A stretch of DNA of 64,000 nucleotides. Origin: Rivularia sp. PCC 7116. Its GTDB lineage: Bacteria; Cyanobacteriota; Cyanobacteriia; Cyanobacteriales; Nostocaceae. The position numbers and the translations under genes are program-made. The notes beneath the pieces are model-generated. The model was not told the origin of the DNA. It saw only the letters and a list, made by a program, of their open reading frames with translations, and made no database searches. Position 1 is the stretch's first letter; the number at the start of each line of letters is the position of its first letter. Location of the stretch: NCBI RefSeq assembly GCF_000316665.1, contig NC_019678.1, forward strand, positions 6,014,001 through 6,078,000, given 5' to 3'. Below, in pieces: positions 1 through 64,000 of this stretch.

Positions 1-407
1 CTTTGCTCCTGGTTTATCTCAACTAAACTATCGAATCCCAAAGCTGTATTTGCACCAGATATAAGACTACCAGCAATACCCGATAAAATTTCCGCGATCG
101 CAAATGCTGTAAAACCAGTTTGAAAGCAGTAAAACAATAATCCCAATGTCCAAACTAATCCCCCTGAAACTAAGCAAGCTTTTCTACCAAAAATATCTGC
201 AAAGTAACCAGAAGGTATTTCAAATATAAATATTGATAGCGATAAAATCGTTTTTAACAGCAAAGACTCCTCAAACGATAAACCATTATTTTCATAAAAA
301 AGAATAATCACCGGAATTGGAAACCAAGCAAACTCCAATCCTTTTAATATGTAAAGCTTCCATATATTAGACTTGATTGAATTAACGGTTTGGAGATTTA
401 CACCCAT
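1..407 (-). CDS. MFS transporter, N-terminal part (runs off the window)
   Basis: The reading frame is open from an ATG at 407 down to base 1, giving 135 residues of an incomplete protein. It shows hydrophobic helices (about residues 24-38, 50-65, 78-95 and 100-118). A major-facilitator motif A-like loop, GYFADIFGRK, sits at residues 67-76, where it belongs between helices 2 and 3. Substrate cannot be predicted. It lies downstream of ndhD on the same strand but beyond a strong hairpin terminator, so it is probably transcribed separately. No clear Shine-Dalgarno sequence is visible, so the exact start is uncertain. Confidence 0.75.
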   Translation of the reverse strand, partial: MGVNLQTVNSIKSNIWKLYILKGLEFAWFPIPVIILFYENNGLSFEESLLLKTILSLSIFIFEIPSGYFADIFGRKACLVSGGLVWTLGLLFYCFQTGFTAFAIAEILSGIAGSLISGANTALGFDSLVEINQEQ

Positions 408-532
408 ATTTTTGTTTATTGCTTTTATTTTTATCGAAATTATCTATAATGCCTCTCCCTTACTCTTCCTCCGCGCTCTTCGCGCTCTCTGCGGTTTTTT
501 AAATCATCTCTACCAGCAACGGAATAGTTACC

Positions 533-570
533 ACCCAAAAAAACAAGAGACGTTGCAGTGCAACGTCTCT
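533..570 (-). terminator. Hairpin terminator downstream of ndhD
   Basis: Perfect inverted repeat AGAGACGTTGCA (546-557) and TGCAACGTCTCT (559-570) with a one-base centre. On the minus strand it is followed by a run of seven T (complement of 539-545). It lies about 40 bases past the ndhD stop, so it fits an intrinsic terminator. The same palindrome type is a common dispersed repeat in cyanobacteria, so it may be a repeat that serves as terminator. Confidence 0.6.
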
Positions 571-609
571 ACATTATTAATTATTCAATCTTACCGTACT
601 ATCGAATTC

Positions 610-2292
610 TTATTTCACAGTCCCTAAAACCGGAACAACTTCCGCTTTCGCAATTTCAGGTGTCACATTTCCTCTTGCATAAACACCAGGATTACTTTCA
701 GCTATTTGAGCATAAGATTCTCTAACTTGAGCATTCACAGCTACCGTTTTTGCATCATATATCCCCATCGCAGCTTTAGGATAAAACCCAATTCCGATAA
801 TCAACACTAAGAAACAAGCGGCAATAAATACTTCCCGAGCGCTGGCATCTCTATAAACTGATTCACCTGGTAAAACGCAATCGGTACCGAAACAAGCTGT
901 ACCTTCTGCTTCTAAATTCTCAAATTTCTTATTATCAATGTCGCAAACAACTTTCCCTTCCCCGTAAAATACCTGTTTCAATAAATCAAGCAAATAAATC
1001 GGAGTTAAGATAATCCCTACCGAAGCTAAGAAAACCGTCACGATACAGAAAGTTGAGCTATAAATATCGCTGGTGGAAACACCAATTAATACAGAAAGCT
1101 CGCTGATAAATCCGCTCATTCCCGGAAGCGCTAAAGAAGCCATTGCTCCAATCGTAGATAATGCGAATACTTTCGGCATTACTTGTCCAATTCCACCCAT
1201 TTCATCCATCTTCATTGTATGGGTTCTATCGTAAGTTACCCCAGCCAAGAAGAATAATACCGATGCAATCAAACCGTGGGAAATCATCTGTAACATTGCT
1301 CCGTTAATTCCCAAATCTGTAAACGAAGCGATTCCTAACAGTACAAATCCCATGTGAGAAACTGACGAGTAAGCCAAACGTCGCTTCATATGAGTTTGAG
1401 CAAAGGAATTTAGGGCACCGTAAATTATATTAATTACTCCCAGGGTGGCTAAAACTGGTGCAAAGTAAATGTGTGCTTCGGTGAGCAATTCTAAATTAAG
1501 TCTAATTAATCCATATCCACCCATTTTCAACAACACACCAGCCAAAACCATTGATACGGGAGTCGAAGCTTCACCGTGAGCATCTGGCAACCATGTATGC
1601 AAGGGGAAGATTGCTAACTTAACGCCGAATGCAATTAGTAATCCTGCATAAAGCAGCAACTCGAAACCTAACGAATAATCCTTCGTTGCCAAAGCTGCGA
1701 TATCAAAAGTTACATTATCGCCACCATACAAAGCCATTGCGATCGCGGCAACTAAAATAAATATAGAAGCGGCTGCGGTGTAGAGTATGAACTTAGTTGC
1801 TGCATAACGTCGGTTTTTACCGCCCCAAATATTGACCAGTAAATATACGGGAACTAGTTCAACTTCCCACATAATAAAGAACAACATTAAATCCTGGGCA
1901 ACAAATACCCCAATCTGTGCTGAATACAGCACCAACATTAAAAAGTAGAATAGATGCGACCTGCGGTCAACTTGCCATGCCGAAAACATAGCCAGCGTCG
2001 TCACAAAACCCGCTAATAACACCAAAGGCACAGACAAACCATCGACGGAAACAGCCCAGTTGAAACCCAACTGAGGTACCCAAGCATAACTCTCCGCTAG
2101 TTGAAAACTTGCACTGCTTGCATCGTAATTCCGCCAAAAGGCAAAGCACATCATTAAAAAATCTGCCATCCCTACTCCGGTGGCATACCATCTCACGCGA
2201 TTACCACTTTTACTCGGTATAAACGGAATGAACGCAGAAGCAACAAGTGGAAATAAAACTATCGCGGTTAGCCAAGGAAAATGTTCCGCCAT
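610..2292 (-). CDS. ndhD: NAD(P)H-quinone oxidoreductase subunit 4 (NDH-1 NdhD)
   Basis: Proton-pumping membrane subunit of the cyanobacterial NDH-1 complex, used in respiration, cyclic electron flow or CO2 uptake depending on the paralogue. The 560-residue protein is a multi-helix antiporter-like subunit (Proton_antipo_M). It keeps the key glutamate E143 in [10 protein letters not shown] and the lysine K225 in [21 protein letters not shown] cysteine-containing extramembrane insert near residues 455-500 (CDIDNKKF to [11 protein letters not shown]) resembles the NdhD2-type paralogues, so D1/D2 rather than the CO2-uptake D3/D4 forms is likely. The ATG at 2292 ([10 protein letters not shown]) matches known NdhD N-termini; an in-frame TTG three codons upstream is the less likely start. 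No other ndh gene is adjacent. Confidence 0.93.
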
Positions 2293-2913
2293 GATTATCA
2301 ATAGTAAGAAATACTTATTTTATTATTAGCTGTATTTTACTAAACTTTGTAACGTTTTTTTAATAAATTTTTCTATGGGGTAATCATAGAGGGATGGCAA
2401 GGAGAGGGGAAACGTCTTTATTCATTAGAATTTCCGACAAGAATATGTTCTCGTCATTCCCCTGGTTTATTATCGAAATATTTGATTTTCAAAAGCCACT
2501 CATTTTTAACTGAGAATTGTTTACAAAAGTTTACACAAAAAATTATCAAAAATAATTTTTACGTTTATGTGTTTCTTGAAAGAGCAAAAAAACACATAAT
2601 TTTAGTTAATAAAAATTTAATCTTTAAATGTCTTTTAGTTAATTTATCAAGAAATAATTTAACTATCATAGGTATAAAGAGCTATCAAGAAAAGTTGCAG
2701 TACATAAAATAAAACGGAATAAAGCTACAGTCAGCGGGTTTTTCGCTTACCCAAAACATCTAACCCGTAATTCAAATAATAATTTTGTAGTAGAAAGCTG
2801 AAGAGTATTTATACGACCATCATTAATTCAAAACTGTAAAACTAAAAAAATTAATGAAGGCTTTGTTCGGGGTGTAGAAACAGTATCCACACTCATCAAA
2901 AAAGGAGAAAATA
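2293..2913. other. Intergenic region, no convincing gene
   Basis: AT-rich 620-base space between divergently transcribed ndhD and the peroxidase gene. A 76-codon open frame here is low-complexity with no homology I recognise. The only clear signal is the ribosome-binding site AAAGGAG just before the ATG at 2914. Promoters for both flanking genes must lie here, but no defined box stood out. Confidence 0.5.
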
Positions 2914-5900
2914 ATGATTCAATTCCGAACTATTAATGGTTCTGATAATCATCCAGAGAATTTAGGTGAAGCAGGTTCGTTATTAAGAAGACTGCTCAAA
3001 CCAGCTTATGAAGATGGGTTCAATTTACCCAGAGGTATTACCGAAAGCCAGCCTGGTAATCCTTTTATTGGGCCATCGCAACTTCCTAACCCCCGTAAAA
3101 TTAGTAATGCAATTTCTGCACAAACTAAATCCGTACCAAATTCAATCGATGCTAGCGACTGGATTTGGCAGTGGGGTCAGTTTCTCGACCACGATTTAGA
3201 TTTGAATGAAGGAGGTAATGAAGCGTTTTTTATTCCGGTGGATGCTGACGATCCAATTGCAGATAATCTTCCCCGCTTGGGTGTTGCTCAATCGCAATTA
3301 AACGTAAACGTAAATGCTAGGCAAGCTTCAGCATCTGCACTACAACCTTCAGGATTGATTCTTCCCTTCCTAGGCAATACCGCACCTGAAAATTTACCAG
3401 CAGTTGATAGCCTTGTTTCTAATGCCGAAGTTAGAGAAGAAAACGCAGAAGTTGGAATTGCTCAGTTAGAATCCCCCAGCCAGCGTCAAGCAGGTACTCC
3501 ATTTATTCCCTTAACTCGAATTACCGCCGCTCCCGGTACCGGAATAGAAGGAAAACCCCGGCAGCAGGTGAATCTAATTACTTCTTTTATTGATGGTTCC
3601 CAGGTATATGGCTCCGAAAAAGACCGAGCAGATTTTTTAAGAGCTAATAGTAGTGGGGAGTTAAAAAGCCAGAATATCAATGGTGAGGAACTACTACCGT
3701 TTAATACAGCTAATCCTCCCTTCCCTAATGGAAATCCGTTAGGATTGCCACAAGAAGAATTGTTTATAGCTGGCGATCCAAGGGCTAACGAACAAGTTGG
3801 ATTAACTGCCGCTCATACCTTATTTGTTAGAGAACATAATTCTATAGCTGAAGATATAGCTCGTAGAATCGCAGCTGGAGACTCTGACATTTTAAATTTG
3901 TTAGAGCATTCGGGATTATCGAAAAACGATTTTATCTATGAATCGGCTCGTAAAGTAATCGGCGCTCAAATTCAGCAAATTACTTATAACGATTATCTGC
4001 CACTGTTAATTGGTAAGAATTTAGTCGAAAATTATTCTGGCTACAAGCCAAATGTTGACCCTAGAATTAGTCAAGAATTTGCCAACGTCAGTTTTCGTTT
4101 GGGACATTCTCAACTTTCTCCAGAATTGCGCCGCGTTAATCCCGACGGTACTTCCGCCGGAACTATTCCGTTAGGAGAAGCCTTTTTTACGCCAGACAAA
4201 ATTATTAATAACGGTGCCGATTCTCTGCTGGCTGGTTTAACTACCCAACAATCCCAAGCAGTTGATAACTTGGTAGTAGATGGCGTGCGAAACTTCTTGT
4301 TTGGAGTTGGTACCGATGCTCCGGCAACCGGAGGATTTGATTTAGCAGCAGTGAATATTCAAAGGGGGAGAGATGTAGGTCTTCCGAGCTATAACGATGC
4401 TCGTAGGGCATTGGGATTGCGACCTGCGACAGCTTTTTTAACAACCGATAGACGGCAAGGGATTACATCAGATCCAGAAGTTGCAGCTAGATTTGCATCA
4501 ATTTATGATTCTGTAGAACAAGTTGATTTTTGGATTGGTGGAATATCCGAAGACCCCGTAAATGGTGGTTTAGTTGGCGAACTATTTAGTAAAGTTCTGA
4601 TCGACCAATTTACTAGACTTAGAGACGGCGATCGCTTCTTTTATTTGAATCAACTTGAGGATTTATTAGTTCTCGATCCAGATTTACAAACCACGACGCT
4701 CTCGGACATTATTAGTCGCAATACAGACCCGGATTACATAATTCAAGAAAACGCTTTTATCGTTCCTAACCTTAGTATTGATGACGCAAATAGTTCCAAG
4801 GAAGGATTGTTAGAGTTTGTAGTTAACTTATCAGATGTCAGCAGTTCTATTGTGACGGTAGACTTTGAAACTATTGACGGTACCGCTACAAAGGGAGAAG
4901 ATTACGCTGAAAGTAAAGGTACTTTAACTTTTAATCCCGGTGAAACCAGTAAAACAATCACCGTAAATCTTCTGAATAGTTCTGTATTAGAAGATAACGA
5001 AACCGTTTTAGTTAAGATAGATAATGCTAGCAACCAGAATATCGAAGATAACTTAGCTGTATCCAAACCGATTGTAAATCGTGAAATTAAGGGTACTGAC
5101 TTTAACGATTATTTAAAGGGTACTTTTGGTAACGATTTAATTGAAGGTTTGAGCGGTAACGACAAAATTTTCGGTAGATTTGGCAACGATTATCTCGATG
5201 GCGGAGAAGGTGACGATAAAATCAACGGTGATTCCAATTTTGGTAGAAGAAGCCAGCTAAATCGCAAGAGTTTTTCTACCGAGTTAAGTAACAATGACAT
5301 CCGTCAAAATCGCTTTAGCCGATTGGATAGCAATGATACTCAACTTGGTGGAAATGGTAACGATACCCTTAACGGCGGCTTCGGTAAAGACACTCAACTC
5401 GGTGGAGACGGTAACGATGTTCTGAATGGGGATTTTAAGTTTGGTGGATTTAGTAGAAATAGTTATCGTCAAAATAGACAAATTGAATCAAACAACCTCT
5501 CAAATTTAGTTAGCAAACCTAAAAATATTGAATTTGGTTCTGGTTTTCTTAATAGCGATGATGTCCAAATTGGCGGAAACGGCAATGATACCCTTAACGG
5601 TGGCTTCGGTGACGATGAATTAACCGGTGTCGGCAATCAATTTGGTATGGGTGAAATTGATAACTTAACCGGGGGATTCGGAAGAGATACTTTTAGTTTA
5701 GGAGATAAAAACAACGTCTTCTACCAAGGGAAAGGAATCTTTGACTACGCCTTAATTACAGATTTCCGAGCTAGTCAGGATACTATCGTGCTAAAAGGTG
5801 AAGCATCCGATTACGTATTGGGAGCCATTGACAATAGTGAATTACCCAGAGGAACAGGTTTATATTTTGATGCCAATAAATCTGGAGATTTTACAGTTGG

Positions 5901-5970
5901 AGTTGATGATTTGATTGCTGTGGTAACTCAAAAGATATCTAACTTTGAGCAAGGATTTAGTTTCGTTTGA
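2914..5970 (+). CDS. Secreted animal-type heme peroxidase with Calx-beta and RTX repeats (peroxicin-like)
   Basis: A 1018-residue protein of the cyclooxygenase/myeloperoxidase superfamily. Residues about 1-610 are the An_peroxidase domain: distal GQFLDHD with Q89, heme-linking D92 and distal H93; catalytic R290 and heme-linking E293 in AGDPRANEQ; proximal H398 in FRLGHSQ. All residues needed for a covalently bound heme are present. Residues about 618-715 form a Calx-beta domain, and about 727-915 carry RTX nonapeptides (GNDxLxGG), interrupted by Ser/Asn/Arg-rich linkers. The C-terminal 100 residues resemble the uncleaved export end of type I secretion substrates; there is no N-terminal signal peptide. 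This layout matches the bacterial peroxicins. It probably oxidises halides or thiocyanate outside the cell (inferred). A strong AAAGGAG precedes the ATG. No secretion genes are adjacent. Confidence 0.93.
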   Translation: MIQFRTINGSDNHPENLGEAGSLLRRLLKPAYEDGFNLPRGITESQPGNPFIGPSQLPNPRKISNAISAQTKSVPNSIDASDWIWQWGQFLDHDLDLNEGGNEAFFIPVDADDPIADNLPRLGVAQSQLNVNVNARQASASALQPSGLILPFLGNTAPENLPAVDSLVSNAEVREENAEVGIAQLESPSQRQAGTPFIPLTRITAAPGTGIEGKPRQQVNLITSFIDGSQVYGSEKDRADFLRANSSGELKSQNINGEELLPFNTANPPFPNGNPLGLPQEELFIAGDPRANEQVGLTAAHTLFVREHNSIAEDIARRIAAGDSDILNLLEHSGLSKNDFIYESARKVIGAQIQQITYNDYLPLLIGKNLVENYSGYKPNVDPRISQEFANVSFRLGHSQLSPELRRVNPDGTSAGTIPLGEAFFTPDKIINNGADSLLAGLTTQQSQAVDNLVVDGVRNFLFGVGTDAPATGGFDLAAVNIQRGRDVGLPSYNDARRALGLRPATAFLTTDRRQGITSDPEVAARFASIYDSVEQVDFWIGGISEDPVNGGLVGELFSKVLIDQFTRLRDGDRFFYLNQLEDLLVLDPDLQTTTLSDIISRNTDPDYIIQENAFIVPNLSIDDANSSKEGLLEFVVNLSDVSSSIVTVDFETIDGTATKGEDYAESKGTLTFNPGETSKTITVNLLNSSVLEDNETVLVKIDNASNQNIEDNLAVSKPIVNREIKGTDFNDYLKGTFGNDLIEGLSGNDKIFGRFGNDYLDGGEGDDKINGDSNFGRRSQLNRKSFSTELSNNDIRQNRFSRLDSNDTQLGGNGNDTLNGGFGKDTQLGGDGNDVLNGDFKFGGFSRNSYRQNRQIESNNLSNLVSKPKNIEFGSGFLNSDDVQIGGNGNDTLNGGFGDDELTGVGNQFGMGEIDNLTGGFGRDTFSLGDKNNVFYQGKGIFDYALITDFRASQDTIVLKGEASDYVLGAIDNSELPRGTGLYFDANKSGDFTVGVDDLIAVVTQKISNFEQGFSFV

Positions 5971-5974
5971 TTTA

Positions 5975-6085
5975 ACCTCACCCCGCCCTTACGGGCACCC
6001 CTCTCCTTGTTAAGGGAGAGGGGGTAGTTTTAACTCGTTCCCAGCTTCCAAGCTGGGAATGCAATTCATAGAGGCTCTGCCTCTT
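5975..6085. repeat. Triple hairpin dispersed repeat downstream of the peroxidase gene
   Basis: Three stem-loops in series: an ACCTCACCCC lead with CTCTCC / GGGAGAG arms (about 5998-6024), the perfect palindrome TTCCCAGCTT / AAGCTGGGAA (6038-6047 and 6050-6059), and AGAGGC / GCCTCT (6070-6075 and 6079-6084). The first unit recurs inside the reading frame at 31489-31525. It probably ends transcription of the peroxidase gene, although no clear T-run follows. Confidence 0.6.
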
Positions 6086-6213
6086 GTTAAAACTGATGCA
6101 AAAATTTATTATTATGATTTTTAATCAAACAACTATCTTTACTTTTCTTCATATTTTGTCACAATATAGATATTAGCCATATATCCAACTTATATAAATC
6201 AAGTTAAAATTCT

Positions 6214-6693
6214 ATGTCTTCCTCAACCAGTACGATAAACAATTCCAACCAAAATTTTAATCAAACTTGGGAAATCAAACTGCTTTACGACGGTGAATGT
6301 CCCCTTTGTTTGCGAGAAGTTAATTTTTTGCAAAAGAAAGATGCTGGGAGAGGAAAAGTTGCATTTGTAGATATTGCAGCAGACGATTATAACCCCGAAG
6401 AAAATGCTGGCATTGATTTTGAGACGGCGATGGGAAGAATTCATGGCATATTAGCCGATGGTACGGTAATTAAAAACGTTGAAGTGTTCCGGAGAGTGTA
6501 CGAAACTTTAGGGATGGGTTGGGTTTACGCAATTACCAAGCTGCCGATTTTGGGAGCGATCGCCAACTTTATTTACGGTATTTGGGCGGATTTACGTTTA
6601 AAATTGACGGGAAGACCAAATTTAGAAACTGTGATTAAACAACGCCAGGAAAAACTTGGTTGTGATGAAGAAGGGCGTTGTCGGGTGGATTGA
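6214..6693 (+). CDS. DCC-family (DUF393) thiol-disulfide oxidoreductase-like protein
   Basis: A 159-residue protein of the DUF393/DCC family (PF04134). The defining motif YDGECPLC is at residues 25-32, with the CPLC pair C29/C32 placed like a thioredoxin active site after the first strand. The C-terminal half contains the conserved YAITKLPILGAIANFIYGIWADLRLKLTGR segment in pieces, which may touch the membrane. Family members are presumed redox proteins, but no substrate is established. A Ser/Asn/Gln-rich stretch of about 20 residues precedes the domain, so the true start could be a little further in. It stands alone between the peroxidase and a mobile element. Confidence 0.85.
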   Translation: MSSSTSTINNSNQNFNQTWEIKLLYDGECPLCLREVNFLQKKDAGRGKVAFVDIAADDYNPEENAGIDFETAMGRIHGILADGTVIKNVEVFRRVYETLGMGWVYAITKLPILGAIANFIYGIWADLRLKLTGRPNLETVIKQRQEKLGCDEEGRCRVD

Positions 6694-6700
6694 TATCAAA

Positions 6701-6728
6701 TTGGTAATTGGTAATTGGTAATTGGTAA
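6701..6728. repeat. Short tandem heptamer repeat (TTGGTAA x4)
   Basis: Four exact copies of a seven-base unit immediately after the DUF393 gene. The same unit in the opposite orientation (ATTACCA) occurs four times at 23841-23868. Heptamer short tandem repeats are typical of heterocystous cyanobacterial genomes. Confidence 0.85.
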
Positions 6729-6809
6729 TGGGGCTAGCAACTGTTAGCTAATTTCTACCCAAAGCTGGACAAAACTACCGGAATGTCCATATAATCGTCT
6801 GTAGTAATA

Positions 6810-7463
6810 ATGGTAGTTACTATGGACAGAATTCAAAGCGAGATGACAGTCAGTATTGGGGAGGCGGCTGAAAAACTAGGAGTCTCGGTTAAGACGATTA
6901 GAAGATGGTCGGATGCAGGAAGACTGGGTTGTGAACGAACACCTAGCGGGCATCGTAGGTATTATATCTCGGACATTTTGCGCTTGAGCGTCAAACCCGA
7001 GAGAGAAGAGCGCAAAACAATCGTATATGGTCGCGTTTCAAGTCATGACCAAAAAGAAGATTTGGTACGACAAATAGAAGTTTTATCTCAGTTGTGCGTC
7101 GCAAAAGGTTGGGGATACGAAGTTATACAGGACTTAGGTAGTGGGTTGAACTACAAGAAAAAAGGCTTGAAAAAACTTCTAAAATTAATATTGACGAATC
7201 AAGTTGAAAGGCTTGTTCTTACCCACAAAGACAGGTTGTTGAGATTTGGCTCCGAGCTTGTTTTTGCGATGTGTGATGAGTTTCAAACCGAAGTAGTCAT
7301 CATCAACAAAACTAAAGAAGACAGTACTTTCGAGGCAGAGCTAGTTAGGGACATGATAGAGCTTGTCACAGTATTTTCCGCTAGGCTTTACGGTTCTAGA
7401 AGTAGGAAGAATCAAAAACTTGTAGATAATATGGTCAAATCTGTACAAGAAAGCTTAACATAA
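6810..7463 (+). CDS. tnpA: IS607 family serine recombinase (TnpA)
   Basis: A 217-residue transposase with an N-terminal MerR-like helix-turn-helix (about residues 14-60; GEAAEKLGVSVKTIRRW, then a TPSGHRRY wing), followed by a serine-recombinase catalytic domain. The active-site serine is S77 in YGRVSSHDQ, and the LTHKDRLLRFG block of resolvases is present. Length and domain order match IS607 TnpA, in which the DNA-binding domain precedes the catalytic one. It catalyses strand exchange through a circular intermediate. A second Met at codon 5 (MDRIQSEM) or codon 12 could be the actual start. tnpB starts 75 bases downstream. Confidence 0.92.
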   Translation: MVVTMDRIQSEMTVSIGEAAEKLGVSVKTIRRWSDAGRLGCERTPSGHRRYYISDILRLSVKPEREERKTIVYGRVSSHDQKEDLVRQIEVLSQLCVAKGWGYEVIQDLGSGLNYKKKGLKKLLKLILTNQVERLVLTHKDRLLRFGSELVFAMCDEFQTEVVIINKTKEDSTFEAELVRDMIELVTVFSARLYGSRSRKNQKLVDNMVKSVQESLT

Positions 7464-7538
7464 ATTTAAGCCAAGGATTGAGTAAAGGGAGCTTTGGGGA
7501 TATTATATGAATAGGTCGAACAAACACAGGAGTTTCAA

Positions 7539-9056
7539 ATGGGTATTAAGACATTCACCGCAGAGCTACAAAAACCTTTGGTTCCCTTTGCTATTAAATA
7601 CTCCAAAAAGCACAAAGCTACCAGAAACAGAGCTATGAGGCTTGTTACTGGAGATTTATCCAAAACTAAACAAAACCAAGAGTTACAAAAATTGGGCTAT
7701 AACAAGCGTCAGGCGAACTCTCTACTGATAGATATAGAAGGTAAAATTGGTTCTGCTAAGGAATGCCGTGAAGCTCATATTGAAACTCTAGAAGGAAAAA
7801 TAAAATCTGCTGAAGAACAAATAACTGAATGGGAAGAAAAGCTAGGTAAATTAGAGTACGCTTGTTGTGGTGTTCGTCGTAACCAGTTTAAATCTAGACA
7901 GCACGAATTGAGGTTTAAAATCCATCACAAGCGTCGCTATGTTTTAGCCCAAAAAAGAAAACTGGAAAAGCTCAGAGAAGCCCCAATACAAGTAAACTTT
8001 GGTACTGAGTACAATTTTTCTTTAGTTGGCAGCCAAGGAGAATCTAATGGTAATCAGATATGCCAATACGACTCTAAAAAGAAGTCTTTAAAGATTCGTG
8101 TCCCTGCGGAGTTTGAATCCGAGTTTGGGAAGTATGTTTCCGCTAACCTTGAGTTTGCTTACGGGCAGGATTGTATTGAAGCGGCTTTAATGCGTCGTTC
8201 TGTTAACCGTAAAAATCTAGAGACAATTCCTGCGGGTAAAGGTGAATCCCTTTCTTGGAGAATTTTCTTTAAAAACAATCGTTGGTATATAGCGGTTTCT
8301 ATAGAAGTCACAGAAGTGCCTTTACAGTCCAAACCAGTTAGATATGGCTGTATCGGAGTTGATTTGAATCCCGGCGTTGTTGGTTGGTGTTACGTCGATT
8401 TTAACGGTAATCCCGTAGCCAAAGGTCAGATAAAGCTTAACTTACATTCTCGTCGTTCCGGGCAGGTAAAAGCTGAGCTTTCTGATGCAATAAAACAATT
8501 AATCCTACTAGCTCAGTTATACGGATGCGCGATAGTTATTGAAAACCTTTCTTTCTCTGCTAAAAAGAAGCGCATGAGAGAAGAAGGTCGTAGGTACTCT
8601 AGAATGCTCAACTTCTTTGCTTACTCTACATTTAATGAGGTTTTACAATCACAAGCCAGAAAGGGTATCCAAGTAATTAAAGTTAATTCTGCTTACTCTT
8701 CATTGATCGGATTAACTAAATTTATGTCCCTGTACGGTATGAGTTCTGATACCGCCGCAGGACTAGTCTTAGCTCGTAGAGCTATGAGACTTAGCGAATC
8801 TGTACCTACCCATTTCGCTCTCCCGGCTGTGATGGTCGTTGGTAGACACGTATGGAGTTCATGGTACAGAATTAATAAGTCGCTCGGTTCGGTTCGCCGA
8901 CACGAGTTCTTTAACCAACAGACGTTAACAGCGTACCTCAGCCATTACTCTACAAGCGGAAAGCTTGTGGAGGTGGGTAAATCAGAAGTGATTCCGGTTG
9001 AGGAACCCAGTGAGAATCTGGGCTGTAATCCCGAACTAGTCGTTAAGGTCGGGTGA
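7539..9056 (+). CDS. tnpB: TnpB-related RNA-guided nuclease-like protein, no zinc finger
   Basis: A 505-residue TnpB/OrfB-like protein. The RuvC-like triad looks intact: D275 in GVDLNPG, E335 in VIENLSF and D404 in SSDTAAGLVLARR. The usual four-cysteine zinc ribbon between the second and third acidic residues is absent: residues 336-403 contain no Cys. The N-terminal 170 residues include a long Lys/Glu-rich helical region. The protein is longer than the usual 400 residues, with about 95 extra residues after D404. This fits the cyanobacterial TnpB-related group. TnpB proteins are programmable DNA nucleases guided by an RNA from the element's right end; activity here is inferred. AGGAG lies 8 bases before the ATG. 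Confidence 0.85.
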   Translation: MGIKTFTAELQKPLVPFAIKYSKKHKATRNRAMRLVTGDLSKTKQNQELQKLGYNKRQANSLLIDIEGKIGSAKECREAHIETLEGKIKSAEEQITEWEEKLGKLEYACCGVRRNQFKSRQHELRFKIHHKRRYVLAQKRKLEKLREAPIQVNFGTEYNFSLVGSQGESNGNQICQYDSKKKSLKIRVPAEFESEFGKYVSANLEFAYGQDCIEAALMRRSVNRKNLETIPAGKGESLSWRIFFKNNRWYIAVSIEVTEVPLQSKPVRYGCIGVDLNPGVVGWCYVDFNGNPVAKGQIKLNLHSRRSGQVKAELSDAIKQLILLAQLYGCAIVIENLSFSAKKKRMREEGRRYSRMLNFFAYSTFNEVLQSQARKGIQVIKVNSAYSSLIGLTKFMSLYGMSSDTAAGLVLARRAMRLSESVPTHFALPAVMVVGRHVWSSWYRINKSLGSVRRHEFFNQQTLTAYLSHYSTSGKLVEVGKSEVIPVEEPSENLGCNPELVVKVG

Positions 9057-9095
9057 TGTTGTACAGATATATCCAGATTTGGGTACATTTGTCCA
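8950..9095 (+). ncRNA. Candidate omega (right-end) RNA of the IS607 element
   Basis: Three hairpins follow one another across the 3' end of tnpB: CTACAAGC/GCTTGTGG (8950-8957, 8963-8970), CCCAG/CTGGG (9006-9010, 9018-9022) and CCCGA/TCGGG (9030-9034, 9049-9053). They run up to the element's right-end motif. TnpB guide RNAs are known to overlap the tnpB 3' end and finish in flanking DNA, so the position fits. The RNA itself is inferred; its 5' end is unknown. Confidence 0.4.
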
Positions 9096-10285
9096 TCTTT
9101 TAAGTAACGGTAATAGAAAACTGTTGATACCCCAGTTATGCCCTAATTAATTAGCCAAAACCGATATATTTATTCCCCAACAATTTTTATTAGATAATTA
9201 TCAAATATTCTCCATCGCAAAGTTAATTTTTAGCTTTGCTAAATTGAGTAATCAATTATATTTATCTAATTTAATTTAATTACACGCGAAAATCATTGAG
9301 AGATGTATAATTATACTCCTTCTTAAATAAGATGAAATTACAACTTCATGTTGTGATTCAGTAAAGCTCTATTTTTGAATTAATATTTTGTAATCCTTTT
9401 ATTTACACGAATATAGGGTATGTATTATCCTTTTAAAAAAGAATAGCTAAATTAAGTTAAATCACTCATCCTAAATTCAATAATTACGATAATCTCCTTA
9501 TAAATGAACCCCAATTGTTAAATAGCATACTTGAATTGAATTTAACTAATATATAAGATTCGATAAAGAGGTGAATATAAAGACAATCTTAATTTTGTTT
9601 CGATTTGATTTCTAGACAAAATTAATTATCTCTTATATGAAGTCCGGTTAATTACTTACTATATGGCTCAGAACAAAAAAAATGTTTTTACCCATTACCC
9701 ATTACCAGTTCTCACTGAGATGATAACTGTTTAACCGGACATGATATTATTCAGCACCTCATCGTTTATAAACGTTATTGCTTATCAATATTAACGAGAT
9801 TAATTAATATTAGTCAATCTGTTTAATTATGAGAGGTTAAGAACTTATACTCGTTCTCTAAAACATTTACATTAAGAGTCTATTAGCTCAAATTCGCGAG
9901 TTAATGGTAAAAACAAAATTTCTTTGTTATTTACTTACTTCCAATCAGGTATTTTACATTTATAGACTACTAGCAAAATCTTTCGCAGGGCTGAAATCTT
10001 ACTAGCATATACAGCGGTATTCACTTTAATAGAATACAGAATTAACCTTACCCCGTTATACTGCTTTTTTCCTATCACGCTGAGTTTATATAGATTCCCT
10101 CCGAATATATCGCATCTAAAAGTGTATGGGAAAGATTAAAAAAATATTCTACCCCCTCCCCATGCTTACCCGCCAAAATTAATCGGACAGACCACTAATA
10201 ATTCGTTTAGGTTTAATTAATTCCCAGGGATATAACCGCAACCATTTTCACTAAATATCATTAATTACATAGGAATATTGCAATT
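9096..10285. other. Long AT-rich intergenic region
   Basis: About 1.2 kb between the IS607 element and the ThDP enzyme gene with no open frame of note on either strand. It holds one nested palindrome (9642-9740), described separately, and short ACCCATT repeats near 9700. No regulatory box was identified with confidence. Confidence 0.6.
9642..9740. repeat. Nested inverted repeat, possible degenerate MITE
   Basis: Outer arms GTCCGGTTAA (9642-9651) and TTAACCGGAC (9731-9740) match perfectly. Inside lies a second imperfect pair, CTCAGAAC and GTTCTCACTGAG. The total of 99 bases with perfect ends in non-coding DNA suggests a small non-autonomous element or a large folded RNA. No flanking duplication is obvious. 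Confidence 0.5.
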
Positions 10286-12034
10286 ATGACAGGAATATTT
10301 AATTCGTCTACCTATTCCGAAGGTTTAGACAATGCTTCATCTGATGAAACAACGAATAATTTGCCTCGGATGTCTGTATCAGTTGCCGAAACAGTAGTTA
10401 AAATGCTCGAAAAACTGGGAATTAAACATGCTTTTGGGGTTTCTGGAGGTGCGATCGCTCGTTTGTGGCATAGCTTGCAACAAAGTTCGATTGAAGTGAT
10501 TCACTGCCGTCATGAATCTGGTGCCGCCTTTGCTGCTACAGAAGCTTACTTTGGCAACGATTGTCCCACCGTGGTGTTTACAACCACCGGGCCAGGTATT
10601 ACCAACGCCTTGACTGGGTTAATGGCAGCTCGTTGGGAAGGTGCAAAAGTTATTTTGTTATCGGGTATGACCTCAACAGCACAGCGCGGACGTTGGGCAG
10701 TGCAGGAAACAGCTGCAAATACAATGCCTTATGCAGATATATTTACTACAGGTACTATATTCGATTATGCAACCACTCTTGAAAACAGCAACCAACTTCC
10801 AGAGATTTCCCGCAGATTAGCTTTAGGTTTAACCCAACCCGGTAGTTTTGTTGCTCATATTAGTATTCCTAGTGCCATTCAAAGTAGTTTATCTAAAACT
10901 CCACTGTCACAAACTTTTTTATCCCAGTCTTTAGCTACAGCAAGTGAAGAAACCGTAGCAGAATGTGCCAAATTATTGTCTGAAGCTCCCTTTGCTATTT
11001 GGGTTGGTTTTGGAGCCAGAAAAGCAGCAGCAGCAATTCGTCAACTTGCCGAGAAAACTGGTGCAGCAGTTATGTGTTCCCCTCGTGGTAAGGGTATCTT
11101 TCCCGAAAATCATCCTCAGTTTGCTGGTGTTACGGGCTTTGCTGGGCATGAGTCTGTTCTACAATATATGCAAGAATATCGTCCTTTACGTACATTAGTA
11201 CTGGGGAGTCGATTAGGTGAATTAACTTCATTTTGGAATCCTGCACTTGTTCCAGATCGTGGTTTTATTCATGTTGATATCGATCCAACAGTGCCGGGGA
11301 CAGCATATCCTGAAGCCGAAACTGTTGGCATTCAGTCTGATGTCGGAGTTTTTGTTAGAGCTTTATTAAAATATTTTCCAGAGCATCCGAAACAGTTGTC
11401 AAATATAGAGTTACCAGCACCGGAACGCAAGGCGATCGCTGCAAAAACAGAAGGTTTAATTCGTCCTCAGTTTCTTATGCAAGCAATTCAGCAACAGATT
11501 GTTGAGAATAGTAATGCTGTTGTTATGGCAGAAGCAGGAAATTCGCTTGCTTGGGCAAATAATCTATTATATTTTCTTCAACCAGAGCGTTATCGGGTTA
11601 GTCCTGGGTTTGGTAGTATGGGACATTTTAGTACAGGTGTTGTTGGAACTTCATTAGTATGCAGTCAGAAAGCTGTGGCTATTATCGGAGATGGCTCTAT
11701 GTTGATGAACAATGAAGTTAGCACTGCCGTGAGATATCAGATACCTGCGGTTTGGATTGTTCTCAATGACGGACTTTATAATATGTGCGATCAAGGACAG
11801 GCAATGCAGGGATTTAAACAAACAGATGCAATGATTCCTCAAACTGATTTTGCTCAATTTGCCCGCAGCATGGGTGCAGAATTTATTCGCGTTGAAAGAG
11901 AATCTGATATTTATGTAGCCTTTGAGAAAGCCATGAAGTCAGAAAAACCTTTCGTGATAGATGTGCTGATTGAACCTACTCAAATCTCACCAATTGGGAA
12001 TCGCATTGAAAGTTTAAATTCTCAATGGACTTAA
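10286..12034 (+). CDS. Thiamine diphosphate-dependent enzyme (acetolactate synthase-like)
   Basis: A 582-residue ThDP enzyme with the three domains of the acetolactate synthase/benzoylformate decarboxylase family. The N-terminal Pyr domain carries the cofactor-activating glutamate E77 in HCRHESGAAFAATEAYF. The central domain (about residues 225-360) is of the TPP_enzyme_M type. The C-terminal PP domain has the ThDP/Mg motif GDGSMLMNNE, followed by NDGLYN. It should form or cleave a C-C bond next to a carbonyl (decarboxylation or carboligation of a 2-oxo acid); the substrate is not readable. It is followed 54 bases later by a KAS III-like gene with which it probably forms an operon, so the pair may make an acyloin- or diketone-type product. 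It is not recognisable as the housekeeping IlvB. Confidence 0.85.
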   Translation: MTGIFNSSTYSEGLDNASSDETTNNLPRMSVSVAETVVKMLEKLGIKHAFGVSGGAIARLWHSLQQSSIEVIHCRHESGAAFAATEAYFGNDCPTVVFTTTGPGITNALTGLMAARWEGAKVILLSGMTSTAQRGRWAVQETAANTMPYADIFTTGTIFDYATTLENSNQLPEISRRLALGLTQPGSFVAHISIPSAIQSSLSKTPLSQTFLSQSLATASEETVAECAKLLSEAPFAIWVGFGARKAAAAIRQLAEKTGAAVMCSPRGKGIFPENHPQFAGVTGFAGHESVLQYMQEYRPLRTLVLGSRLGELTSFWNPALVPDRGFIHVDIDPTVPGTAYPEAETVGIQSDVGVFVRALLKYFPEHPKQLSNIELPAPERKAIAAKTEGLIRPQFLMQAIQQQIVENSNAVVMAEAGNSLAWANNLLYFLQPERYRVSPGFGSMGHFSTGVVGTSLVCSQKAVAIIGDGSMLMNNEVSTAVRYQIPAVWIVLNDGLYNMCDQGQAMQGFKQTDAMIPQTDFAQFARSMGAEFIRVERESDIYVAFEKAMKSEKPFVIDVLIEPTQISPIGNRIESLNSQWT

Positions 12035-12088
12035 AATTAAGAATTTTATAGTTTTCAAAATATATAAATTTAAAGGAGATTATTAATT

Positions 12089-13183
12089 TTGAAGAAAAAT
12101 GTAGGAATTAAGGCTATAGGATTGAGTTTTCCAAGTATCCGACGAAGCAATGATTATTTTAAAGAAAAATATCCACAATTGTTTGAAAAAGCGGAAGAAA
12201 AAGGTTTAGCAAAATTCTTTTCACTAGGCGAATCTGCTCCTAGCAATATTTTTGAAGAAGAAATGCAACCTTATCTATCAGACCCTTTTCGAGGAACTGT
12301 TGACAGATGGGTTTTAGCTCAGGGAGAATCTTCATTAACCTTAGAGTATCAAGCTGCTTGTGATGTGCTCGCAGCAGCACAAACTACAGCTGATGAAGTC
12401 GATCTTATGGTTGTAGCCTCTATTTGGCCAGAACAAATTATATTTGGAGATGCGACATTTCTCGCTAATCGACTTGGTTTAAAAGGGGCTGCATGGAATA
12501 TCAACGGAGGAACTGGTAGCACTCCGGTTGCACTCCAAGCAGCCCATGCTTTAGTGCAAACAGGACAATATCATCAAGTTTTAGTAGTAATTTCTTGCAC
12601 ATATACACGCTTTTTTGACGAGACAGATACTATCATATGGCATACAAGTGATGGGGCAGGTGCATTTTTAATTAGTTCGATGGAGTCGAATCAAGGTATT
12701 TTAGGAACTAAAGTCATGCATACAGGCATAATGGATGTAGTATCTGCTAAGCCTGTCAACGATTCGCATGGCAACCCACAAGTGCGTATACAAATATCAA
12801 ATGAAGCTAATCAGTATGCCAATATACTAGCTGAAGAATTTCTCAAAACTTGTTGCGAGGAAGCTGCTGAGGCTTCCGGAGTTAGCCTTGGCGAGATTGA
12901 CTTCTTTATTTTTCATACTTATTGTGCTTGGTTTGCTAACTTTGGGGCACGGATTTTGGGTATCAGCCCTCATAAAACAATTAATCTTTATTCTCATTAT
13001 GGCAATTGTGGTGCTGTTTTAAATGTAGCAAATCTGTATTATGCTGCCCAACTAGAAAAAATAAAAGAAAATGATTTGGTATTAGTTTATGGTATGGGAG
13101 GAGCAGGTGTCGCGGCAGCTAATGTAATGCGTTGGGGGAAAGTGGCATTAGGAAGTAATCCTTTACCAGATATCAAAATATAG
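12089..13183 (+). CDS. KAS III (FabH)-like protein lacking the catalytic cysteine
   Basis: A 364-residue thiolase-fold protein resembling 3-oxoacyl-ACP synthase III. The His and Asn of the FabH triad are present: H276 in FIFHTYCAWFANFGARI and N306 in YGNCGAVLNVAN. The block DGAGAFLI also matches. In the segment that normally reads ACAG, this protein has NINGGTGSTPV, placing Thr142 (or a neighbouring Gly) where the acyl-accepting Cys belongs. It therefore either catalyses a condensation without the usual acyl-enzyme or has another role. The start is TTG at 12089, supported by AAGGAG about 10 bases upstream. It probably shares an operon and pathway with the upstream ThDP enzyme. Confidence 0.8.
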   Translation: MKKNVGIKAIGLSFPSIRRSNDYFKEKYPQLFEKAEEKGLAKFFSLGESAPSNIFEEEMQPYLSDPFRGTVDRWVLAQGESSLTLEYQAACDVLAAAQTTADEVDLMVVASIWPEQIIFGDATFLANRLGLKGAAWNINGGTGSTPVALQAAHALVQTGQYHQVLVVISCTYTRFFDETDTIIWHTSDGAGAFLISSMESNQGILGTKVMHTGIMDVVSAKPVNDSHGNPQVRIQISNEANQYANILAEEFLKTCCEEAAEASGVSLGEIDFFIFHTYCAWFANFGARILGISPHKTINLYSHYGNCGAVLNVANLYYAAQLEKIKENDLVLVYGMGGAGVAAANVMRWGKVALGSNPLPDIKI

Positions 13184-13202
13184 GTAAACTTTTTACACTT
13201 AT

Positions 13203-13329
13203 AGGACTTACGCAACCGGCACATTTTTCTTGTAGGGTGCTGTGACACTTTGAGTAACTGTGAACGTAGTAACAATGTTTTCAGTGTCACGCACCAAATG
13301 GGCATTGTGACAATTGCGGCCATTCCTGA
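13203..13329. repeat. Dispersed palindromic repeat, copy 1 (MITE-like)
   Basis: A roughly 120-base element related to the copy at 61921-62037; both contain GGCACATTTT, TGTAGGGTGCTG, GTCACGCACCA and TGACAATTGC in the same order. The core forms a 12-bp stem, GGTGC-T-GTGACAC (13236-13248) with GTGTCACGCACC (13284-13295). Its right end TGCGGCCATTCCTGA (13315-13329) is the inverse of the left end of copy 2. It lies between convergent genes and may act as a terminator. Confidence 0.75.
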
Positions 13330-13401
13330 CTTATTTTATCTAAGTATGGTATTTATTTATACGATTACAATCTTTCCCCTCTCGACAGCATAGGTAATCT
13401 T

Positions 13402-15552
13402 CTAACTGGACAGGAGTAGTTTGGGATAACGTTTTTCTAAATCATCCGTTTTTGCTTTAGCTCCCCAACGAGCATAGCAGCAGTAGGCTTCTTTCATATA
13501 ATCTGCTGCAATTTGTTCTTGCTTCCCATCAAGATAGAATTTAGCTGCAAGTTCGTTAGCTAAAGCTTCTTCTTGTATATATTCATAGGCTTTAGCTCCA
13601 GAAATAGCTTTGCTATATAATTCGCTTGCTTCTATGTGTTGCCCTAAAACCCGGTATTTTTCCGCCTCTACTAAATCAACCTTATGTTGGTGATTCATCG
13701 GAGCATAATATGCCCATTGTTGCCGTAACTGTGTTTGATTTTGTTCTACCTGTTGCAGTATGTCTGCTTTATTTTTTGATTGTGAACTCAAAGCTGTTAA
13801 AGAATCATATAGGTAAAATGCAGGTTCAATAACAATTCCAGAAGCACCTATTAAATAACTCCTGATATCAACTGTAATATCTTGAGAATATTCAATATTT
13901 CCAAATAGGTAGCAAAGCATTAACTTATACGAGTGGAAGATAAATAAACCACCAAAGTCATGAGATTTATGTAGTCGAGATAAAAATTCTACTTCTTGAA
14001 GAGCCTCTCCAGATAAAATACTAGGATTTTCCGCACACCCCAACAAATTTAAAACAGATTGCCAATAGATTTGGCACCAATTAGCTGTAGTTACTTGATT
14101 CAACTGTACAAGATTCTTACAATAAGCACGAGTTTCTTGCTCCAAGCTACTCAAGGGCTGACTACTCCAAAAAGAGTTTAGACAAAAATTATGAGCAATA
14201 TATCCAACAAATTCTAAATTTCCTACTTTTAGTCCATTGGAATATCCTTCTTTTAAAAGCGGTAGTGTTTGTGTGATGTGGAATTTACGATGTAAGATAA
14301 ACGAACCAACTACATTGATTACTTCTGGTTTTACAACTTCAGCATCTAGTTTAGATACAAGTTCAAGTGCTAACTGACCAAATTTTACCCCTTTTTCTAC
14401 ATCTTTATTCATATTGCAAGCAAGGATGCCGAAGGGGGCATAAGCTGAGCCTGAAAATAATGTATTTCCATATTGAATAGATAGCTTAACTGACAAAGCA
14501 ACTAACAAAGGAAACAACGGGGAACCAGATATATAAGCAGCTGGCAAGACGCTACAGGCAATCTCGACAATAGCCATTTTTTTTGCATCTTTCATTACTG
14601 GAAGATTAACCAAATCTTCGATTTCCCTCTCACCAAGCACTTTATCAATCTCGGCGATCGCTTGCTGAATATCTTTTTGGGTAGGTGCTTTCGGAAACTC
14701 GATACCCAACTGTTGTAAAATTTCTTGAGCAATATCAATAGCTTGAGTTAGTTTACCTTGGGAAGTATTGGATTGAATCTTAATACGATAAACATTAACC
14801 TTCTCTAGTATTGTGTATGCTCTGGCTATGACAATATCAGAAAATTTCTCCATTGCTTCAAAATCACCACATGAGCCAGCAAATTCAGCAGCCAATTCAT
14901 GAAATGATAAACTCATAGAGTATTGACTTTGCCAAGCATTTTCTTCTAACAAAGATAATCCGATATTGGCATATTTAAGTCCTGCTTCATAGGCAGTTGT
15001 ATTTTTAGCTTCCAAGCAAGCAATTAAATTTAGTTCAGCAAGTTCATTCCTTTCTGTAGATGGTAGATCTAAATCTTTTCCGCTATTTAATTGATTAACT
15101 AATTCAAAAATGCGAAATTTTCTTCGTCCAGTCGGTATTTTTTGCAGCCGACATCTACCTATTTGATAATGAATTGCCTGCTTTTCCGCATCGGAAATCG
15201 CTGCATATAGAGCTTCGTGAAATTGATTATGTAGAAAATAATATTTGGGAATATAGGGAGGAGCCGATTCACTCAGGCGTGTTGTTAACTCAAAATCAAT
15301 ATTGTAAGCTTTATTATCAGTCGCAATTAAACCATATTGCAGTGCTTTCTGCAAAGCGAAAATAGTTTTATTTGTAGACTTTTGGCAAACTCTCGCCAAA
15401 GTATCTAAATCAAATTTGTTACCGATACAAGCTGCAATTTTCAACACATATTGTGTTTCTTGCGGTAATTTCTGCAATTGCATTCCAATAAATCCAATAG
15501 CATCATTTCTTAATGCTAGTGATTTCAACATAACTATTCTAGCCTCACACAC
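13402..15552 (-). pseudogene. Truncated AAA-ATPase/TPR part of a multidomain Ser/Thr kinase-type sensor
   Basis: The 716 residues match the middle of the very large cyanobacterial proteins arranged kinase - AAA ATPase - TPR-like helices - GAF - histidine kinase. It starts inside the ATPase region, just before the conserved block LPQETQYVLKIAACIGN (about residues 29-45), so the Walker motifs and kinase domain are missing. It then runs through the helical-repeat region and stops at LEKRYPKLLLS, where a GAF domain usually begins. The first dozen residues (GTG start at 15552; second Met at 15531) look unrelated to the family. The frame is intact, so the piece could still be made, but neither signalling domain remains. 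I read it as a remnant; a helical adaptor is the alternative. Confidence 0.65.
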
Positions 15553-16430
15553 TCATTCAACAAATCAATCTTTCAACCCTTTTATGGATAATACTTTAAG
15601 CAATTAAGCATTACACTATAGGCGAAGCTAGATGCTCGCCAGGTTGAAACATAGTGATTTTATAGTTATTCAGTACTCAGTATGGAAAAACATTAGTTAA
15701 AAACTAAAAGCTCGAAACTTTAAAAAATATAATAATAGGGAAAAAGTCTACATCTGTTGTGTAGTAAGCTTTTTAAAGTTTCACTAAGCGTTTTCAGCAT
15801 AGTAAGTAGAGAACAGCTATATTGACCAATCATAAGTTACTAACAAATATATATAATCAGTATTTATACTGTCTTACGATAAAAATAACGATGTCAGCAA
15901 AAGTACAGAAGAAGTTTTAAAACGTTACTATAAACTTACACTTTTGAAAGAAACCCGATTATTTCGGTGTCATGATTGGTAGATTCAGTTAATACAGACT
16001 GTATAAATTATACAAAACTTTTTTTTGATCGGGCTAAAGGGTACGGTACTTACAGACAATAAAATATCTCACCGTCGGTGTCGCTTCATAGGGCGACACC
16101 CCGAAAATCTTCGGTTTTGATCGGAATATTTGTAAAATGTTGGGATATTTTATTTATTGCATCTCCCTTATAGATTAAACAGCCTAGTACTCTGGCAAGC
16201 CACAATTGCCGGGTAAGGGCAGGCAGGGGGAGCAGGGGAAGAAAAAACTTTTTATTTCCACGCTAAACCCAGCAAAGTTCGCTTGGCGAACCACTAGTAT
16301 AAGTCGGCGAAAATAAGGCAACCATTAAAAATGGCTGAAAAGCTTAGAAAATCAAACTTCTTACTTCTTACTTCTTACTTCTTACTTCCGCGAAGCGGTA
16401 CTAGGTAGAGCCTCTTTACTATCCAACGAG
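15553..16430. other. Intergenic region with hairpins, no gene
   Basis: About 880 bases without a plausible coding frame. It contains a perfect 8-bp hairpin GGTGTCGC/GCGACACC (16077-16084, 16093-16100), directly followed by CCGAA/TTCGG (16101-16105, 16110-16114) and a T-run, which resembles an intrinsic terminator on the plus strand without an obvious plus-strand gene before it. No trace of the missing kinase domain of the neighbouring fragment was recognised. Confidence 0.5.
16357..16384. repeat. Short tandem heptamer repeat (CTTCTTA x4)
   Basis: Four exact seven-base units in the spacer downstream of the G3E GTPase gene, the same repeat class as elsewhere in the window. Confidence 0.85.
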
Positions 16431-17396
16431 TTAAGCAACACATTTTTCTAGTTGACTTCTAATTGTTTGTGCATCCAAATTCTGTCCGATAAACACCAGT
16501 TGGTTGCGAGGAGGAGAAGTCCATTCATCTCGTTGAAAATTACAGCGCTTACCGCAAAGCTGTAAAATATGTCTTAGTTTGCTTCCTTTGTACCAGATAA
16601 TTCCTTTTGCTCTAAACACTGTTTTTGGCAATTGCTCGTCTAAAAATTTGTTAAATTTCTCTATACTCAAGGGTTTATCGCTTTGGAAGGAAATAGACAT
16701 AAAATTTTCTGCTTCTATTTGATTTTTAGCAGATGATTCAACATTATATTGTAAAGACGGAGGTGAAAGTATTTTATGATTAGATTCTCCAACATCTAAT
16801 ATTAAAGGTAATGAAACTTTTCCATGTTCCGAACGAATAATTTTAGCCCCGACTTTAATCAAATTAATAGATTCTTCGATTTGACGCAGCTGCGATTCTG
16901 AGACTAAATCTACTTTATTTAAAATCACGATATCACCGTAAATCAGTTGTTCTAAAGCGATTTTGCTTTCAAAATGATTGGGATTAAAATTTTCTGCGTC
17001 TACAACAGTTAAAATCGAATCTAAACGAGTAACATCTCTTAAGTTGCTACTGGAAAAAGTCATCATCAAAGGTACTGGCTCCGCTAAACCAGTAGTTTCA
17101 ATAACTATATAATCAACGCGATCGCGCTGTAAAACTGCATTGACGGCATCGATTAAACTAGCGTTAATAGTGCAACATATACAGCCATTACTCAAAAGCA
17201 TCATATCCTCATCGATAGATACTAAAAGCTGACTGTCAATATTAATTTCTCCAAATTCATTGACTAAGACAGCTACCTTTAAATTGTGACGATTATTTAA
17301 AATATGATTTAACAAAGTAGTTTTACCACTCCCGAGGAATCCAGTAATAATTGATACAGGAGTTTTTTTATTAGGAAGTTTAAGCGTTTGAGTCAT
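16431..17396 (-). CDS. CobW/P47K-type G3E GTPase, putative metal chaperone
   Basis: A 321-residue COG0523 protein. It has Walker A GFLGSGKT at residues 19-26, the metal-binding CxCC motif as C72-I-C74-C75 in GCICC, Walker B/switch ETTGLAEP at 100-107, and the guanine-specificity motif NKVD at 160-163. A CobW_C-like domain follows (about 230-320). Family members hydrolyse GTP to deliver zinc, cobalt or iron to client proteins; which metal is served here cannot be told. No Zur box was seen upstream and no client gene is adjacent. A lone cysteine pair near the end (QLCGKRCNF) could also bind metal. Confidence 0.92.
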   Translation of the reverse strand: MTQTLKLPNKKTPVSIITGFLGSGKTTLLNHILNNRHNLKVAVLVNEFGEINIDSQLLVSIDEDMMLLSNGCICCTINASLIDAVNAVLQRDRVDYIVIETTGLAEPVPLMMTFSSSNLRDVTRLDSILTVVDAENFNPNHFESKIALEQLIYGDIVILNKVDLVSESQLRQIEESINLIKVGAKIIRSEHGKVSLPLILDVGESNHKILSPPSLQYNVESSAKNQIEAENFMSISFQSDKPLSIEKFNKFLDEQLPKTVFRAKGIIWYKGSKLRHILQLCGKRCNFQRDEWTSPPRNQLVFIGQNLDAQTIRSQLEKCVA

Positions 17397-17514
17397 AACT
17401 ATAGGAATTATATTTGATTCCTGTAACTACTTATATGGTGAGGGAGTAGGGAAAGGAGAATTGTAAAAAAGGTCTATAGCAATCTTATATGAATTACAAG
17501 AATTTTAAATGCCT

Positions 17515-17547
17515 AGAAACCCGGTTTTTTGAAAAAACCGGGTTTCT
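17515..17547. repeat. Perfect palindrome with AGAAACCCGG arms
   Basis: Arms of 16 bases (17515-17530 and 17532-17547) around a single G, reading AGAAACCCGG then a T-run and its inverse. The same hairpin is at 42114-42148, and both are preceded by TATAGCAATC(T/C)TATATGA. It lies just past the stop of the PAS protein gene and can serve as its terminator. Confidence 0.75.
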
Positions 17548-17576
17548 TAATTATTACAATAGCATTCAGATTATTT

Positions 17577-18908
17577 TCAAACATCTTCTGACGGAATTTG
17601 TTGATTGTTGAGAATTAATTCCCATCTTTTGATGATTTGGGAGATTAATAGTTGTAAAGATGTAGGTAAACTATCTAGCTGTTGCATAACAGTTTGTAAT
17701 TCTTGCTTTGCTGTCATAAATATCTTTTCCTGTACGTGCGATTCCGCAATAGTTTGGTGCAATTTTACCGTTAAAGCAACTTTACCTAGATTGATAATCG
17801 GCAAATGTAATTCCGGCTGAAGATTAGCGGCTATTTTTTCGGGTTGTACAAATTTAGTTAGTTGAGCAATATCCTCAATATTTGCTACATTCAAGGCCTC
17901 TAATAATACTGGTATTTCTTGTGCTGATTTTAATATAGAATTAGTTTCTTGCAGTTCTTCAACTATTTGTTGAATCTGTTTTCTTAAATCATTGCGTATT
18001 TGAAAAAGTTTATCTTCTGATTCTTTTAGTTCGTTGACATCTTCAATTAGTCCTTCAAGAGCTAATGATTCCATATTATTATAAAATATCCCCTGACCTT
18101 TTTCCCACATCCACTTTATTTCTCCGCTCTGTGTTTTAATTCTATACAAAATTTCATAAGCCTTCTTTTTTTCTAAAGCGTTTTGGATACTTTTCCATAC
18201 ATACTGTTCGTCATCTTTATAAATAATAGATGCATAAGATATTTGATTACTGACAATATCACTAATATTATAACCAGTAATCTTTTCGCAACCGTAACTT
18301 ACATATTTCATTGTATAATCTGGGTCATTCAGGCAGCGATAAGACATACAAGAATTATGGGTCATGTTAGTAATATCGCTAGCCATATAAAACACTACAT
18401 TTTCTCCGTTTATAACTATGACTTCTGCTGACAAGAGAAAATCTTTTATTCTCCCAGACTTTGTACGGAATTGAAATATTTGTTGCTTAATTCTTTTAGC
18501 TTCTTGTAATAAGCTTTTAATTATAATTGGGTCTTGATTGTTAACCCAAATATTTGATTTACTACAATTTTTGCCAATGATATCTTGACGGGAATACTCT
18601 AGAGTATGAAAAAAGGAATCATTTACATTTATAATTTCTTCTGTATTTTCGCTAACAACCATTAATATACTTCCAGAAGAATGAATATCTAAAAATAGTT
18701 CATCATCTAGTATTTGTAATTTTGCCGTTTTTCTGTCGCTCAATTTATCTCGCTCGTCATTAGTCTGCTTGAGCATTTGAAAGCTAGCTTCTAGATTATT
18801 ACTTAATTCTTGAATATATTCGTAATGAATCGTACTTTCATTTTCATTGGTTTTGGTAATATTCTTATAAGTATTAGCAAGACGATGCAATAAATTTTTC
18901 CAGCACAT
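17577..18908 (-). CDS. PAS-domain protein without a kinase domain
   Basis: A 443-residue protein with two PAS/PAC domains (about residues 75-180 and 185-290; FHTLEYSRQDIIGKNCS and CEKITGYNISDIVSNQ are typical cores). A coiled-coil stretch (about 290-330) and a helical C-terminus without recognisable output domain follow. There is no HisKA, HATPase, GGDEF or HTH domain. It could sense a ligand or redox state and pass the signal by protein contact, perhaps to the neighbouring caspase-GUN4 protein, whose stop is 28 bases upstream on the same strand; that link is inferred. Codon use is AT-rich like its neighbours. Confidence 0.75.
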   Translation of the reverse strand: MCWKNLLHRLANTYKNITKTNENESTIHYEYIQELSNNLEASFQMLKQTNDERDKLSDRKTAKLQILDDELFLDIHSSGSILMVVSENTEEIINVNDSFFHTLEYSRQDIIGKNCSKSNIWVNNQDPIIIKSLLQEAKRIKQQIFQFRTKSGRIKDFLLSAEVIVINGENVVFYMASDITNMTHNSCMSYRCLNDPDYTMKYVSYGCEKITGYNISDIVSNQISYASIIYKDDEQYVWKSIQNALEKKKAYEILYRIKTQSGEIKWMWEKGQGIFYNNMESLALEGLIEDVNELKESEDKLFQIRNDLRKQIQQIVEELQETNSILKSAQEIPVLLEALNVANIEDIAQLTKFVQPEKIAANLQPELHLPIINLGKVALTVKLHQTIAESHVQEKIFMTAKQELQTVMQQLDSLPTSLQLLISQIIKRWELILNNQQIPSEDV

Positions 18909-18936
18909 AATTGTTAGTTTTAATCAAAAAATAAAG

Positions 18937-20208
18937 TTATACTTCACACTGCGTGAATCTCTGCAATATGTATGAGAAAATTGGATCTCGGAAAAGTCCT
19001 CCAAAGCTTCCCGGAAGACGAACTAAAGATACACCTAAGCAAGGGAAATGACCTATAGGTGCTTGAAGGTTAAAAGTTAGCTGAGAATGTATTAACCAAC
19101 TGTTATTTATTCTCCACCCGAGGTGATCGCCCACTTCGCAATCAGTTTCATAGTCTATGTTGGTGACGATTTGCTTCCAAATGTCTTTCTGAGCACTAAA
19201 TCCGAAACGCCGTTGGCTAGATTCAAACCATAAATTATCTATGGTAGATAAATCTAAGCAAGAAATATGATGGATATCTTCTTTGACAAGGTATTCGCTT
19301 TCTTCTTTCCCTGCTGCTTGACGCAAAACTCTGCGAGTTTCGATATCGGCTTGCTGCCAATTTTGGGCAATTAAATAATCCCGCAATCTAGTGTAGTCAA
19401 CTTGTCGTTGGGTTTTTAATTCTATTTGCTCTAAATGAATAGGTTGCGAAACTTTTTTGTATTCAACTAATTTTGTATCGACTTTAGCTAAGTTAATTTT
19501 ATTCGTTTCTGGAGATGAATAAAGTTGAGGTTCCATATTAGCAACATTTTTTACATTAGAAGCTATATACTGATGTATTTCTGACAAAGTTATCCAACCA
19601 TCTTTGTCAGATGCTGCGACTCCTTCTTTGATTCCTTTAACTAAAAAATTAGTATAGGTAGAAAGTTCTTTATCTTCTTTAAAATGGTAATCTATAGAAT
19701 CTGATGATACGAGTATGGCTCGTCCTTCACCATCTAATTCGGCTTTGATGTCTACCTTATTACCGGTGTAATTATCACTTCTGAAAGTTTCGCTATAACA
19801 ACAGTCGATAATCACTACTTTTTTCAGAGATTTACTAGCATCCATTCTTTCTCGAATAAAGCTAGCTGGTATTGCCGTACTTTCAATTAATTCACCATCG
19901 TAATCATATTTTTTACTATCCTTTGCCGCAAAAAATAGATTACCTTTGTTGTTTATCAGAGCGTGTCCTGAAAAATATAGCAGTAGTAAATCATCTGGAT
20001 TCTTATCTGCAAACAATTCATATATTTCAGTGTGTATTTTTTGTTCGGAATCATTAATTGAAATTCTGACATCTCTTTCATAAAATCTACCTAATTTAGG
20101 GTGTTGTAATATTTTTTGTACCTTTGCAACATCTTTTTCGGCTTTTGATAGAGGTGTGAAGTATTGTTTATATTCGCTGACTCCAATTAGTAAAGCTAGT
20201 TTTTTCAT
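18937..20208 (-). CDS. Caspase-like protease fused to a GUN4 domain (orthocaspase)
   Basis: A 423-residue fusion. Residues about 1-240 are a caspase/peptidase C14 p20-like domain of the bacterial type (starts MKKLALLIGVSEY). It has catalytic His82 in YFSGHALINNKGNLFF and catalytic Cys137 in VVIIDCCYSETF, so the dyad is intact. Residues about 275-410 are a GUN4 domain (LRDYLIAQNWQQADIETRRVL, DLSTIDNLWFESSQRRFGFSAQ). GUN4 binds protoporphyrin IX and Mg-protoporphyrin and activates Mg-chelatase; fused to a protease it probably acts as a tetrapyrrole-sensing module (inferred). A 50-residue ribbon-helix-helix-like gene precedes it by 31 bases and a PAS protein follows, suggesting one stress-signalling operon. 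Confidence 0.88.
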   Translation of the reverse strand: MKKLALLIGVSEYKQYFTPLSKAEKDVAKVQKILQHPKLGRFYERDVRISINDSEQKIHTEIYELFADKNPDDLLLLYFSGHALINNKGNLFFAAKDSKKYDYDGELIESTAIPASFIRERMDASKSLKKVVIIDCCYSETFRSDNYTGNKVDIKAELDGEGRAILVSSDSIDYHFKEDKELSTYTNFLVKGIKEGVAASDKDGWITLSEIHQYIASNVKNVANMEPQLYSSPETNKINLAKVDTKLVEYKKVSQPIHLEQIELKTQRQVDYTRLRDYLIAQNWQQADIETRRVLRQAAGKEESEYLVKEDIHHISCLDLSTIDNLWFESSQRRFGFSAQKDIWKQIVTNIDYETDCEVGDHLGWRINNSWLIHSQLTFNLQAPIGHFPCLGVSLVRLPGSFGGLFRDPIFSYILQRFTQCEV

Positions 20209-20239
20209 TGATATAGGTGAGATGAGCGTAAAATTATTT

Positions 20240-20392
20240 TTAGAAGTTTTTTAATTTTTGAATAAGATAACGTATTACTTGTTTTTTCGTCTGTTGCTGT
20301 TTCATGCAATATTCTTCTAACAATCTATATTCACTTTCCGGCAATTCGATTGTTAAACGTTTGATTGGTTCGGTGGTTATTTTTCTTGGCAT
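20240..20392 (-). CDS. Small ribbon-helix-helix-like (CopG/ParD-type) protein
   Basis: A 50-residue protein starting MPRKITTEPIKRLTIELPES and continuing with two predicted helices (EYRLLEEYCMKQQQ; KKQVIRYLIQKLKNF). The short basic strand with alternating residues (KRLTIELP), followed by two helices, is the pattern of CopG/Arc DNA-binding proteins. It lies 31 bases upstream of the caspase-GUN4 gene on the same strand and may autoregulate that operon. The function is inferred from shape only. Confidence 0.65.
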   Translation of the reverse strand: MPRKITTEPIKRLTIELPESEYRLLEEYCMKQQQTKKQVIRYLIQKLKNF

Positions 20393-20590
20393 AATATAAC
20401 CATGAGTTTCATGCATTGATTGTTATTAATACATAAATTATATTATCTTTACAGGTCTGCTTGATACATTTTATTTTGCTTCATAAGCAATTTATTTTAA
20501 TAAACATAGGTTATATTAATGCACTTGCTTATAGATTTTATTTAATTCAAAATTGAGATGAAACTCTAGTGCTTTTGTTGTAAGCAGAGA

Positions 20591-21733
20591 ATGAAAAATA
20601 GAACTAATCTAGATTTATATTTGATTTTTTATTGGCTGAAAAAAATTACGACAAGATTGTTTATGGCTGTTGTCGTTTTTATTTTGATTGTTGGTTCTAT
20701 TAAAGTGGTTAAAAATTATTCTAGTACCAGTGAAAATTTAAACTCAGAAAAAGATAATAACATCAATAACAAAGAAGTTTTTCTGACTACAAAAAAATAT
20801 CGCGATGAAGAAGAAAGAAAGGACGATTGGGGTCAAGTTGCTCTTAAGTTCCTTTTTGAAGATGTACAAAATGTAGAACATTTAGTTGCCATTATTACCG
20901 TAGTTGTTTTAAGCTGGGATGCTCCCAGTCAACGCAAGCGCACTCATTATGAAGCATGGCAGGTAGTCAATTCAGCCCAAGGTCAAGGGGGAAGCGGCGG
21001 ACGTATAAAAGCATTAGAATATCTGAATAAAGAACGCGAAAGCATAGCAGGTTTAACCGCTTATCGTACCGACCTCACGGGTATTAAGCTACAAAAAGCA
21101 GATTTATTCAGAGCCAACTTTAGAGATACTTGTCTGAATAATTCCAACTTTAAGGGTGCCATACTTAGAGAAGCTAAATTTAACGGTGCTAAACTGAGAA
21201 ACGCCAACCTTCAAAAAGCAGACCTTAGCCGTGCCGACATTGAAAATGCTAAATTAGAAAATGCCGATTTGAGAAAGGCTAACTTGAGTGCTGTGAATTT
21301 TAGCAATGCCGATTTGATTGATGCGAATCTCGAAAATGCTAATTTGACTAATGCCAATCTTCAAAATACAGACTTGAGAAATGCCAACCTTTATTGTGTA
21401 AATATGAATCGGACTCAATTAACAAACGCTAACCTCTGCCGTACCTACTTGAGAGAATCAAAACTTATAGACAGCAATCTTGTAGATGCCAATCTTTGGA
21501 ACAGCGATTTGAGTAATGCACATCTTCATAATGCGAACCTCAAGCGTGCTAATCTTAGCCTTGCCAATCTTGAAGGTGCCGATTTAAAAAATGCCAATCT
21601 GAATAATGCAGACCTAAATCGTACTAATCTCAAAACTGCCAAAAATTTAACTATAGAACAAGTTCAAGCTGCAAATAACTGGGATAAAGCCGACTACAAA
21701 CCCGAATTTCGCCAAAAGCTGGGTTTAATTTGA
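20591..21733 (+). CDS. Pentapeptide-repeat protein with N-terminal membrane anchor
   Basis: A 380-residue protein. A basic N-terminus is followed by a transmembrane segment (about residues 22-42), a charged linker, a second hydrophobic stretch (about 97-112), then roughly 40 tandem pentapeptides of the A(D/N)Lxx type (about residues 155-355; ANLQKADLSRADIENAKLEN and so on). Such repeats fold into a right-handed quadrilateral beta-helix. The tail resembles the usual end of cyanobacterial pentapeptide proteins (LTIEQVQAANNWDKADY). These proteins are widespread in cyanobacteria and mostly without known function. Divergent from the caspase operon. Confidence 0.9.
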   Translation: MKNRTNLDLYLIFYWLKKITTRLFMAVVVFILIVGSIKVVKNYSSTSENLNSEKDNNINNKEVFLTTKKYRDEEERKDDWGQVALKFLFEDVQNVEHLVAIITVVVLSWDAPSQRKRTHYEAWQVVNSAQGQGGSGGRIKALEYLNKERESIAGLTAYRTDLTGIKLQKADLFRANFRDTCLNNSNFKGAILREAKFNGAKLRNANLQKADLSRADIENAKLENADLRKANLSAVNFSNADLIDANLENANLTNANLQNTDLRNANLYCVNMNRTQLTNANLCRTYLRESKLIDSNLVDANLWNSDLSNAHLHNANLKRANLSLANLEGADLKNANLNNADLNRTNLKTAKNLTIEQVQAANNWDKADYKPEFRQKLGLI

Positions 21734-21884
21734 ATCAAAATTAGTGAAATAGAAATATCAAAAAAATCTTTCTGGTAACTGTTTTTAAAGATTAAACGAA
21801 ATATTATGTGGTTGAAATGCAGTTTTGTGAAACTTTAGTCAAGTTGTATTCGCAAAACTGAGCGCCTTCAGGAGACAGCAGCCA

Positions 21885-23051
21885 ATGCTTCACCATCTTT
21901 TTACCAAAACCCCCATAGCTTGGCGACAGTTGATGAAAGACAAGAACTGTTTTGTAATTGCTGTGGCTGGTATTGCTTTCGCCAATATTTTAATTTTTTC
22001 GCAAATGGGCTTTGAAGCCTCCTTATTTGACAGTTCAACCGCACCACACAAAAGCCTAAATGCCGATTTAATTATTGTTAATCGTTATTTTGAGTCTATA
22101 TATTCAGTCAAAAACTTTCCTCGACGGCGGTTATATCAAGCTTTAGGATTTGAAGGAGTAGAATCCGTCAGCCCATTATACATAAGTCCCGGAAAGTGGA
22201 AAAATCCTCAAAATCTTCACTCCCAGACTATTTTGGTTTTTGGTACCGATCCCCGCACCACAGCATTTAAATCTCCCCAAATCAACCAAAATATTCCGCA
22301 GTTACAGAAGCCAAACACCATATTATTTGACCGCATATCCTTACCTATTTTTGGCCCTATCGACTCCTTATTTCAACAAAACTCAACCGTTGAAACCGAG
22401 CTTAATGGCTTAAAAATTCGCGTTGGTGGTTTGTTTGACTTAGGTGCCTCCTTTGCCGCCTATGGCAATGTAATTACCAGCGATACAACATATTTACATT
22501 TATTCCCTAACTCTTCTGTTACCAAAGTTAAACTTGGTTTGGTTAAGCTTAAAAATAATGCCAACCTCAAGCAAGTTAGTCGTAACTTAGAAGCTGGTTT
22601 ACCCGACGACGTGAAAATTTACACAGTGCCAGCTTTTGAAGCCGCAGAAAAAGCTTATTGGGGAAAAACTACACCCATCGGTTTTGTGTTTGGTTTTGGT
22701 GTAATTATCGCTTTTATTGTAGGTACTATGGTGGTGTATCAAATTATGTATTCCGATGTCGCCACACACTTACCCCAATACGCCACCCTCAAAGCAATGG
22801 GTTATCGCGATCGCTTTTTAATTGGAGTGTTGGTACAAGAGTCATTAGTCTTAGCAGTATTCGGCTACATCCCAGCATTTACAGTTTCTTGGGCAATCTA
22901 TAAACTCGCAGCTTACGCCACACTGCTACCAATTTATATGACTCCTCAAAGAAGTATTATAGTATTTCTATTAACAGTAACTATGTGCTTGATTTCCGGG
23001 TTAACGGCGATAAGAAAGTTACAGTCTGCCGATCCAGCCGATGTATTTTAG
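21885..23051 (+). CDS. DevC-like ABC transporter permease
   Basis: A 388-residue MacB/FtsX-type permease of the DevC family. It has an N-terminal helix (about residues 23-42), a large periplasmic domain (about 50-255), then three helices (about 262-290, 308-335, 350-372). The N-terminus TPIAWRQLMKDKNCFVIAVAGIAFANILIFSQMGF, seen in parts, is typical of DevC. In heterocystous cyanobacteria DevBCA exports glycolipids together with a TolC-like porin. Here no devA ATPase or devB adaptor is adjacent, so it is an orphan that needs partners encoded elsewhere. The next genes encode ExbB/ExbD-like proteins, which is an unusual neighbour. Confidence 0.9.
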   Translation: MLHHLFTKTPIAWRQLMKDKNCFVIAVAGIAFANILIFSQMGFEASLFDSSTAPHKSLNADLIIVNRYFESIYSVKNFPRRRLYQALGFEGVESVSPLYISPGKWKNPQNLHSQTILVFGTDPRTTAFKSPQINQNIPQLQKPNTILFDRISLPIFGPIDSLFQQNSTVETELNGLKIRVGGLFDLGASFAAYGNVITSDTTYLHLFPNSSVTKVKLGLVKLKNNANLKQVSRNLEAGLPDDVKIYTVPAFEAAEKAYWGKTTPIGFVFGFGVIIAFIVGTMVVYQIMYSDVATHLPQYATLKAMGYRDRFLIGVLVQESLVLAVFGYIPAFTVSWAIYKLAAYATLLPIYMTPQRSIIVFLLTVTMCLISGLTAIRKLQSADPADVF

Positions 23052-23138
23052 ATGTATTTTAAATCTTGTATTCTAATGCGGTATTGTAAAAAGCACTCTG
23101 TTAGTTTAAGTTTGCTTTGTTGAGGAGTGGATAAGCCT

Positions 23139-23789
23139 ATGGGAATTACCAATTTGCTGAGTGCAGGTGGAATAGTAATGATACCCCTGCTATTTTTCTC
23201 GATATTAGTGGGGGCTTTAATTATCGAACGCATCCGGTTTTGGGTAAAAATAAGTAATCGTCAAAGCCGCATAGTAGAAGAAGTACTCAAACTTTATCGT
23301 CAGGATAATGTTGTTAGTGCCCTAGAAAAACTCAAGCAAAATACCGATTTACCCATCGCTAGGATATTTTTAGCAGCTTTAGAGTTAGAAGAAGCAAACC
23401 CAGAAGAATTTCGTCTGGCATTAGAAAGTGAAGCACAAGCCGAAATACCTTTACTAAAACGCTTTCAAAACATCTTCGATACAGTGATTTCTCTTTCACC
23501 ACTCTTAGGACTTTTAGGAACCGTTTTAGGATTAATTGCTTCTTTTGCTTCACTCAATCTCGGCGATGTTGGAGGTACCCAAACAACCAACGTTACCGGA
23601 GGAATCAGCGAAGCATTAGTTTCTACAGCAGCTGGATTAATAGTTGCTATCTTTACATTATTATTCGCCAACACATTTCGCGGACTTTATCAGCGACAAA
23701 TCGCATTAATTCAAGAATACGGCGGACAATTAGAATTACTTTATCGTCGTCATTATGAACGAGACAATAAGTTAGGAGTTAGAAGTTAG
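23139..23789 (+). CDS. exbB: MotA/TolQ/ExbB proton channel family protein
   Basis: A 216-residue inner-membrane protein with three helices (about residues 9-30, 112-135 and 150-178) and the conserved block LLGLLGTVLGLIASF, then GGISEALVSTAAGLIVAI. ExbB and ExbD form the proton-driven motor that energises TonB-dependent outer-membrane transport. The ATG at 23139 (MGITNLLSAGG) is chosen because AGGAG lies 11 bases before it; the GTG at 23127 overlaps that ribosome-binding site. It is followed by an interrupted exbD. Confidence 0.88.
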   Translation: MGITNLLSAGGIVMIPLLFFSILVGALIIERIRFWVKISNRQSRIVEEVLKLYRQDNVVSALEKLKQNTDLPIARIFLAALELEEANPEEFRLALESEAQAEIPLLKRFQNIFDTVISLSPLLGLLGTVLGLIASFASLNLGDVGGTQTTNVTGGISEALVSTAAGLIVAIFTLLFANTFRGLYQRQIALIQEYGGQLELLYRRHYERDNKLGVRS

Positions 23790-23840
23790 CAGTGAACAGT
23801 GAACAGTTATCAGTTAGCAGTAACCAATGCCCAATGCCCT

Positions 23841-23868
23841 ATTACCAATTACCAATTACCAATTACCA
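23841..23868. repeat. Short tandem heptamer repeat (ATTACCA x4)
   Basis: Four exact units between exbB and the exbD start, the inverse of the unit at 6701-6728. A looser repeat (GTGAACA x2) precedes it. Confidence 0.85.
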
Positions 23869-23876
23869 ATTAGATT

Positions 23877-24335
23877 ATGAAACTGCCAGAAGAACCAGAT
23901 ATTCCAGCACAGATTAATATTGTACCGATGATTGATGTGATATTCGCAATTTTGGTGAGTCTAGTTGGGGGTGTCGGTTTCCGTCCCCCAAACTAGCGAA
24001 CCCGGAGGGCTTTTTTCATTATGTCATCGTTATTCTTGACAAAACTAGAAGGATTACCAGTAAATTTACCATCAGCCTCATCGGCACAACAGCAACAAGC
24101 TACCGAACCAATTGCCGTCACAATTGACGAGTTAGGTACAATTAGCTTGAATCGTACACCAATTACCCTGGATAATTTAGAAACACAAATCAAAAAATTA
24201 GCTAATGCAAATCAACAACGATTGGTGATAGTTAATGCAGACGAAAAAGTTGGTCACGGAAAAGTGGTAGCAGTCATGGATAGACTACGGCAAATACCCG
24301 GAGTTCGATTGGCGATCGCTACTGAAAAACCATAG
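23877..24335 (+). pseudogene. exbD: exbD (biopolymer transport protein) interrupted by a palindromic insertion
   Basis: The frame from ATG 23877 gives MKLPEEPDIPAQINIVPMID then VIFAIL, the start of an ExbD with its transmembrane segment and the conserved membrane Asp. At 23955 a foreign 54-base palindromic stretch enters and brings an in-frame TAG at 23994-23996. From 24009 the same frame resumes with AFFIMSSLFLTKLEGLPVNL and continues to 24335. Removing 23955-24008 restores a continuous, typical ExbD of 134 residues (ILAFFIMSS). The C-terminal part could be made alone from the ATG at 24021, but without a membrane helix. Probably inactive unless the insert is bypassed or the stop is read through. 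Confidence 0.8.
23955..24008. repeat. 54-base palindromic insertion inside exbD
   Basis: Interrupts the ExbD membrane helix. The arms CTAGTTGGGGG and CCCCCAAACTAG pair with one bulge, with an inner CGG-TTT-CCG. A GC-rich tail (CGAACCCGGAGG) follows. The length is a multiple of three. The exact ends could shift by a base because of a shared G. Confidence 0.75.
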
Positions 24336-24399
24336 AAATTTTTGATTTCATTTAGCCTCTAAGCTAAAAACTAATAACTAATAACTAACAACTAAACAT

Positions 24400-24612
24400 A
24401 TGAAAAAAACTATTTGGGTAAACGAACAAATAGACCCCTCCGGATTAATTTATGCTTGTATTGCTTGCTGTAACGAGTCTCAAGCCAAAGATTGCCACGA
24501 GTCTTTTAAAAACGATTTAAGCGATGTACAGCTAGCAGCCGGTTGGATAGCACGAATGAGAACCGTAGAATCTTGGGATGACGTTCCAGTTAACTCACTC
24601 AAACTTAATTAA
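24400..24612 (+). CDS. Small conserved cyanobacterial protein of unknown function
   Basis: A 70-residue soluble protein starting MKKTIWVNEQIDPSGLIYAC. It has three cysteines in a short stretch (ACIACCNESQAKDC, C20, C23, C24 and C32), which could bind a metal or form disulfides. The C-terminus is acidic and Trp-containing. I recognise this as a conserved cyanobacterial hypothetical type, but I know no established function. It lies between exbD and the MMADHC-like gene with 64 bases of heptamer-like AT repeat in front (ACTAATA units near 24368-24395). Confidence 0.7.
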   Translation: MKKTIWVNEQIDPSGLIYACIACCNESQAKDCHESFKNDLSDVQLAAGWIARMRTVESWDDVPVNSLKLN

Positions 24613-24677
24613 TAACTAATAAATAAGTCACAATTTTTTATTGATAATTTTTCATTAATCACTGATAATTAATAGTT

Positions 24678-24709
24678 GATGATGATTATTTAAAATAATA
24701 GTTATCATC
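24678..24709. promoter_or_regulatory. AT-rich palindrome upstream of the MMADHC-like gene
   Basis: Arms GATGAT-G-ATTATTT (24678-24691) and AAATAAT-AGTT-ATCATC (24693-24709) face each other 40 bases before the GTG at 24750. It could be an operator or a mRNA hairpin; no regulator is implied. Confidence 0.35.
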
Positions 24710-24749
24710 TATACAAAGAATCAAAATTTGGAAAAACCCTATTTAATTA

Positions 24750-25304
24750 GTGAGCTATCCAAAAATTTACCCTTTCAAAAAAGACTATAAAATCAACTTA
24801 GTTAGTCAAAGGGGAGAAGAAATCCAAATTTCCATTCATGCCCCGACTCAGTATGTTCGTAAAAACTGTCAGCGAATATTACCAGATTGGAGCAACAAGT
24901 TAGGAATGTCAGTAGCGATTGTCTTACAACAATCTCAATTTGCACTTACAGAAAGTTCACCCAGAGTAGAAACAGAAAAACAACGCTTGCGAGCGAAATT
25001 CATGAGATTTGCTTGTGATGTCGCCTTTGATTTAAAAGATAAAAATTATTTTAGTGACTTAATAGATCCCCGCACCGGCTATCCGCTTTTATCTCATCCC
25101 GGACAAACTCCCCACGATGACACCGCAGTTGTCAAAAAGTTACTTAAATATCCCATGATTTGCAACAAATGTCGTGTATTAATTCATCCTAAATGGGGAA
25201 CGGCAGTTTACCCAAGCATTCTATTATCAGCAGCACCAAAAATCATCATCGCTCACACAATCAAAACCAACGCTATTTTACACGGTTGGGAAGAAGTTAT
25301 TTAG
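24750..25304 (+). CDS. MMADHC-like protein (methylmalonic aciduria and homocystinuria type D homologue)
   Basis: A 184-residue protein related to human MMADHC, which routes cobalamin after its processing by MMACHC. Conserved family features visible are the segment DPRTGYPLLSHPGQTPHDDT and a cysteine pair CNKC near residue 140. Cyanobacterial members are shorter and lack the mitochondrial leader; their role in B12 (or pseudocobalamin) handling is inferred. The start is GTG at 24750. It is not in a cobalamin operon here. Confidence 0.8.
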   Translation: MSYPKIYPFKKDYKINLVSQRGEEIQISIHAPTQYVRKNCQRILPDWSNKLGMSVAIVLQQSQFALTESSPRVETEKQRLRAKFMRFACDVAFDLKDKNYFSDLIDPRTGYPLLSHPGQTPHDDTAVVKKLLKYPMICNKCRVLIHPKWGTAVYPSILLSAAPKIIIAHTIKTNAILHGWEEVI

Positions 25305-25314
25305 TTGTTAGTTG

Positions 25315-25335
25315 TTAGTGGTTAGTGGTTAGTGG
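25315..25335. repeat. Short tandem heptamer repeat (TTAGTGG x3)
   Basis: Three exact units after the MMADHC-like gene, followed near 25403-25443 by a (CCCT)n-like stretch that abuts the end of the K+ channel gene. Confidence 0.8.
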
Positions 25336-25447
25336 TTAGGGACATCCAAAAATTAAATTACTAGCGGAACAGTATCTAAATATAATACGACTATCAGATT
25401 TTTTCCCCCTCTCCCTCCCTCCCTCACTCCCTCCCTCCCTCCCTCTT

Positions 25448-26524
25448 CTAACCCTTCTTCGGCTTTCGCAACGACTTGGAATCAATAGGGCCAAGTATTC
25501 TATTAAGAGCGCGTAATTGTTCCGCCGTTCCCATACTTATCATTACGTCCCCTGTCATTAAAATAGTATCTGCGGTGGGGCCACCAATTAATTCTCCACT
25601 AGCGCGACGGATGGCAAGTATTAAAGCTCCAGTTTTTGCTCGCAATCTGGCTTCCCCTAAACTTTGACCGACGAAGGGACAGGATTTGTAATCAATTAAA
25701 ACTTCTTCCATGTATAATTCTCGGTCTGTTCCCGAAATTATTCCGTCTACGAAATCCATTACTTGGGGTCTTAAAGCAGCAGCCGCCATTCTTCTACCGC
25801 CGGTGATATAAGGAGAAATTACAGCATCAGCACCCCCTCGCTGAAGTTTTTGTAATGCTTCCTCCGTACTCGCACGGGCGATCGCTCGAATTCGGGGATT
25901 GAGTGTTTTTGCAGATAAAACTATATATAAATTTTCAGCATCCGATGGTAGTGCGGCAACAATACAAGTAGCCTTATCTATCCCGACGCGCATCAGCGTT
26001 TCATCTAAAGTTGCATCACCTTGATATATGGTATAACCTTCTTCTTGCGCTGCTCTTACAGTTTCTACTTCCGAATCAACAATTACAAAACGTACCCCTT
26101 CAGCTTCAAATTCCTGGGCAATTTGACGACCTGTACGACTAAATCCGCAAATAATATAATGTCTAGATAATGATTCCATTGTTCGCCGCTGCTGCCTGAG
26201 TCGAATTCCTTCTTGAAAATATCCTTGAATTACGGCTTCTGTAAATCGATTAACAATATAACCAATGGTAACTATCCCCATTAAAATTAAGGCGATAGTA
26301 AATAATCTTCCTCGGCTTCCTAAAGGTCGAGTTTCTCCATAACCAACGGTTGACAAGGTAACAAATGTCATGTAAGTTGCGTCTTCCCACGACCAACCTT
26401 CTATAAACCTGTACCATAAAGTTCCCGTCAGCAACACCCCAAGAAGGGATAGTGTTCCAATCATTAATTCTTTCTGGATGCGACGATATTTTTGTTCTAA
26501 TATCGAAAAAACCGGTTTTCTCAT
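25448..26524 (-). CDS. Potassium channel with RCK (TrkA-N/TrkA-C) domains
   Basis: A 358-residue channel of the Kch/MthK type. Two transmembrane helices (about residues 21-38 and 75-95) flank a pore loop with the selectivity filter TVGYGE (residues 59-64; Glu in place of the usual Asp at the last position). A TrkA-N Rossmann domain follows (YIICGFSRTGRQIA, about 118-235), then a TrkA-C domain (about 265-345; LSIGTAEQL-like end). It conducts K+ across the cytoplasmic membrane under control of nucleotide or Ca2+ binding to the RCK ring. Monocistronic, convergent with the MMADHC-like gene. Confidence 0.93.
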   Translation of the reverse strand: MRKPVFSILEQKYRRIQKELMIGTLSLLGVLLTGTLWYRFIEGWSWEDATYMTFVTLSTVGYGETRPLGSRGRLFTIALILMGIVTIGYIVNRFTEAVIQGYFQEGIRLRQQRRTMESLSRHYIICGFSRTGRQIAQEFEAEGVRFVIVDSEVETVRAAQEEGYTIYQGDATLDETLMRVGIDKATCIVAALPSDAENLYIVLSAKTLNPRIRAIARASTEEALQKLQRGGADAVISPYITGGRRMAAAALRPQVMDFVDGIISGTDRELYMEEVLIDYKSCPFVGQSLGEARLRAKTGALILAIRRASGELIGGPTADTILMTGDVMISMGTAEQLRALNRILGPIDSKSLRKPKKG

Positions 26525-27059
26525 CGCTCTCCAAGCTTACAGAACGTTTGCCAACATAAATAAAACTACAAAGAAAATTACAAATAATCGTAAATACTCT
26601 TGTAATACTAATTATTAATTATTTAGTTATCAAGCTCAATAAGTCTTTGATTTTGCGATTACGACACCGAATAATACCATTATTCTCGCTGCTTTGATAT
26701 TATTCTTTAGGAAAATAATTTAATGTATTCTTTGCCGATGCCGGGAAGAGGGGGAGAGGGGGAGAAAATATTTTTTGTATTTACCATTTCCTTCAAACTG
26801 CATAAGTCAATATAAACGAATCCTATATAAAAATATCGAAATCAACAACTGCACAATTTTTCAAGCAGTTTCTATAAGTTGGGCAATATTGATGAAACAT
26901 TAATTAAGCATGAATTAAATATTTAATTCAAATCGCTATCTCTCATATTCTTCACTTTCTTTATAGTGCTTTAGAAACCTAATTCCTATATTGAAAATTT
27001 CGCTCTGAGTTAATATCAAGCCAACAAGCACAACTACTATAATTATTCAGGATTGAAAA
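26525..27059. other. Intergenic region, nothing recognised
   Basis: About 535 AT-rich bases between the divergent K+ channel gene and the small DUF4278 gene. A short GAGGGGGAGAGGGGG purine stretch occurs near 26748-26762. No coding frame or clear regulatory signal was found. Confidence 0.5.
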
Positions 27060-27242
27060 ATGTTTCTTACTTATCGCGGTTTATCTTACGAACGTAATTC
27101 TTCTGCATCGAAAACTGTAGAAACTAATAGATTTGCAATCTATCGCGGCATTGCTTATTGCATTCATCGTTCTATAGTTTTCAAAAATAATCAATTCAGT
27201 AGAGTTCTCATGTATGGCGGTATTCCTTATTTTAGAAATTGA
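27060..27242 (+). CDS. DUF4278 small protein
   Basis: A 60-residue protein with three short YRG/YGG motifs: YRGLSY at 5-10, YRGIAY at 28-33 and YGGIPY at 52-57. This tyrosine-rich pattern defines DUF4278, a family found almost only in cyanobacteria and often stress-related by expression; no function is established. It is basic and lacks a membrane segment. It stands alone, with weak ribosome-binding sequence. Confidence 0.75.
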   Translation: MFLTYRGLSYERNSSASKTVETNRFAIYRGIAYCIHRSIVFKNNQFSRVLMYGGIPYFRN

Positions 27243-27547
27243 TTATTCGTGTTCTAGTTTTTTCAAATAGCTTTAATCCAAACAGGGTAAGTAGGAAATA
27301 AAGCAGGTAAGACTACAAATATATTTACAGCTATTTGGTCTCAATAATATAACCTTTAGCTTGTCTTGCTTACTTCTGCCTCATGAATAACTGCAATTAT
27401 AGTTGAATTTTTATTTAGTTCGATTCATCTATGAATTATTAATAAATGTTTCGGCAGATAAAGATTATTTGATTTATAGGCATTTTGTTTTGATTGATGC
27501 GCTAGAAGAATTTAAATTAAGTAATTGTAATTCGTGCGGTGAATATC
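27243..27547. other. Intergenic region, nothing recognised
   Basis: About 305 AT-rich bases between two small genes; no open frame or repeat stood out. Confidence 0.45.
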
Positions 27548-27778
27548 ATGGCTAAGAATTCTTTTGCCACACTTAGGGAAGGTTCAACCGGAGATGCTGT
27601 AGTTAATTTGCAAGATTGTTTAAAGCTGGTTGGCGTTTACTCTTGCAAAAGTAATGGTGTTTTTGACGAAAGAACTAAAGCTGCTGTCATCAAATTTCAG
27701 AAAAATAATGCTATGACTGCTGACGGAATAGTCAGACGCGCTACCATGTCTGCATTAGTAAGATGTTGGTGGTATTAA
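27548..27778 (+). CDS. Small peptidoglycan-binding domain protein
   Basis: A 76-residue protein consisting of a single PG_binding_1 module (LREGSTGDAVVNLQDCLKLVG, DGIVRRATMSAL). It has two cysteines (C21 and C29 counted from this start) that could form a disulfide. There is no signal peptide, so export is uncertain. The ATG at 27548 is preferred over the GTG at 27539, which has no better ribosome-binding site. The domain normally ties cell-wall enzymes to peptidoglycan; here it occurs without an enzyme. Confidence 0.75.
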   Translation: MAKNSFATLREGSTGDAVVNLQDCLKLVGVYSCKSNGVFDERTKAAVIKFQKNNAMTADGIVRRATMSALVRCWWY

Positions 27779-28125
27779 ACGAAGGAAGAGGGAAGACCCG
27801 AAGTTGGGTGGAATTTTGATGGGGATTTCAACCCCAACCCATTCACGCGGAGCGTGGGAGGTCTTTTTCACCGTAGGTTACCTCTTAATTCAACCCATAT
27901 GTTTAGTTAATAGCATTATGAAAGCTTAAAATTTAATATTAGATTATATCATTTTTATATTCACGCATTATTAATAATGCCAGATGCACGAAAGGATGCA
28001 TCTAACGTACAAATGACATAAAAGCAAATATTTTCTCAAAATTAATTTATAAACTAATGCCAATTTTACTTAAGTAAGTTTATTTCAAGCATCAATTAAT
28101 ACAGATTACTTATAACAGCTAAATT
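27779..28125. other. Intergenic region with two hairpin repeats
   Basis: Contains a GC-rich repeat with CACGC-GGA-GCGTG and a T-run (about 27843-27870), which looks like a terminator for the peptidoglycan-binding gene. It also has the hairpin AGATGCA / TGCATCT near 27981-28003. No coding sequence seen. Confidence 0.5.
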
Positions 28126-28743
28126 CTAATCATTAACCGCTAACCCCTTAAACACAACATCAATTAGTTCATCTACAAAATTGTCGCTTAAAGGTAAGTG
28201 CTTTAACAGCAATCGGTAAAACAAAGGACTATAAAGCGCATCAATTGCCACTTCTGCATCAACATCATCGCGTAATTCTTCCCGCTCTACCCCGCGTTGA
28301 AAAATTCGCTTTGCATCTTCCCTTCTCGGTAACAGCCAATTTTCTCGGAAAGCTGCCATTAAATTATCATCAACCTGTCCGCTACCAATAACAGTCGCTA
28401 AAATTTCCCCCCTAGAGCTATTCATCAAATTCACAATTTTATTCATCTGCTCGCGAAAGTCTTCTTCTACCGAACCCGTATCGGGAAAAGCAATTTCCGG
28501 ATTCACTGCCGATAAAAACGCATCCATCGCTAACTGTGCTTTAGTTTTCCAACGTCTGTAAATCGTCGGTTTCCCTACTTCCGCTCTGGCTGCTACTCCT
28601 TCAATTGTCAAATCCATAAATCCCACCTCGTCAAGCATCTCATAAGCTGCTTTCAGGATTTTTTTATGAGCCTCTTCACACCGAGGTCTTCCTCTTCCTT
28701 GCTTGCTAGGTGTTTTACCTTTTCTTGTTTTAGCTGTTGTCAT
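28126..28743 (-). CDS. TetR/AcrR family transcriptional regulator
   Basis: A 205-residue repressor. After a basic tail (KTRKGKTPSKQGRGRPR), the TetR_N helix-turn-helix spans about residues 25-72 (ILKAAYEMLDEVGFMDLTIE, VGKPTIYRRWKTK). The C-terminal ligand-binding part (about 80-205) resembles TetR_C_11. The start codon is 20 bases from a perfect 12-base palindrome that is likely its own operator. The divergent gene at 29142 (NTF2-like) is a possible target. The ligand is unknown. Confidence 0.92.
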   Translation of the reverse strand: MTTAKTRKGKTPSKQGRGRPRCEEAHKKILKAAYEMLDEVGFMDLTIEGVAARAEVGKPTIYRRWKTKAQLAMDAFLSAVNPEIAFPDTGSVEEDFREQMNKIVNLMNSSRGEILATVIGSGQVDDNLMAAFRENWLLPRREDAKRIFQRGVEREELRDDVDAEVAIDALYSPLFYRLLLKHLPLSDNFVDELIDVVFKGLAVND

Positions 28744-28762
28744 ATTTTTAAATTTAATAAAA

Positions 28763-28774
28763 CGTTACGTAACG
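28763..28774. promoter_or_regulatory. Perfect palindrome CGTTACGTAACG, putative TetR operator
   Basis: A 12-base self-complementary site in AT-rich DNA, 20 bases upstream of the tetR start. The position and symmetry are those of an autoregulatory TetR operator. Inferred; no binding data. Confidence 0.55.
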
Positions 28775-29141
28775 ATAAAATTTTAAATTATAAATCAAAT
28801 AATGTCATATAAATAGTCTTATAAGCTGCTACGCATTTAACTTATATATTCGTTTGGCATTGATTAATGGCTACAACTCTTGTCCCTTCTTCCAAGAGTG
28901 TTGAATATAGCCCATGTAGATGGGCTTTGTTTGAGTAGCCCCAGCCTTATCGCTGCGGGCAATTTAGCGCAACCTCATACAGAATTGGTCTTACAAATAA
29001 TTTGAAAAAATGAATTGGAGGTATGTAGGTGGTGGATTTTCGGTAAGGTTTAATTATAAAAGCTTATTTTCACGCTTGTTAATCAGACAGTAATTAATTT
29101 TAGAAGATTGCTGATGGTATTTATAATAAGGATATTTACTT
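28775..29141. other. Intergenic region with a dispersed hairpin repeat
   Basis: Holds the hairpin AGCCCAT-GTAG-ATGGGCT (28909-28926), followed by TTGTTTGAGTAGCCCCAGCC, a type of interspersed repeat I recognise from other cyanobacterial genomes. The remainder is AT-rich with no gene. Confidence 0.55.
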
Positions 29142-29594
29142 ATGAGTAAAGTAATAGATTTTACGGTGAAGCGGGATGAAAAAGAGATTCGTAGGTTAAT
29201 TCAAAAATGGATTGATGTTTGGAATGTGAAGGATAAACCGTTTACGGGAAAGGGTTTTGAAGATATTTTTGCTGCTAAACAAATTTCCTTCGGTGTTGTT
29301 TTTAACTTTGAACTTACAACTTTACATAGTTTACAACAATATATAGATACTTTCGTTCCAATAATGGAGAAATTTAGTCATTGGGAAATTAAGGATGAAA
29401 ATGATTTAAATATTTGTGTCGATAACGGTTTAGGAGTATCTTCATTTTGTTGGTTTGGTTGTGGTAAGTCGAAAGATGGAGAAGAAATTAAGTTAAGCCA
29501 AGATGTTATTCATAACTGGGTACGTTTTGATAATGGATGGAGATTGGTAAAGGAACATTTGAGTTTTGGTAAATTCCCGAAATCGTTACTGTAA
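29142..29594 (+). CDS. NTF2/SnoaL-like fold protein, function unknown
   Basis: A 150-residue soluble protein. The opening helix (EKEIRRLIQKWIDVWNVKD), the central strands and the end HNWVRFDNGWRLVKEHLSFG give the pattern of NTF2/SnoaL-like alpha+beta barrels (small ligand-binding proteins or isomerases and ketosteroid-type enzymes). No catalytic residues can be assigned. It is divergent from the TetR gene and may be controlled by it. Confidence 0.65.
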   Translation: MSKVIDFTVKRDEKEIRRLIQKWIDVWNVKDKPFTGKGFEDIFAAKQISFGVVFNFELTTLHSLQQYIDTFVPIMEKFSHWEIKDENDLNICVDNGLGVSSFCWFGCGKSKDGEEIKLSQDVIHNWVRFDNGWRLVKEHLSFGKFPKSLL

Positions 29595-29817
29595 GCTTAA
29601 CTTCAAATTATTGAATCAAAATTGTAATGACTGTCATATTCATGTCATTTTCTAGATTCACAATAAAAATATAGAAAATTATTTAAAAGTTTACAAACCC
29701 TTTTTAAGAATGGGGTAAGTATAATTTTCTCCACGCAAAAACTGAGTACTGAGTACAGTCTTGGTTTGTTTATGCTGTGAATGATTCTTTACTAAGTACC
29801 ACTACCAATTAACAAAA

Positions 29818-32800
29818 ATGTCTCAAACTCAAACTATGTTATCAGGTATTGCGACTACTCCCCACGAACGTTATGAAGCTTGGGCTGAATCTTACGATGA
29901 GAGGACTAGTAGTTTTAATTGGTCTGCTCCTCAATATTTACTCAAAGCTGTTTTAGGTCATGCTATAGCGAAGGGTAATTTACGGGTACTTGATATTGGT
30001 GTGGGAACGGGACAAGCTAGCGTTCCTTATTTGGAGGCTGGAGCTTGTGTGACTGGGATTGATATTTCCCAAAAGATGTTGGAGGAAGCTAAGGCAAAAA
30101 ATCCGCAGTTTCATGCTTTGATAGAACATGATTTTAATATTCCTTTGAGTCAAGCTGGTTTATTAAAGGAAAGTTTTGATGTTGTTATCAGTTGTGGAGC
30201 GCTTCATTTTGCAACTGATTTACAAGAAACCCTTGCACAATTGAGATGGGTAATTGCAAACGGTGGAATTCTTGCTTTTACTTATATTCCCCCTCAAGAA
30301 AGAACTTTTAGTAAAGCAACGCAACCTCATAATCCGAATCATGTAGAAAGGATGTTGGAGCAATTTGAGTTTCAAGTGTTGGAACATCAACCATTTTTGG
30401 CTTATTACGATAACGGGGATAGCAACGACCCGGTATACTATCAGTTGATTGTGGCTGGTTGTACTAAACAAAAACAGAATTTACCAGAATCGTTAGTTAA
30501 TATTGACCGCACTGCTTGCGTTGACCGTTCTAAACTGGTTTCTGTTGTCAGTCAACCTTTGATGAAGGGAATTAGTCAAACCCAGTGGAGCGACGACTTA
30601 GAAGAGATTCAAAAGCAGAATCAATTTTTAGTTAATACACTGCGATCGCAAGTTGAATCGGGTAAAATTGAACCAAAAAAATTGCCTTTAACTCAAGTCA
30701 CAGCAGCTTTTTCGCGTCAGAGAATACCCGAAACCGATATTTTAGTATTAATGCCCCATCCCGATGACGAATCAATTTACGCTGGGGGAACAATAGCAGC
30801 TTTAACAGCAGCAGGATATAAAGTACGTTTGGTAGTTGCAACCGATGGCAAAGGTGGACGAGGTGCTGTCAATCAAAGAATTTCTGAATTAGATCGTGCT
30901 GTAGAAATTTTAGGTATTGAACGAGTTGAAACTTTAGGATTAGATGATTTTGGTAAATATCGTAATTCTGCTCGTACTATTCCGATAACGGCAGCCGATA
31001 CTCTTTGTGAATGGGGATTGGATAAAACCGCTTCGTTGATTGTCCATCAAATTCGTAAACATCGACCGCGAATTTTATTAACTCTACATCCAGAAGTTGA
31101 CCCCAACTATTCCTTACACGGACATCATCTTGGACTGGGAGCAGTTGCAGTTGTAGGATATCATCTCGCAGCAGACCCAAAATATATTCTTCCAGATTCT
31201 CCTAATTTATTACCTTGGGCAGTTGACGAACATCAGACAATTATTCCAGATATTTCCGAAAACTCTAGCGATCGCGATAGTAGAAATAAAATTCGGAAAA
31301 TTGAAATCGACAAAGAATTGAAATTAAAAGCAATCCTTGCTCATCAAACACAAGGATATTCCACACAAAGGTTAATTTCATTTCTCAAATCCGATAATCC
31401 CCAAAATAACTTTGAAACAATTCAAATCCTTCAAAGACGATGTTGTAGCAATCTAATTACAGCAATTTCTTTAACCTCGGATAGAAAACCTCACCCCTTC
31501 CCCTCTCCTTGTCAAGAAGAGGGGTATAATCACCGAAATTGGAATTCCATTTATAATTCAATCCGTCAAAGAAATTATCCCCGACATAAATTAGCAGAAT
31601 TATTAAAAAAACAAGCAGAAACCTGGGGAAATTCAAAAGAAGTAAAAGCAAATATTGATAAACTCCTAGATTCACAAACCGTAGCAGTAGTCACCGGACA
31701 ACAAGTCGGAATATTAGGAGGTCCCGTTTACACCCTTTATAAAGCTTTGGGAGCAATTAAATTAGCGAGGGTATTATCAGAGCAAGGTATACCAGCAGTT
31801 CCTATATTTTGGATGGCAAGTTACGACCACGATATAGACGAAGTTCAACAGGTCAAAATCTTAAATAAACGTCCCGAAGCAGAAATCCTCAACCTTGATT
31901 TAGCTAAAACTAACCGTTCCGTTGGCTCCACAAACTTAGGATTAACAATCGAATCCCTACTAGATGAAATAGAACGTTTACTTGCAAACCTTCCCCACAG
32001 CCAAGAAATTTCCAAAGTACTGCGAAATATATATCAACCACAAACTAATTTCGCTAAAGCCTTCGGACGCTGGTTAAACTATCTCACATCTGAATTTGGA
32101 TTAATTATTCTTGACCCCAATCAACCCGAATTTGCTCAGCTTGCTAAAAATATAATTACTAAAGAATTATTCCACGGTGAAGGAACTCAACTTGCTTTTC
32201 AACGCTCCCGACAAATTTTAGCTAATACCGGACAAACCGAAATAATACCAACAAACCGCGACGTTACCCAAGTATTCTTTACAGACAATAACGGTATCAG
32301 ACAACGGTTAATTAGGGTTGAGGGAGGTTTCCTACTGCAACAGACCAATCTTTTTGTTACTAAAGCCACACTCAAATATCTTTTAGAAAAGCAGCCAGAA
32401 AGATTTACGCCGAGTGCATTATTACGTCCCTTATATCAAGATACCGTTTTACCGACAATTGCTTATATAGCCGGTCCCACCGAACAAAAATATTTTACTC
32501 AACTACCCGAAGTTTATAAATGGGCAACTATTCCGATACCGGAAGTAGTCGCTAGACCTTCATTTACCGTCATTGATAGCGGTACGGCTAATATATTAAA
32601 TCAAGCAGGTGGAACAGTTAATTTACTGAACTCAACCGATGCTAGTTCCCAAATCGGAATAGCTGGTTTACCTAAAAATATCCGTCTCGCTTACCAAGAA
32701 TTAAACCAGCTACAGCAACAAAGCTTTGAATTACTCGAAATCGCAAAAGAAAATCAACCCCTAGGAAATAAACCCCTCAAACTTCAACAAGATATTGAAA

Positions 32801-33201
32801 ACTGGTTAGCAACAACAGCACCAATAATTCAATCTTGGGGTACAAATCGGATATCCAAAGTGTTTAACCATGCTCAAACCGAATTATATTCCTTAATCGG
32901 AACAGTTACCCAAGACCTAGAAAGTTCCGGTACACCAGGAAATCCACCCCCCTTGCGGAACAGTTCAAAACTGGCTAAAAAACTGGGTAACTTGCAAAAC
33001 AACATCCTACGAGAAGGAAGAAGACAAAACACACCCGGAATAGTAGCTTTAGCAAATATTAGTCCCAATAACTCTCCCCAAGAAAGAAATCTTTCAATAG
33101 CCGAACTCATAGCCAAACACGGTAAATCAATTATTCCTCATCTGCTACGAATTGCCGAAATTGATAGTCCAAAGAAATTGGTAATTGGGAATTGGGCATA
33201 G
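29818..33201 (+). CDS. Fused SAM methyltransferase - PIG-L deacetylase (BshB-like) - BshC, bacillithiol biosynthesis
   Basis: An 1127-residue three-domain protein. Residues about 1-220 are a class I SAM methyltransferase (motif I VLDIGVGTGQAS, D59-G65). Residues about 300-465 are a PIG-L/LmbE zinc deacetylase with PHPDDE at 313-318 and the zinc histidines in LHGHHLG (434-437), as in BshB. Residues about 565-1127 match BshC, the cysteine-adding enzyme: VVTGQQVGILGGPVYTLYKA near 624-643, then PVFW-like IFWMASYDHDIDEV. BshB removes acetate from GlcNAc-malate and BshC adds cysteine to give bacillithiol. The methyltransferase could N-methylate bacillithiol, as NmbA does in Chlorobi (inferred). A repeat-derived stretch lies in frame in the BshB-BshC linker (31489-31525). 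A BshA-like gene follows after 159 bases. Confidence 0.88.
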   Translation: MSQTQTMLSGIATTPHERYEAWAESYDERTSSFNWSAPQYLLKAVLGHAIAKGNLRVLDIGVGTGQASVPYLEAGACVTGIDISQKMLEEAKAKNPQFHALIEHDFNIPLSQAGLLKESFDVVISCGALHFATDLQETLAQLRWVIANGGILAFTYIPPQERTFSKATQPHNPNHVERMLEQFEFQVLEHQPFLAYYDNGDSNDPVYYQLIVAGCTKQKQNLPESLVNIDRTACVDRSKLVSVVSQPLMKGISQTQWSDDLEEIQKQNQFLVNTLRSQVESGKIEPKKLPLTQVTAAFSRQRIPETDILVLMPHPDDESIYAGGTIAALTAAGYKVRLVVATDGKGGRGAVNQRISELDRAVEILGIERVETLGLDDFGKYRNSARTIPITAADTLCEWGLDKTASLIVHQIRKHRPRILLTLHPEVDPNYSLHGHHLGLGAVAVVGYHLAADPKYILPDSPNLLPWAVDEHQTIIPDISENSSDRDSRNKIRKIEIDKELKLKAILAHQTQGYSTQRLISFLKSDNPQNNFETIQILQRRCCSNLITAISLTSDRKPHPFPSPCQEEGYNHRNWNSIYNSIRQRNYPRHKLAELLKKQAETWGNSKEVKANIDKLLDSQTVAVVTGQQVGILGGPVYTLYKALGAIKLARVLSEQGIPAVPIFWMASYDHDIDEVQQVKILNKRPEAEILNLDLAKTNRSVGSTNLGLTIESLLDEIERLLANLPHSQEISKVLRNIYQPQTNFAKAFGRWLNYLTSEFGLIILDPNQPEFAQLAKNIITKELFHGEGTQLAFQRSRQILANTGQTEIIPTNRDVTQVFFTDNNGIRQRLIRVEGGFLLQQTNLFVTKATLKYLLEKQPERFTPSALLRPLYQDTVLPTIAYIAGPTEQKYFTQLPEVYKWATIPIPEVVARPSFTVIDSGTANILNQAGGTVNLLNSTDASSQIGIAGLPKNIRLAYQELNQLQQQSFELLEIAKENQPLGNKPLKLQQDIENWLATTAPIIQSWGTNRISKVFNHAQTELYSLIGTVTQDLESSGTPGNPPPLRNSSKLAKKLGNLQNNILREGRRQNTPGIVALANISPNNSPQERNLSIAELIAKHGKSIIPHLLRIAEIDSPKKLVIGNWA
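31489..31525. repeat. Dispersed hairpin repeat inside the BshB-BshC linker
   Basis: ACCTCACCCC followed by the hairpin CCCCTCT / AGAGGGG (31500-31506, 31518-31524) resembles the intergenic repeat at 5975-6024. Here it is translated in frame as part of KPHPFPSPCQEEGY (about residues 558-571). Confidence 0.7.
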
Positions 33202-33360
33202 GGCATGGGGCATTGGTAATAGGTAATGGGTAATTGGTAATTGGAATATTATTTTCTTCCCCCTCTCCCCCCTCTTCCTTTGCGTTCCTCTGCGTAAACC
33301 TCAGCGCTCCTTTGCGTTTCAAAAAATATTTTTCCTATCTTCCACCTCTCTTAAAAAATC
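33202..33360. repeat. Heptamer-rich spacer between the bshBC fusion and bshA
   Basis: Degenerate GGTAATT/GGGCATT heptamers (about 33202-33245), then the AT/CT-rich stretch CTTTGCGTTCCTCTGCGTAA found as a common spacer sequence in cyanobacteria. It separates two genes of one pathway without an obvious terminator. Confidence 0.6.
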
Positions 33361-34548
33361 ATGCTCTCCTCACCAACCATCACAAACTATTCCTCAATCA
33401 CCTCCAACCTTCCATCAGAAAGAATCGCAATTTTATGCTTAGGAGGACTTGGAGGTAGCGGAAAAGTAGCAACCGAACTAGCACAACAACTTACATCAAC
33501 GGGAAATTCTATATTTTTATTTACCAGCCCCGAAGCTCAATGGGTAAACCAAAACAATTCCGTTAATTACATACCAGTCAACGCACCAAAAACCCCAACC
33601 CCCGCAAATTCCCAATGGATTGAACCATTAGCAAACGAAATTATCCACCACATTGAAACCCATAATATCGGCATATTAAACATCCATTACGCCGTCGGAT
33701 TAATTGAAGCAGCTTTGCTAGCTAAACAAGAATTAGCAACTAAAAATCGAAAATTAAAAGTTTGTTTGACTTTACATGGTAGCGATATTACTAAATTTGC
33801 ACGCGAACCTCAGTATAAATATAAACTTAAAAAATCTATAGAAAAGTGCGATCGCATTACTGCTGTTTCTCACTGGTTAGCCGACGAAGCAGTGAGACTA
33901 TTAGAATTAAAAACCCCTCCCACAGTCATTCACAACGCTATCGACTTAAATCTATTCCAACCCTTCCCCAGGTGGAATACAAATCAAAATTATACTTATA
34001 ACCTTTGTCACGTCTCCAATTTGCGCGATGTCAAACGCCCCTTAGATGCGATCGCAGTATTAGCAAGAGTTCGAGGTGCTGGAATACCCGCTCGATTATT
34101 AATGATTGGTGATGGTCCCAACTTAACTACAGCTAAACAACATGCTTTATCCTTGGGAGTATCCGAACACGTTATTTTCTTAGGCTCAGCAACTCCATCA
34201 GAACTTGTTCGCTGGTTGAGCATCAGCGATTTACAACTAGTCACCAGCCAATCCGAATCATTTTGTTTAGCAGCACTCGAAGCAATGGCTTGTAGCGTTC
34301 CCGTAGTCGGAACCTTTTGCGGTGGATTAGAAGAAGTAATCGGACTATTAGACAAAGATTTACCCGAATTGTTATTATCCGTACCCGGAGACACCGCCGC
34401 AATGGCAGCAAAAGTCGTACAGTTATTCAAAAATCCCCAACTTTACCAAAAACTCCGCAATACCCTACCCGAAAAAATCAAACACCGCTTTTCTCGTCAA
34501 AATCAATTACAAAATTACAGTAATTTGTTTGCTGCTGTAATTAATTAA
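33361..34548 (+). CDS. bshA: BshA-like GT4 glycosyltransferase (N-acetylglucosaminyl malate synthase)
   Basis: A 395-residue GT-B glycosyltransferase of family 4. Hallmarks shared with BshA are GGLGGSGKVATELAQQL near residue 28, TLHGSDITKFA, the C-terminal half opener HVSNLRDVKRPLDAIAVLA, and the nucleotide-sugar site ESFCLAALEAMACSVPVVGT. BshA joins UDP-GlcNAc and L-malate, the first step of bacillithiol synthesis. Location next to the BshB-BshC fusion strongly supports this role over other GT4 activities. A hydrophilic Ser/Thr-rich tail of about 20 residues precedes the domain, so translation may start later. Confidence 0.85.
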   Translation: MLSSPTITNYSSITSNLPSERIAILCLGGLGGSGKVATELAQQLTSTGNSIFLFTSPEAQWVNQNNSVNYIPVNAPKTPTPANSQWIEPLANEIIHHIETHNIGILNIHYAVGLIEAALLAKQELATKNRKLKVCLTLHGSDITKFAREPQYKYKLKKSIEKCDRITAVSHWLADEAVRLLELKTPPTVIHNAIDLNLFQPFPRWNTNQNYTYNLCHVSNLRDVKRPLDAIAVLARVRGAGIPARLLMIGDGPNLTTAKQHALSLGVSEHVIFLGSATPSELVRWLSISDLQLVTSQSESFCLAALEAMACSVPVVGTFCGGLEEVIGLLDKDLPELLLSVPGDTAAMAAKVVQLFKNPQLYQKLRNTLPEKIKHRFSRQNQLQNYSNLFAAVIN

Positions 34549-34656
34549 AGGTTAAAGGTTAAAGGTCAAAGGTTAGAAGTAATAAATATTTATTTCTCCT
34601 CCCCCTACTCATTACTCATTACTCCTTACTCCTTACTCCTTACTCCCTACTCTCTA
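34549..34656. repeat. Two runs of heptamer repeats
   Basis: AAAGGTT-type units (about 34549-34575) and ACTCCTT/ACTCATT-type units (about 34605-34650) fill the whole space between bshA and the MFS gene. Confidence 0.7.
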
Positions 34657-34658
34657 AC

Positions 34659-35921
34659 ATGAAACGACACCCTCCCGACATCCTCGTAATAGCAGCATTA
34701 TGGCTAATGGTATTAGCTTCAAGCTCTCAAGCAACAATTGTTGCTCCGATTCTTCCTCGTATTGGTGAAGCTTTAAATATCCCTGAAACATTACAGGGAA
34801 CTTTAGTTACTGGCTATGCAATTGCTTTAAGTACTTTTGCGGTTATCATCGGTCCCATATCCGACCGTTTTGGCAGAAGACCAATACTTTTAGCCGGAAC
34901 TAGTTTAATGTGTGTCATGCTTGCACTCCACGCATTCGCTAATGATTTTACTTCTTTATTAACCTTCCGCATCGGCGCTGGTGTTTCTGGGGGAGTTTTG
35001 ACGGGTGTAGCTGTTGCTTATGTGGGAGATTATTTTCCTTACGAGCGACGGGGATGGGCTAATGGATGGGTGATGAGCGGTTTTGCTTTTGGACAAGTGG
35101 TAGCTGTTCCGATTGGTACAATTCTTGCAGAGCAATATGGTTTTCGTTCTCCGTTTATATTATTTTCAATTATTGCAGCCATATCTTTTATATTAATTTT
35201 GACAGTTATTCCTCAACCAACAGGTAACCGCGAGCGGGAAAGTTTATCTGTAATATATGTCATAAAAAGCTATTTAAAATTACTGAATCAACGTAAAATT
35301 TTAAATGCTGGATTAGCTTATGCAACAATGCTTTTTGCAGTATCCAGCTTTGTAGTGTTTTTTCCAACTTGGCTCGAACAAGAATTAAGCATGTCTCCCT
35401 CTGCAACAGCAACTTTATTCATCGTCGGAGGATTGGCAAATATTCTTATTGGACCACAAGCTGGACGCTGGTCTGATAAAGTAGGTCGTAAACCGATGAT
35501 TCTCGCTTCTTGTCTGCTATCAGCGGCTGTATTTACGATAACTCCTTTTATAGTTTCCGATACCATCACTGCTTATACGGTATTCTTCTTAGTCATGATG
35601 CTGCTGGCATTACGTTTAAGTCCACTACAAGCTTTATTAACTACCCTCGTACCAGATAATCAACGCGGTTCTTTGATGAGCTTGGTTGTAGCTATCGGAC
35701 AGTTAGGAGGAGGGCTCGGTGGTGCGATCGCAGGAATCGCTTACGCTCAATTTAGTTTTCTTGGTAATGCAATACTCGCTGCAATTTCTATTACTGCTAC
35801 CGGGTTGATTGTTTGGTGGGGTTTATCGGAACCAGTTAAGTTACCAGAAACTACTCCTTTCCCAGTAGAAGATTTCCTAAATCATGAGGGAGAGAGTGAG
35901 GGAGTGAGGGAGAAATTTTAA
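34659..35921 (+). CDS. MFS transporter
   Basis: A 420-residue transporter with twelve predicted helices. Motif A GPISDRFGRRP lies between helices 2 and 3, with its echo GRWSDKVGRKP between helices 8 and 9, as in drug and sugar efflux MFS proteins. Substrate unknown. It follows bshA on the same strand after a 110-base repeat-filled gap, so co-transcription is possible, and export of a thiol-linked compound is a thought but unsupported. The last 12 residues (HEGESEGVREKF) are encoded by a purine-rich GTGAGGGA repeat, not by conserved sequence. Confidence 0.9.
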   Translation: MKRHPPDILVIAALWLMVLASSSQATIVAPILPRIGEALNIPETLQGTLVTGYAIALSTFAVIIGPISDRFGRRPILLAGTSLMCVMLALHAFANDFTSLLTFRIGAGVSGGVLTGVAVAYVGDYFPYERRGWANGWVMSGFAFGQVVAVPIGTILAEQYGFRSPFILFSIIAAISFILILTVIPQPTGNRERESLSVIYVIKSYLKLLNQRKILNAGLAYATMLFAVSSFVVFFPTWLEQELSMSPSATATLFIVGGLANILIGPQAGRWSDKVGRKPMILASCLLSAAVFTITPFIVSDTITAYTVFFLVMMLLALRLSPLQALLTTLVPDNQRGSLMSLVVAIGQLGGGLGGAIAGIAYAQFSFLGNAILAAISITATGLIVWWGLSEPVKLPETTPFPVEDFLNHEGESEGVREKF

Positions 35922-35968
35922 TAGGAAATCTTAGAGCGGAATGGGAGTAAAAAATATGAATAAAATTA

Positions 35969-35988
35969 GACGGGCAAGGATGCCCGTC
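35969..35988. terminator. Hairpin between convergent genes
   Basis: Perfect 8-bp stem GACGGGCA / TGCCCGTC with loop AGGA, between the end of the MFS gene (35921) and the end of the RTX gene (36061, other strand). No T-run, so terminator function is tentative; it is also a common repeat type. Confidence 0.45.
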
Positions 35989-36060
35989 CGACTCATTGTA
36001 AATTTTGCTAGGAAAACACCAAAAATAAGTTCTCCAATATCTGGAAGAAAATCCGATTAA

Positions 36061-39000
36061 TTAGAATATATCGGCAGCTTCAAAGGCAAGACTAGCAAAG
36101 GATACTTGATTATTACTATTCCATTGGCTAGCATTCCAGTCAATTTTATTGGTATTAAAACCAGTAGGGATATCTTGATTAGTAACGTTATCAATTAGTA
36201 CAAGTCCTATATTCTCAAAGCGGTCAACCCGCTCAACTTCTTTACCCGCAACAAACCAGTCTTTAAGAATAAGAGCATCATCAGAATTGCCGTTGTAGGA
36301 AACTTTCAAATCATTGTTATCCTTACTGAAACTGAGATTCAAACCACCGAACAGCAATCTATCTTCGCTGCTATCATCCCCTTCATTATTAATTGTTGTA
36401 TCACCAGATTGGGTTAAGCCGTCAAAGAGATATTTATCATTCCCTTCTCCACCACTGAAGGTATTATTTTCCCCTCCAGCAAAGAGCCAGTCATCCCCGG
36501 CACCAGCATCTAAGGTATTACCACCTTGAACAATGGGATTACCATTTTTGTCTTTCTTACCAGGTTGGTAGCTGACTCCAATTAAGAAGTCCTTGTCATC
36601 TCCACCTCTAATGGTGTTTTTGTATCCCAATCCTAGCAAAATATCTACTCCATTACCCCCATCAATGGTGTTTTTTCTTCCCGCAGCGATGAGCGTATCA
36701 TTATCGTTATTTCCATATACTACGTTAGACGAACCAGCAGTGAAAACTAGATCGTCTCCATCACCACCTTTAACAATGTTGGTTTTACCACCACTCAATA
36801 CTAAATCCTTACCTTCGCCACCAGTAATGGTGTTTGTATTCCCTCCACTGACGAGAATATCATCTCCCCTGTCACCACTAATGAGATTAAGTTTACCTCC
36901 AGCAAATATGAGGTCGCCGTTGTCTTCTAGGAATTTAAACTGAAACCTTTGAGGTAGATTAAAGCTGATATCTGGTAGTGTAAAGTTGAGTGAAGGAAGA
37001 GAAAGGCTTGGCAGAGCAATTGAAGGAATATTTAAGCCAGGAAGATCGGGAAGATTTATATCGGGAATTAAAGCGGAAATGTCAGGAAGGTTGGGAAGTC
37101 CAATGCTAGGTAGATTAAAGTTTGGTAAGCTGGGAAAACTAAAGTCACCAAAATCAGGTAGGTGGAAGTCAAAGTCAAAATCAAAGCTGAGGTCAGGTAA
37201 AAGACTATCAATACTAACACTAATGTCACTGAGGCTGAAATCGGAAATATAGTCGCCAAAGACAAAGTTGTGAAGACCTCCTACAACCGCAATATCTTGT
37301 CCCAAGCCGCCCACAACAGCATTTTTCATACCCAGTGTCACCAGGGTATCATTACCAGAGACAGGGGCAGTAGCAATATCTGCGGCTGACTTAATAGCAT
37401 CACTGAGTTTGAAGTCTGTAACTTTGTCAAGTACTGCATCGGCTCCAGCACTCAATACTTCACCAGTTTGGAAGACGGCAGAAATACTCTCAGCAATGAT
37501 GGGGTCGAGTGAGTCACCAAAAGCAATGTTTCCTTTACCTAGAGCGATGACAATATCGTCATTTCCACCGGCAATCATGGCATTTACCATACCCACAGCA
37601 CCGATGGTATCTTTGCTATCTCCCCAAGAGGTGATGATGTTTTGAGACGAACCACCAGTTATGGTTGATGTACCGTCTCCTATTTTGGTAATCAGATTTC
37701 CTGCACCTAAAGCCATTAAAGTATCATTCCCATAGCCTACTTTGGTGAGAATGTTAAAAGCTCCATGAGCAACCATAGTGCTGTCGCCATTAGCAAGTTT
37801 GGCGAAGACATTTAGACCAGCACCACCAGTTATACCTTCCGTACCATCACCAGTTTTAATGAAGACATTACCACCACCTAAACCTGTCATACTTTCGTAA
37901 TAGCCACCAGAACTATGGATAACATTGGCAAACCCTGCAACCGTTACATTATCGGTTCCGGAACCAGCTAAAACAACATTTGCACCACCATAGGAGTTAA
38001 TAGTATCATCACCAGTTCCACCGTTAACAAAATTCACCCCACCATAGGCATCAATAGAATCATTACCAGAGTCGCCATAAATGAAACTTGCACCACTGTA
38101 GGAATTGATATCATCATTACCAGAACCACCGTGAAGAGAAACAGCGATCGCATAGGCATTCATGGTATCATTACCGCCTTCCCCATAAGCAACACCACCA
38201 CCAACCATATTAATGGTGTGTCCTGTGCTATTACTCTTTTTGTAGGGAGAAGGAATGTATTCCAAGTAGTATTTTAACCACCAGTCACCAAGTAAATCAC
38301 CAATTCCTTCTGCAACTGTTTTGGCTGCATCCTCAGTAAAATCGGCTATATCCCCAGCAATTCCTTCAAACGTATCAGCAACATCAGTAGCAGCATCTAC
38401 AACCGCATTACCAAGACTGTTAAATGCACCAGTGATATTACCAAAAAATCCGCTTTTCCACCAGCTACTGTGGGGCTTTTCCCATACAGTAGGCAGCTTT
38501 TGAATAATGAAGCCATCTTTGCCATCACCATCGAAATCTCCAGTGATAACATTGCTACCAGCATAATAATAGGGATGATTGCCACTAGGACCACGCAAAA
38601 CATAGTAGCCCCTCATGTCATTGGCTTGGAGCAAATTACCTTGACTGGTGAATGTGCCATCTCCATTGGAAATCAAAACTTGGGCACTGTTTATTTCATC
38701 AGAACCTGCACCACCTTCTTCTCGACGAATAAAATCATCACGACCATCTCCATTAAAATCTAGTACGGAGATAGTTGCAGCACCTCTTCCCCATAATCCT
38801 AGGCTGCTACCAATATCCCTGGTGTAAGTAAAATTGCCATCCCCATTGGAAAGATAAACTACAGCATCATTGATACCATTTGCCCCACGTTTTTTATAGC
38901 GAATAAAATCATCTTTTCGATCTCCATTGAAATCTCCAACCACAATTTCAGCTTCATGCCCAAGTAAATAAAGACCACTGATATCGCTAGTGTAAGTAAA

Positions 39001-41874
39001 ATTGCCATCTCCATTGGAAAGATAAACTACAGCATCATTACTTCTATCACCGTGTTGTTCTTGGCGAATGAAGTCATCTTTGCCATCTCCGTTAAAATCA
39101 CCCACCACGATATCAGTTACATGTCCAGGTAAATGAAGACCACTGATATTACTTTGATAACGAAATGTACCGTCGCCATTAGATAACATGACAACAGTGT
39201 AATTGGCTCCATTTTTAGCCTGCCGAATAATGTCATCACGACCATCCCCATCAAAATCTCCAATCAGGAGATCGTAAACATCGAAGCGAAATCCAATATC
39301 TAAGATTCCTTTTTTACTGAAAGTTCCATCTCCATTAGCAAGATGAACCTCTGGATGATAGCCTGTACGGATTATGTCATCAATACCATCGCCATTAAAA
39401 TCACCGGACACCATAGAATGGGTAGGAGTCACATTGAATCTGGCATGATCCCATGAACTCACCTGAATTAATTGATGGGCATTTCCTAGGGGTTCAGTTA
39501 AATCAATACCTGTGAATAGAGAGCCACCATCGTAAAGTTTCACCCCAAGTTTCGTGGGATTTTTAGCTAAAACTAAATTATGGTTGTTAACACTAACATC
39601 TTCAGCAGAGTTGTTGTCAAAATTCCAATATCCTAATAAATTACTTTCATTTCCTTGCAGAGATTTATACATAGTTTGCTGAATCTCTGCTTGGGTCTTA
39701 GCTTTATTCCAGACACGAACTTCATCAATATCTCCGCGAAAATATTTACTATTGGAATGGGGGGCATAACCTATATGAAGATGGTTATTGTAGGTTATTG
39801 GTGATGCTCCTCCCGTTCCTACTCCAACAAATTGACCATTAACATATAACCTTTGCTGATTCAAACTACCATCAATGACATGGGCGACATGATGCCAATT
39901 TCCATCTGCTAAATTTTGTCCATGAGCAGTAACATAATTTAGAGAATCATTGAAGTTATTGGCATGGAGAATACCATTTTGTAAAAAGATAGCTCTATCT
40001 GGGTTCGCAGAACCAATAATGGAGAAAATACCTGCATTGGGGTCAGTTGTGCGGAACCATAGTTCATGGGTGACGTTAGTTGCTGGTTCACTAAGAATTG
40101 TATGAGCAGATTCATAAAAGTTTGTCCCCACATTCAAAGACAGGGTATGGTTCATATGCCCTGAAGGTGGTTCCACCACAACATCATTCACATCAATATC
40201 CACATAAAGGTTATCAAGTGACTGATTAACATCCGTTGTTTGAACTTTAAGCTGGTGGAATTTATCTGCCTCGTAGTCTAGAAAATTGTAATTAGCAACT
40301 TTTATTTCTCCAGTATGCCGATTAATAGCAAAAATACCTTGCTCATTACCAGCCAGGATTTTATACTTATTGATTCCTGATGTTGCAATTGTACCAACTA
40401 CAGAGCCATTGATACTATTTTCATTGATATTAAAACGGTGTCTACCTAACATTTGGCTAACTTCGGCAGATTCTTTTATTAAATAGCCTAGCTGAACTTC
40501 ACCAACACCATGTTGAACTAAACCCCATCTCTGTCCTCCAAAATTAATGCCTGTAGATGAGTGAACATCAATGCTTGCCAGTTCGCCATTATTAAAAACA
40601 TTAGCTAAATCATCTTTCCCATCATCATTAAAGTCACCAGTAATCCATTTTTGAGCATCCCAAAACCCCCCTTGTTGATTCGCCCAGTGCTGTATTCCAA
40701 AGTTACTACCACTGGATAAATGAACATCAATATTAGCTCCACCAGCATTGTTAAAAACTTTAGCTAAATCGTCTTTACCATCCCCATTGAAGTCTCCACT
40801 AACCCACTTTTGACTATCCCAAAATCCCCCTTGCTGATATGCCCAGTGCTGTATTCCAAAGTTACTACCACTGGATAAATGAACATCAATATTAGCTCCA
40901 CCAGCATTATTAAAAACATTAGCTAAATCATCTTTACCATCACCATTGAAGTCACCACTAATCCACTTTTGAGCATCCCAAAATCCACCTTGGGCTGCTG
41001 CCCAGTGTTGCATCGCGAAGCTACCACCATTGGAGATATGGGTATCAATGTAGGCTAAACCACCAACACCAAAAGCTTTAGCTAAATCGTCTTTACCATC
41101 CCCATTGAAGTCGCCACTAACCCACTTTTGAGCATCCCAAAATCCACCTTGCTGAGTAGCCCATTTGTGGATACCAAAACTATTACCATTGGATAAATGA
41201 ACATCAAGACTAGCTAAACCACGGTCATTAAAAGCTTTAGCTAAATCGTCTTTACCATCACCATTGAAGTCACCAATAACCCACTGCTGTTCATCCCAAT
41301 ATCCACCTTGCTGAGTCGCCCATCTGTGCATCACAAATTTGTCACCACGGGATAGGAAAACATCAATACTAGCTTGTCCAGCATCATTGAAAATTCTCGC
41401 TAGGTCATCTTTTCCATCTCCGTTAAAATCCCCTTGCAAAAACTTAACTTGCTCCAGAGTTGGAATTGTTGTGGTGGTGACAGGGGAGCCTGAATAGCTA
41501 TTAGCGAATAGAACAGAACCGCTTAAAGCAGTACCATTTTTGAATAAATTTTTATTAGCATTGAAAGTAATGCGATCGCCGTTTGATAAACCTGGGTTAT
41601 TTATCGCACCATCTTCAATCAGGAAAAAACCGAGTTTTACCGCTCCTACGGGTAATTCTTCCTTTTTTATAGATATACTTTGTCGGTTACTCTCGTTGGT
41701 GACATCAGCATAGACAATTCTGCCTTCAATATAGTTACCATAAGCATCTAAAAAGTAGTAACCCAAAGAAGCACGCCTTCTAGCACCTGCTGTGAGTTTA
41801 TCTGGATCGATAATTATATCTTCGGTAACACCAACCTGAAAAAGACCATCACTATCAGGAGTTAATAATTTCAT
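36061..41874 (-). CDS. Giant secreted FG-GAP / cadherin-like / LamG / RTX protein
   Basis: A 1937-residue acidic protein. In order it has a DUF4114-like N-terminus (about 1-125); six FG-GAP units with a 54-residue period (GDFNGDGKDDLAKVFNN, about 145-465); a cadherin-like domain (about 475-570); a LamG/concanavalin-like domain (about 575-780; ELWFRTTD, LLGYWNFDN); and a second FG-GAP set (about 810-1130). A short helical linker follows, then RTX-like glycine/asparagine repeats (about 1215-1850), broken at about 1550-1645 by a Leu/Pro/Asp-rich segment with a PxLxLP-like rhythm. No signal peptide is present, so type I secretion through the C-terminus is expected. It is probably a surface or extracellular adhesin or matrix protein. 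The nearly identical 162-base repeats at about 40600-41430 indicate recent duplication. No secretion genes nearby. Confidence 0.88.
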   Translation of the reverse strand: MKLLTPDSDGLFQVGVTEDIIIDPDKLTAGARRRASLGYYFLDAYGNYIEGRIVYADVTNESNRQSISIKKEELPVGAVKLGFFLIEDGAINNPGLSNGDRITFNANKNLFKNGTALSGSVLFANSYSGSPVTTTTIPTLEQVKFLQGDFNGDGKDDLARIFNDAGQASIDVFLSRGDKFVMHRWATQQGGYWDEQQWVIGDFNGDGKDDLAKAFNDRGLASLDVHLSNGNSFGIHKWATQQGGFWDAQKWVSGDFNGDGKDDLAKAFGVGGLAYIDTHISNGGSFAMQHWAAAQGGFWDAQKWISGDFNGDGKDDLANVFNNAGGANIDVHLSSGSNFGIQHWAYQQGGFWDSQKWVSGDFNGDGKDDLAKVFNNAGGANIDVHLSSGSNFGIQHWANQQGGFWDAQKWITGDFNDDGKDDLANVFNNGELASIDVHSSTGINFGGQRWGLVQHGVGEVQLGYLIKESAEVSQMLGRHRFNINENSINGSVVGTIATSGINKYKILAGNEQGIFAINRHTGEIKVANYNFLDYEADKFHQLKVQTTDVNQSLDNLYVDIDVNDVVVEPPSGHMNHTLSLNVGTNFYESAHTILSEPATNVTHELWFRTTDPNAGIFSIIGSANPDRAIFLQNGILHANNFNDSLNYVTAHGQNLADGNWHHVAHVIDGSLNQQRLYVNGQFVGVGTGGASPITYNNHLHIGYAPHSNSKYFRGDIDEVRVWNKAKTQAEIQQTMYKSLQGNESNLLGYWNFDNNSAEDVSVNNHNLVLAKNPTKLGVKLYDGGSLFTGIDLTEPLGNAHQLIQVSSWDHARFNVTPTHSMVSGDFNGDGIDDIIRTGYHPEVHLANGDGTFSKKGILDIGFRFDVYDLLIGDFDGDGRDDIIRQAKNGANYTVVMLSNGDGTFRYQSNISGLHLPGHVTDIVVGDFNGDGKDDFIRQEQHGDRSNDAVVYLSNGDGNFTYTSDISGLYLLGHEAEIVVGDFNGDRKDDFIRYKKRGANGINDAVVYLSNGDGNFTYTRDIGSSLGLWGRGAATISVLDFNGDGRDDFIRREEGGAGSDEINSAQVLISNGDGTFTSQGNLLQANDMRGYYVLRGPSGNHPYYYAGSNVITGDFDGDGKDGFIIQKLPTVWEKPHSSWWKSGFFGNITGAFNSLGNAVVDAATDVADTFEGIAGDIADFTEDAAKTVAEGIGDLLGDWWLKYYLEYIPSPYKKSNSTGHTINMVGGGVAYGEGGNDTMNAYAIAVSLHGGSGNDDINSYSGASFIYGDSGNDSIDAYGGVNFVNGGTGDDTINSYGGANVVLAGSGTDNVTVAGFANVIHSSGGYYESMTGLGGGNVFIKTGDGTEGITGGAGLNVFAKLANGDSTMVAHGAFNILTKVGYGNDTLMALGAGNLITKIGDGTSTITGGSSQNIITSWGDSKDTIGAVGMVNAMIAGGNDDIVIALGKGNIAFGDSLDPIIAESISAVFQTGEVLSAGADAVLDKVTDFKLSDAIKSAADIATAPVSGNDTLVTLGMKNAVVGGLGQDIAVVGGLHNFVFGDYISDFSLSDISVSIDSLLPDLSFDFDFDFHLPDFGDFSFPSLPNFNLPSIGLPNLPDISALIPDINLPDLPGLNIPSIALPSLSLPSLNFTLPDISFNLPQRFQFKFLEDNGDLIFAGGKLNLISGDRGDDILVSGGNTNTITGGEGKDLVLSGGKTNIVKGGDGDDLVFTAGSSNVVYGNNDNDTLIAAGRKNTIDGGNGVDILLGLGYKNTIRGGDDKDFLIGVSYQPGKKDKNGNPIVQGGNTLDAGAGDDWLFAGGENNTFSGGEGNDKYLFDGLTQSGDTTINNEGDDSSEDRLLFGGLNLSFSKDNNDLKVSYNGNSDDALILKDWFVAGKEVERVDRFENIGLVLIDNVTNQDIPTGFNTNKIDWNASQWNSNNQVSFASLAFEAADIF

Positions 41875-42361
41875 ATTAAAATAATTTTTATAGGAATGAA
41901 AACAATTTAATTATGCTAACTTTTTAAATTAACGTCAATTCAAAGGTTGTTTAGATTGTATGTTGACAAAAACAGTACTTTGCGACAATTAATATTTAAC
42001 AATATAGAATCTTTAAATTGCTTATGTGAAATTACTTATTATTGTTTTGGCGTACAAACAAAACTAATTTTTTTTTATAGCAATCCTATATGAGTGGTGA
42101 GAAAGATAGGTGCGAGAAACCCGGTTTTTTGGAAAAACCGGGTTTCTCAGATCTCACAAATGATTTAGGAATGCTATATATATTTATTGGTTGAGATGTT
42201 TTCGAGTTACCCCACCATAAGCCATTTGAGTGTAATTGTTCCGTTACCGGAACAGTTGCACGCTCAACCGGAATAATCCTAAAGCCTTATTACTAATTAA
42301 TGCGTAATCGTTCTAATAACTGGTCGGAAAAACCGCCCGAGACATAAAGTCTTGGGTGTAA
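41875..42361. other. Intergenic region containing a MITE-like element
   Basis: Probable promoter region of the giant RTX gene on the minus strand, followed by the palindromic element at 42076-42179. Between 42190 and 42360 no coding frame was recognised on either strand. Confidence 0.5.
42076..42179. repeat. MITE-like palindromic element
   Basis: Terminal inverted repeats TATAGCAATCCTA (42076-42088) and TAGGAATGCTATA (42167-42179; 12 of 13 match) enclose a central hairpin with GAGAAACCCGGTTTTT arms (42114-42129, 42133-42148). The central hairpin and left end recur at 17474-17547. The size of 104 bases with inverted ends and no gene fits a miniature transposable element. Confidence 0.65.
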
Positions 42362-42563
42362 AAGTAGTTGGCAGTTTTTCCTTTATATTGCCGGATTTTT
42401 ACAGGTCAAAACTTATCAGCTATTTGGATGCAATATCTAACAGCTTACGGAGCTTTGAATTATTACGGTCAGATGAAGGCTGGGAATTATGTGGTAATTA
42501 CAGCAGCTAGTAGTAGTGTGGGTTACTCCGCAATTGAGCTTTTTATTTATCCGAATACCTGAA
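42362..42563 (+). pseudogene. Remnant of a medium-chain alcohol dehydrogenase/quinone reductase
   Basis: One open stretch reads FTGQNLSAIWMQYLTAYGAL then NYYGQMKAGNYVVITAASSS-VG, which is the region around the nucleotide-binding site of a zinc-type MDR dehydrogenase. Neither the N-terminal catalytic domain nor the rest of the Rossmann fold is present, and the frame ends a few codons later. It sits immediately before an intact MDR gene, but the sequence is from a different subfamily, so it is a leftover rather than a duplicate of that gene. Confidence 0.65.
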
Positions 42564-42683
42564 AGTAGTTCTTTTTAATATTGCAAAAATTTACAGATTT
42601 TGCTGTTTAAAAAGCAGATTGAAAATAATGCCCTAAACTACGACCAAGAAAAGCATAAGTCAAATGATTCAAAGGTACTAACA

Positions 42684-43688
42684 ATGACCAAAAAATTAAT
42701 GCAGGCTGCTTATTATGAAAAACAAGGAGCAGCAAAAAATGTAATTCAATATCAACAAATGCCAATACCACAACCCGGTGCTGGTGAAGTGCGAGTTAAA
42801 ATCCATGCTTCCGGTGTCAATCCATCGGATACGAAATCCCGTGCTGGTTGGGGTGGTATTGAGAAGAAATTTGAAAGAGTTATTCCCCATCAAGATGGTG
42901 CAGGGGTAATTGAAAGCGTTGGTGAAAACGTCGATAAATCTCGTGTTGGTGAACGAGTTTGGATTTTTGAGGGGCAATTAGGAAGAGCTTTCGGTACGGG
43001 TGCGGAATATATTGTCATACCTAGTGAAAAAGCGATTATCCTACCAGATAATACCAGCTTCGCCGAAGGTGCTTGTTTAGGTGTTCCTGCAATGACCGCT
43101 CATCGTACTATTTTCGCAGATGGTGCTGTTGAAGGGCAAACGATATTAGTAACTGGGGGAGCCGGAGCGGTAGGAAACTATGCCATACAGTGGGGAAAAT
43201 ATGGTGGTGCTACCGTAATTACCACCGTCAGCAGTCCTGAAAAAGCCAAAATAGCCGAAGTTGCCGGTGCAGATTACATCATTAACTATAAAACAGAAGA
43301 TGTAGTTAAAAGAATTCAAGAAATTACTGGTAAAAAGCGGGGAATCAATCGTATTGTTGATGTTGATTTTAGTCAGAATATAAATGTAGCCGATGCAGTT
43401 TTGCGTACTAACGGTGGAGTAGCGATGTATTCAGCCAATCCAGATGATGCTCCTGCTTTACCAATTTTGTCGTTAATGCTGAGGAATATTGTTATTCGTA
43501 CAATATTGGTTTATACAATGCCGCAAGATGCAAAAGAAGCAGCGATTAAGGATATTACAGCTGCATTAAAAGCCGGTAAATTGCATCATAATATTGCTCA
43601 ACTATTTTCCTTAACTGAATTAGCATCCGCTCACGAAGCTCAAGATAGCGGCAAGATGATTGGTAAAGCAATTGTAGAAATTTCTTAA
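42684..43688 (+). CDS. NADPH:quinone reductase (zinc-independent MDR family)
   Basis: A 334-residue quinone oxidoreductase. It has the N-terminal GroES-like domain (IPQPGAGEVRVKIHASGVNP, SDTKSRAGW) and the NADPH-binding Rossmann domain with VTGGAGAVGNYAIQWGKY. No catalytic zinc ligands are present, as in QOR/zeta-crystallin. The ATG at 42684 (MTKKLMQAAYYEKQ) is chosen because it begins the domain and has AAAGG just upstream; the open frame extends 28 codons further to 42600 without conserved sequence. It is followed by an aldo/keto reductase on the same strand; both probably act in detoxification of carbonyls or quinones. Confidence 0.88.
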   Translation: MTKKLMQAAYYEKQGAAKNVIQYQQMPIPQPGAGEVRVKIHASGVNPSDTKSRAGWGGIEKKFERVIPHQDGAGVIESVGENVDKSRVGERVWIFEGQLGRAFGTGAEYIVIPSEKAIILPDNTSFAEGACLGVPAMTAHRTIFADGAVEGQTILVTGGAGAVGNYAIQWGKYGGATVITTVSSPEKAKIAEVAGADYIINYKTEDVVKRIQEITGKKRGINRIVDVDFSQNINVADAVLRTNGGVAMYSANPDDAPALPILSLMLRNIVIRTILVYTMPQDAKEAAIKDITAALKAGKLHHNIAQLFSLTELASAHEAQDSGKMIGKAIVEIS

Positions 43689-43788
43689 TTACTTCTTTAT
43701 CAATCTCAGATCGCTAATATCTCTCCCTACCTCTTACCTCTGCGCTCTCTGCGGTTATTTACTCCTAATCTTCTATACAAACAAAACC

Positions 43789-44664
43789 ATGAGCCCAACA
43801 AAATCAATTTCTCAAACATTTACAATAGCCAACGATTTAACAGTAAACCGTATTGGTTACGGAGCAATGCGACTTACCGGAAAACCGGGAAATTTCGGTC
43901 CTTATGCAGATTGGGAAGCCGGAGAAAAACTTTTACAACGTGCGGTGGAATTAGGTGTAAACTTTATCGACACAGCAGAAGCTTACGGTCCCGGTTACAA
44001 CGAAGAAATCATTGCTTCAGCTTTATACCCTTACAAAGAAGGAATCGCGATCGCAACAAAAGGAGGGATAAATAAACCCGCTCCCGATAACATTAAAGCC
44101 GATGGAAGTCCGGAATTTCTCCGTCGTGGTGTTGAAGGAAGTTTGAAAAGATTGAAATTAGAACAAATCGATTTATATCAATTGCATCGTCCAGATTCTA
44201 AAGTACCGTTTTCCGAATCAATCGGTGCATTAGCAGAATTGAAGCAAGAAGGAAAAATTCGTCATATTGGTATATCTAACGTAAATTTAGAACAAATTAA
44301 AGAAGCCAGAAATATTGTTGAAATTGCTTCAGTACAGAATCGGTTTAGCATTACCAACCGAGAGAAGGAAGACACATTAAATTACTGTTCCGATAACGGA
44401 ATAGCCTTTCTTCCCTACGGCTCCTTAGATGCTCATCCTTTGAAACAAGGGGCACCTATTGCCAATGCAAAAGGTATTATTGCCGATATTGCTCGGAAAT
44501 ATCAAGTTAAACCCAATCAAATAGCTTTAGCTTGGTTATTGCATCGCTACCCTAACGTTATTTTGATTCCGGGGACAACAACTATTGCTCATGTTGAAGA
44601 GAATATTAAAGCAGGGGAAATTCAATTGACGGATGATGAAATGAAAGCTTTGAATGCGATGTGA
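43789..44664 (+). CDS. Aldo/keto reductase
   Basis: A 291-residue (beta/alpha)8 barrel oxidoreductase. The catalytic tetrad is D61 (NFIDTAEAYG), Y66, K91 (IATKGG) and H133 (YQLHRPD). The NADPH-binding end is LIPGTTTIAHVEENIKA. The substrate is an aldehyde or ketone that cannot be specified. The gene lies 100 bases after the quinone reductase and may share its transcript. Confidence 0.93.
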   Translation: MSPTKSISQTFTIANDLTVNRIGYGAMRLTGKPGNFGPYADWEAGEKLLQRAVELGVNFIDTAEAYGPGYNEEIIASALYPYKEGIAIATKGGINKPAPDNIKADGSPEFLRRGVEGSLKRLKLEQIDLYQLHRPDSKVPFSESIGALAELKQEGKIRHIGISNVNLEQIKEARNIVEIASVQNRFSITNREKEDTLNYCSDNGIAFLPYGSLDAHPLKQGAPIANAKGIIADIARKYQVKPNQIALAWLLHRYPNVILIPGTTTIAHVEENIKAGEIQLTDDEMKALNAM

Positions 44665-44670
44665 ATTTGA

Positions 44671-44716
44671 TAATTGAATTTATCGTGGTAATTTATAACC
44701 ACAATAAATTCAATTA
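44671..44716. terminator. Bidirectional terminator between convergent genes
   Basis: Arms TAATTGAATTTAT (44671-44683) and ATAAATTCAATTA (44704-44716), plus an inner GTGGT/ACCAC, form an 18-bp stem. It lies directly between the ends of the aldo/keto reductase and the WD40 ATPase and overlaps the stop of the latter. Confidence 0.7.
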
Positions 44717-47700
44717 TTTAACATTTGTTTTGAGATATTTGTGACAAGCCTCAAGTCTTTGCAATTCTTCAGGATTAGTAACAAAATAATCTTGAAGCCA
44801 AATACAACCATCCTTAATTAGTTGCTCTAAACTAACTACAGACCACAAACGAGCAGTACCATCACGGGAACCAGTTACAATTTGTTTACCATCGGGACTA
44901 AATGCAATACTGTGTACTTGGTCACCATGCCCTACCAATTCTTGTAAAAGAAAATTACTGTCTTTATCCCAAAAGCGAACGGTGCCATCATAATAAGCAA
45001 CTGCAATTAATTCTCTGTTAGTAGGGCTAAAAGCAATATCTTTGATGCCATATTGATACACTTCTAATGCTTTGATAAATTTACCATTTTTATTCCACAA
45101 ACGGATATTACCATCGCGAGAAGCGGTAGCGATGTAGTTTCCATCACGATTAAATGCGACACTTTCTATCCAGTCTTTATGTCCTTCTAATATTTTAATT
45201 AGCTTGCCATTTTTATCCCACAAACGAGCAGTACCATCGCGAGAACCAGTTACAAATTGTTTACCATTAGGACTAAACGCGACACTTTCTACCCAGTCTG
45301 TATGTTTTTTTATTTTTTTGAGGAGATTAGCATTTTTATCCCATAAATGAACATTATCATCCCTAGAACCAGTTACAATTCTTTTTCCATCAGGACTAAA
45401 TGCAATGCTCAAAACTGGGTCATCATGACCATTTAATACTTCAATAAGTTTGCCTTTTGAATCCCATAAATGAACTTTACTGTCACTTGAACCAGTAGCA
45501 ATTTGATTTCCATTGGGACTAAAAGCAATGGTGTAAACTGACGTTTTATTTGCAATTTGCCATCCCCTAATCCACTCGCCATTTTTATTCCATAAGTTTA
45601 TTTTACCATTACCAGAACCAGTAGCAATTTGACTTCCATTGGGACTAAAAGCAACAGTAAATATTTGACTGTCAACCTTTTGGAACATGTTTGACTTCTT
45701 TTTAGATAATTTCCATATTCTTGCAGTTGTGTCATGTGACGCACTAATAATATGTTGATTATCGGGTGTAAAGACAACACCATATACCCATTTTGTATGT
45801 CCTCTTAATACTTCTTTAATAGCGTATAAGTTCTGATTCTCATCTTTTTTCCATAAACGAACTGTATTATCACGTGAAGCCGTAGCAACGTACTGACCAT
45901 TGTGACTGAATACAACACCATTAACAACACTAGTATGTTCTCTCAATACTTGAACTAAATTATCTTGTAATTTCTGATTTGGATTCCATTCCCATAAGCG
46001 AACAGTATTATCCTTGGATGCAGTTGCAATTAATTGACCATCTTTACGAAAATCTGCGCTTTTAACTTCCTCTTCATGACCAATTAATGTTTGGGTAAGC
46101 TTACCTTGTTCATTGAATAATTGCACAATACCTTGCTCTGAAGTTGTGACAATTACTAATCCATGAATAGTAAAAACAGCATCAATTACTTTGAATTGTT
46201 GGTCTTTTTTCTGTTGAAATGCTAGTGATGCAATTTTTTCATAGTTCTGTGAGTGCCAGAAAGTAATTTTATAGGTTGATTTATAGTCGTATTTCTTGTC
46301 AAATGAGACAGTAACAATGCGTTTACCATCAGGACTAAAAATAGCTCTGCTTACTTTATAATTTTTATCGTGTTTGAGTATAGCAATTTCATTACCAGAT
46401 AAGTCCCATACTTTTGCAGTTGTATCAGCAGAAGCTGTGACAATGTATTTGCTATCAGAACTAAAATTAGCTCTGAATACTACACCTTCTTTTTCTTTAT
46501 GTGGAAGTGGAGCTAATTGTTTACCATTCCTATCCCATAACTGAGCAGTAGTATCAGTAGAAGCAGTAACAATATATTTACCATTAGGACTAACACTTAC
46601 GCTATTGACTTGTCCTTTGTTTTCTTCATGTTTGAATTGATTGCGTTCTTGAATATTATCTAATATGGATTGTAAGGCTAAAATAGGACTACTAACTGGA
46701 TAATTTTCAACGGAGTGACTATTGTTCACAAGTTTTTGTAATTTATCCCCAAGTTTTATGGCAGATTTCAAAGCTTCTATTTGTTGATAACTAGACAACT
46801 GTAAAGCGACATTTCCTGAAAATTGTATATTACTGATAGCAAGAATTTTTTTTCTATTTTTTTCTGCTGAGTTAGCAAATAAACCAGCAGTCATTATAGC
46901 AAACAACAAAAAAATTGCTCCAATTCTAATACGTCGATTTGCTTGTTTATTTGCTTGCAGTAAAACTTCCTTAGCATTTTTTTCTGCTTCTTTTTGATTT
47001 TGGTATTTTTGACTTGCATTTAAAAATTGATAATCAACAAAGTTGAGTTTTTTATTGCTTGACCAGTTGATAGCATCCTGCAACGCTTTTCCTTGTAATA
47101 ACCGGGATTCATCCTTATAACCTGATGCTAGCCATCTATTAAAAGATTCCGAATAAGGTCTTAGAGTGGCTAATTGTTTATCAACCCAACTCAAGTTAAA
47201 AATAGATTTATAAATGCGGTTATAAATTTTCAAACTACCATTCTGTTTAATTACTAATCCCGATAAACATAATTCGACTTGTTCGGGACTTTGATTTGTT
47301 GCAACTTCACCATTTTGTAAAATACTTTGATAAATGCCTAATAACCTGCTAGCAGAGCGCTCATCTTTCAAAATTCTGTCTCTAATTGTCCTCAAATGCT
47401 CTGGCTCATCCTGGTACTCCCAATTATAAATAATTTGATTGTGGATAATTGTTGACACTCTTCCTTCTAGCAAAATTCTAGTATTATCAGAAATATGATT
47501 GACTATTAAATTACATAATTTTTGTGTTAAAAAGGGTTGACCATTTGTCCAGTACCATATCTGTTCTAATACTGCTTTTGGATTTTCTACCTTTTCTAAA
47601 AATCCTTGAATTAATGATGAAGAAGTAATTTCTTCTAAACTAAAAGGAGTCAATTCAATTGCTTGACCGATATTAAATGGTGTACGTTTTATATCAGCAA

Positions 47701-48259
47701 TCAAATCTCCAGGTGTTGCCACTCCTAGCAAACAAAATGTGAGACGATTGTAAATAGGATTATCTGCACGTAGGTTATAGCAGCCGCGAATAAAAGCGAA
47801 AAAATCATCGCAGGGAAATTTTAAACTTAGAATACTATCAATTTCATCGATAAAAATGACAATATTTTGATGTACTTGTTGTAGCAATACTTTTTCAATA
47901 AACTTGCTAAATATCCTGATAGGAGAAATATTTTTCTGCTCATCCCACCAAGCGTCCAAATCAAAATCTAAATCAGCTCTCTGTACCAAGTTATCAATTA
48001 TATCTGCATACCATTGTTCTGGAGTAGAAAAAGAAGTATTGAACAATGACAAATCTATAATAATACAAATTATTCCATCTTGTTGCAGTCTACGCATTAC
48101 TTGTACGCGCAAACTAGATTTACCCATTTTACGTGAATTCAATACATAACAAAATTTTCCTGCTTTGAGACTGTTATAAAGCTCATCGTCTGCTGGTCGT
48201 TTAATATAAGTAGAGGAATCTTCTGGTAAAGTCCCCGAAAATCTATATTCATAAGCCAT
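44714..48259 (-). CDS. AAA-like STAND ATPase with C-terminal WD40 repeats
   Basis: An 1181-residue protein. Residues about 8-350 are the AAA-like domain PF14516, with a Walker A-type loop NSRKMGKSS (41-49) and Walker B VIFIDEID (about 133-140). A winged-helix-like region follows, then one transmembrane segment (about 448-468; GAIFLLFAIMTAGLFA). From about 545 to 1150 there are roughly fourteen WD40 repeats (AFSPDGKRIVTGSRD type) that should form one or two propellers. Such proteins are NTP-driven switches with the propeller as ligand or partner sensor. It lies 46 bases downstream of a second PF14516 protein and is probably co-transcribed with it. Function unknown. Confidence 0.88.
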   Translation of the reverse strand: MAYEYRFSGTLPEDSSTYIKRPADDELYNSLKAGKFCYVLNSRKMGKSSLRVQVMRRLQQDGIICIIIDLSLFNTSFSTPEQWYADIIDNLVQRADLDFDLDAWWDEQKNISPIRIFSKFIEKVLLQQVHQNIVIFIDEIDSILSLKFPCDDFFAFIRGCYNLRADNPIYNRLTFCLLGVATPGDLIADIKRTPFNIGQAIELTPFSLEEITSSSLIQGFLEKVENPKAVLEQIWYWTNGQPFLTQKLCNLIVNHISDNTRILLEGRVSTIIHNQIIYNWEYQDEPEHLRTIRDRILKDERSASRLLGIYQSILQNGEVATNQSPEQVELCLSGLVIKQNGSLKIYNRIYKSIFNLSWVDKQLATLRPYSESFNRWLASGYKDESRLLQGKALQDAINWSSNKKLNFVDYQFLNASQKYQNQKEAEKNAKEVLLQANKQANRRIRIGAIFLLFAIMTAGLFANSAEKNRKKILAISNIQFSGNVALQLSSYQQIEALKSAIKLGDKLQKLVNNSHSVENYPVSSPILALQSILDNIQERNQFKHEENKGQVNSVSVSPNGKYIVTASTDTTAQLWDRNGKQLAPLPHKEKEGVVFRANFSSDSKYIVTASADTTAKVWDLSGNEIAILKHDKNYKVSRAIFSPDGKRIVTVSFDKKYDYKSTYKITFWHSQNYEKIASLAFQQKKDQQFKVIDAVFTIHGLVIVTTSEQGIVQLFNEQGKLTQTLIGHEEEVKSADFRKDGQLIATASKDNTVRLWEWNPNQKLQDNLVQVLREHTSVVNGVVFSHNGQYVATASRDNTVRLWKKDENQNLYAIKEVLRGHTKWVYGVVFTPDNQHIISASHDTTARIWKLSKKKSNMFQKVDSQIFTVAFSPNGSQIATGSGNGKINLWNKNGEWIRGWQIANKTSVYTIAFSPNGNQIATGSSDSKVHLWDSKGKLIEVLNGHDDPVLSIAFSPDGKRIVTGSRDDNVHLWDKNANLLKKIKKHTDWVESVAFSPNGKQFVTGSRDGTARLWDKNGKLIKILEGHKDWIESVAFNRDGNYIATASRDGNIRLWNKNGKFIKALEVYQYGIKDIAFSPTNRELIAVAYYDGTVRFWDKDSNFLLQELVGHGDQVHSIAFSPDGKQIVTGSRDGTARLWSVVSLEQLIKDGCIWLQDYFVTNPEELQRLEACHKYLKTNVK

Positions 48260-48305
48260 ACCTGAAATTTTTCTATTGTAGTGTTGATAAATAAACTTAA
48301 ATCTT

Positions 48306-49598
48306 TTAAGACAAAGTTAGACGACTGCTGAAATACTGACGATATAAATTACAGCGTGGTGTAACGCAATTTCCTTTTAGTTTTACCAATCCCATTTTGT
48401 GTAATTTAAACGCTAGTTCTGAAGCTATATCTACAGGTTGCGACGAGTTTACGCTTGTCAACAATGCATCTGCAAGTTCGGGATACTTTCTTAAAGTCTG
48501 CAAATGTTTTCCTAAATGATTTTGAAAAATTCCTTCATCAGTAGGAGCCGTTGCTAAAAGTTTTTCCAAAGTTAGATGTTGATATTTAATACAATCAAAA
48601 GCCCTACATATTAAAGCCGGATGTCCTCCCAGCATGGCTGTTAAATCTTCAACAGCAGATGCATCCCAATTTAGTCCGTATTGCTGTGCTAAATAAAGTA
48701 CTTCTTCTGGGGAAAATTCCACAAGATCAATAGGCAAACCTACGCCAGCTAAGGGGGAAGAGTTGATATCCATACCACCATATACTTCCGTAGAATGTAC
48801 GAGTACCAAGCGCATCTTTTTCCACAACTCGCCAATGCGATCGCTTTGTTTGCTTTGGTCGTTCCAAACTCGCAACAACTTACAAAAATCATTAAAAATT
48901 GCTGATTGCTCAAAGACTAAATCTAAATTATCTAATCCCAATACCAGCGGATTTTTAACTTCTTTTAATATATGTTTTTGAAAGTAACGATTACAGTTGC
49001 TGTTAATTCCGTATCTGGTTTTCCAATGCTCATCTAAACGGTCTTCTAGTTCAAATATATCAGTTAAATTAACGCAAAACCATTGTAAAAATTCTTGATA
49101 ATCGCTTAATACCAGACTATCTGCTTGCTGAAAATCTAATTTCCTTGCTTGATAACCCTCCTGTCTTGCGTTATCAAGAATTCTTTCCAGCAACAAGGTT
49201 TTACCCATCTGCTCTGGTGCTTTTATACGTATTAAAGCACCAGGTTTTTTAATTTCCCGATCGCACTGAGATTCGTAAGGTTCTCGCGTTACATAAAAAG
49301 GTGAAGACTCATTATTTTCAATGTCTAATTCTGTAACTTCTTCCCAATCCAATCCTAGTACCTGACAAAAAGCTTTGAAAGCATCTAACTTTATATATTC
49401 TTTTCCTTGCAAAAACCGTTTAAAAGTTGCACGAGACACTCCATCAGCATAAGGACCGAATTCTTCCCATTCAATTTCTGGTTGCAAGAGTATACTTGCA
49501 GCCACAAGCCATTGAGAATTTTCTATAGCCCATCCTTTCTTTTCTCTAGCCTTCTTAATCTTTGCTAATCCTTTTGGAGAAGCTTTCAGAGTAAGCAA
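48306..49598 (-). CDS. HTH plus AAA-like (PF14516) STAND ATPase
   Basis: A 430-residue protein. An N-terminal helical region with a helix-turn-helix-like part (about 48-95; GVSRATFKRFLQGKEYIKLD, FCQVLGLDWEEV) precedes an AAA-like domain. That domain has Walker A-type APEQMGKT (127-134) and Walker B PLVLGLDNLDLVF (about 217-229), and ends in winged-helix-like sequence. There is no sensor repeat domain of its own. The N-terminal module is common in front of NACHT and AAA domains in cyanobacteria and can bind DNA or recruit partners. It is upstream of and close to the WD40 member of the same ATPase family. Confidence 0.82.
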   Translation of the reverse strand: MLTLKASPKGLAKIKKAREKKGWAIENSQWLVAASILLQPEIEWEEFGPYADGVSRATFKRFLQGKEYIKLDAFKAFCQVLGLDWEEVTELDIENNESSPFYVTREPYESQCDREIKKPGALIRIKAPEQMGKTLLLERILDNARQEGYQARKLDFQQADSLVLSDYQEFLQWFCVNLTDIFELEDRLDEHWKTRYGINSNCNRYFQKHILKEVKNPLVLGLDNLDLVFEQSAIFNDFCKLLRVWNDQSKQSDRIGELWKKMRLVLVHSTEVYGGMDINSSPLAGVGLPIDLVEFSPEEVLYLAQQYGLNWDASAVEDLTAMLGGHPALICRAFDCIKYQHLTLEKLLATAPTDEGIFQNHLGKHLQTLRKYPELADALLTSVNSSQPVDIASELAFKLHKMGLVKLKGNCVTPRCNLYRQYFSSRLTLS

Positions 49599-49887
49599 TG
49601 TATACTTCCTTACTTTAATTAACTTATTTACTTAAAAAGTATAACCCGATAAATAATAATTTTTCATACCAGTTTTTGCTCAGTATTAGCTCATTATCAT
49701 TTATCAAACTATTTCTAGTGATTTTAAAAGTGAGCTAGTGCTGCATCTAGTTGATTCATAAAATATAAATCATCATAAAAATGTCAGCAAGTTAAACAAA
49801 CATGATTTTCTTTATATGACTCATGTTTTTATCAAATTGCTTGATGCGAAGAATATGTCTTCTTATTAATGTTTCGGAGTATCAATT

Positions 49888-50040
49888 ATGAAAATATCTC
49901 GCAAAGTTCGTAGAGAATTAATGTTAATCGCTTTTGATTTAGTTGATGGACAAGTAGATGACTTAGAAGCAATGTGCGAAATCCTAGAAGCTATTGCAGC
50001 AGCAGGAAGAAAAGAACTAGAAGCGAAAGCTAGTGCATAA
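49888..50040 (+). CDS. Small acidic-basic helical protein (50 aa), unknown
   Basis: A 50-residue frame starting MKISRKVRRELMLIAFDLVD and ending ELEAKASA. A CGGAG ribosome-binding site lies 7-8 bases before the ATG. The sequence is predicted all-helical and amphipathic. It precedes the cell-wall enzyme genes on the same strand by 200 bases. I do not recognise the family; the coding call rests on the ribosome-binding site and on clean, non-repetitive composition. Confidence 0.5.
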   Translation: MKISRKVRRELMLIAFDLVDGQVDDLEAMCEILEAIAAAGRKELEAKASA

Positions 50041-50246
50041 AAATTAAATTGGCTTTCCCTGTTGAAATTATCTCATATCAAATAATAACAACGGGAAAAG
50101 CAATTGAAATCTTTATGCTGTTGGCAATCGCAAATATACCTTTATGCCCCAACCCCCAATTTTAGGGGAGAAAGATACTTTAATGAAGTATCCGAAATTT
50201 GTGCGATTTAGGGGGCTAATTGTTAACTTAATCAAACTAAAAAACA

Positions 50247-51149
50247 ATGAAACTACAAGAATTCTACAGTCAAAAATTGGAATACGGTTTAGAAGCGATC
50301 GCAGCTGATAAAGAATTAGCCAAACATGTTCAAGAAGTTCTGATTTGGCACAAACTTCTAGCACCTCCAGCAGATGGTAAATTCGGTCCGATTTCTGCTT
50401 CAGCACTTCGAGAATTTCAAGAATTAACGAAGTCCGATGAATTGGGATTCCTAGGATTCGATACCGCTAAGAAATTAATTGAGACACCCCCCGGTGTTTT
50501 AATACAAGAACTAACTTTGAACAACGATTTGGCTAGCCGCATTGTCAAATACATGCTCTTCAAAGACTACCACGTTGATAGAAAAGTAGATGAATACAAC
50601 ATCATCTATATTGAAGGAATGAACCCAAACGGAACTCTTAATTCCGACAAACCTAATAGTTTCAACGATTTACGAGTAGTTATCCAAATTGTTGGTAGAA
50701 CTCCTAAAATTATCGGCATTTGGGAAGCAACTACCGAACCTGGTTTTCATTACACCTATAATCCCATGAATTCTAAGGGTGCAGCCAGAATTAAATTTGG
50801 ACAATACAAAGCATGGAGAGTAGGAAGACACGGTAATGCCGAACGTCATGAAGCTCTGATTCAGGTCTCTGATATTACTGTTCACAGGGACTTTAATCAA
50901 GACATGATTCGTACAGGTGACAAGCTAAATACAGGTCGTTTTGCCATCAATCAACACTACGGATATGACTATCCCCGTAACAATATTAGCTACGCCAGTG
51001 CTGGCTGTTTGGTAGGACGCACCCGTAAAGGTCACCGAGAATTCATGAGGCTGATTAAACAAGATTGGCGCTATCAAAACAACCCCAACTATAGGTTTAT
51101 GACAACTATTATTGCGGGAGATGATTTAGTCAAACAGTTCTCTGCTTAA
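50247..51149 (+). CDS. Peptidoglycan-binding, L,D-transpeptidase-like protein
   Basis: A 300-residue protein. Residues about 20-80 resemble a PG_binding_1 module (PADGKFGPISASALREFQ). The C-terminal part ends in a motif like the YkuD active site: H237 in INQHYGYD followed by S251-A-G-C254 in YASAGCLVGR. The spacing fits an L,D-transpeptidase-type Cys/His pair, though the rest of the fold is divergent. It could cross-link or cut peptide stems, or be a phage-type lysin component. There is no signal peptide. It precedes the amidase gene and is probably functionally linked to it. Confidence 0.65.
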   Translation: MKLQEFYSQKLEYGLEAIAADKELAKHVQEVLIWHKLLAPPADGKFGPISASALREFQELTKSDELGFLGFDTAKKLIETPPGVLIQELTLNNDLASRIVKYMLFKDYHVDRKVDEYNIIYIEGMNPNGTLNSDKPNSFNDLRVVIQIVGRTPKIIGIWEATTEPGFHYTYNPMNSKGAARIKFGQYKAWRVGRHGNAERHEALIQVSDITVHRDFNQDMIRTGDKLNTGRFAINQHYGYDYPRNNISYASAGCLVGRTRKGHREFMRLIKQDWRYQNNPNYRFMTTIIAGDDLVKQFSA

Positions 51150-51168
51150 TGTCTTGCATCTTTGAGAT

Positions 51169-51211
51169 AAACCGGGTGGATTACAAGTTAACAAACTAAA
51201 ACACCCGGTTT
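51169..51211. terminator. Hairpin downstream of the L,D-transpeptidase-like gene
   Basis: Arms AAACCGGGTG (51169-51178) and CACCCGGTTT (51202-51211), preceded by GAGAT and followed by CTC, so it is related to the GAGAAACCCGG hairpins at 17515 and 42114. It lies 20 bases past the stop codon. Confidence 0.55.
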
Positions 51212-51279
51212 CTCACAACCTTTGAAAATAATTACCCACTATCTTTTAATCAACTTTGTAACTTATTAAGGAATATCAA

Positions 51280-52308
51280 ATGTTTACTTGGAATGATTTT
51301 GTGCAAGCTTTAGCCTCTACAGAAATAGAATTTGAGCATCTCAAGGTAGCTCAATTAGCTCAAGCCATCTTAGAATCCGGCTGGGGTAAATCAGAACTAT
51401 TTAAGTTACACGCTAATCCATTTGGAATCAAGTATCGCCAAGAGATTCAAACTGCTTCGCCTGTTGAATATCAGGCTCACGACGGGACAGACATTTATTG
51501 TAAATTTGCGACATTCAAAGATGCAATAACTGGCTATTGGACTTTTATAGATAGACCAGTTTATTCTGGATGGCGTAATAATAGTGCAACTCCTGAAGAT
51601 TTTATTCGTTTTATTGCTTTTTCAGGTTATATTGACGGACCTTTTGATGGTACAGAAGCTTCAAGGTTGAGAAAAGAAAAATATATCAGCAAAGTTGTCA
51701 AATTAATTCCAGATGCTCAAAAGCTTTTAGCTCCGGGAAAACCAATCTGGAAGAAAAAAGGTGTGATGTTAGAAGTAGGACACGGTAAGAATCCTAAAGT
51801 CTGGGAACCTGGAGCAATTGGATTTAACGGGATAAGGGAATATGATTTGAATTTGCTCGCTGCTAAAGCTGCTAAAAATGCACTCGATCAAGCTGGAGTA
51901 CCTTGTGTTATTTCAGATTCTGGCAGAGATTTGTACGATATAGGTAAAACTGCTGCTGATTACGATGTCTTTTGTTCCATCCACCACAACAGTGCTAAAC
52001 GCGATACTCAAGGAGCAGAAGTCCTCGTGCATCATAACAAAGCAGATACACAAGACTTAGAACTAGCATCCTTAATGAGTGCAGAAATTGCTGACGAACT
52101 TGGAATTAGCGATCGCATTGCAAAAGGTAGAAATCCTCGTTCAAAATTGAAAGTATTGAGCGGTGCAAAAGATACTAATGTCAGAGTAGCCGTACTAGCA
52201 GAATTATATTTTATTCACGTATCAGTTCCTAATAACCAAGATTGGACTACTCGTGGAGGAGAAGCTATTGCTAGAGCAATTTTGAAATGGCTGAGTAAAA
52301 CATCGTAA
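51280..52308 (+). CDS. Bifunctional glucosaminidase / N-acetylmuramoyl-L-alanine amidase
   Basis: A 342-residue peptidoglycan hydrolase. Residues about 5-150 are a FlgJ/LYZ2-type glucosaminidase (VAQLAQAILESGWGKSEL with the catalytic Glu, then HANPFGIKY). Residues about 160-342 are a zinc Amidase_3: Zn ligands H168 (EVGHG), E187 (IREYDLN) and H235 (SIHHNS), and catalytic E308 (LAELYFI). Together they cleave glycan strands and remove stem peptides. There is no signal peptide, as in phage lysins or enzymes released by other routes. Neighbouring cell-wall genes support a role in wall remodelling or lysis. Confidence 0.88.
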   Translation: MFTWNDFVQALASTEIEFEHLKVAQLAQAILESGWGKSELFKLHANPFGIKYRQEIQTASPVEYQAHDGTDIYCKFATFKDAITGYWTFIDRPVYSGWRNNSATPEDFIRFIAFSGYIDGPFDGTEASRLRKEKYISKVVKLIPDAQKLLAPGKPIWKKKGVMLEVGHGKNPKVWEPGAIGFNGIREYDLNLLAAKAAKNALDQAGVPCVISDSGRDLYDIGKTAADYDVFCSIHHNSAKRDTQGAEVLVHHNKADTQDLELASLMSAEIADELGISDRIAKGRNPRSKLKVLSGAKDTNVRVAVLAELYFIHVSVPNNQDWTTRGGEAIARAILKWLSKTS

Positions 52309-52447
52309 TTAAATACCTCTTAACCTATGGAAGTGAGAGAAAGTATTATTTCCTTCCTCTCACCTCCAATACAAACAACAACCGATTCAGCTATTGAAGC
52401 CTAGAAACATAAATTAGGTGAAATTATTCATCAAGGAGTAAATAGTT

Positions 52448-53119
52448 ATGAATAAACAATTATTTTTAAACCTTAGCTTAAGTTTACTATTATTAGCTCC
52501 TCTACCTTCACCAGCTTTAGCCGAAGATATTAACATTAAAACCATTAAGCAAAAAACTTCTTATCAAAGCACAAATATAGAAGCAATAATAGTTAAATTT
52601 CCCAATGATATTGAATTTGATGTAGGAGGAAAAAAGAAACTACCTGTAGTTTTGCGTACTGTAGAACCAGTTCTTAATCATGTTGGGAAAGTAATAGTAC
52701 CAGCTAATAGCAGAGTTGAAGCTGTATTAGTTCCCGTAGATAAAGCAACAATAATTGTTGCCAAATCATTAATCATGAATGGAAAATCATATCCACTTCA
52801 TGCAGCTACTAGAAACAAAATTCCTGCCAATAAAATAACTAAAAAAAGTCGTATGGAACAAGCAAATACATATAGTAGTTCCGTCGCTCGCCTTTCTCCG
52901 GTATATAACAACTTAACTGGCAGCAGAGGAAGCCAACAAATAAATAAAAATGCTGTGATAATTCAAGGAGTAGGTGCAATAGTCGGATTTTTAAGTCCGC
53001 GTTCCATGCTTGCATCAATTATTCCTCAAAATAGCGAGCATATTCTTCATTTAGAAAAACCTCTCAGTCTAAACAGGGATAAAAATACATTTGTATTAGC
53101 ACCAACTGTAGATAAATAA
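52448..53119 (+). CDS. Exported protein of unknown function
   Basis: A 223-residue protein with a clear signal peptide (LFLNLSLSLLLLAPLPSPALA, cut after about residue 25). AAGGAG is well placed before the ATG. The mature part has a beta-rich segment (LNHVGKVIVPANSRVEAVLVP, ATIIVAKSLIMNGKSYPLHA) that faintly recalls the VirB10/TrbI-type outer domain. A C-terminal hydrophobic stretch AVIIQGVGAIVGFLSP follows. No family can be assigned. It lies in the run of cell-envelope genes and may be an envelope component. Confidence 0.65.
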   Translation: MNKQLFLNLSLSLLLLAPLPSPALAEDINIKTIKQKTSYQSTNIEAIIVKFPNDIEFDVGGKKKLPVVLRTVEPVLNHVGKVIVPANSRVEAVLVPVDKATIIVAKSLIMNGKSYPLHAATRNKIPANKITKKSRMEQANTYSSSVARLSPVYNNLTGSRGSQQINKNAVIIQGVGAIVGFLSPRSMLASIIPQNSEHILHLEKPLSLNRDKNTFVLAPTVDK

Positions 53120-53166
53120 ATGACTAAAGTCATTACCACAAACTTTTTTGAATAGCTAAAATAGTT

Positions 53167-53418
53167 ATGAAAGAAACCCACATCCAGAAAATGAATACTC
53201 AACCATCAGATAAATTATCTTCTATTAAAAGATTTGCAATCGGTATATTAATTGGACTTTTCATTGCTGCAATATCATGGCTTTGTTCAACTTATTTTCA
53301 TGTCAATATTCCCTTAATTCAAGGAATTATTGGCAGTTTATTATTATCAATCTCTTTCGGTATCCTCGCTACCTTCAGCGGAATAGATAAATTATTAAAT
53401 AATCTGCCGGAATTTTAA
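53167..53418 (+). CDS. Small two-helix membrane protein, unknown
   Basis: An 83-residue protein with two transmembrane helices (about residues 23-43 and 50-70; FAIGILIGLFIAAISWL, IIGSLLLSISFGILATF), joined by a short loop. No recognisable family. It starts 48 bases after the exported protein gene and 60 bases before the GHL10 gene, so it is likely part of the same transcript. The second Met (codon 9) could be the start. Confidence 0.6.
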   Translation: MKETHIQKMNTQPSDKLSSIKRFAIGILIGLFIAAISWLCSTYFHVNIPLIQGIIGSLLLSISFGILATFSGIDKLLNNLPEF

Positions 53419-53477
53419 TGTGGAACATTTCAGCTTTAATGTAAATCTTATCTAGGTGGTGTTTCCTTTGGCAGAAT

Positions 53478-55046
53478 ATGACATCTACCTTTAACAAAAA
53501 AGTAATTCTAGTCAGCTTGCTGTTAGTTGGAATTGCTTCCCCCGTTTCTTCTCAACCCCAGCCACGACAACAAGAAATTAAACCTCCAACTGTTACCAGA
53601 GAGTTTCGCGCTGCATGGATTGCTACGGTTGCGAATATAGACTTTCCGTCAAAACCCGGATTAACAACCGCAGAACAAAAAGCTGAATTAATTGCAATAT
53701 TAGATAAAGCTGCGTCAATTAATTTAAATGCTGTAGTTTTTCAAATTCGTCCTATAAGTGATGCTCTATATAATTCTCCCTACGAACCTTGGTCGGAATT
53801 CCTTAGCGGAGAAATGGGTAAACCACCACAACCATTTTACGACCCTTTAAAGTTTGCAGTTGAAGAAGCGCACAAAAGAGGCTTGGAATTACACGCTTGG
53901 TTTAATCCCGATCGCGCCCATCATCCCGAAACAATTTCACCTATATCGGAAAATCATATCAGTAAAACAAGACCGGAATTTGTCAAAAAATACGGTAAAT
54001 ACATGTGGTTAGATCCCGGTGACAAACAAGTTCAAGATTATTCGTTAAAAGTAATATTAGATGTTGTTAATCGTTACGATATTGATGGTGTTCATATCGA
54101 CGATTATTTTTATCCCTATCCCCAACGTGACTTTTCAGGTAAAAAAATCGATTTTCCCGATGATATTAGTTTTAATAAATATTTAGAAGCGGGAGGAAAA
54201 TTAAATCGTGCTGACTGGAGAAGAGAGAATATCAATACTTTCGTTAAGCAGATGTATGAAAGTGTTAAAAAACAGAAACCTTGGGTAAAAGTTGGTATTA
54301 GCCCCTTTGGAGTTTGGCAACCCGGTTATCCAGAAAGAATTACTAATATAGATAGTAGTGGAAGAGGTTTTAATGCTTACGAGCAGATTTATGCAGACTC
54401 TCGTAAATGGTTGCAGCAAGGTTGGTTAGATTATCTTTCACCACAACTTTATTGGAAGATTGAGCAGACGGCACAAAGTTATCCGGTGTTGTTAAATTGG
54501 TGGTTGAGTCAAAATATCAAAAACAGAAGTATTTTTCCTGGAATTTATACAAGTCGGATTACTAATCAAAAAGGTAAAGGTTGGGATGCAAGCGAAATAG
54601 CTTATCAAATTAGAACAACGCGAGGATTTACCAAAACTAGTGGCAATATTCACTTTAGTATGAAAGCTTTGATGCAAAATCGCGATGGAATTGCCGATAT
54701 TTTAGCAGAAGACATTTACAAAAAACCAGCATTAGTTCCCGCAACACCTTGGGTAAATGACACTCAACCGAAAAAACCCGAATTAAAGATTATTCAAGAT
54801 AAAAAATTTGCACAAATAAGACTTTATTGGCAACCTAAGAATAAACAAAAAATTAAATCATGGGTAGTGCAATTAAAAAAAGGTGATGAATGGAATACAA
54901 CTATTTTACCAGGCAATAAAAACTCGTATTTTGTAAACCATGTTGATATTGAGAATATTGCAATTTCAGGTGTTAGCCGCTATGGAATTGAAAGCAAACC
55001 TGCTTTGATAGATGTTAAAGCGGAAGTTGAGGCTTTGAATTGGTAA
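53478..55046 (+). CDS. GHL10/DUF187 family glycoside hydrolase, exported
   Basis: A 522-residue protein with a signal peptide (VILVSLLLVGIASPVSS). A (beta/alpha)8 glycosidase-like domain of the YngK/GHL10 type (about residues 42-400) follows: REFRAAWIATVANIDFPS, NAVVFQIRPISDALY, GLELHAWFNPDR, DGVHIDDYFYPYP and WVKVGISPFGVW are the recognised blocks. The DD pair in HIDDYF is the likely catalytic region. The C-terminal 100 residues are a fibronectin-like domain. Members are thought to act on cell-wall or surface glycans; the substrate here is unknown. Confidence 0.88.
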   Translation: MTSTFNKKVILVSLLLVGIASPVSSQPQPRQQEIKPPTVTREFRAAWIATVANIDFPSKPGLTTAEQKAELIAILDKAASINLNAVVFQIRPISDALYNSPYEPWSEFLSGEMGKPPQPFYDPLKFAVEEAHKRGLELHAWFNPDRAHHPETISPISENHISKTRPEFVKKYGKYMWLDPGDKQVQDYSLKVILDVVNRYDIDGVHIDDYFYPYPQRDFSGKKIDFPDDISFNKYLEAGGKLNRADWRRENINTFVKQMYESVKKQKPWVKVGISPFGVWQPGYPERITNIDSSGRGFNAYEQIYADSRKWLQQGWLDYLSPQLYWKIEQTAQSYPVLLNWWLSQNIKNRSIFPGIYTSRITNQKGKGWDASEIAYQIRTTRGFTKTSGNIHFSMKALMQNRDGIADILAEDIYKKPALVPATPWVNDTQPKKPELKIIQDKKFAQIRLYWQPKNKQKIKSWVVQLKKGDEWNTTILPGNKNSYFVNHVDIENIAISGVSRYGIESKPALIDVKAEVEALNW

Positions 55047-55102
55047 TGGGTTTTTAGACATGAGTCACAAATTAAAAATTATACTCATTTATTTTTTCTC
55101 TG

Positions 55103-55133
55103 AAGTTAATAATTATTAACTTTTTGTTTTTTT
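55103..55133 (+). terminator. Intrinsic terminator after the glycoside hydrolase gene
   Basis: A perfect 20-base palindrome (55103-55122, AAGTTAATAA and its inverse), followed by TTTGTTTTTTT, 56 bases past the stop. Classical hairpin plus T-run in plus-strand direction. Confidence 0.65.
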
Positions 55134-55166
55134 ATAAGTAGATAACAATTACCAATTATCGATTCC

Positions 55167-55835
55167 CTATAACCTATCCTCAAATTTAACGGGATATTTT
55201 AAACTAGATAACATCTGCTTCATTTGCTCCCTTCCAGATCCAAAAGCTTTTCTTACAGAAGGTTTCTCTGACAACCTTTGAAAATAAATCGTCAAATTCT
55301 GTAAATGCTGATAATCGTAAACAATCCTTAGATAAGAAAGAGTAGGAGCCGCACTACAGTCAGCTAATGTAAACGTATCTCCTACCAACCAGGTACGATT
55401 TGCTAATTTCTCGTCAAGTAAATTACAAGCTGATTCTAACAATCGCTTGGCTTTGACAACTTCTTTATCCTCCCTTGGAGAAGGCGATCGCTGACTATCC
55501 TTAAATAATGCTTCCCTTCCACCGTTAATATATACGTCAATAATCCGTTCGAGCATTCGCATCTCTAAATTAGCTTTACTATCTTGAGGAATCAACGGAA
55601 TATCCTTTTGATAGTTATCCAAATATTCAACAATAATACTCGCTTCTAAAAGTATTTCTCCATCATCCGTTATCAAAGTCGGGATTTTACCAAAACGGTT
55701 TATCTGTAAATATTTTTCTCTCGATTCAGCATCAAACAAGTTTACTTCAATAGGCGTGAAATCCAACTCTTTTTCGTAAAGAGCTATTAATACACGTTGG
55801 GAATAAGACGAAGCCGGAGCGTAATAAAGTTTCAT
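55167..55835 (-). CDS. Glutathione S-transferase family protein
   Basis: A 222-residue GST. The N-terminal thioredoxin-like domain has YYAPASSYSQRVLIALYEKE (active-site Ser near residue 9-12), the cis-Pro KIPTL, and the glutathione-binding ILLEASIIVEYLD. The C-terminal helical domain has TLADCSAAPTLSYL. It conjugates or reduces electrophiles with glutathione; given the nearby bacillithiol genes, another low-molecular-weight thiol is conceivable. A strong AAGGAGG lies 9 bases before the ATG. Confidence 0.9.
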   Translation of the reverse strand: MKLYYAPASSYSQRVLIALYEKELDFTPIEVNLFDAESREKYLQINRFGKIPTLITDDGEILLEASIIVEYLDNYQKDIPLIPQDSKANLEMRMLERIIDVYINGGREALFKDSQRSPSPREDKEVVKAKRLLESACNLLDEKLANRTWLVGDTFTLADCSAAPTLSYLRIVYDYQHLQNLTIYFQRLSEKPSVRKAFGSGREQMKQMLSSLKYPVKFEDRL

Positions 55836-55987
55836 TTTTGATTGCCTCCTTAATTAAATCAGATAAAAATGGATTAAAGTCAATTAATTTACATTTATTA
55901 CTATATTTTTAGACTATCAAAGCTATATATCGCTTTTTAAAGTCAAAAATAATTTAATTTCTGTAAATAAAAATTAAATAATTGATA

Positions 55988-56005
55988 TATTCCGCTATCG
56001 GAATA
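55988..56005. promoter_or_regulatory. Palindrome upstream of the HTH gene
   Basis: TATTCCG-CTAT-CGGAATA, perfect 7-base arms, 37 bases before the ATG at 56042. Likely an operator or promoter-proximal site, perhaps bound by the HTH protein itself (inferred). Confidence 0.45.
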
Positions 56006-56041
56006 GTAATATTGACTCATAGGGTGATTCGGTGATGAAAT

Positions 56042-56581
56042 ATGATTGGAACTAAAAAAGCAGCAGAATTATTAGGGATTTCCGACCGTCGGGTAAGAAA
56101 ACTAATTGCTCAAGGCAGAGTGTATGGAGCTTTTAAAATAGGTGGAAGTTGGGTGATTCCGACGGAAAATGGTTATCCCCAAATCAAAACAGCCTCTCGC
56201 GGTCCTAAGCCAACCTGGAAGAAAGTTAAAACTCCTGCGAAGAATGTTGTTTATATAAATCGTCAGTTAATAGGAAAGAAGATGGACGATGGTAACTTCT
56301 GTCCACCAATCGCCGTAAAATGTCGGAACAAGAATACCTATTCGAGGAGAGTTGTAATTCCCGGACCTTGCGTTCTAGTTTATGAATTTGAAAATCCTCT
56401 AAATGATTGCGGCGCAACGGCATGGCTTGAGACTTTTTCTCAACCCGAGATTAAAGATGGTTGCACTTTTGGAGAAATAATGGCTAAAAATCCACAGCCA
56501 GTTCAACGAAAAACCAAATCTCGAAAAGCTTCAGGCAAAGGCTTTAGTAAGAAAACCAATAAAATTCCAGTTACTGCTTAA
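56042..56581 (+). CDS. Excisionase-type HTH DNA-binding protein
   Basis: A 179-residue protein. The N-terminal 45 residues are a MerR/excisionase-type winged helix (TKKAAELLGISDRRVRKLIA, FKIGGSWVIP). The rest has no recognised family; it is basic with a cysteine-containing middle (C82 to C128 region) and a Lys/Ser-rich tail (RKTKSRKASGKGFSKK). It may regulate transcription or act in DNA rearrangement; no phage or integrase gene is near. A GGTGA sequence lies just before the ATG. Confidence 0.7.
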   Translation: MIGTKKAAELLGISDRRVRKLIAQGRVYGAFKIGGSWVIPTENGYPQIKTASRGPKPTWKKVKTPAKNVVYINRQLIGKKMDDGNFCPPIAVKCRNKNTYSRRVVIPGPCVLVYEFENPLNDCGATAWLETFSQPEIKDGCTFGEIMAKNPQPVQRKTKSRKASGKGFSKKTNKIPVTA

Positions 56582-56609
56582 TTAAAGATTATTGATTTAA
56601 ATTAAGCAG
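56574..56609. terminator. Hairpin between convergent genes
   Basis: CTGCTTAATT (56574-56583) and AATTAAGCAG (56600-56609), perfect 10-base arms, overlapping the stop of the HTH gene and 20 bases from the end of the FAD monooxygenase gene on the other strand. Confidence 0.55.
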
Positions 56610-56628
56610 CATTTGGAACTGTTGGGTG

Positions 56629-58245
56629 TTAAATGGTCACAGCTAACTGTAAAGCTCCTCTGACTTTATCAATCATAGTTTCCACATCTTGAGGTATTTC
56701 GTTACCTCTCCAAGCGACGTGTCCATCTGGTCTAACCAAGACAAAAGCACGTTCGTAAAGTTTGGCGATGTCAGGATTATTGATTTGATGAGTTGTTAAG
56801 GGAATTTGTTTTTTGTCACAGATTTTCGTTAATTCTTCAATTTGAGAAGTTGGTTCTGAATGAAAGCACATTAACGTAAAACCATGACCGAATAAATCCA
56901 AAGTTGATAATTTTTCGTTTAGCCAAGCATGAGGTGCGCGGCAACCGGGATAGCTGCTTTGCGTCCATTCGTGGTTATTTTCGTCGGGTGGTATTCCGTC
57001 GGGAATGACGATTGGGGATTGATAACGTAAACCAAGGTGAATTCCAGGAGCATCAAATTCTTTTTTAACTCCACTTTTTTCCATACCTTCAGCCATTTGT
57101 TTGCGAATTGCTTCACCTTTAGGAGAATTACTGGCAATTTCGGGAGGAATACCGCGTTTTTGAGTTCGTTTTAAATTAGCATTTGCAGCTTCGAGGTTCT
57201 GTACCGCTATCGGACGACGTTCGGTTTCGTAGGTGTCGAGTAAATTTTCTCCTCCCCAACCTTTAATAGTAGCCGCGAGTTTCCAACCCAAATCAACAGC
57301 GTCACCGATGCCGGTATTCATACCAAAGCCACCGGATGGGGAAAGAGTATGAGCGCAATCACCAATAAAGAAAATGTTGCCTTTACGAAAATGCTTGGCG
57401 ACTCGGTGAGTTAAACGCCAGGGAAGGTTTGAAACTATTTCTACAGGGGTATCTATAGAAATAGCTGCTTTAATTGCTTCGTAAGCATCGTGAATTTCGC
57501 CATTTTCTTTAGGTTTGAGAATTAAACGGTATTGTCCTTTGCCATCAACTGCTCGTAAAGGTTCTTGGATTGTAGGATTTACTAAAAAGAAAACCATAGC
57601 ATTCTTGTCACCCAATTGTGATGCTAATTCGGGGGCTTGGAAAACAACGCTTTGAAAGGTTTGGGTATCGTGATATTGAATTGCTTCAACACCGCATTGT
57701 TTGCGGATTTGAGCGCGAGCGCCATCCGCTGCCACCATGTATTTAGCTTCAATGGTTTCGGTGTTTCCAGTTTCTAAATTCTTGATGCTCGCAACTATTC
57801 CGCTATCGGATTGGTGGAAATTTTCTAATTCGGAATTAAGTTTGACGTTTCCTTGGGGGTATATTCCTAAGAAATTGAGAAATTCGGGAGCAAACCAATG
57901 TTGGGGACATACCTGTTCCGTTTCCGGAGCATATTTAGGTAAAGTGCGTTCGGCATAGGAAGGTAAATTAACGCGGAAGATTTCATGTTCTCCGACAGAA
58001 GTTACCCAAGCAACATCTAAAGTATGGTTTTTATTCCAGCCAGCATTTCTAATATTTTCGGAAATACCCCAACGACGGCAGAATTCCATCGAACGATATC
58101 CTACAGTACTTACTTTTGGATCGCGAACAACTCCATCGGTTTTTTCAATGACAATGCAATCAATACCTTGGTAGCGTAATTCGGCTGCCATTGACATTCC
58201 GACAGGACCGCCGCCGATGATTAATACTTCTGTTTTTATTTTCAT
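56629..58245 (-). CDS. RebC/StaC-like FAD-dependent monooxygenase
   Basis: A 538-residue flavoprotein of the p-hydroxybenzoate/phenol hydroxylase class. It has the ADP-binding GGGPVG at 11-16, the second FAD motif FFIGDCAHTLSPSGGFGMNT near residue 294, and a C-terminal thioredoxin-like domain (about 430-535). Segments such as KTDGVVRDPKVSTVGYRSME, TAGW-like IRNAGWNKNHTLDVAWVT and VRPDGHVAWRG look close to RebC and StaC of indolocarbazole pathways, from memory. Those enzymes shape the aglycone after RebD/StaD has made chromopyrrolic acid. The gene directly follows a VioB/RebD-like gene (95-base gap, same strand), which supports a bisindole-type pathway. Another aromatic hydroxylase role is the alternative. 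Confidence 0.85.
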   Translation of the reverse strand: MKIKTEVLIIGGGPVGMSMAAELRYQGIDCIVIEKTDGVVRDPKVSTVGYRSMEFCRRWGISENIRNAGWNKNHTLDVAWVTSVGEHEIFRVNLPSYAERTLPKYAPETEQVCPQHWFAPEFLNFLGIYPQGNVKLNSELENFHQSDSGIVASIKNLETGNTETIEAKYMVAADGARAQIRKQCGVEAIQYHDTQTFQSVVFQAPELASQLGDKNAMVFFLVNPTIQEPLRAVDGKGQYRLILKPKENGEIHDAYEAIKAAISIDTPVEIVSNLPWRLTHRVAKHFRKGNIFFIGDCAHTLSPSGGFGMNTGIGDAVDLGWKLAATIKGWGGENLLDTYETERRPIAVQNLEAANANLKRTQKRGIPPEIASNSPKGEAIRKQMAEGMEKSGVKKEFDAPGIHLGLRYQSPIVIPDGIPPDENNHEWTQSSYPGCRAPHAWLNEKLSTLDLFGHGFTLMCFHSEPTSQIEELTKICDKKQIPLTTHQINNPDIAKLYERAFVLVRPDGHVAWRGNEIPQDVETMIDKVRGALQLAVTI

Positions 58246-58340
58246 GGTAATTGAGGGAGAAAGAGAAAATTGAATAATGACTCTGCGTACCTTTGCGTTT
58301 TACTTTGCGCTCCTTTGCGTTAAAAAAAATAAATAACTCC

Positions 58341-61300
58341 TCACTTCTGCTTACTCCTTAATTCCTCGAAGAAATTACAATAAAAATCAAACATTTCCGA
58401 AACAGCTTCGGGAATCACTTCACATTGATAAGAACGTTTTGCTAGAATCTCGAATTTATTTGCAATAGTTTGATAAGCAATTTTTGAATCGGGTATATAT
58501 TCCGGTGTTGGTATTTCAAAGGAAGGTCCTGCTGTTTTACCGCGTTTCCCGGATGGTAAAGTCATTAATAGTTCTCCCAAGGGACGCATCATTCCTGTCA
58601 TAATATCGATGCTGGCGTTCATTAATTTGGAACGTCTTAAGCTTCCTTGGGGATTTGCATTGAAATGTTGAACCATTAATTGCATCATTAGGAAGTAGCT
58701 TTCGTTGAATATTTCCATTACCATTCTGGTTTGAGGAACTGTGACAACGTTGGAATTATGGTCTTGATAAGAAACGCTGGGATTTCTTAAAGATGGGTAG
58801 GAAGGATTCCAGGTTTTTACTATTCCGTTCCGGGATTGATTTTTATTATTAACGCAAATTTGTTCTTGGGAAAGAGCGTCTGCTAATTGACGGAATTTTT
58901 GATAATGGGATTTAGCAAAGGTTTCGCTTTGGGTTTGGCTTCCTTCTCCATGTTCTACAATTACATCTACTGCAAACAATGCGCTTTTAACGTCATAAAC
59001 CTGCATTTGATAATCTGGGTGTTTTTGATTGAGATTATCCCGCATGAATAAACGGTGTTCCCCACCAACTTTATTTTTATCAACTGTAAATAAGTCAGGA
59101 ATATTTTCTAATCCGTCGCGGATTTGACCGTATAATTCACTCAAGGAACCATATGTGTGTAACTGTTCCGATGTTGGAATAGTTTCTTCAACAAGGGTTT
59201 CATTAAGAAAATCTGGCATTTCCAACCGCATAAAATACTGTAGGGATAATGCGTTTAATGGTTCTAAAGCAAAGTCGATATCTATAGGAAATTTGGCGTT
59301 AAGTTGTTTGAAATCGGGAACTGCGGGATAGAATGGTTCGCCAATTGCCATTAATATATTGTTGACGAGGAGAAAATGAATCATTTCCTCGCGGGCAATT
59401 TCCATTAATACTCCCCGCATTCCATAATTATCAACTTCTTTGTTATCGCCACAAGCCAAATGTAATTGTTCTTCTGTCCACAATCCGCGACGAACGTATT
59501 CTTCCCCGGTGACGTAATTGGGAACGGAATATCCGGCGTAAATATATTGCAGCATTACAGCAACTTCTAATTCTGCTGCTTGTTTTAATGCTTTAATTAA
59601 TTCAACATTCGTTTTAATTTGATATTTATCTTGATATTTATCTTGATATTGCTGTGGTTGTAACTGTGACCTTGGCGGAATATAACCAATTTGCTGTTGA
59701 TTTTGCAGAAACTTGAGTAAAAGCTTTGATTGAGATTCGGACATATCTCTTGTAGGAGGCATATAGTAAGTTTTATGTTTATTTTTGGGGTCGGACATCT
59801 GCCACATTAAACGAGCGTAGGTAGCAACTTTGCATTTATCAGCCAAGCTGAAAACTTCCGCTTTCATAAACGAGAAGCTGGCTTCGTAGAAAGATAAAAC
59901 TTTTTCGTAAATTAAATTAAAATCTACATCTTCTTGGGGAATATCATCCAAGTGCCAATCATCACCCATGACTCTGACAGCGCAGAAGCCGGAAGTATTC
60001 CAAAAACCTAGTTTATTATCGTTGTCGTAAGTGATTTCCGCTTCATCTAAGTTATCGTAGCCACGAGGAATTTCATTTAAAGAACTAGAAATCAATATTT
60101 TACAAGTTCCCGCTTTGGCACCTCTTAAAGTAAACCAACCTCTTCCTTGTTTATTAGTAGAAATTTCACAGCTTGAATTAAAATCTCCTTTCTCTTCTTG
60201 TAATCCAGGTTTTAATTCAACGATTTGTAATTCGGAATTTTTAGGATAATGAAAACAACCTTCTTCCTTTGAAAATTGGTAGCGTAATTGAGGAAAAGCT
60301 CTGGGATTATAAAATTGATTTATGTATACTGACTGTACCGATTGCGGAACACCTCTAACAAAAGAGCGGACTTCGATTTCAACAGCATTATCTTCCCCTT
60401 TACTAAAATTGGGAAATTCAACAAATAAACAAGCGTCGTCAACTTGAAGATTAATTTCCTTCTCCTTAACTAAAACCCTTCTTTCACCAGCAACCGTTCC
60501 GATAATGCACAAACCTTGATTTTCAACATCTTCTCGTAAATCTTCCCAGCGATCGCAATAACTTATATCAACCAAACCACTAGTTAAATCATGAGCTTCC
60601 TTGTTATATTGCTCTGGCTTAATTACTCCAACCAAACGATTACTATCAACAGTACGAATTTCTAAATCTCCCAAATCCAACTTTGAAAAAATCTTGTGAA
60701 TTCCAGCTTCGGCATCAGGCGATCGCCCTACATTAGGAATCGCTGTAATCATATTGAGACTTACACCTTGGGGATTTAACTTCAAAGTTAAATTACTCAT
60801 ACTTCCCCCTGTCTTGAAAAGTTGCTCTACTTGGGGAGACCCCAAGACCGCACTTTTCGCTGCTCCCTGCTCCCTGCTCCCTGCCTTTATTAATAACCTT
60901 CCACTGGGATAACTCTTTAATTCATCCTTACACCATAAACCAATAGTTCCATGTAATTCCCAGAAAGAAGGTGCATCAGGTTGAACTGGTGCGGACATAT
61001 TGCTGATACTAAACTGCACCACCAAACCCAAAACATCTTCTCGCTGCATCGCTTCCTTTAATAAAGAAACCGTTGGCGATATATTTACCTCATCATTCCA
61101 AAGAAAATCTTCCTCACCCTTGGAAATAGCAAACTGATAAACAGCAGCTTTACCAAATTCGTGATTTAAAATATGCTCCGGTAAATCGCGAATATAATCA
61201 AAATCTTGCCAGCGAGCTAGCTGATAACCCTGTATCGGAGCAGTTACCATATAAGGAACTTGATTGGAATCACCCAACCTACCAAAAGCTAACTGTCCCA

Positions 61301-61745
61301 ACATAATTGTATTAGTCCAATTAGAAGCAGGGTCGCATTCAAATATCCTCGCTCTATTAAAACTTGTTTTGACGTACTCGTTATAATGACCCCAAAAATC
61401 TACACTTCTGCCAATAACCGGGTCATTTTCATCAACTTTGCCAAACTCTCGCTGAGTACTAATAATTTGAGCATCAATTGAAAAATGACCGTTGCCGCCA
61501 AAATTCCATCCCATTGCCATACTAAAAGGGCCGTTTTCATCTAACTTCCCTTCACTGTTGAATTTTGGCCCTTTATTATAAAGATATTCGTGATATTCCG
61601 AAGCTGAATGATTTTCCTTGTACGGAACACCATTCATATAACAAGTGTTGTCGCTCAGGTCGATTAAACCATTTTTATATCCCGTCGGAGCGTGAATTCT
61701 GGCTTTACCTTGGAAATGCAATCGAGGAAAATCTAAAACGCTCAT
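58341..61745 (-). CDS. VioB/RebD-like iminophenylpyruvate dimer synthase
   Basis: An 1134-residue protein. The N-terminus MSVLDFPRLHFQGKARIHAP, the block GPFSMAMGWNFGGNGHFS and SFNRARIFECDP match VioB of violacein synthesis closely as I recall it. The middle segment FSLADKCKVATYARLMWQMS is also VioB-like. Residues about 715-960 form a ferritin-like domain with ELEVAVMLQYIYAGYSVPN and EIAREEMIHF (Glu/Glu/His set). VioB and RebD couple two imine molecules derived from an aromatic amino acid by an amino-acid oxidase (VioA/RebO). No such oxidase is in the window. A repeat-derived stretch (60830-60882) is translated in frame near residues 287-305. Upstream of the RebC-like gene in one operon. Confidence 0.85.
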   Translation of the reverse strand: MSVLDFPRLHFQGKARIHAPTGYKNGLIDLSDNTCYMNGVPYKENHSASEYHEYLYNKGPKFNSEGKLDENGPFSMAMGWNFGGNGHFSIDAQIISTQREFGKVDENDPVIGRSVDFWGHYNEYVKTSFNRARIFECDPASNWTNTIMLGQLAFGRLGDSNQVPYMVTAPIQGYQLARWQDFDYIRDLPEHILNHEFGKAAVYQFAISKGEEDFLWNDEVNISPTVSLLKEAMQREDVLGLVVQFSISNMSAPVQPDAPSFWELHGTIGLWCKDELKSYPSGRLLIKAGSREQGAAKSAVLGSPQVEQLFKTGGSMSNLTLKLNPQGVSLNMITAIPNVGRSPDAEAGIHKIFSKLDLGDLEIRTVDSNRLVGVIKPEQYNKEAHDLTSGLVDISYCDRWEDLREDVENQGLCIIGTVAGERRVLVKEKEINLQVDDACLFVEFPNFSKGEDNAVEIEVRSFVRGVPQSVQSVYINQFYNPRAFPQLRYQFSKEEGCFHYPKNSELQIVELKPGLQEEKGDFNSSCEISTNKQGRGWFTLRGAKAGTCKILISSSLNEIPRGYDNLDEAEITYDNDNKLGFWNTSGFCAVRVMGDDWHLDDIPQEDVDFNLIYEKVLSFYEASFSFMKAEVFSLADKCKVATYARLMWQMSDPKNKHKTYYMPPTRDMSESQSKLLLKFLQNQQQIGYIPPRSQLQPQQYQDKYQDKYQIKTNVELIKALKQAAELEVAVMLQYIYAGYSVPNYVTGEEYVRRGLWTEEQLHLACGDNKEVDNYGMRGVLMEIAREEMIHFLLVNNILMAIGEPFYPAVPDFKQLNAKFPIDIDFALEPLNALSLQYFMRLEMPDFLNETLVEETIPTSEQLHTYGSLSELYGQIRDGLENIPDLFTVDKNKVGGEHRLFMRDNLNQKHPDYQMQVYDVKSALFAVDVIVEHGEGSQTQSETFAKSHYQKFRQLADALSQEQICVNNKNQSRNGIVKTWNPSYPSLRNPSVSYQDHNSNVVTVPQTRMVMEIFNESYFLMMQLMVQHFNANPQGSLRRSKLMNASIDIMTGMMRPLGELLMTLPSGKRGKTAGPSFEIPTPEYIPDSKIAYQTIANKFEILAKRSYQCEVIPEAVSEMFDFYCNFFEELRSKQK
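60830..60882. repeat. Dispersed repeat in frame inside the VioB-like gene
   Basis: Perfect hairpin CTTGGGG-AGA-CCCCAAG (60830-60846), followed after 15 bases by GCTCCCT x3 (60862-60882). Both parts are repeat types normally seen between genes. On the coding strand they give residues like AGSREQGAAKSAVLGSPQ, absent from VioB as I remember it. Confidence 0.7.
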
Positions 61746-61920
61746 AATAAAGTTCTATATAGCAATTCATGTCCTGTTGTTATATAGAGGTGAGCAGAAG
61801 AGGATTATGCAGTTAAAGGGATAAATACTTATTTTTTCGTTTTTTTGGGATTGTAATTTCAGTGCTGATGTTACGGTAGTTGTGAGAAAGATACCTTATC
61901 CAAATAATTTATTTTCTAAT

Positions 61921-62037
61921 TTAGGAATGGCCGCATCTGGCACATTTTACTGTAGGGTGCTGCGACATTTAGATCAATTTTCAACGTAATAATAAGACTT
62001 GTGATGTCACGCACCATGCGATTCTTATGACAATTGC
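61921..62037. repeat. Dispersed palindromic repeat, copy 2 (MITE-like)
   Basis: Left end TTAGGAATGGCCGCA is the inverse (14 of 15) of the right end of copy 1 at 13315-13329. It shares GGCACATTTT, TGTAGGGTGCTG, TGTCACGCACCA and TGACAATTGC with copy 1 in order. Its right end abuts an RTX gene remnant, suggesting insertion into or next to it. Confidence 0.75.
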
Positions 62038-62440
62038 AAACGATCTATCTCCCACAGAAAGAGAAGATTTACCAACGTTAAAACGCATATCAGTAACAGT
62101 GTCACCAGCAGAATAATCTAAAATTAAGCGATCGCTACCGTTAGCACCCCGAACATTATCGTCACCTAATCCGGCGTTACTAGTGTCGTCAGCCCGAAGT
62201 ACTGTACCATTAAGGGTTAGGGTTTGAGTAATAATATCGTTACGACTACCTGTAGTAATAGAAAAGCGCTCGAAATTAGTCGCAGTTACAATACCGGAGA
62301 GATTGAGATTAGAAAGATTGGAGAGATTAAGATTAGAAGTTTGCTTGGAAAGTTCAAGCGTCAGATAATCAAAACCAAAACCACCGTCTATAGTACCAGA
62401 ATTACCAATATTCGTTATTTTACCTTTTTCCTTAATGACT
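62038..62440 (-). pseudogene. Fragment of an RTX/hemolysin-type repeat protein
   Basis: The minus strand reads without stop for about 130 codons: GTIDGGFGFDYLTLELSKQT, LNLSGIVTATNFERFSITTG, GDDNVRGANGSDRLILDYSA and MRFNVGKSSLSVGDRS. This is typical of cyanobacterial calcium-binding repeat proteins. There is no start codon, an in-frame TGA lies just upstream (about 62449), and the reading frame runs into repeat copy 2 at its 3' side. Both ends of the gene are lost. Confidence 0.75.
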
Positions 62441-62468
62441 GCTATTCAGACAAATAAAAAAACTCGAA

Positions 62469-63023
62469 CTAATCACACGTTGGATTCTGCGGTTGATATT
62501 TTTTATAAATTCTTAAAGCAATTTCTAAATACCTATCCAACAACAGATGATTTTTGGTATCTGGTAAAATTACTTCCACAGCTATACCAGCACCTCTTGC
62601 AGCTTCACTTTCTTCTCCATCTTTAAAATTAGCAATAGACCACCATAGGTGAGTAACAGCAGTTTGAGCATCTTCTCTCCAAGGTGAATACCATACCTCT
62701 TGATAAATTTTTCTACACTCATCAGAAGTTAAATTACTTTTATTTAATTCTTCTACTATCTGCTGTAGAAATTTATCAATTTTGGCTAAATTATATGGTT
62801 CGTATTCTGGTGTAAACAGTTGAACGCATTCTACAGCCCATCTCACGACTAAACTATAATCATATTCTTGTAGCTTATTTACGATTGGATAAGTCCAAAA
62901 TATTTTATCCCCTGTATTCTGCTTTACATCATCAATTATTTCTTCCATCACTATAAAGTCATAATTATTTTGAAACTCGATTTTTACAAAGCTAATATAA
63001 TCCTCTAACGGAACAGCAAACAT
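62469..63023 (-). CDS. Hypothetical protein
   Basis: A 184-residue acidic, mostly helical soluble protein (MFAVPLEDYISFVKIEFQNN at the start, Trp-rich middle VWYSPWREDAQTAVTHLWWS). The ATG at 63023 is chosen over a TTG two codons upstream. A glycine/alanine stretch ESEAARGAGIAVEVILPDT precedes a terminal helix. I do not recognise the family; the size and acidity would fit an immunity- or chaperone-like protein, but that is only an impression. It is isolated next to an RTX remnant. Confidence 0.6.
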   Translation of the reverse strand: MFAVPLEDYISFVKIEFQNNYDFIVMEEIIDDVKQNTGDKIFWTYPIVNKLQEYDYSLVVRWAVECVQLFTPEYEPYNLAKIDKFLQQIVEELNKSNLTSDECRKIYQEVWYSPWREDAQTAVTHLWWSIANFKDGEESEAARGAGIAVEVILPDTKNHLLLDRYLEIALRIYKKYQPQNPTCD

Positions 63024-63325
63024 TCGCAAAATGATTTATAAAATATATTTTATAAAACAAATACTTTATTCTGAACTATCCGGTATAGAAGCAAAAAAAA
63101 TCAATGTTAATCAAGTATTTTTATACCTATTAAAAGCATTTTCAGTATTATTATTGATGAATATCCGGGATTATATAAACAGCTAAAGTTTTAATTAATA
63201 CGTATTTAATTTTGGTTAACTAGATTTTCTTAGGATGAATTATCGCGAGTTTATATTCAACTAGGGAAACCTTTAACGGAATAGATAGGAGAAAGTGCAA
63301 ACTGAAAAATAAAAATGTTTTACAA

Positions 63326-64000
63326 ATGGAATTTTCAAAGTCTGTAGATTCAGTTTATCTATCTCACCTTTCACAGCAAATTCAACAGCTAGCATCTGAT
63401 GAAGCGTCTGCATTATTGTTTGAGGGTAGTGCTTTAATTTTATTAGCGGGTTATCTCAATATTGCTTGTCAGCTATTCGTTAAATTAGAATACGGTGAGC
63501 TAGCGATAAGTGAAGGAAGTGCGCTTGCTCGCCCGTTGAAGTCAATTATCCCAGGTTTGTGTAATTGTGTGGGTGCCTCTTCTTTGAGGGAATTGTCTTT
63601 AAGTGAGCATATTAACAATATCAAGGTTAATGGTATAGCCAAGACAAGATTTGATTTTTTTGGGTTTCTACTAGATTTACAGATAAAAAGGTGGTGGGAG
63701 TCTTCAAATAGTTTAATAAGTGTTTTGTATTACTTTGGTCATTTTCCGAATGCGATTAAAAGATTGGAGTCTGGTGTTTTACAAGAATATATTAAAGTTT
63801 CTCGGGAACAAGCTCAAGAATTTCTCAATTGTGTAAACCAACGAAAATATAAAACTGAGATTACTGCTTCTATTCCGAAAGTGGAAGATTGGCAAAGTTT
63901 TTTGCAGAAATGGGATAAGGAAATATTTGAGAATTTAGATGATATTGATATAGAAAGGTATGAAAGTTGGTTCCCGGAGATTGTCAAACGTAAGAGTTGT
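63326..64000 (+). CDS. Hypothetical protein, N-terminal part (runs off the window)
   Basis: An open frame of 225 codons from the ATG at 63326 to the end of the window, starting MEFSKSVDSVYLSHLSQQIQ. It is mostly helical, with one hydrophobic helix (LLFEGSALILLAGYLNIACQLFV in pieces, about residues 30-55), a Trp-containing middle (IKRWWESSNSL) and a charged end. No family recognised. No good ribosome-binding site precedes this ATG; an AGGAG at 63287-63291 is followed by a five-codon GTG frame (63295-63312). Confidence 0.6.
   Translation, partial: MEFSKSVDSVYLSHLSQQIQQLASDEASALLFEGSALILLAGYLNIACQLFVKLEYGELAISEGSALARPLKSIIPGLCNCVGASSLRELSLSEHINNIKVNGIAKTRFDFFGFLLDLQIKRWWESSNSLISVLYYFGHFPNAIKRLESGVLQEYIKVSREQAQEFLNCVNQRKYKTEITASIPKVEDWQSFLQKWDKEIFENLDDIDIERYESWFPEIVKRKSC

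Follow-up and report, generated by a model that had tools for sequence, protein, structure and literature searches.

Bacillithiol is the product of the BshA-BshB-BshC pathway of Bacillus, Deinococcus-Thermus and Bacteroidota, and the N-methyl-bacillithiol pathway has in addition the methyltransferase NmbA (Chlorobaculum tepidum CT1040, PDB 9RI2; PMC6282198, PMC12719100), a free-standing monomer of 266 residues whose cap has four strands. Glutathione is the thiol ascribed to cyanobacteria in those parts of PMC6282198 and PMC6336425 that deal with the group. Here we describe a locus in a 64,000-nucleotide stretch of Rivularia sp. PCC 7116 (contig NC_019678.1; the window) that resembles the bacillithiol pathway in its BshA and BshC equivalog matches, its PIG-L deacetylase and the presence of the three activities together, and resembles the N-methyl-bacillithiol pathway in having a class I SAM methyltransferase beside BshA, a deacetylase and BshC. 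Unlike the bacillithiol pathway, it carries deacetylase, BshC and methyltransferase in one chain, occurs in cyanobacterial hosts with gshA, and has a linked transporter. This gene set, found in a few filamentous glutathione-making cyanobacteria, probably yields a methylated bacillithiol. Among the matches listed in a literature search there was no paper on cyanobacterial bacillithiol genes or on a methyltransferase-PIG-L-BshC fusion; the supplementary data set of PMC12719100, which possibly lists cyanobacteria, lay outside that search.

The fused gene (29818-33201; like all features below, on the forward strand) is a single ATG-to-stop frame of 1127 residues encoding, in order, a SAM methyltransferase, a conserved linker, a PIG-L deacetylase and BshC. 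The first-pass annotation had proposed such a three-domain frame, and this was borne out by Pfam and NCBIfam matches and by orthologues; the motifs that it quoted (VLDIGVGTG, PHPDDE, HGHH and VTGQQVGILGGPVYT) were all found in the protein. The conserved linker (residues 222-300, IDRTACVDRS ... QPLM; 30481-30717) is invariant at 29 of 79 positions and matches no known family, with Pfam at E <= 0.1 returning PIG-L alone in all ten members. A second, variable linker (residues 546-570; 31453-31527) looks by eye like a translated palindromic repeat, and orthologues carry inserts of differing lengths at this point. Judged from the aligned sequences, the fused frame is under purifying selection.

A search for the same fusion in other cyanobacteria had been suggested, and it was present in 10 of 217 genomes of the host's family. 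BshC itself was found in the same ten of the 217 genomes (4 of 56 genera), every copy lying within a frame of 1068-1216 aa that also carries the methyltransferase, and the fusion is therefore not an artefact. Carriers include Calothrix parasitica NIES-267, Calothrix sp. NIES-4105, Calothrix sp. PCC 7716 and Dulcicalothrix desertica PCC 7102. A scan of genome contigs with six 8-residue patterns, whose reach is close relatives only, recovered the fusion in six named contigs, apparently the same assemblies as six of the ten genomes. Among plasmid records there was none in which a single site accounted for 80% of the fused protein, in a search from which records near the window's own genome were possibly excluded. 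For further comparison we used 14 genomes, namely the ten with the fusion and four of the same genera without it.

The methyltransferase domain (residues 14-215; 29857-30462) carries SAM motif I (VLDIGVGTG) and a Pfam Methyltransf_11 match at residues 58-154 (whole-protein E 7.9e-16), features of a class I SAM-binding domain. Motif I is VLDIGVGTG in eight of ten orthologues and VLDVGVGTG in L019 and L020, 89 of 202 positions are invariant across the ten, and dN/dS ranged from 0.14 to 0.26 in six pairs. Mean pairwise identity among orthologues was 71.6% for this domain, 76.3% for PIG-L and 66.8% for the BshC core; at the sequence level, its conservation equals that of the other fused domains. 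At E <= 1e-15 the 14 genomes yielded the ten fusions, two 60-bit paralogues and no other matches.

The first-pass annotation had cast the locus as an N-methyl-bacillithiol set; BshA, PIG-L and BshC beside gshA are indeed there, but the identification of the methyltransferase with NmbA is unsupported, because NmbA's second pair of cap strands could not be fitted into its predicted model. In this model (mean pLDDT 61.8, reaching 72-93 in the ten-residue blocks of 111-190) only 16 residues separate strand 5 (146-156) from the next helix (173-182). In NmbA this interval holds two cap strands together with a helix and 24 residues left unmodelled (PMC12719100). The four-strand cap with its second pair inserted after strand 5 is thus not seen in the predicted model, of which the N-terminal part, the expected site of the first pair, is uninformative (pLDDT 32-51). 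Unlike NmbA, the domain is also fused and has about 200 residues. 9RI2 was absent among the PDB matches listed for it, the PDB copies searched being ones that may not hold this entry. The best structural matches were METTL6, a phosphoethanolamine methyltransferase, a toxoflavin-pathway methyltransferase and RebM, and the predicted fold gives no hint of the substrate. By analogy, N-methylation of cysteine by the fused domain is possible.

The PIG-L (LmbE-like) domain (residues 309-439; 30742-31134; E 6.9e-21) was matched by PF02585 in all ten fusion members, with PHPDDE and HGHH invariant. Its HPDD motif and later histidine, which we take to be metal ligands, align with Rv1170/MshB (1q7t), a likeness to MshB and other LmbE/PIG-L deacetylases that places it in this superfamily. 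Unlike those enzymes it is fused and preceded by the conserved linker, and its substrate would be GlcNAc-malate. Unlike the deacetylase of the bacillithiol pathway it scores far below the NCBIfam equivalog cut-offs for BshB1 (51.1 of 182.5 bits) and BshB2 (38.4 of 195.25 bits), and it is therefore called BshB on the strength of its PIG-L match, its conserved HPDD and histidine, and its context. The suggested HMM check of the segments accordingly had a divided outcome, the BshC model being passed and the BshB1/BshB2 cut-offs failed. PIG-L profile matches in the PDB were diacetylchitobiose deacetylase and MshB, with BshB1 6p2t as a weaker one; the predicted structure of this part with the linker (pLDDT 45.8) was set aside.

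BshC is represented by its Rossmann-like domain (residues 571-913; 31528-32556; PF10079, 2.2e-82) and its C-terminal coiled coil (residues 1003-1111; 32824-33150; PF24850, 9.2e-08). The C-terminal part, offered earlier as BshC-type, passes the BshC equivalog model TIGR03998 (354.4 bits; cut-off, 265.8), and this model was matched at E <= 1e-10 by nine of nine members, the tenth (L006), cut by its contig, being left out. Against the PDB, the family profile found the solved BshC 4wbd (1.6e-55). The next gene, previously called BshA-like, is bshA (33361-34548; 395 aa), encoding a predicted N-acetyl-alpha-D-glucosaminyl L-malate synthase that exceeds the TIGR03999 cut-off by 3 bits only (276.8 against 273.7 bits). 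This cut-off was exceeded in only three of the 14 genomes, with five further fusion genomes just under it (244-270 bits); BshA orthologues (244-277 bits) were thus found in eight of the ten fusion genomes, and the best score in the four genomes without the fusion was 155. All eight BshA members matched the BshA model at E <= 1e-20, and at the same threshold the profile matched five PDB entries: 2jjm and 3mbo, presumably Bacillus BshA, 6d9t, 6n1x and 5d00, the last annotated as BshA.

The third member of the gene set, absent from the first-pass annotation, is by sequence an MFS transporter of 420 aa (34659-35921; MFS_1, 4.9e-59) that resembles drug:H+ antiporters and scores too low to pass those NCBIfam transporter models that were listed for it. 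It was matched in all ten fusion genomes (one remnant, one partial) and in none of the four without the fusion. The complete order fusion-bshA-MFS was seen at seven of ten loci in four genera, the other three being two contig ends and one deletion, and bshA and the MFS gene overlap by 4 bp in four relatives (L007, L008, L010 and L021). The parts are not strictly inseparable, since genome G543 has lost bshA and most of the MFS gene and keeps an open fused frame. No RNA family reached gathering cut-offs at 26000-42600.

The cyanobacterial glutathione gene gshA is retained alongside the bacillithiol-type set. Unlike the bacillithiol pathway, the set is accompanied by no bacilliredoxin BrxA/B (PF06491) found in the 14 genomes, which is weak evidence because the control search was positive in just one of 14 control genomes (B. 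subtilis), missing the BshC-bearing Thermus and Deinobacterium controls. The bacillithiol disulfide reductase YpdA (TIGR04018, cut-off 339.9 bits) was over cut-off in none of the 14 genomes (best 91.2 bits) and in three of 14 controls.

We favour, with rather more confidence than doubt, the view that the three genes (29818-35921) form one accessory pathway in which bacillithiol is made and methylated and the product or a conjugate exported. The identity and conservation of the domains, the joint occurrence of the three genes and the repeat kept upstream of the fused gene speak for it; the low BshB scores of the PIG-L domain, the narrow BshA margin and the decayed locus of G543 speak against it. 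BshA would join UDP-GlcNAc and L-malate, the PIG-L domain would remove the acetyl group, and the BshC domain would add cysteine to give bacillithiol; the fused methyltransferase would transfer a methyl group from SAM to bacillithiol or a precursor, the cysteine amine being the likeliest acceptor if N-methyl-bacillithiol is a guide. The fusion may channel intermediates between its domains, and the MFS protein would export the product or its conjugate, a role suggested by its superfamily. If this is true, the bacillithiol family extends to a further phylum and gains an enzyme architecture new to it, and methylation of bacillithiol appears to have arisen on more than one occasion by the recruitment of different methyltransferases; the transporter that accompanies the set leads us to propose a bacillithiol derivative acting outside the cell.

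Several observations would also fit a reading in which N-methyl-bacillithiol supplements glutathione as an intracellular redox buffer and the fused methyltransferase takes the part of NmbA: the pathway genes are present, bacillithiol or a precursor is the obvious substrate for a methyltransferase that shares a chain with PIG-L and BshC, and N-methyl-bacillithiol is reported from Chlorobiaceae and Polaribacter (PMC6282198). The model that leaves NmbA's second cap-strand pair unaccommodated (compared with the description in PMC12719100, as far as it extends), the lack of a YpdA over cut-off and, weakly, that of BrxA/B, and a dedicated transporter for which an internal buffer would not call make this a doubtful though still serious candidate. 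It is also conceivable, if a little less so, that scaffold enzymes with an altered acceptor or amino acid make a bacillithiol-like natural product that is decorated by the methyltransferase and exported. Mycothiol-type elements are reportedly used in lincosamide synthesis, which offers a parallel, and the distant relation of the PIG-L part to BshB models, the look of a compact metabolite cluster equipped with a transporter and the patchy distribution of a decaying set all point this way; BshC and BshA nevertheless match bacillithiol equivalog models, and at E <= 0.001 the BshC profile matched nothing in the PDB but BshC 4wbd.

That plain bacillithiol is made while the methyltransferase acts elsewhere, or merely holds a complex together, accords with a fold that names no substrate, its best structural matches being tied within 1 Z. 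We consider this improbable, as SAM motif I is kept, the domain has many invariant positions and is under purifying selection, and at E <= 1e-15 the 14 genomes offer only the two paralogues as other matches. Returning to the exported methylated product, a bolder version, which we put forward tentatively and think less probable than the pathway itself, is that glutathione-using Rivularia/Calothrix-type cyanobacteria use a synthase of three domains and a dedicated efflux pump to release a methylated bacillithiol-class metabolite as an extracellular metal ligand or thiol shield, not a cytoplasmic redox buffer, under the control of a regulator that recognizes the TGTCAT direct repeat and perhaps also governs the gene of a Spy/CpxP-like (LTXXQ) periplasmic protein.

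The direct repeat in question, TGTCAT-N5-TGTCAT with an 11-bp period (29632-29648), was conserved upstream of the fused genes, being exact in eight of ten regions and having two mismatches in the remaining two. Eight of ten regions have it within 400 bp, compared with 2 of 20000 first-order Markov simulations. Taken by itself, the window gives no significant signal (one match with at most one mismatch, 0.29 expected, at least one in 24 of 100 shuffles), and the 19 sites counted across five genomes, where the reversed control gave 7, are little above chance; the exact repeat occurs only three times in genome G000 (reversed-pattern control, 1). The PHO motif of E. coli is given as CTGTCAT (PMC4415409); we rejected a Pho box, since the SphR box of cyanobacteria, as described in Synechocystis, reads CTTAACCT (PMC1906773), and the G000 sites do not precede a set of phosphate genes. 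Fur-like boxes were likewise rejected, the closest candidates in the ten upstream regions differing at 6 to 9 of 19 positions. The conserved repeat, a feature additional to those in the first-pass annotation, is kept as a candidate response-regulator element, putatively of OmpR/PhoB type.

The frame at 29818–33201 (+) encodes one protein of 1127 residues, in which Pfam identifies a class I methyltransferase (residues 58–154), a PIG-L deacetylase (residues 309–439), a BshC Rossmann-like domain (residues 571–913) and a BshC coiled coil (residues 1003–1111). The fused protein scored 354.4 bits against the NCBIfam BshC equivalog model (cut-off 265.8), and the following frame at 33361–34548 scored 276.8 against the BshA model (cut-off 273.7), in agreement with the first-pass annotation, which had described a methyltransferase/PIG-L/BshC frame followed by BshA. 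The model search that it had proposed bore out BshC but not BshB, as the PIG-L part scored far below both NCBIfam BshB equivalog cut-offs; judged by these models the deacetylase is a PIG-L protein rather than a BshB1 or BshB2 equivalog. Its PHPDDE and HGHH motifs are unchanged in all ten orthologues of the fused protein, and in an alignment to MshB the HPDD and the later histidine, which we take to be catalytic, coincide. For the fused methyltransferase a role like that of NmbA, which makes N-methyl-bacillithiol, had been proposed; the evidence does not support its membership of the NmbA family. It is conserved to the same degree as the other segments of the protein, with dN/dS values of 0.08–0.29 for five segments (six pairs). 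The linker at 30481–30717 (IDRTACVDRS ... QPLM), 79 residues long, is conserved and has no family match. The stretch between PIG-L and BshC is variable, with inserts that differ in length among orthologues, some being longer than that of the window; by eye, window positions 31453–31527 within it resemble a translated palindromic repeat element.

A phylum sample (386 genomes) and an order sample (388 genomes) each yielded a single genome with BshC (PF10079), in both cases the window's own (8,728,773 bases, three contigs); the two samples overlap, and fusion-bearing relatives from the genus and family were left out of both. Within the genus, four of eight genomes carry BshC. A search for the fusion in other cyanobacteria, also suggested by the first-pass annotation, located it in 10 of 217 genomes of the family, from 4 of 56 genera. 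All ten BshC-bearing genomes have a fused open frame of 1068–1216 aa with the methyltransferase profile match inside it, thus the fusion is real, kept across genera and rare. Among 14 genomes examined (the ten with the fusion and four of the same genus without it), the only other methyltransferase matches at E <= 1e-15 were two 60-bit paralogues. A scan of genome contigs with the fused protein returned 39 pattern matches, six of them encoding a relative (Calothrix parasitica NIES-267, Calothrix sp. PCC 7716, Calothrix sp. NIES-4105, Dulcicalothrix desertica PCC 7102, and MAGs labelled Richelia and Calothrix); these appear to be six of the ten family genomes.

BshA orthologues scoring 244–277 bits occur in eight of the ten fusion genomes; in the four genomes of the genus that lack the fusion, the highest BshA score is 155 bits. 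The gene 3′ of bshA (34659–35921) encodes an MFS transporter, 72–93% identical to the window's copy in six relatives; matches at E <= 1e-30 were found in 10/10 fusion genomes versus 0/4 same-genus genomes without the fusion. The complete order fusion-bshA-MFS is present in seven of ten loci, representing all four genera, and bshA overlaps the MFS gene by 4 bp in loci L007, L008, L010 and L021. The two fusion genomes with no such BshA match are G391, a MAG that is 84% complete and whose contig ends within the fused gene, and G543, where tblastn gave no match to bshA and an MFS remnant of 129 aa (residues 271–392 only) lies downstream of an open, intact fused frame (L019 7820–12002). The MFS and fused genes are on different contigs in G388 and G391, the MFS frame of the latter being 325 aa. 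The fused gene of L007 is separated from bshA by two transposase genes, one of Tn5 type and one of IS4 type (13519–17167).

Between genera, the fused protein is 56–65% identical and GshA 72–77% (nine of ten fusion genomes, G391 having no gshA match), and in a GshA tree G390, which lacks the set, groups with the window's genome (support 0.996). These identities and this grouping fit an old presence of the three-gene set with repeated loss. A point against simple vertical descent is that G437 and G443 (loci L008 and L007) share GshA proteins that are 99% identical and fused proteins that are 84% identical, and that in the fused-protein tree G443 pairs with G440 instead of G437 (support 0.885); exchange of the set inside this genus is therefore possible, the alternative reading being unusually fast change. 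Branching between genera is weakly supported (0.367 and 0.759).

Going beyond the domain identities and co-occurrence observed for the set, its simplest account would be a bacillithiol route of BshA, PIG-L and BshC that ends with methylation and closes with export of the product, where we infer the chemistry, the methylated atom and the export. The set is proposed to work like the bacillithiol pathway, whose equivalog models BshA and BshC match above cut-off. The product does not look like a main redox buffer with known recycling enzymes, and other recycling is possible: the cyanobacterial gshA model exceeds its cut-off in all of the 14 genomes but the incomplete G391 (13/14), YpdA is below cut-off in 14/14 (best 91 of 340 bits), and BrxA/B were found in 0/14, an absence that alone says little because only one of 14 controls matched, and none in BshC-bearing Thermus and Deinobacterium. 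Among the matches listed for literature joining bacillithiol or BshC with cyanobacteria, the portions available do not describe these genes in cyanobacteria. Sparse members in several phyla are noted in PMC12719100, the text of which mentions Cyanobacteriota in the reference list only. An automatic RefSeq label on the BshC domain was probably already in place.

Direct repeats of 11 bp are typical of OmpR/PhoB-type regulators generally. The repeat TGTCAT-N5-TGTCAT lies 107–336 bp upstream of the start used for the fused gene in eight of ten genomes and carries two mismatches in the sister pair L019/L020. An exact copy on the gene's strand within 400 bp upstream was present in 8/10 genomes versus 2 of 20000 simulated sequences; in the window taken alone it is within chance. 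Because the ten genomes are related, the repeat is a footprint and not ten independent events. Genome-wide, exact copies number 3, 4, 2, 3 and 7 in G000 (the window's genome), G386, G387, G440 and G545, versus 1, 0, 1, 3 and 2 for a reversed-pattern control, so chance may account for most of the sites elsewhere. The remaining two G000 sites stand shortly before an LTXXQ (Spy/CpxP-like) gene and a glucose/sorbosone dehydrogenase gene, and both recur in G386; the loci from the two genomes are L067 (1501–1901) and L078, and L075 and L076. The LTXXQ model gave 23.2 bits for the G000 gene, short of its cut-off of 24.3, and 31.9 for the G386 gene. By eye, an HtrA-like protease frame lies near the repeat-preceded LTXXQ gene. 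The PHO box pattern in PMC4415409 is likewise an 11-bp direct repeat; the TGTCAT repeat differs from the known cyanobacterial Pho box (PMC1906773), which was rejected as its identity.

Outside the genus, compared flanking frames had no match to window frames at 24–50 kb except one at 27%; within it some flanking genes are shared. Upstream of the fused gene are a TetR regulator (28126–28743 (−)) and a small protein that matches no Pfam or NCBIfam model (29142–29594 (+)); relatives precede the fused gene in L005, and none were seen in eight other loci compared, some of them short. Elsewhere the window encodes a 1937-aa protein with FG-GAP, laminin-G and RTX-type repeats (36061–41874 (−)), a 1181-aa AAA-like plus WD40-repeat protein (44714–48259 (−)) and, in a cyanobacterial host, a 184-aa match to MMADHC, the methylmalonic aciduria type D protein (24750–25304 (+); 54.7 bits, cut-off 27).
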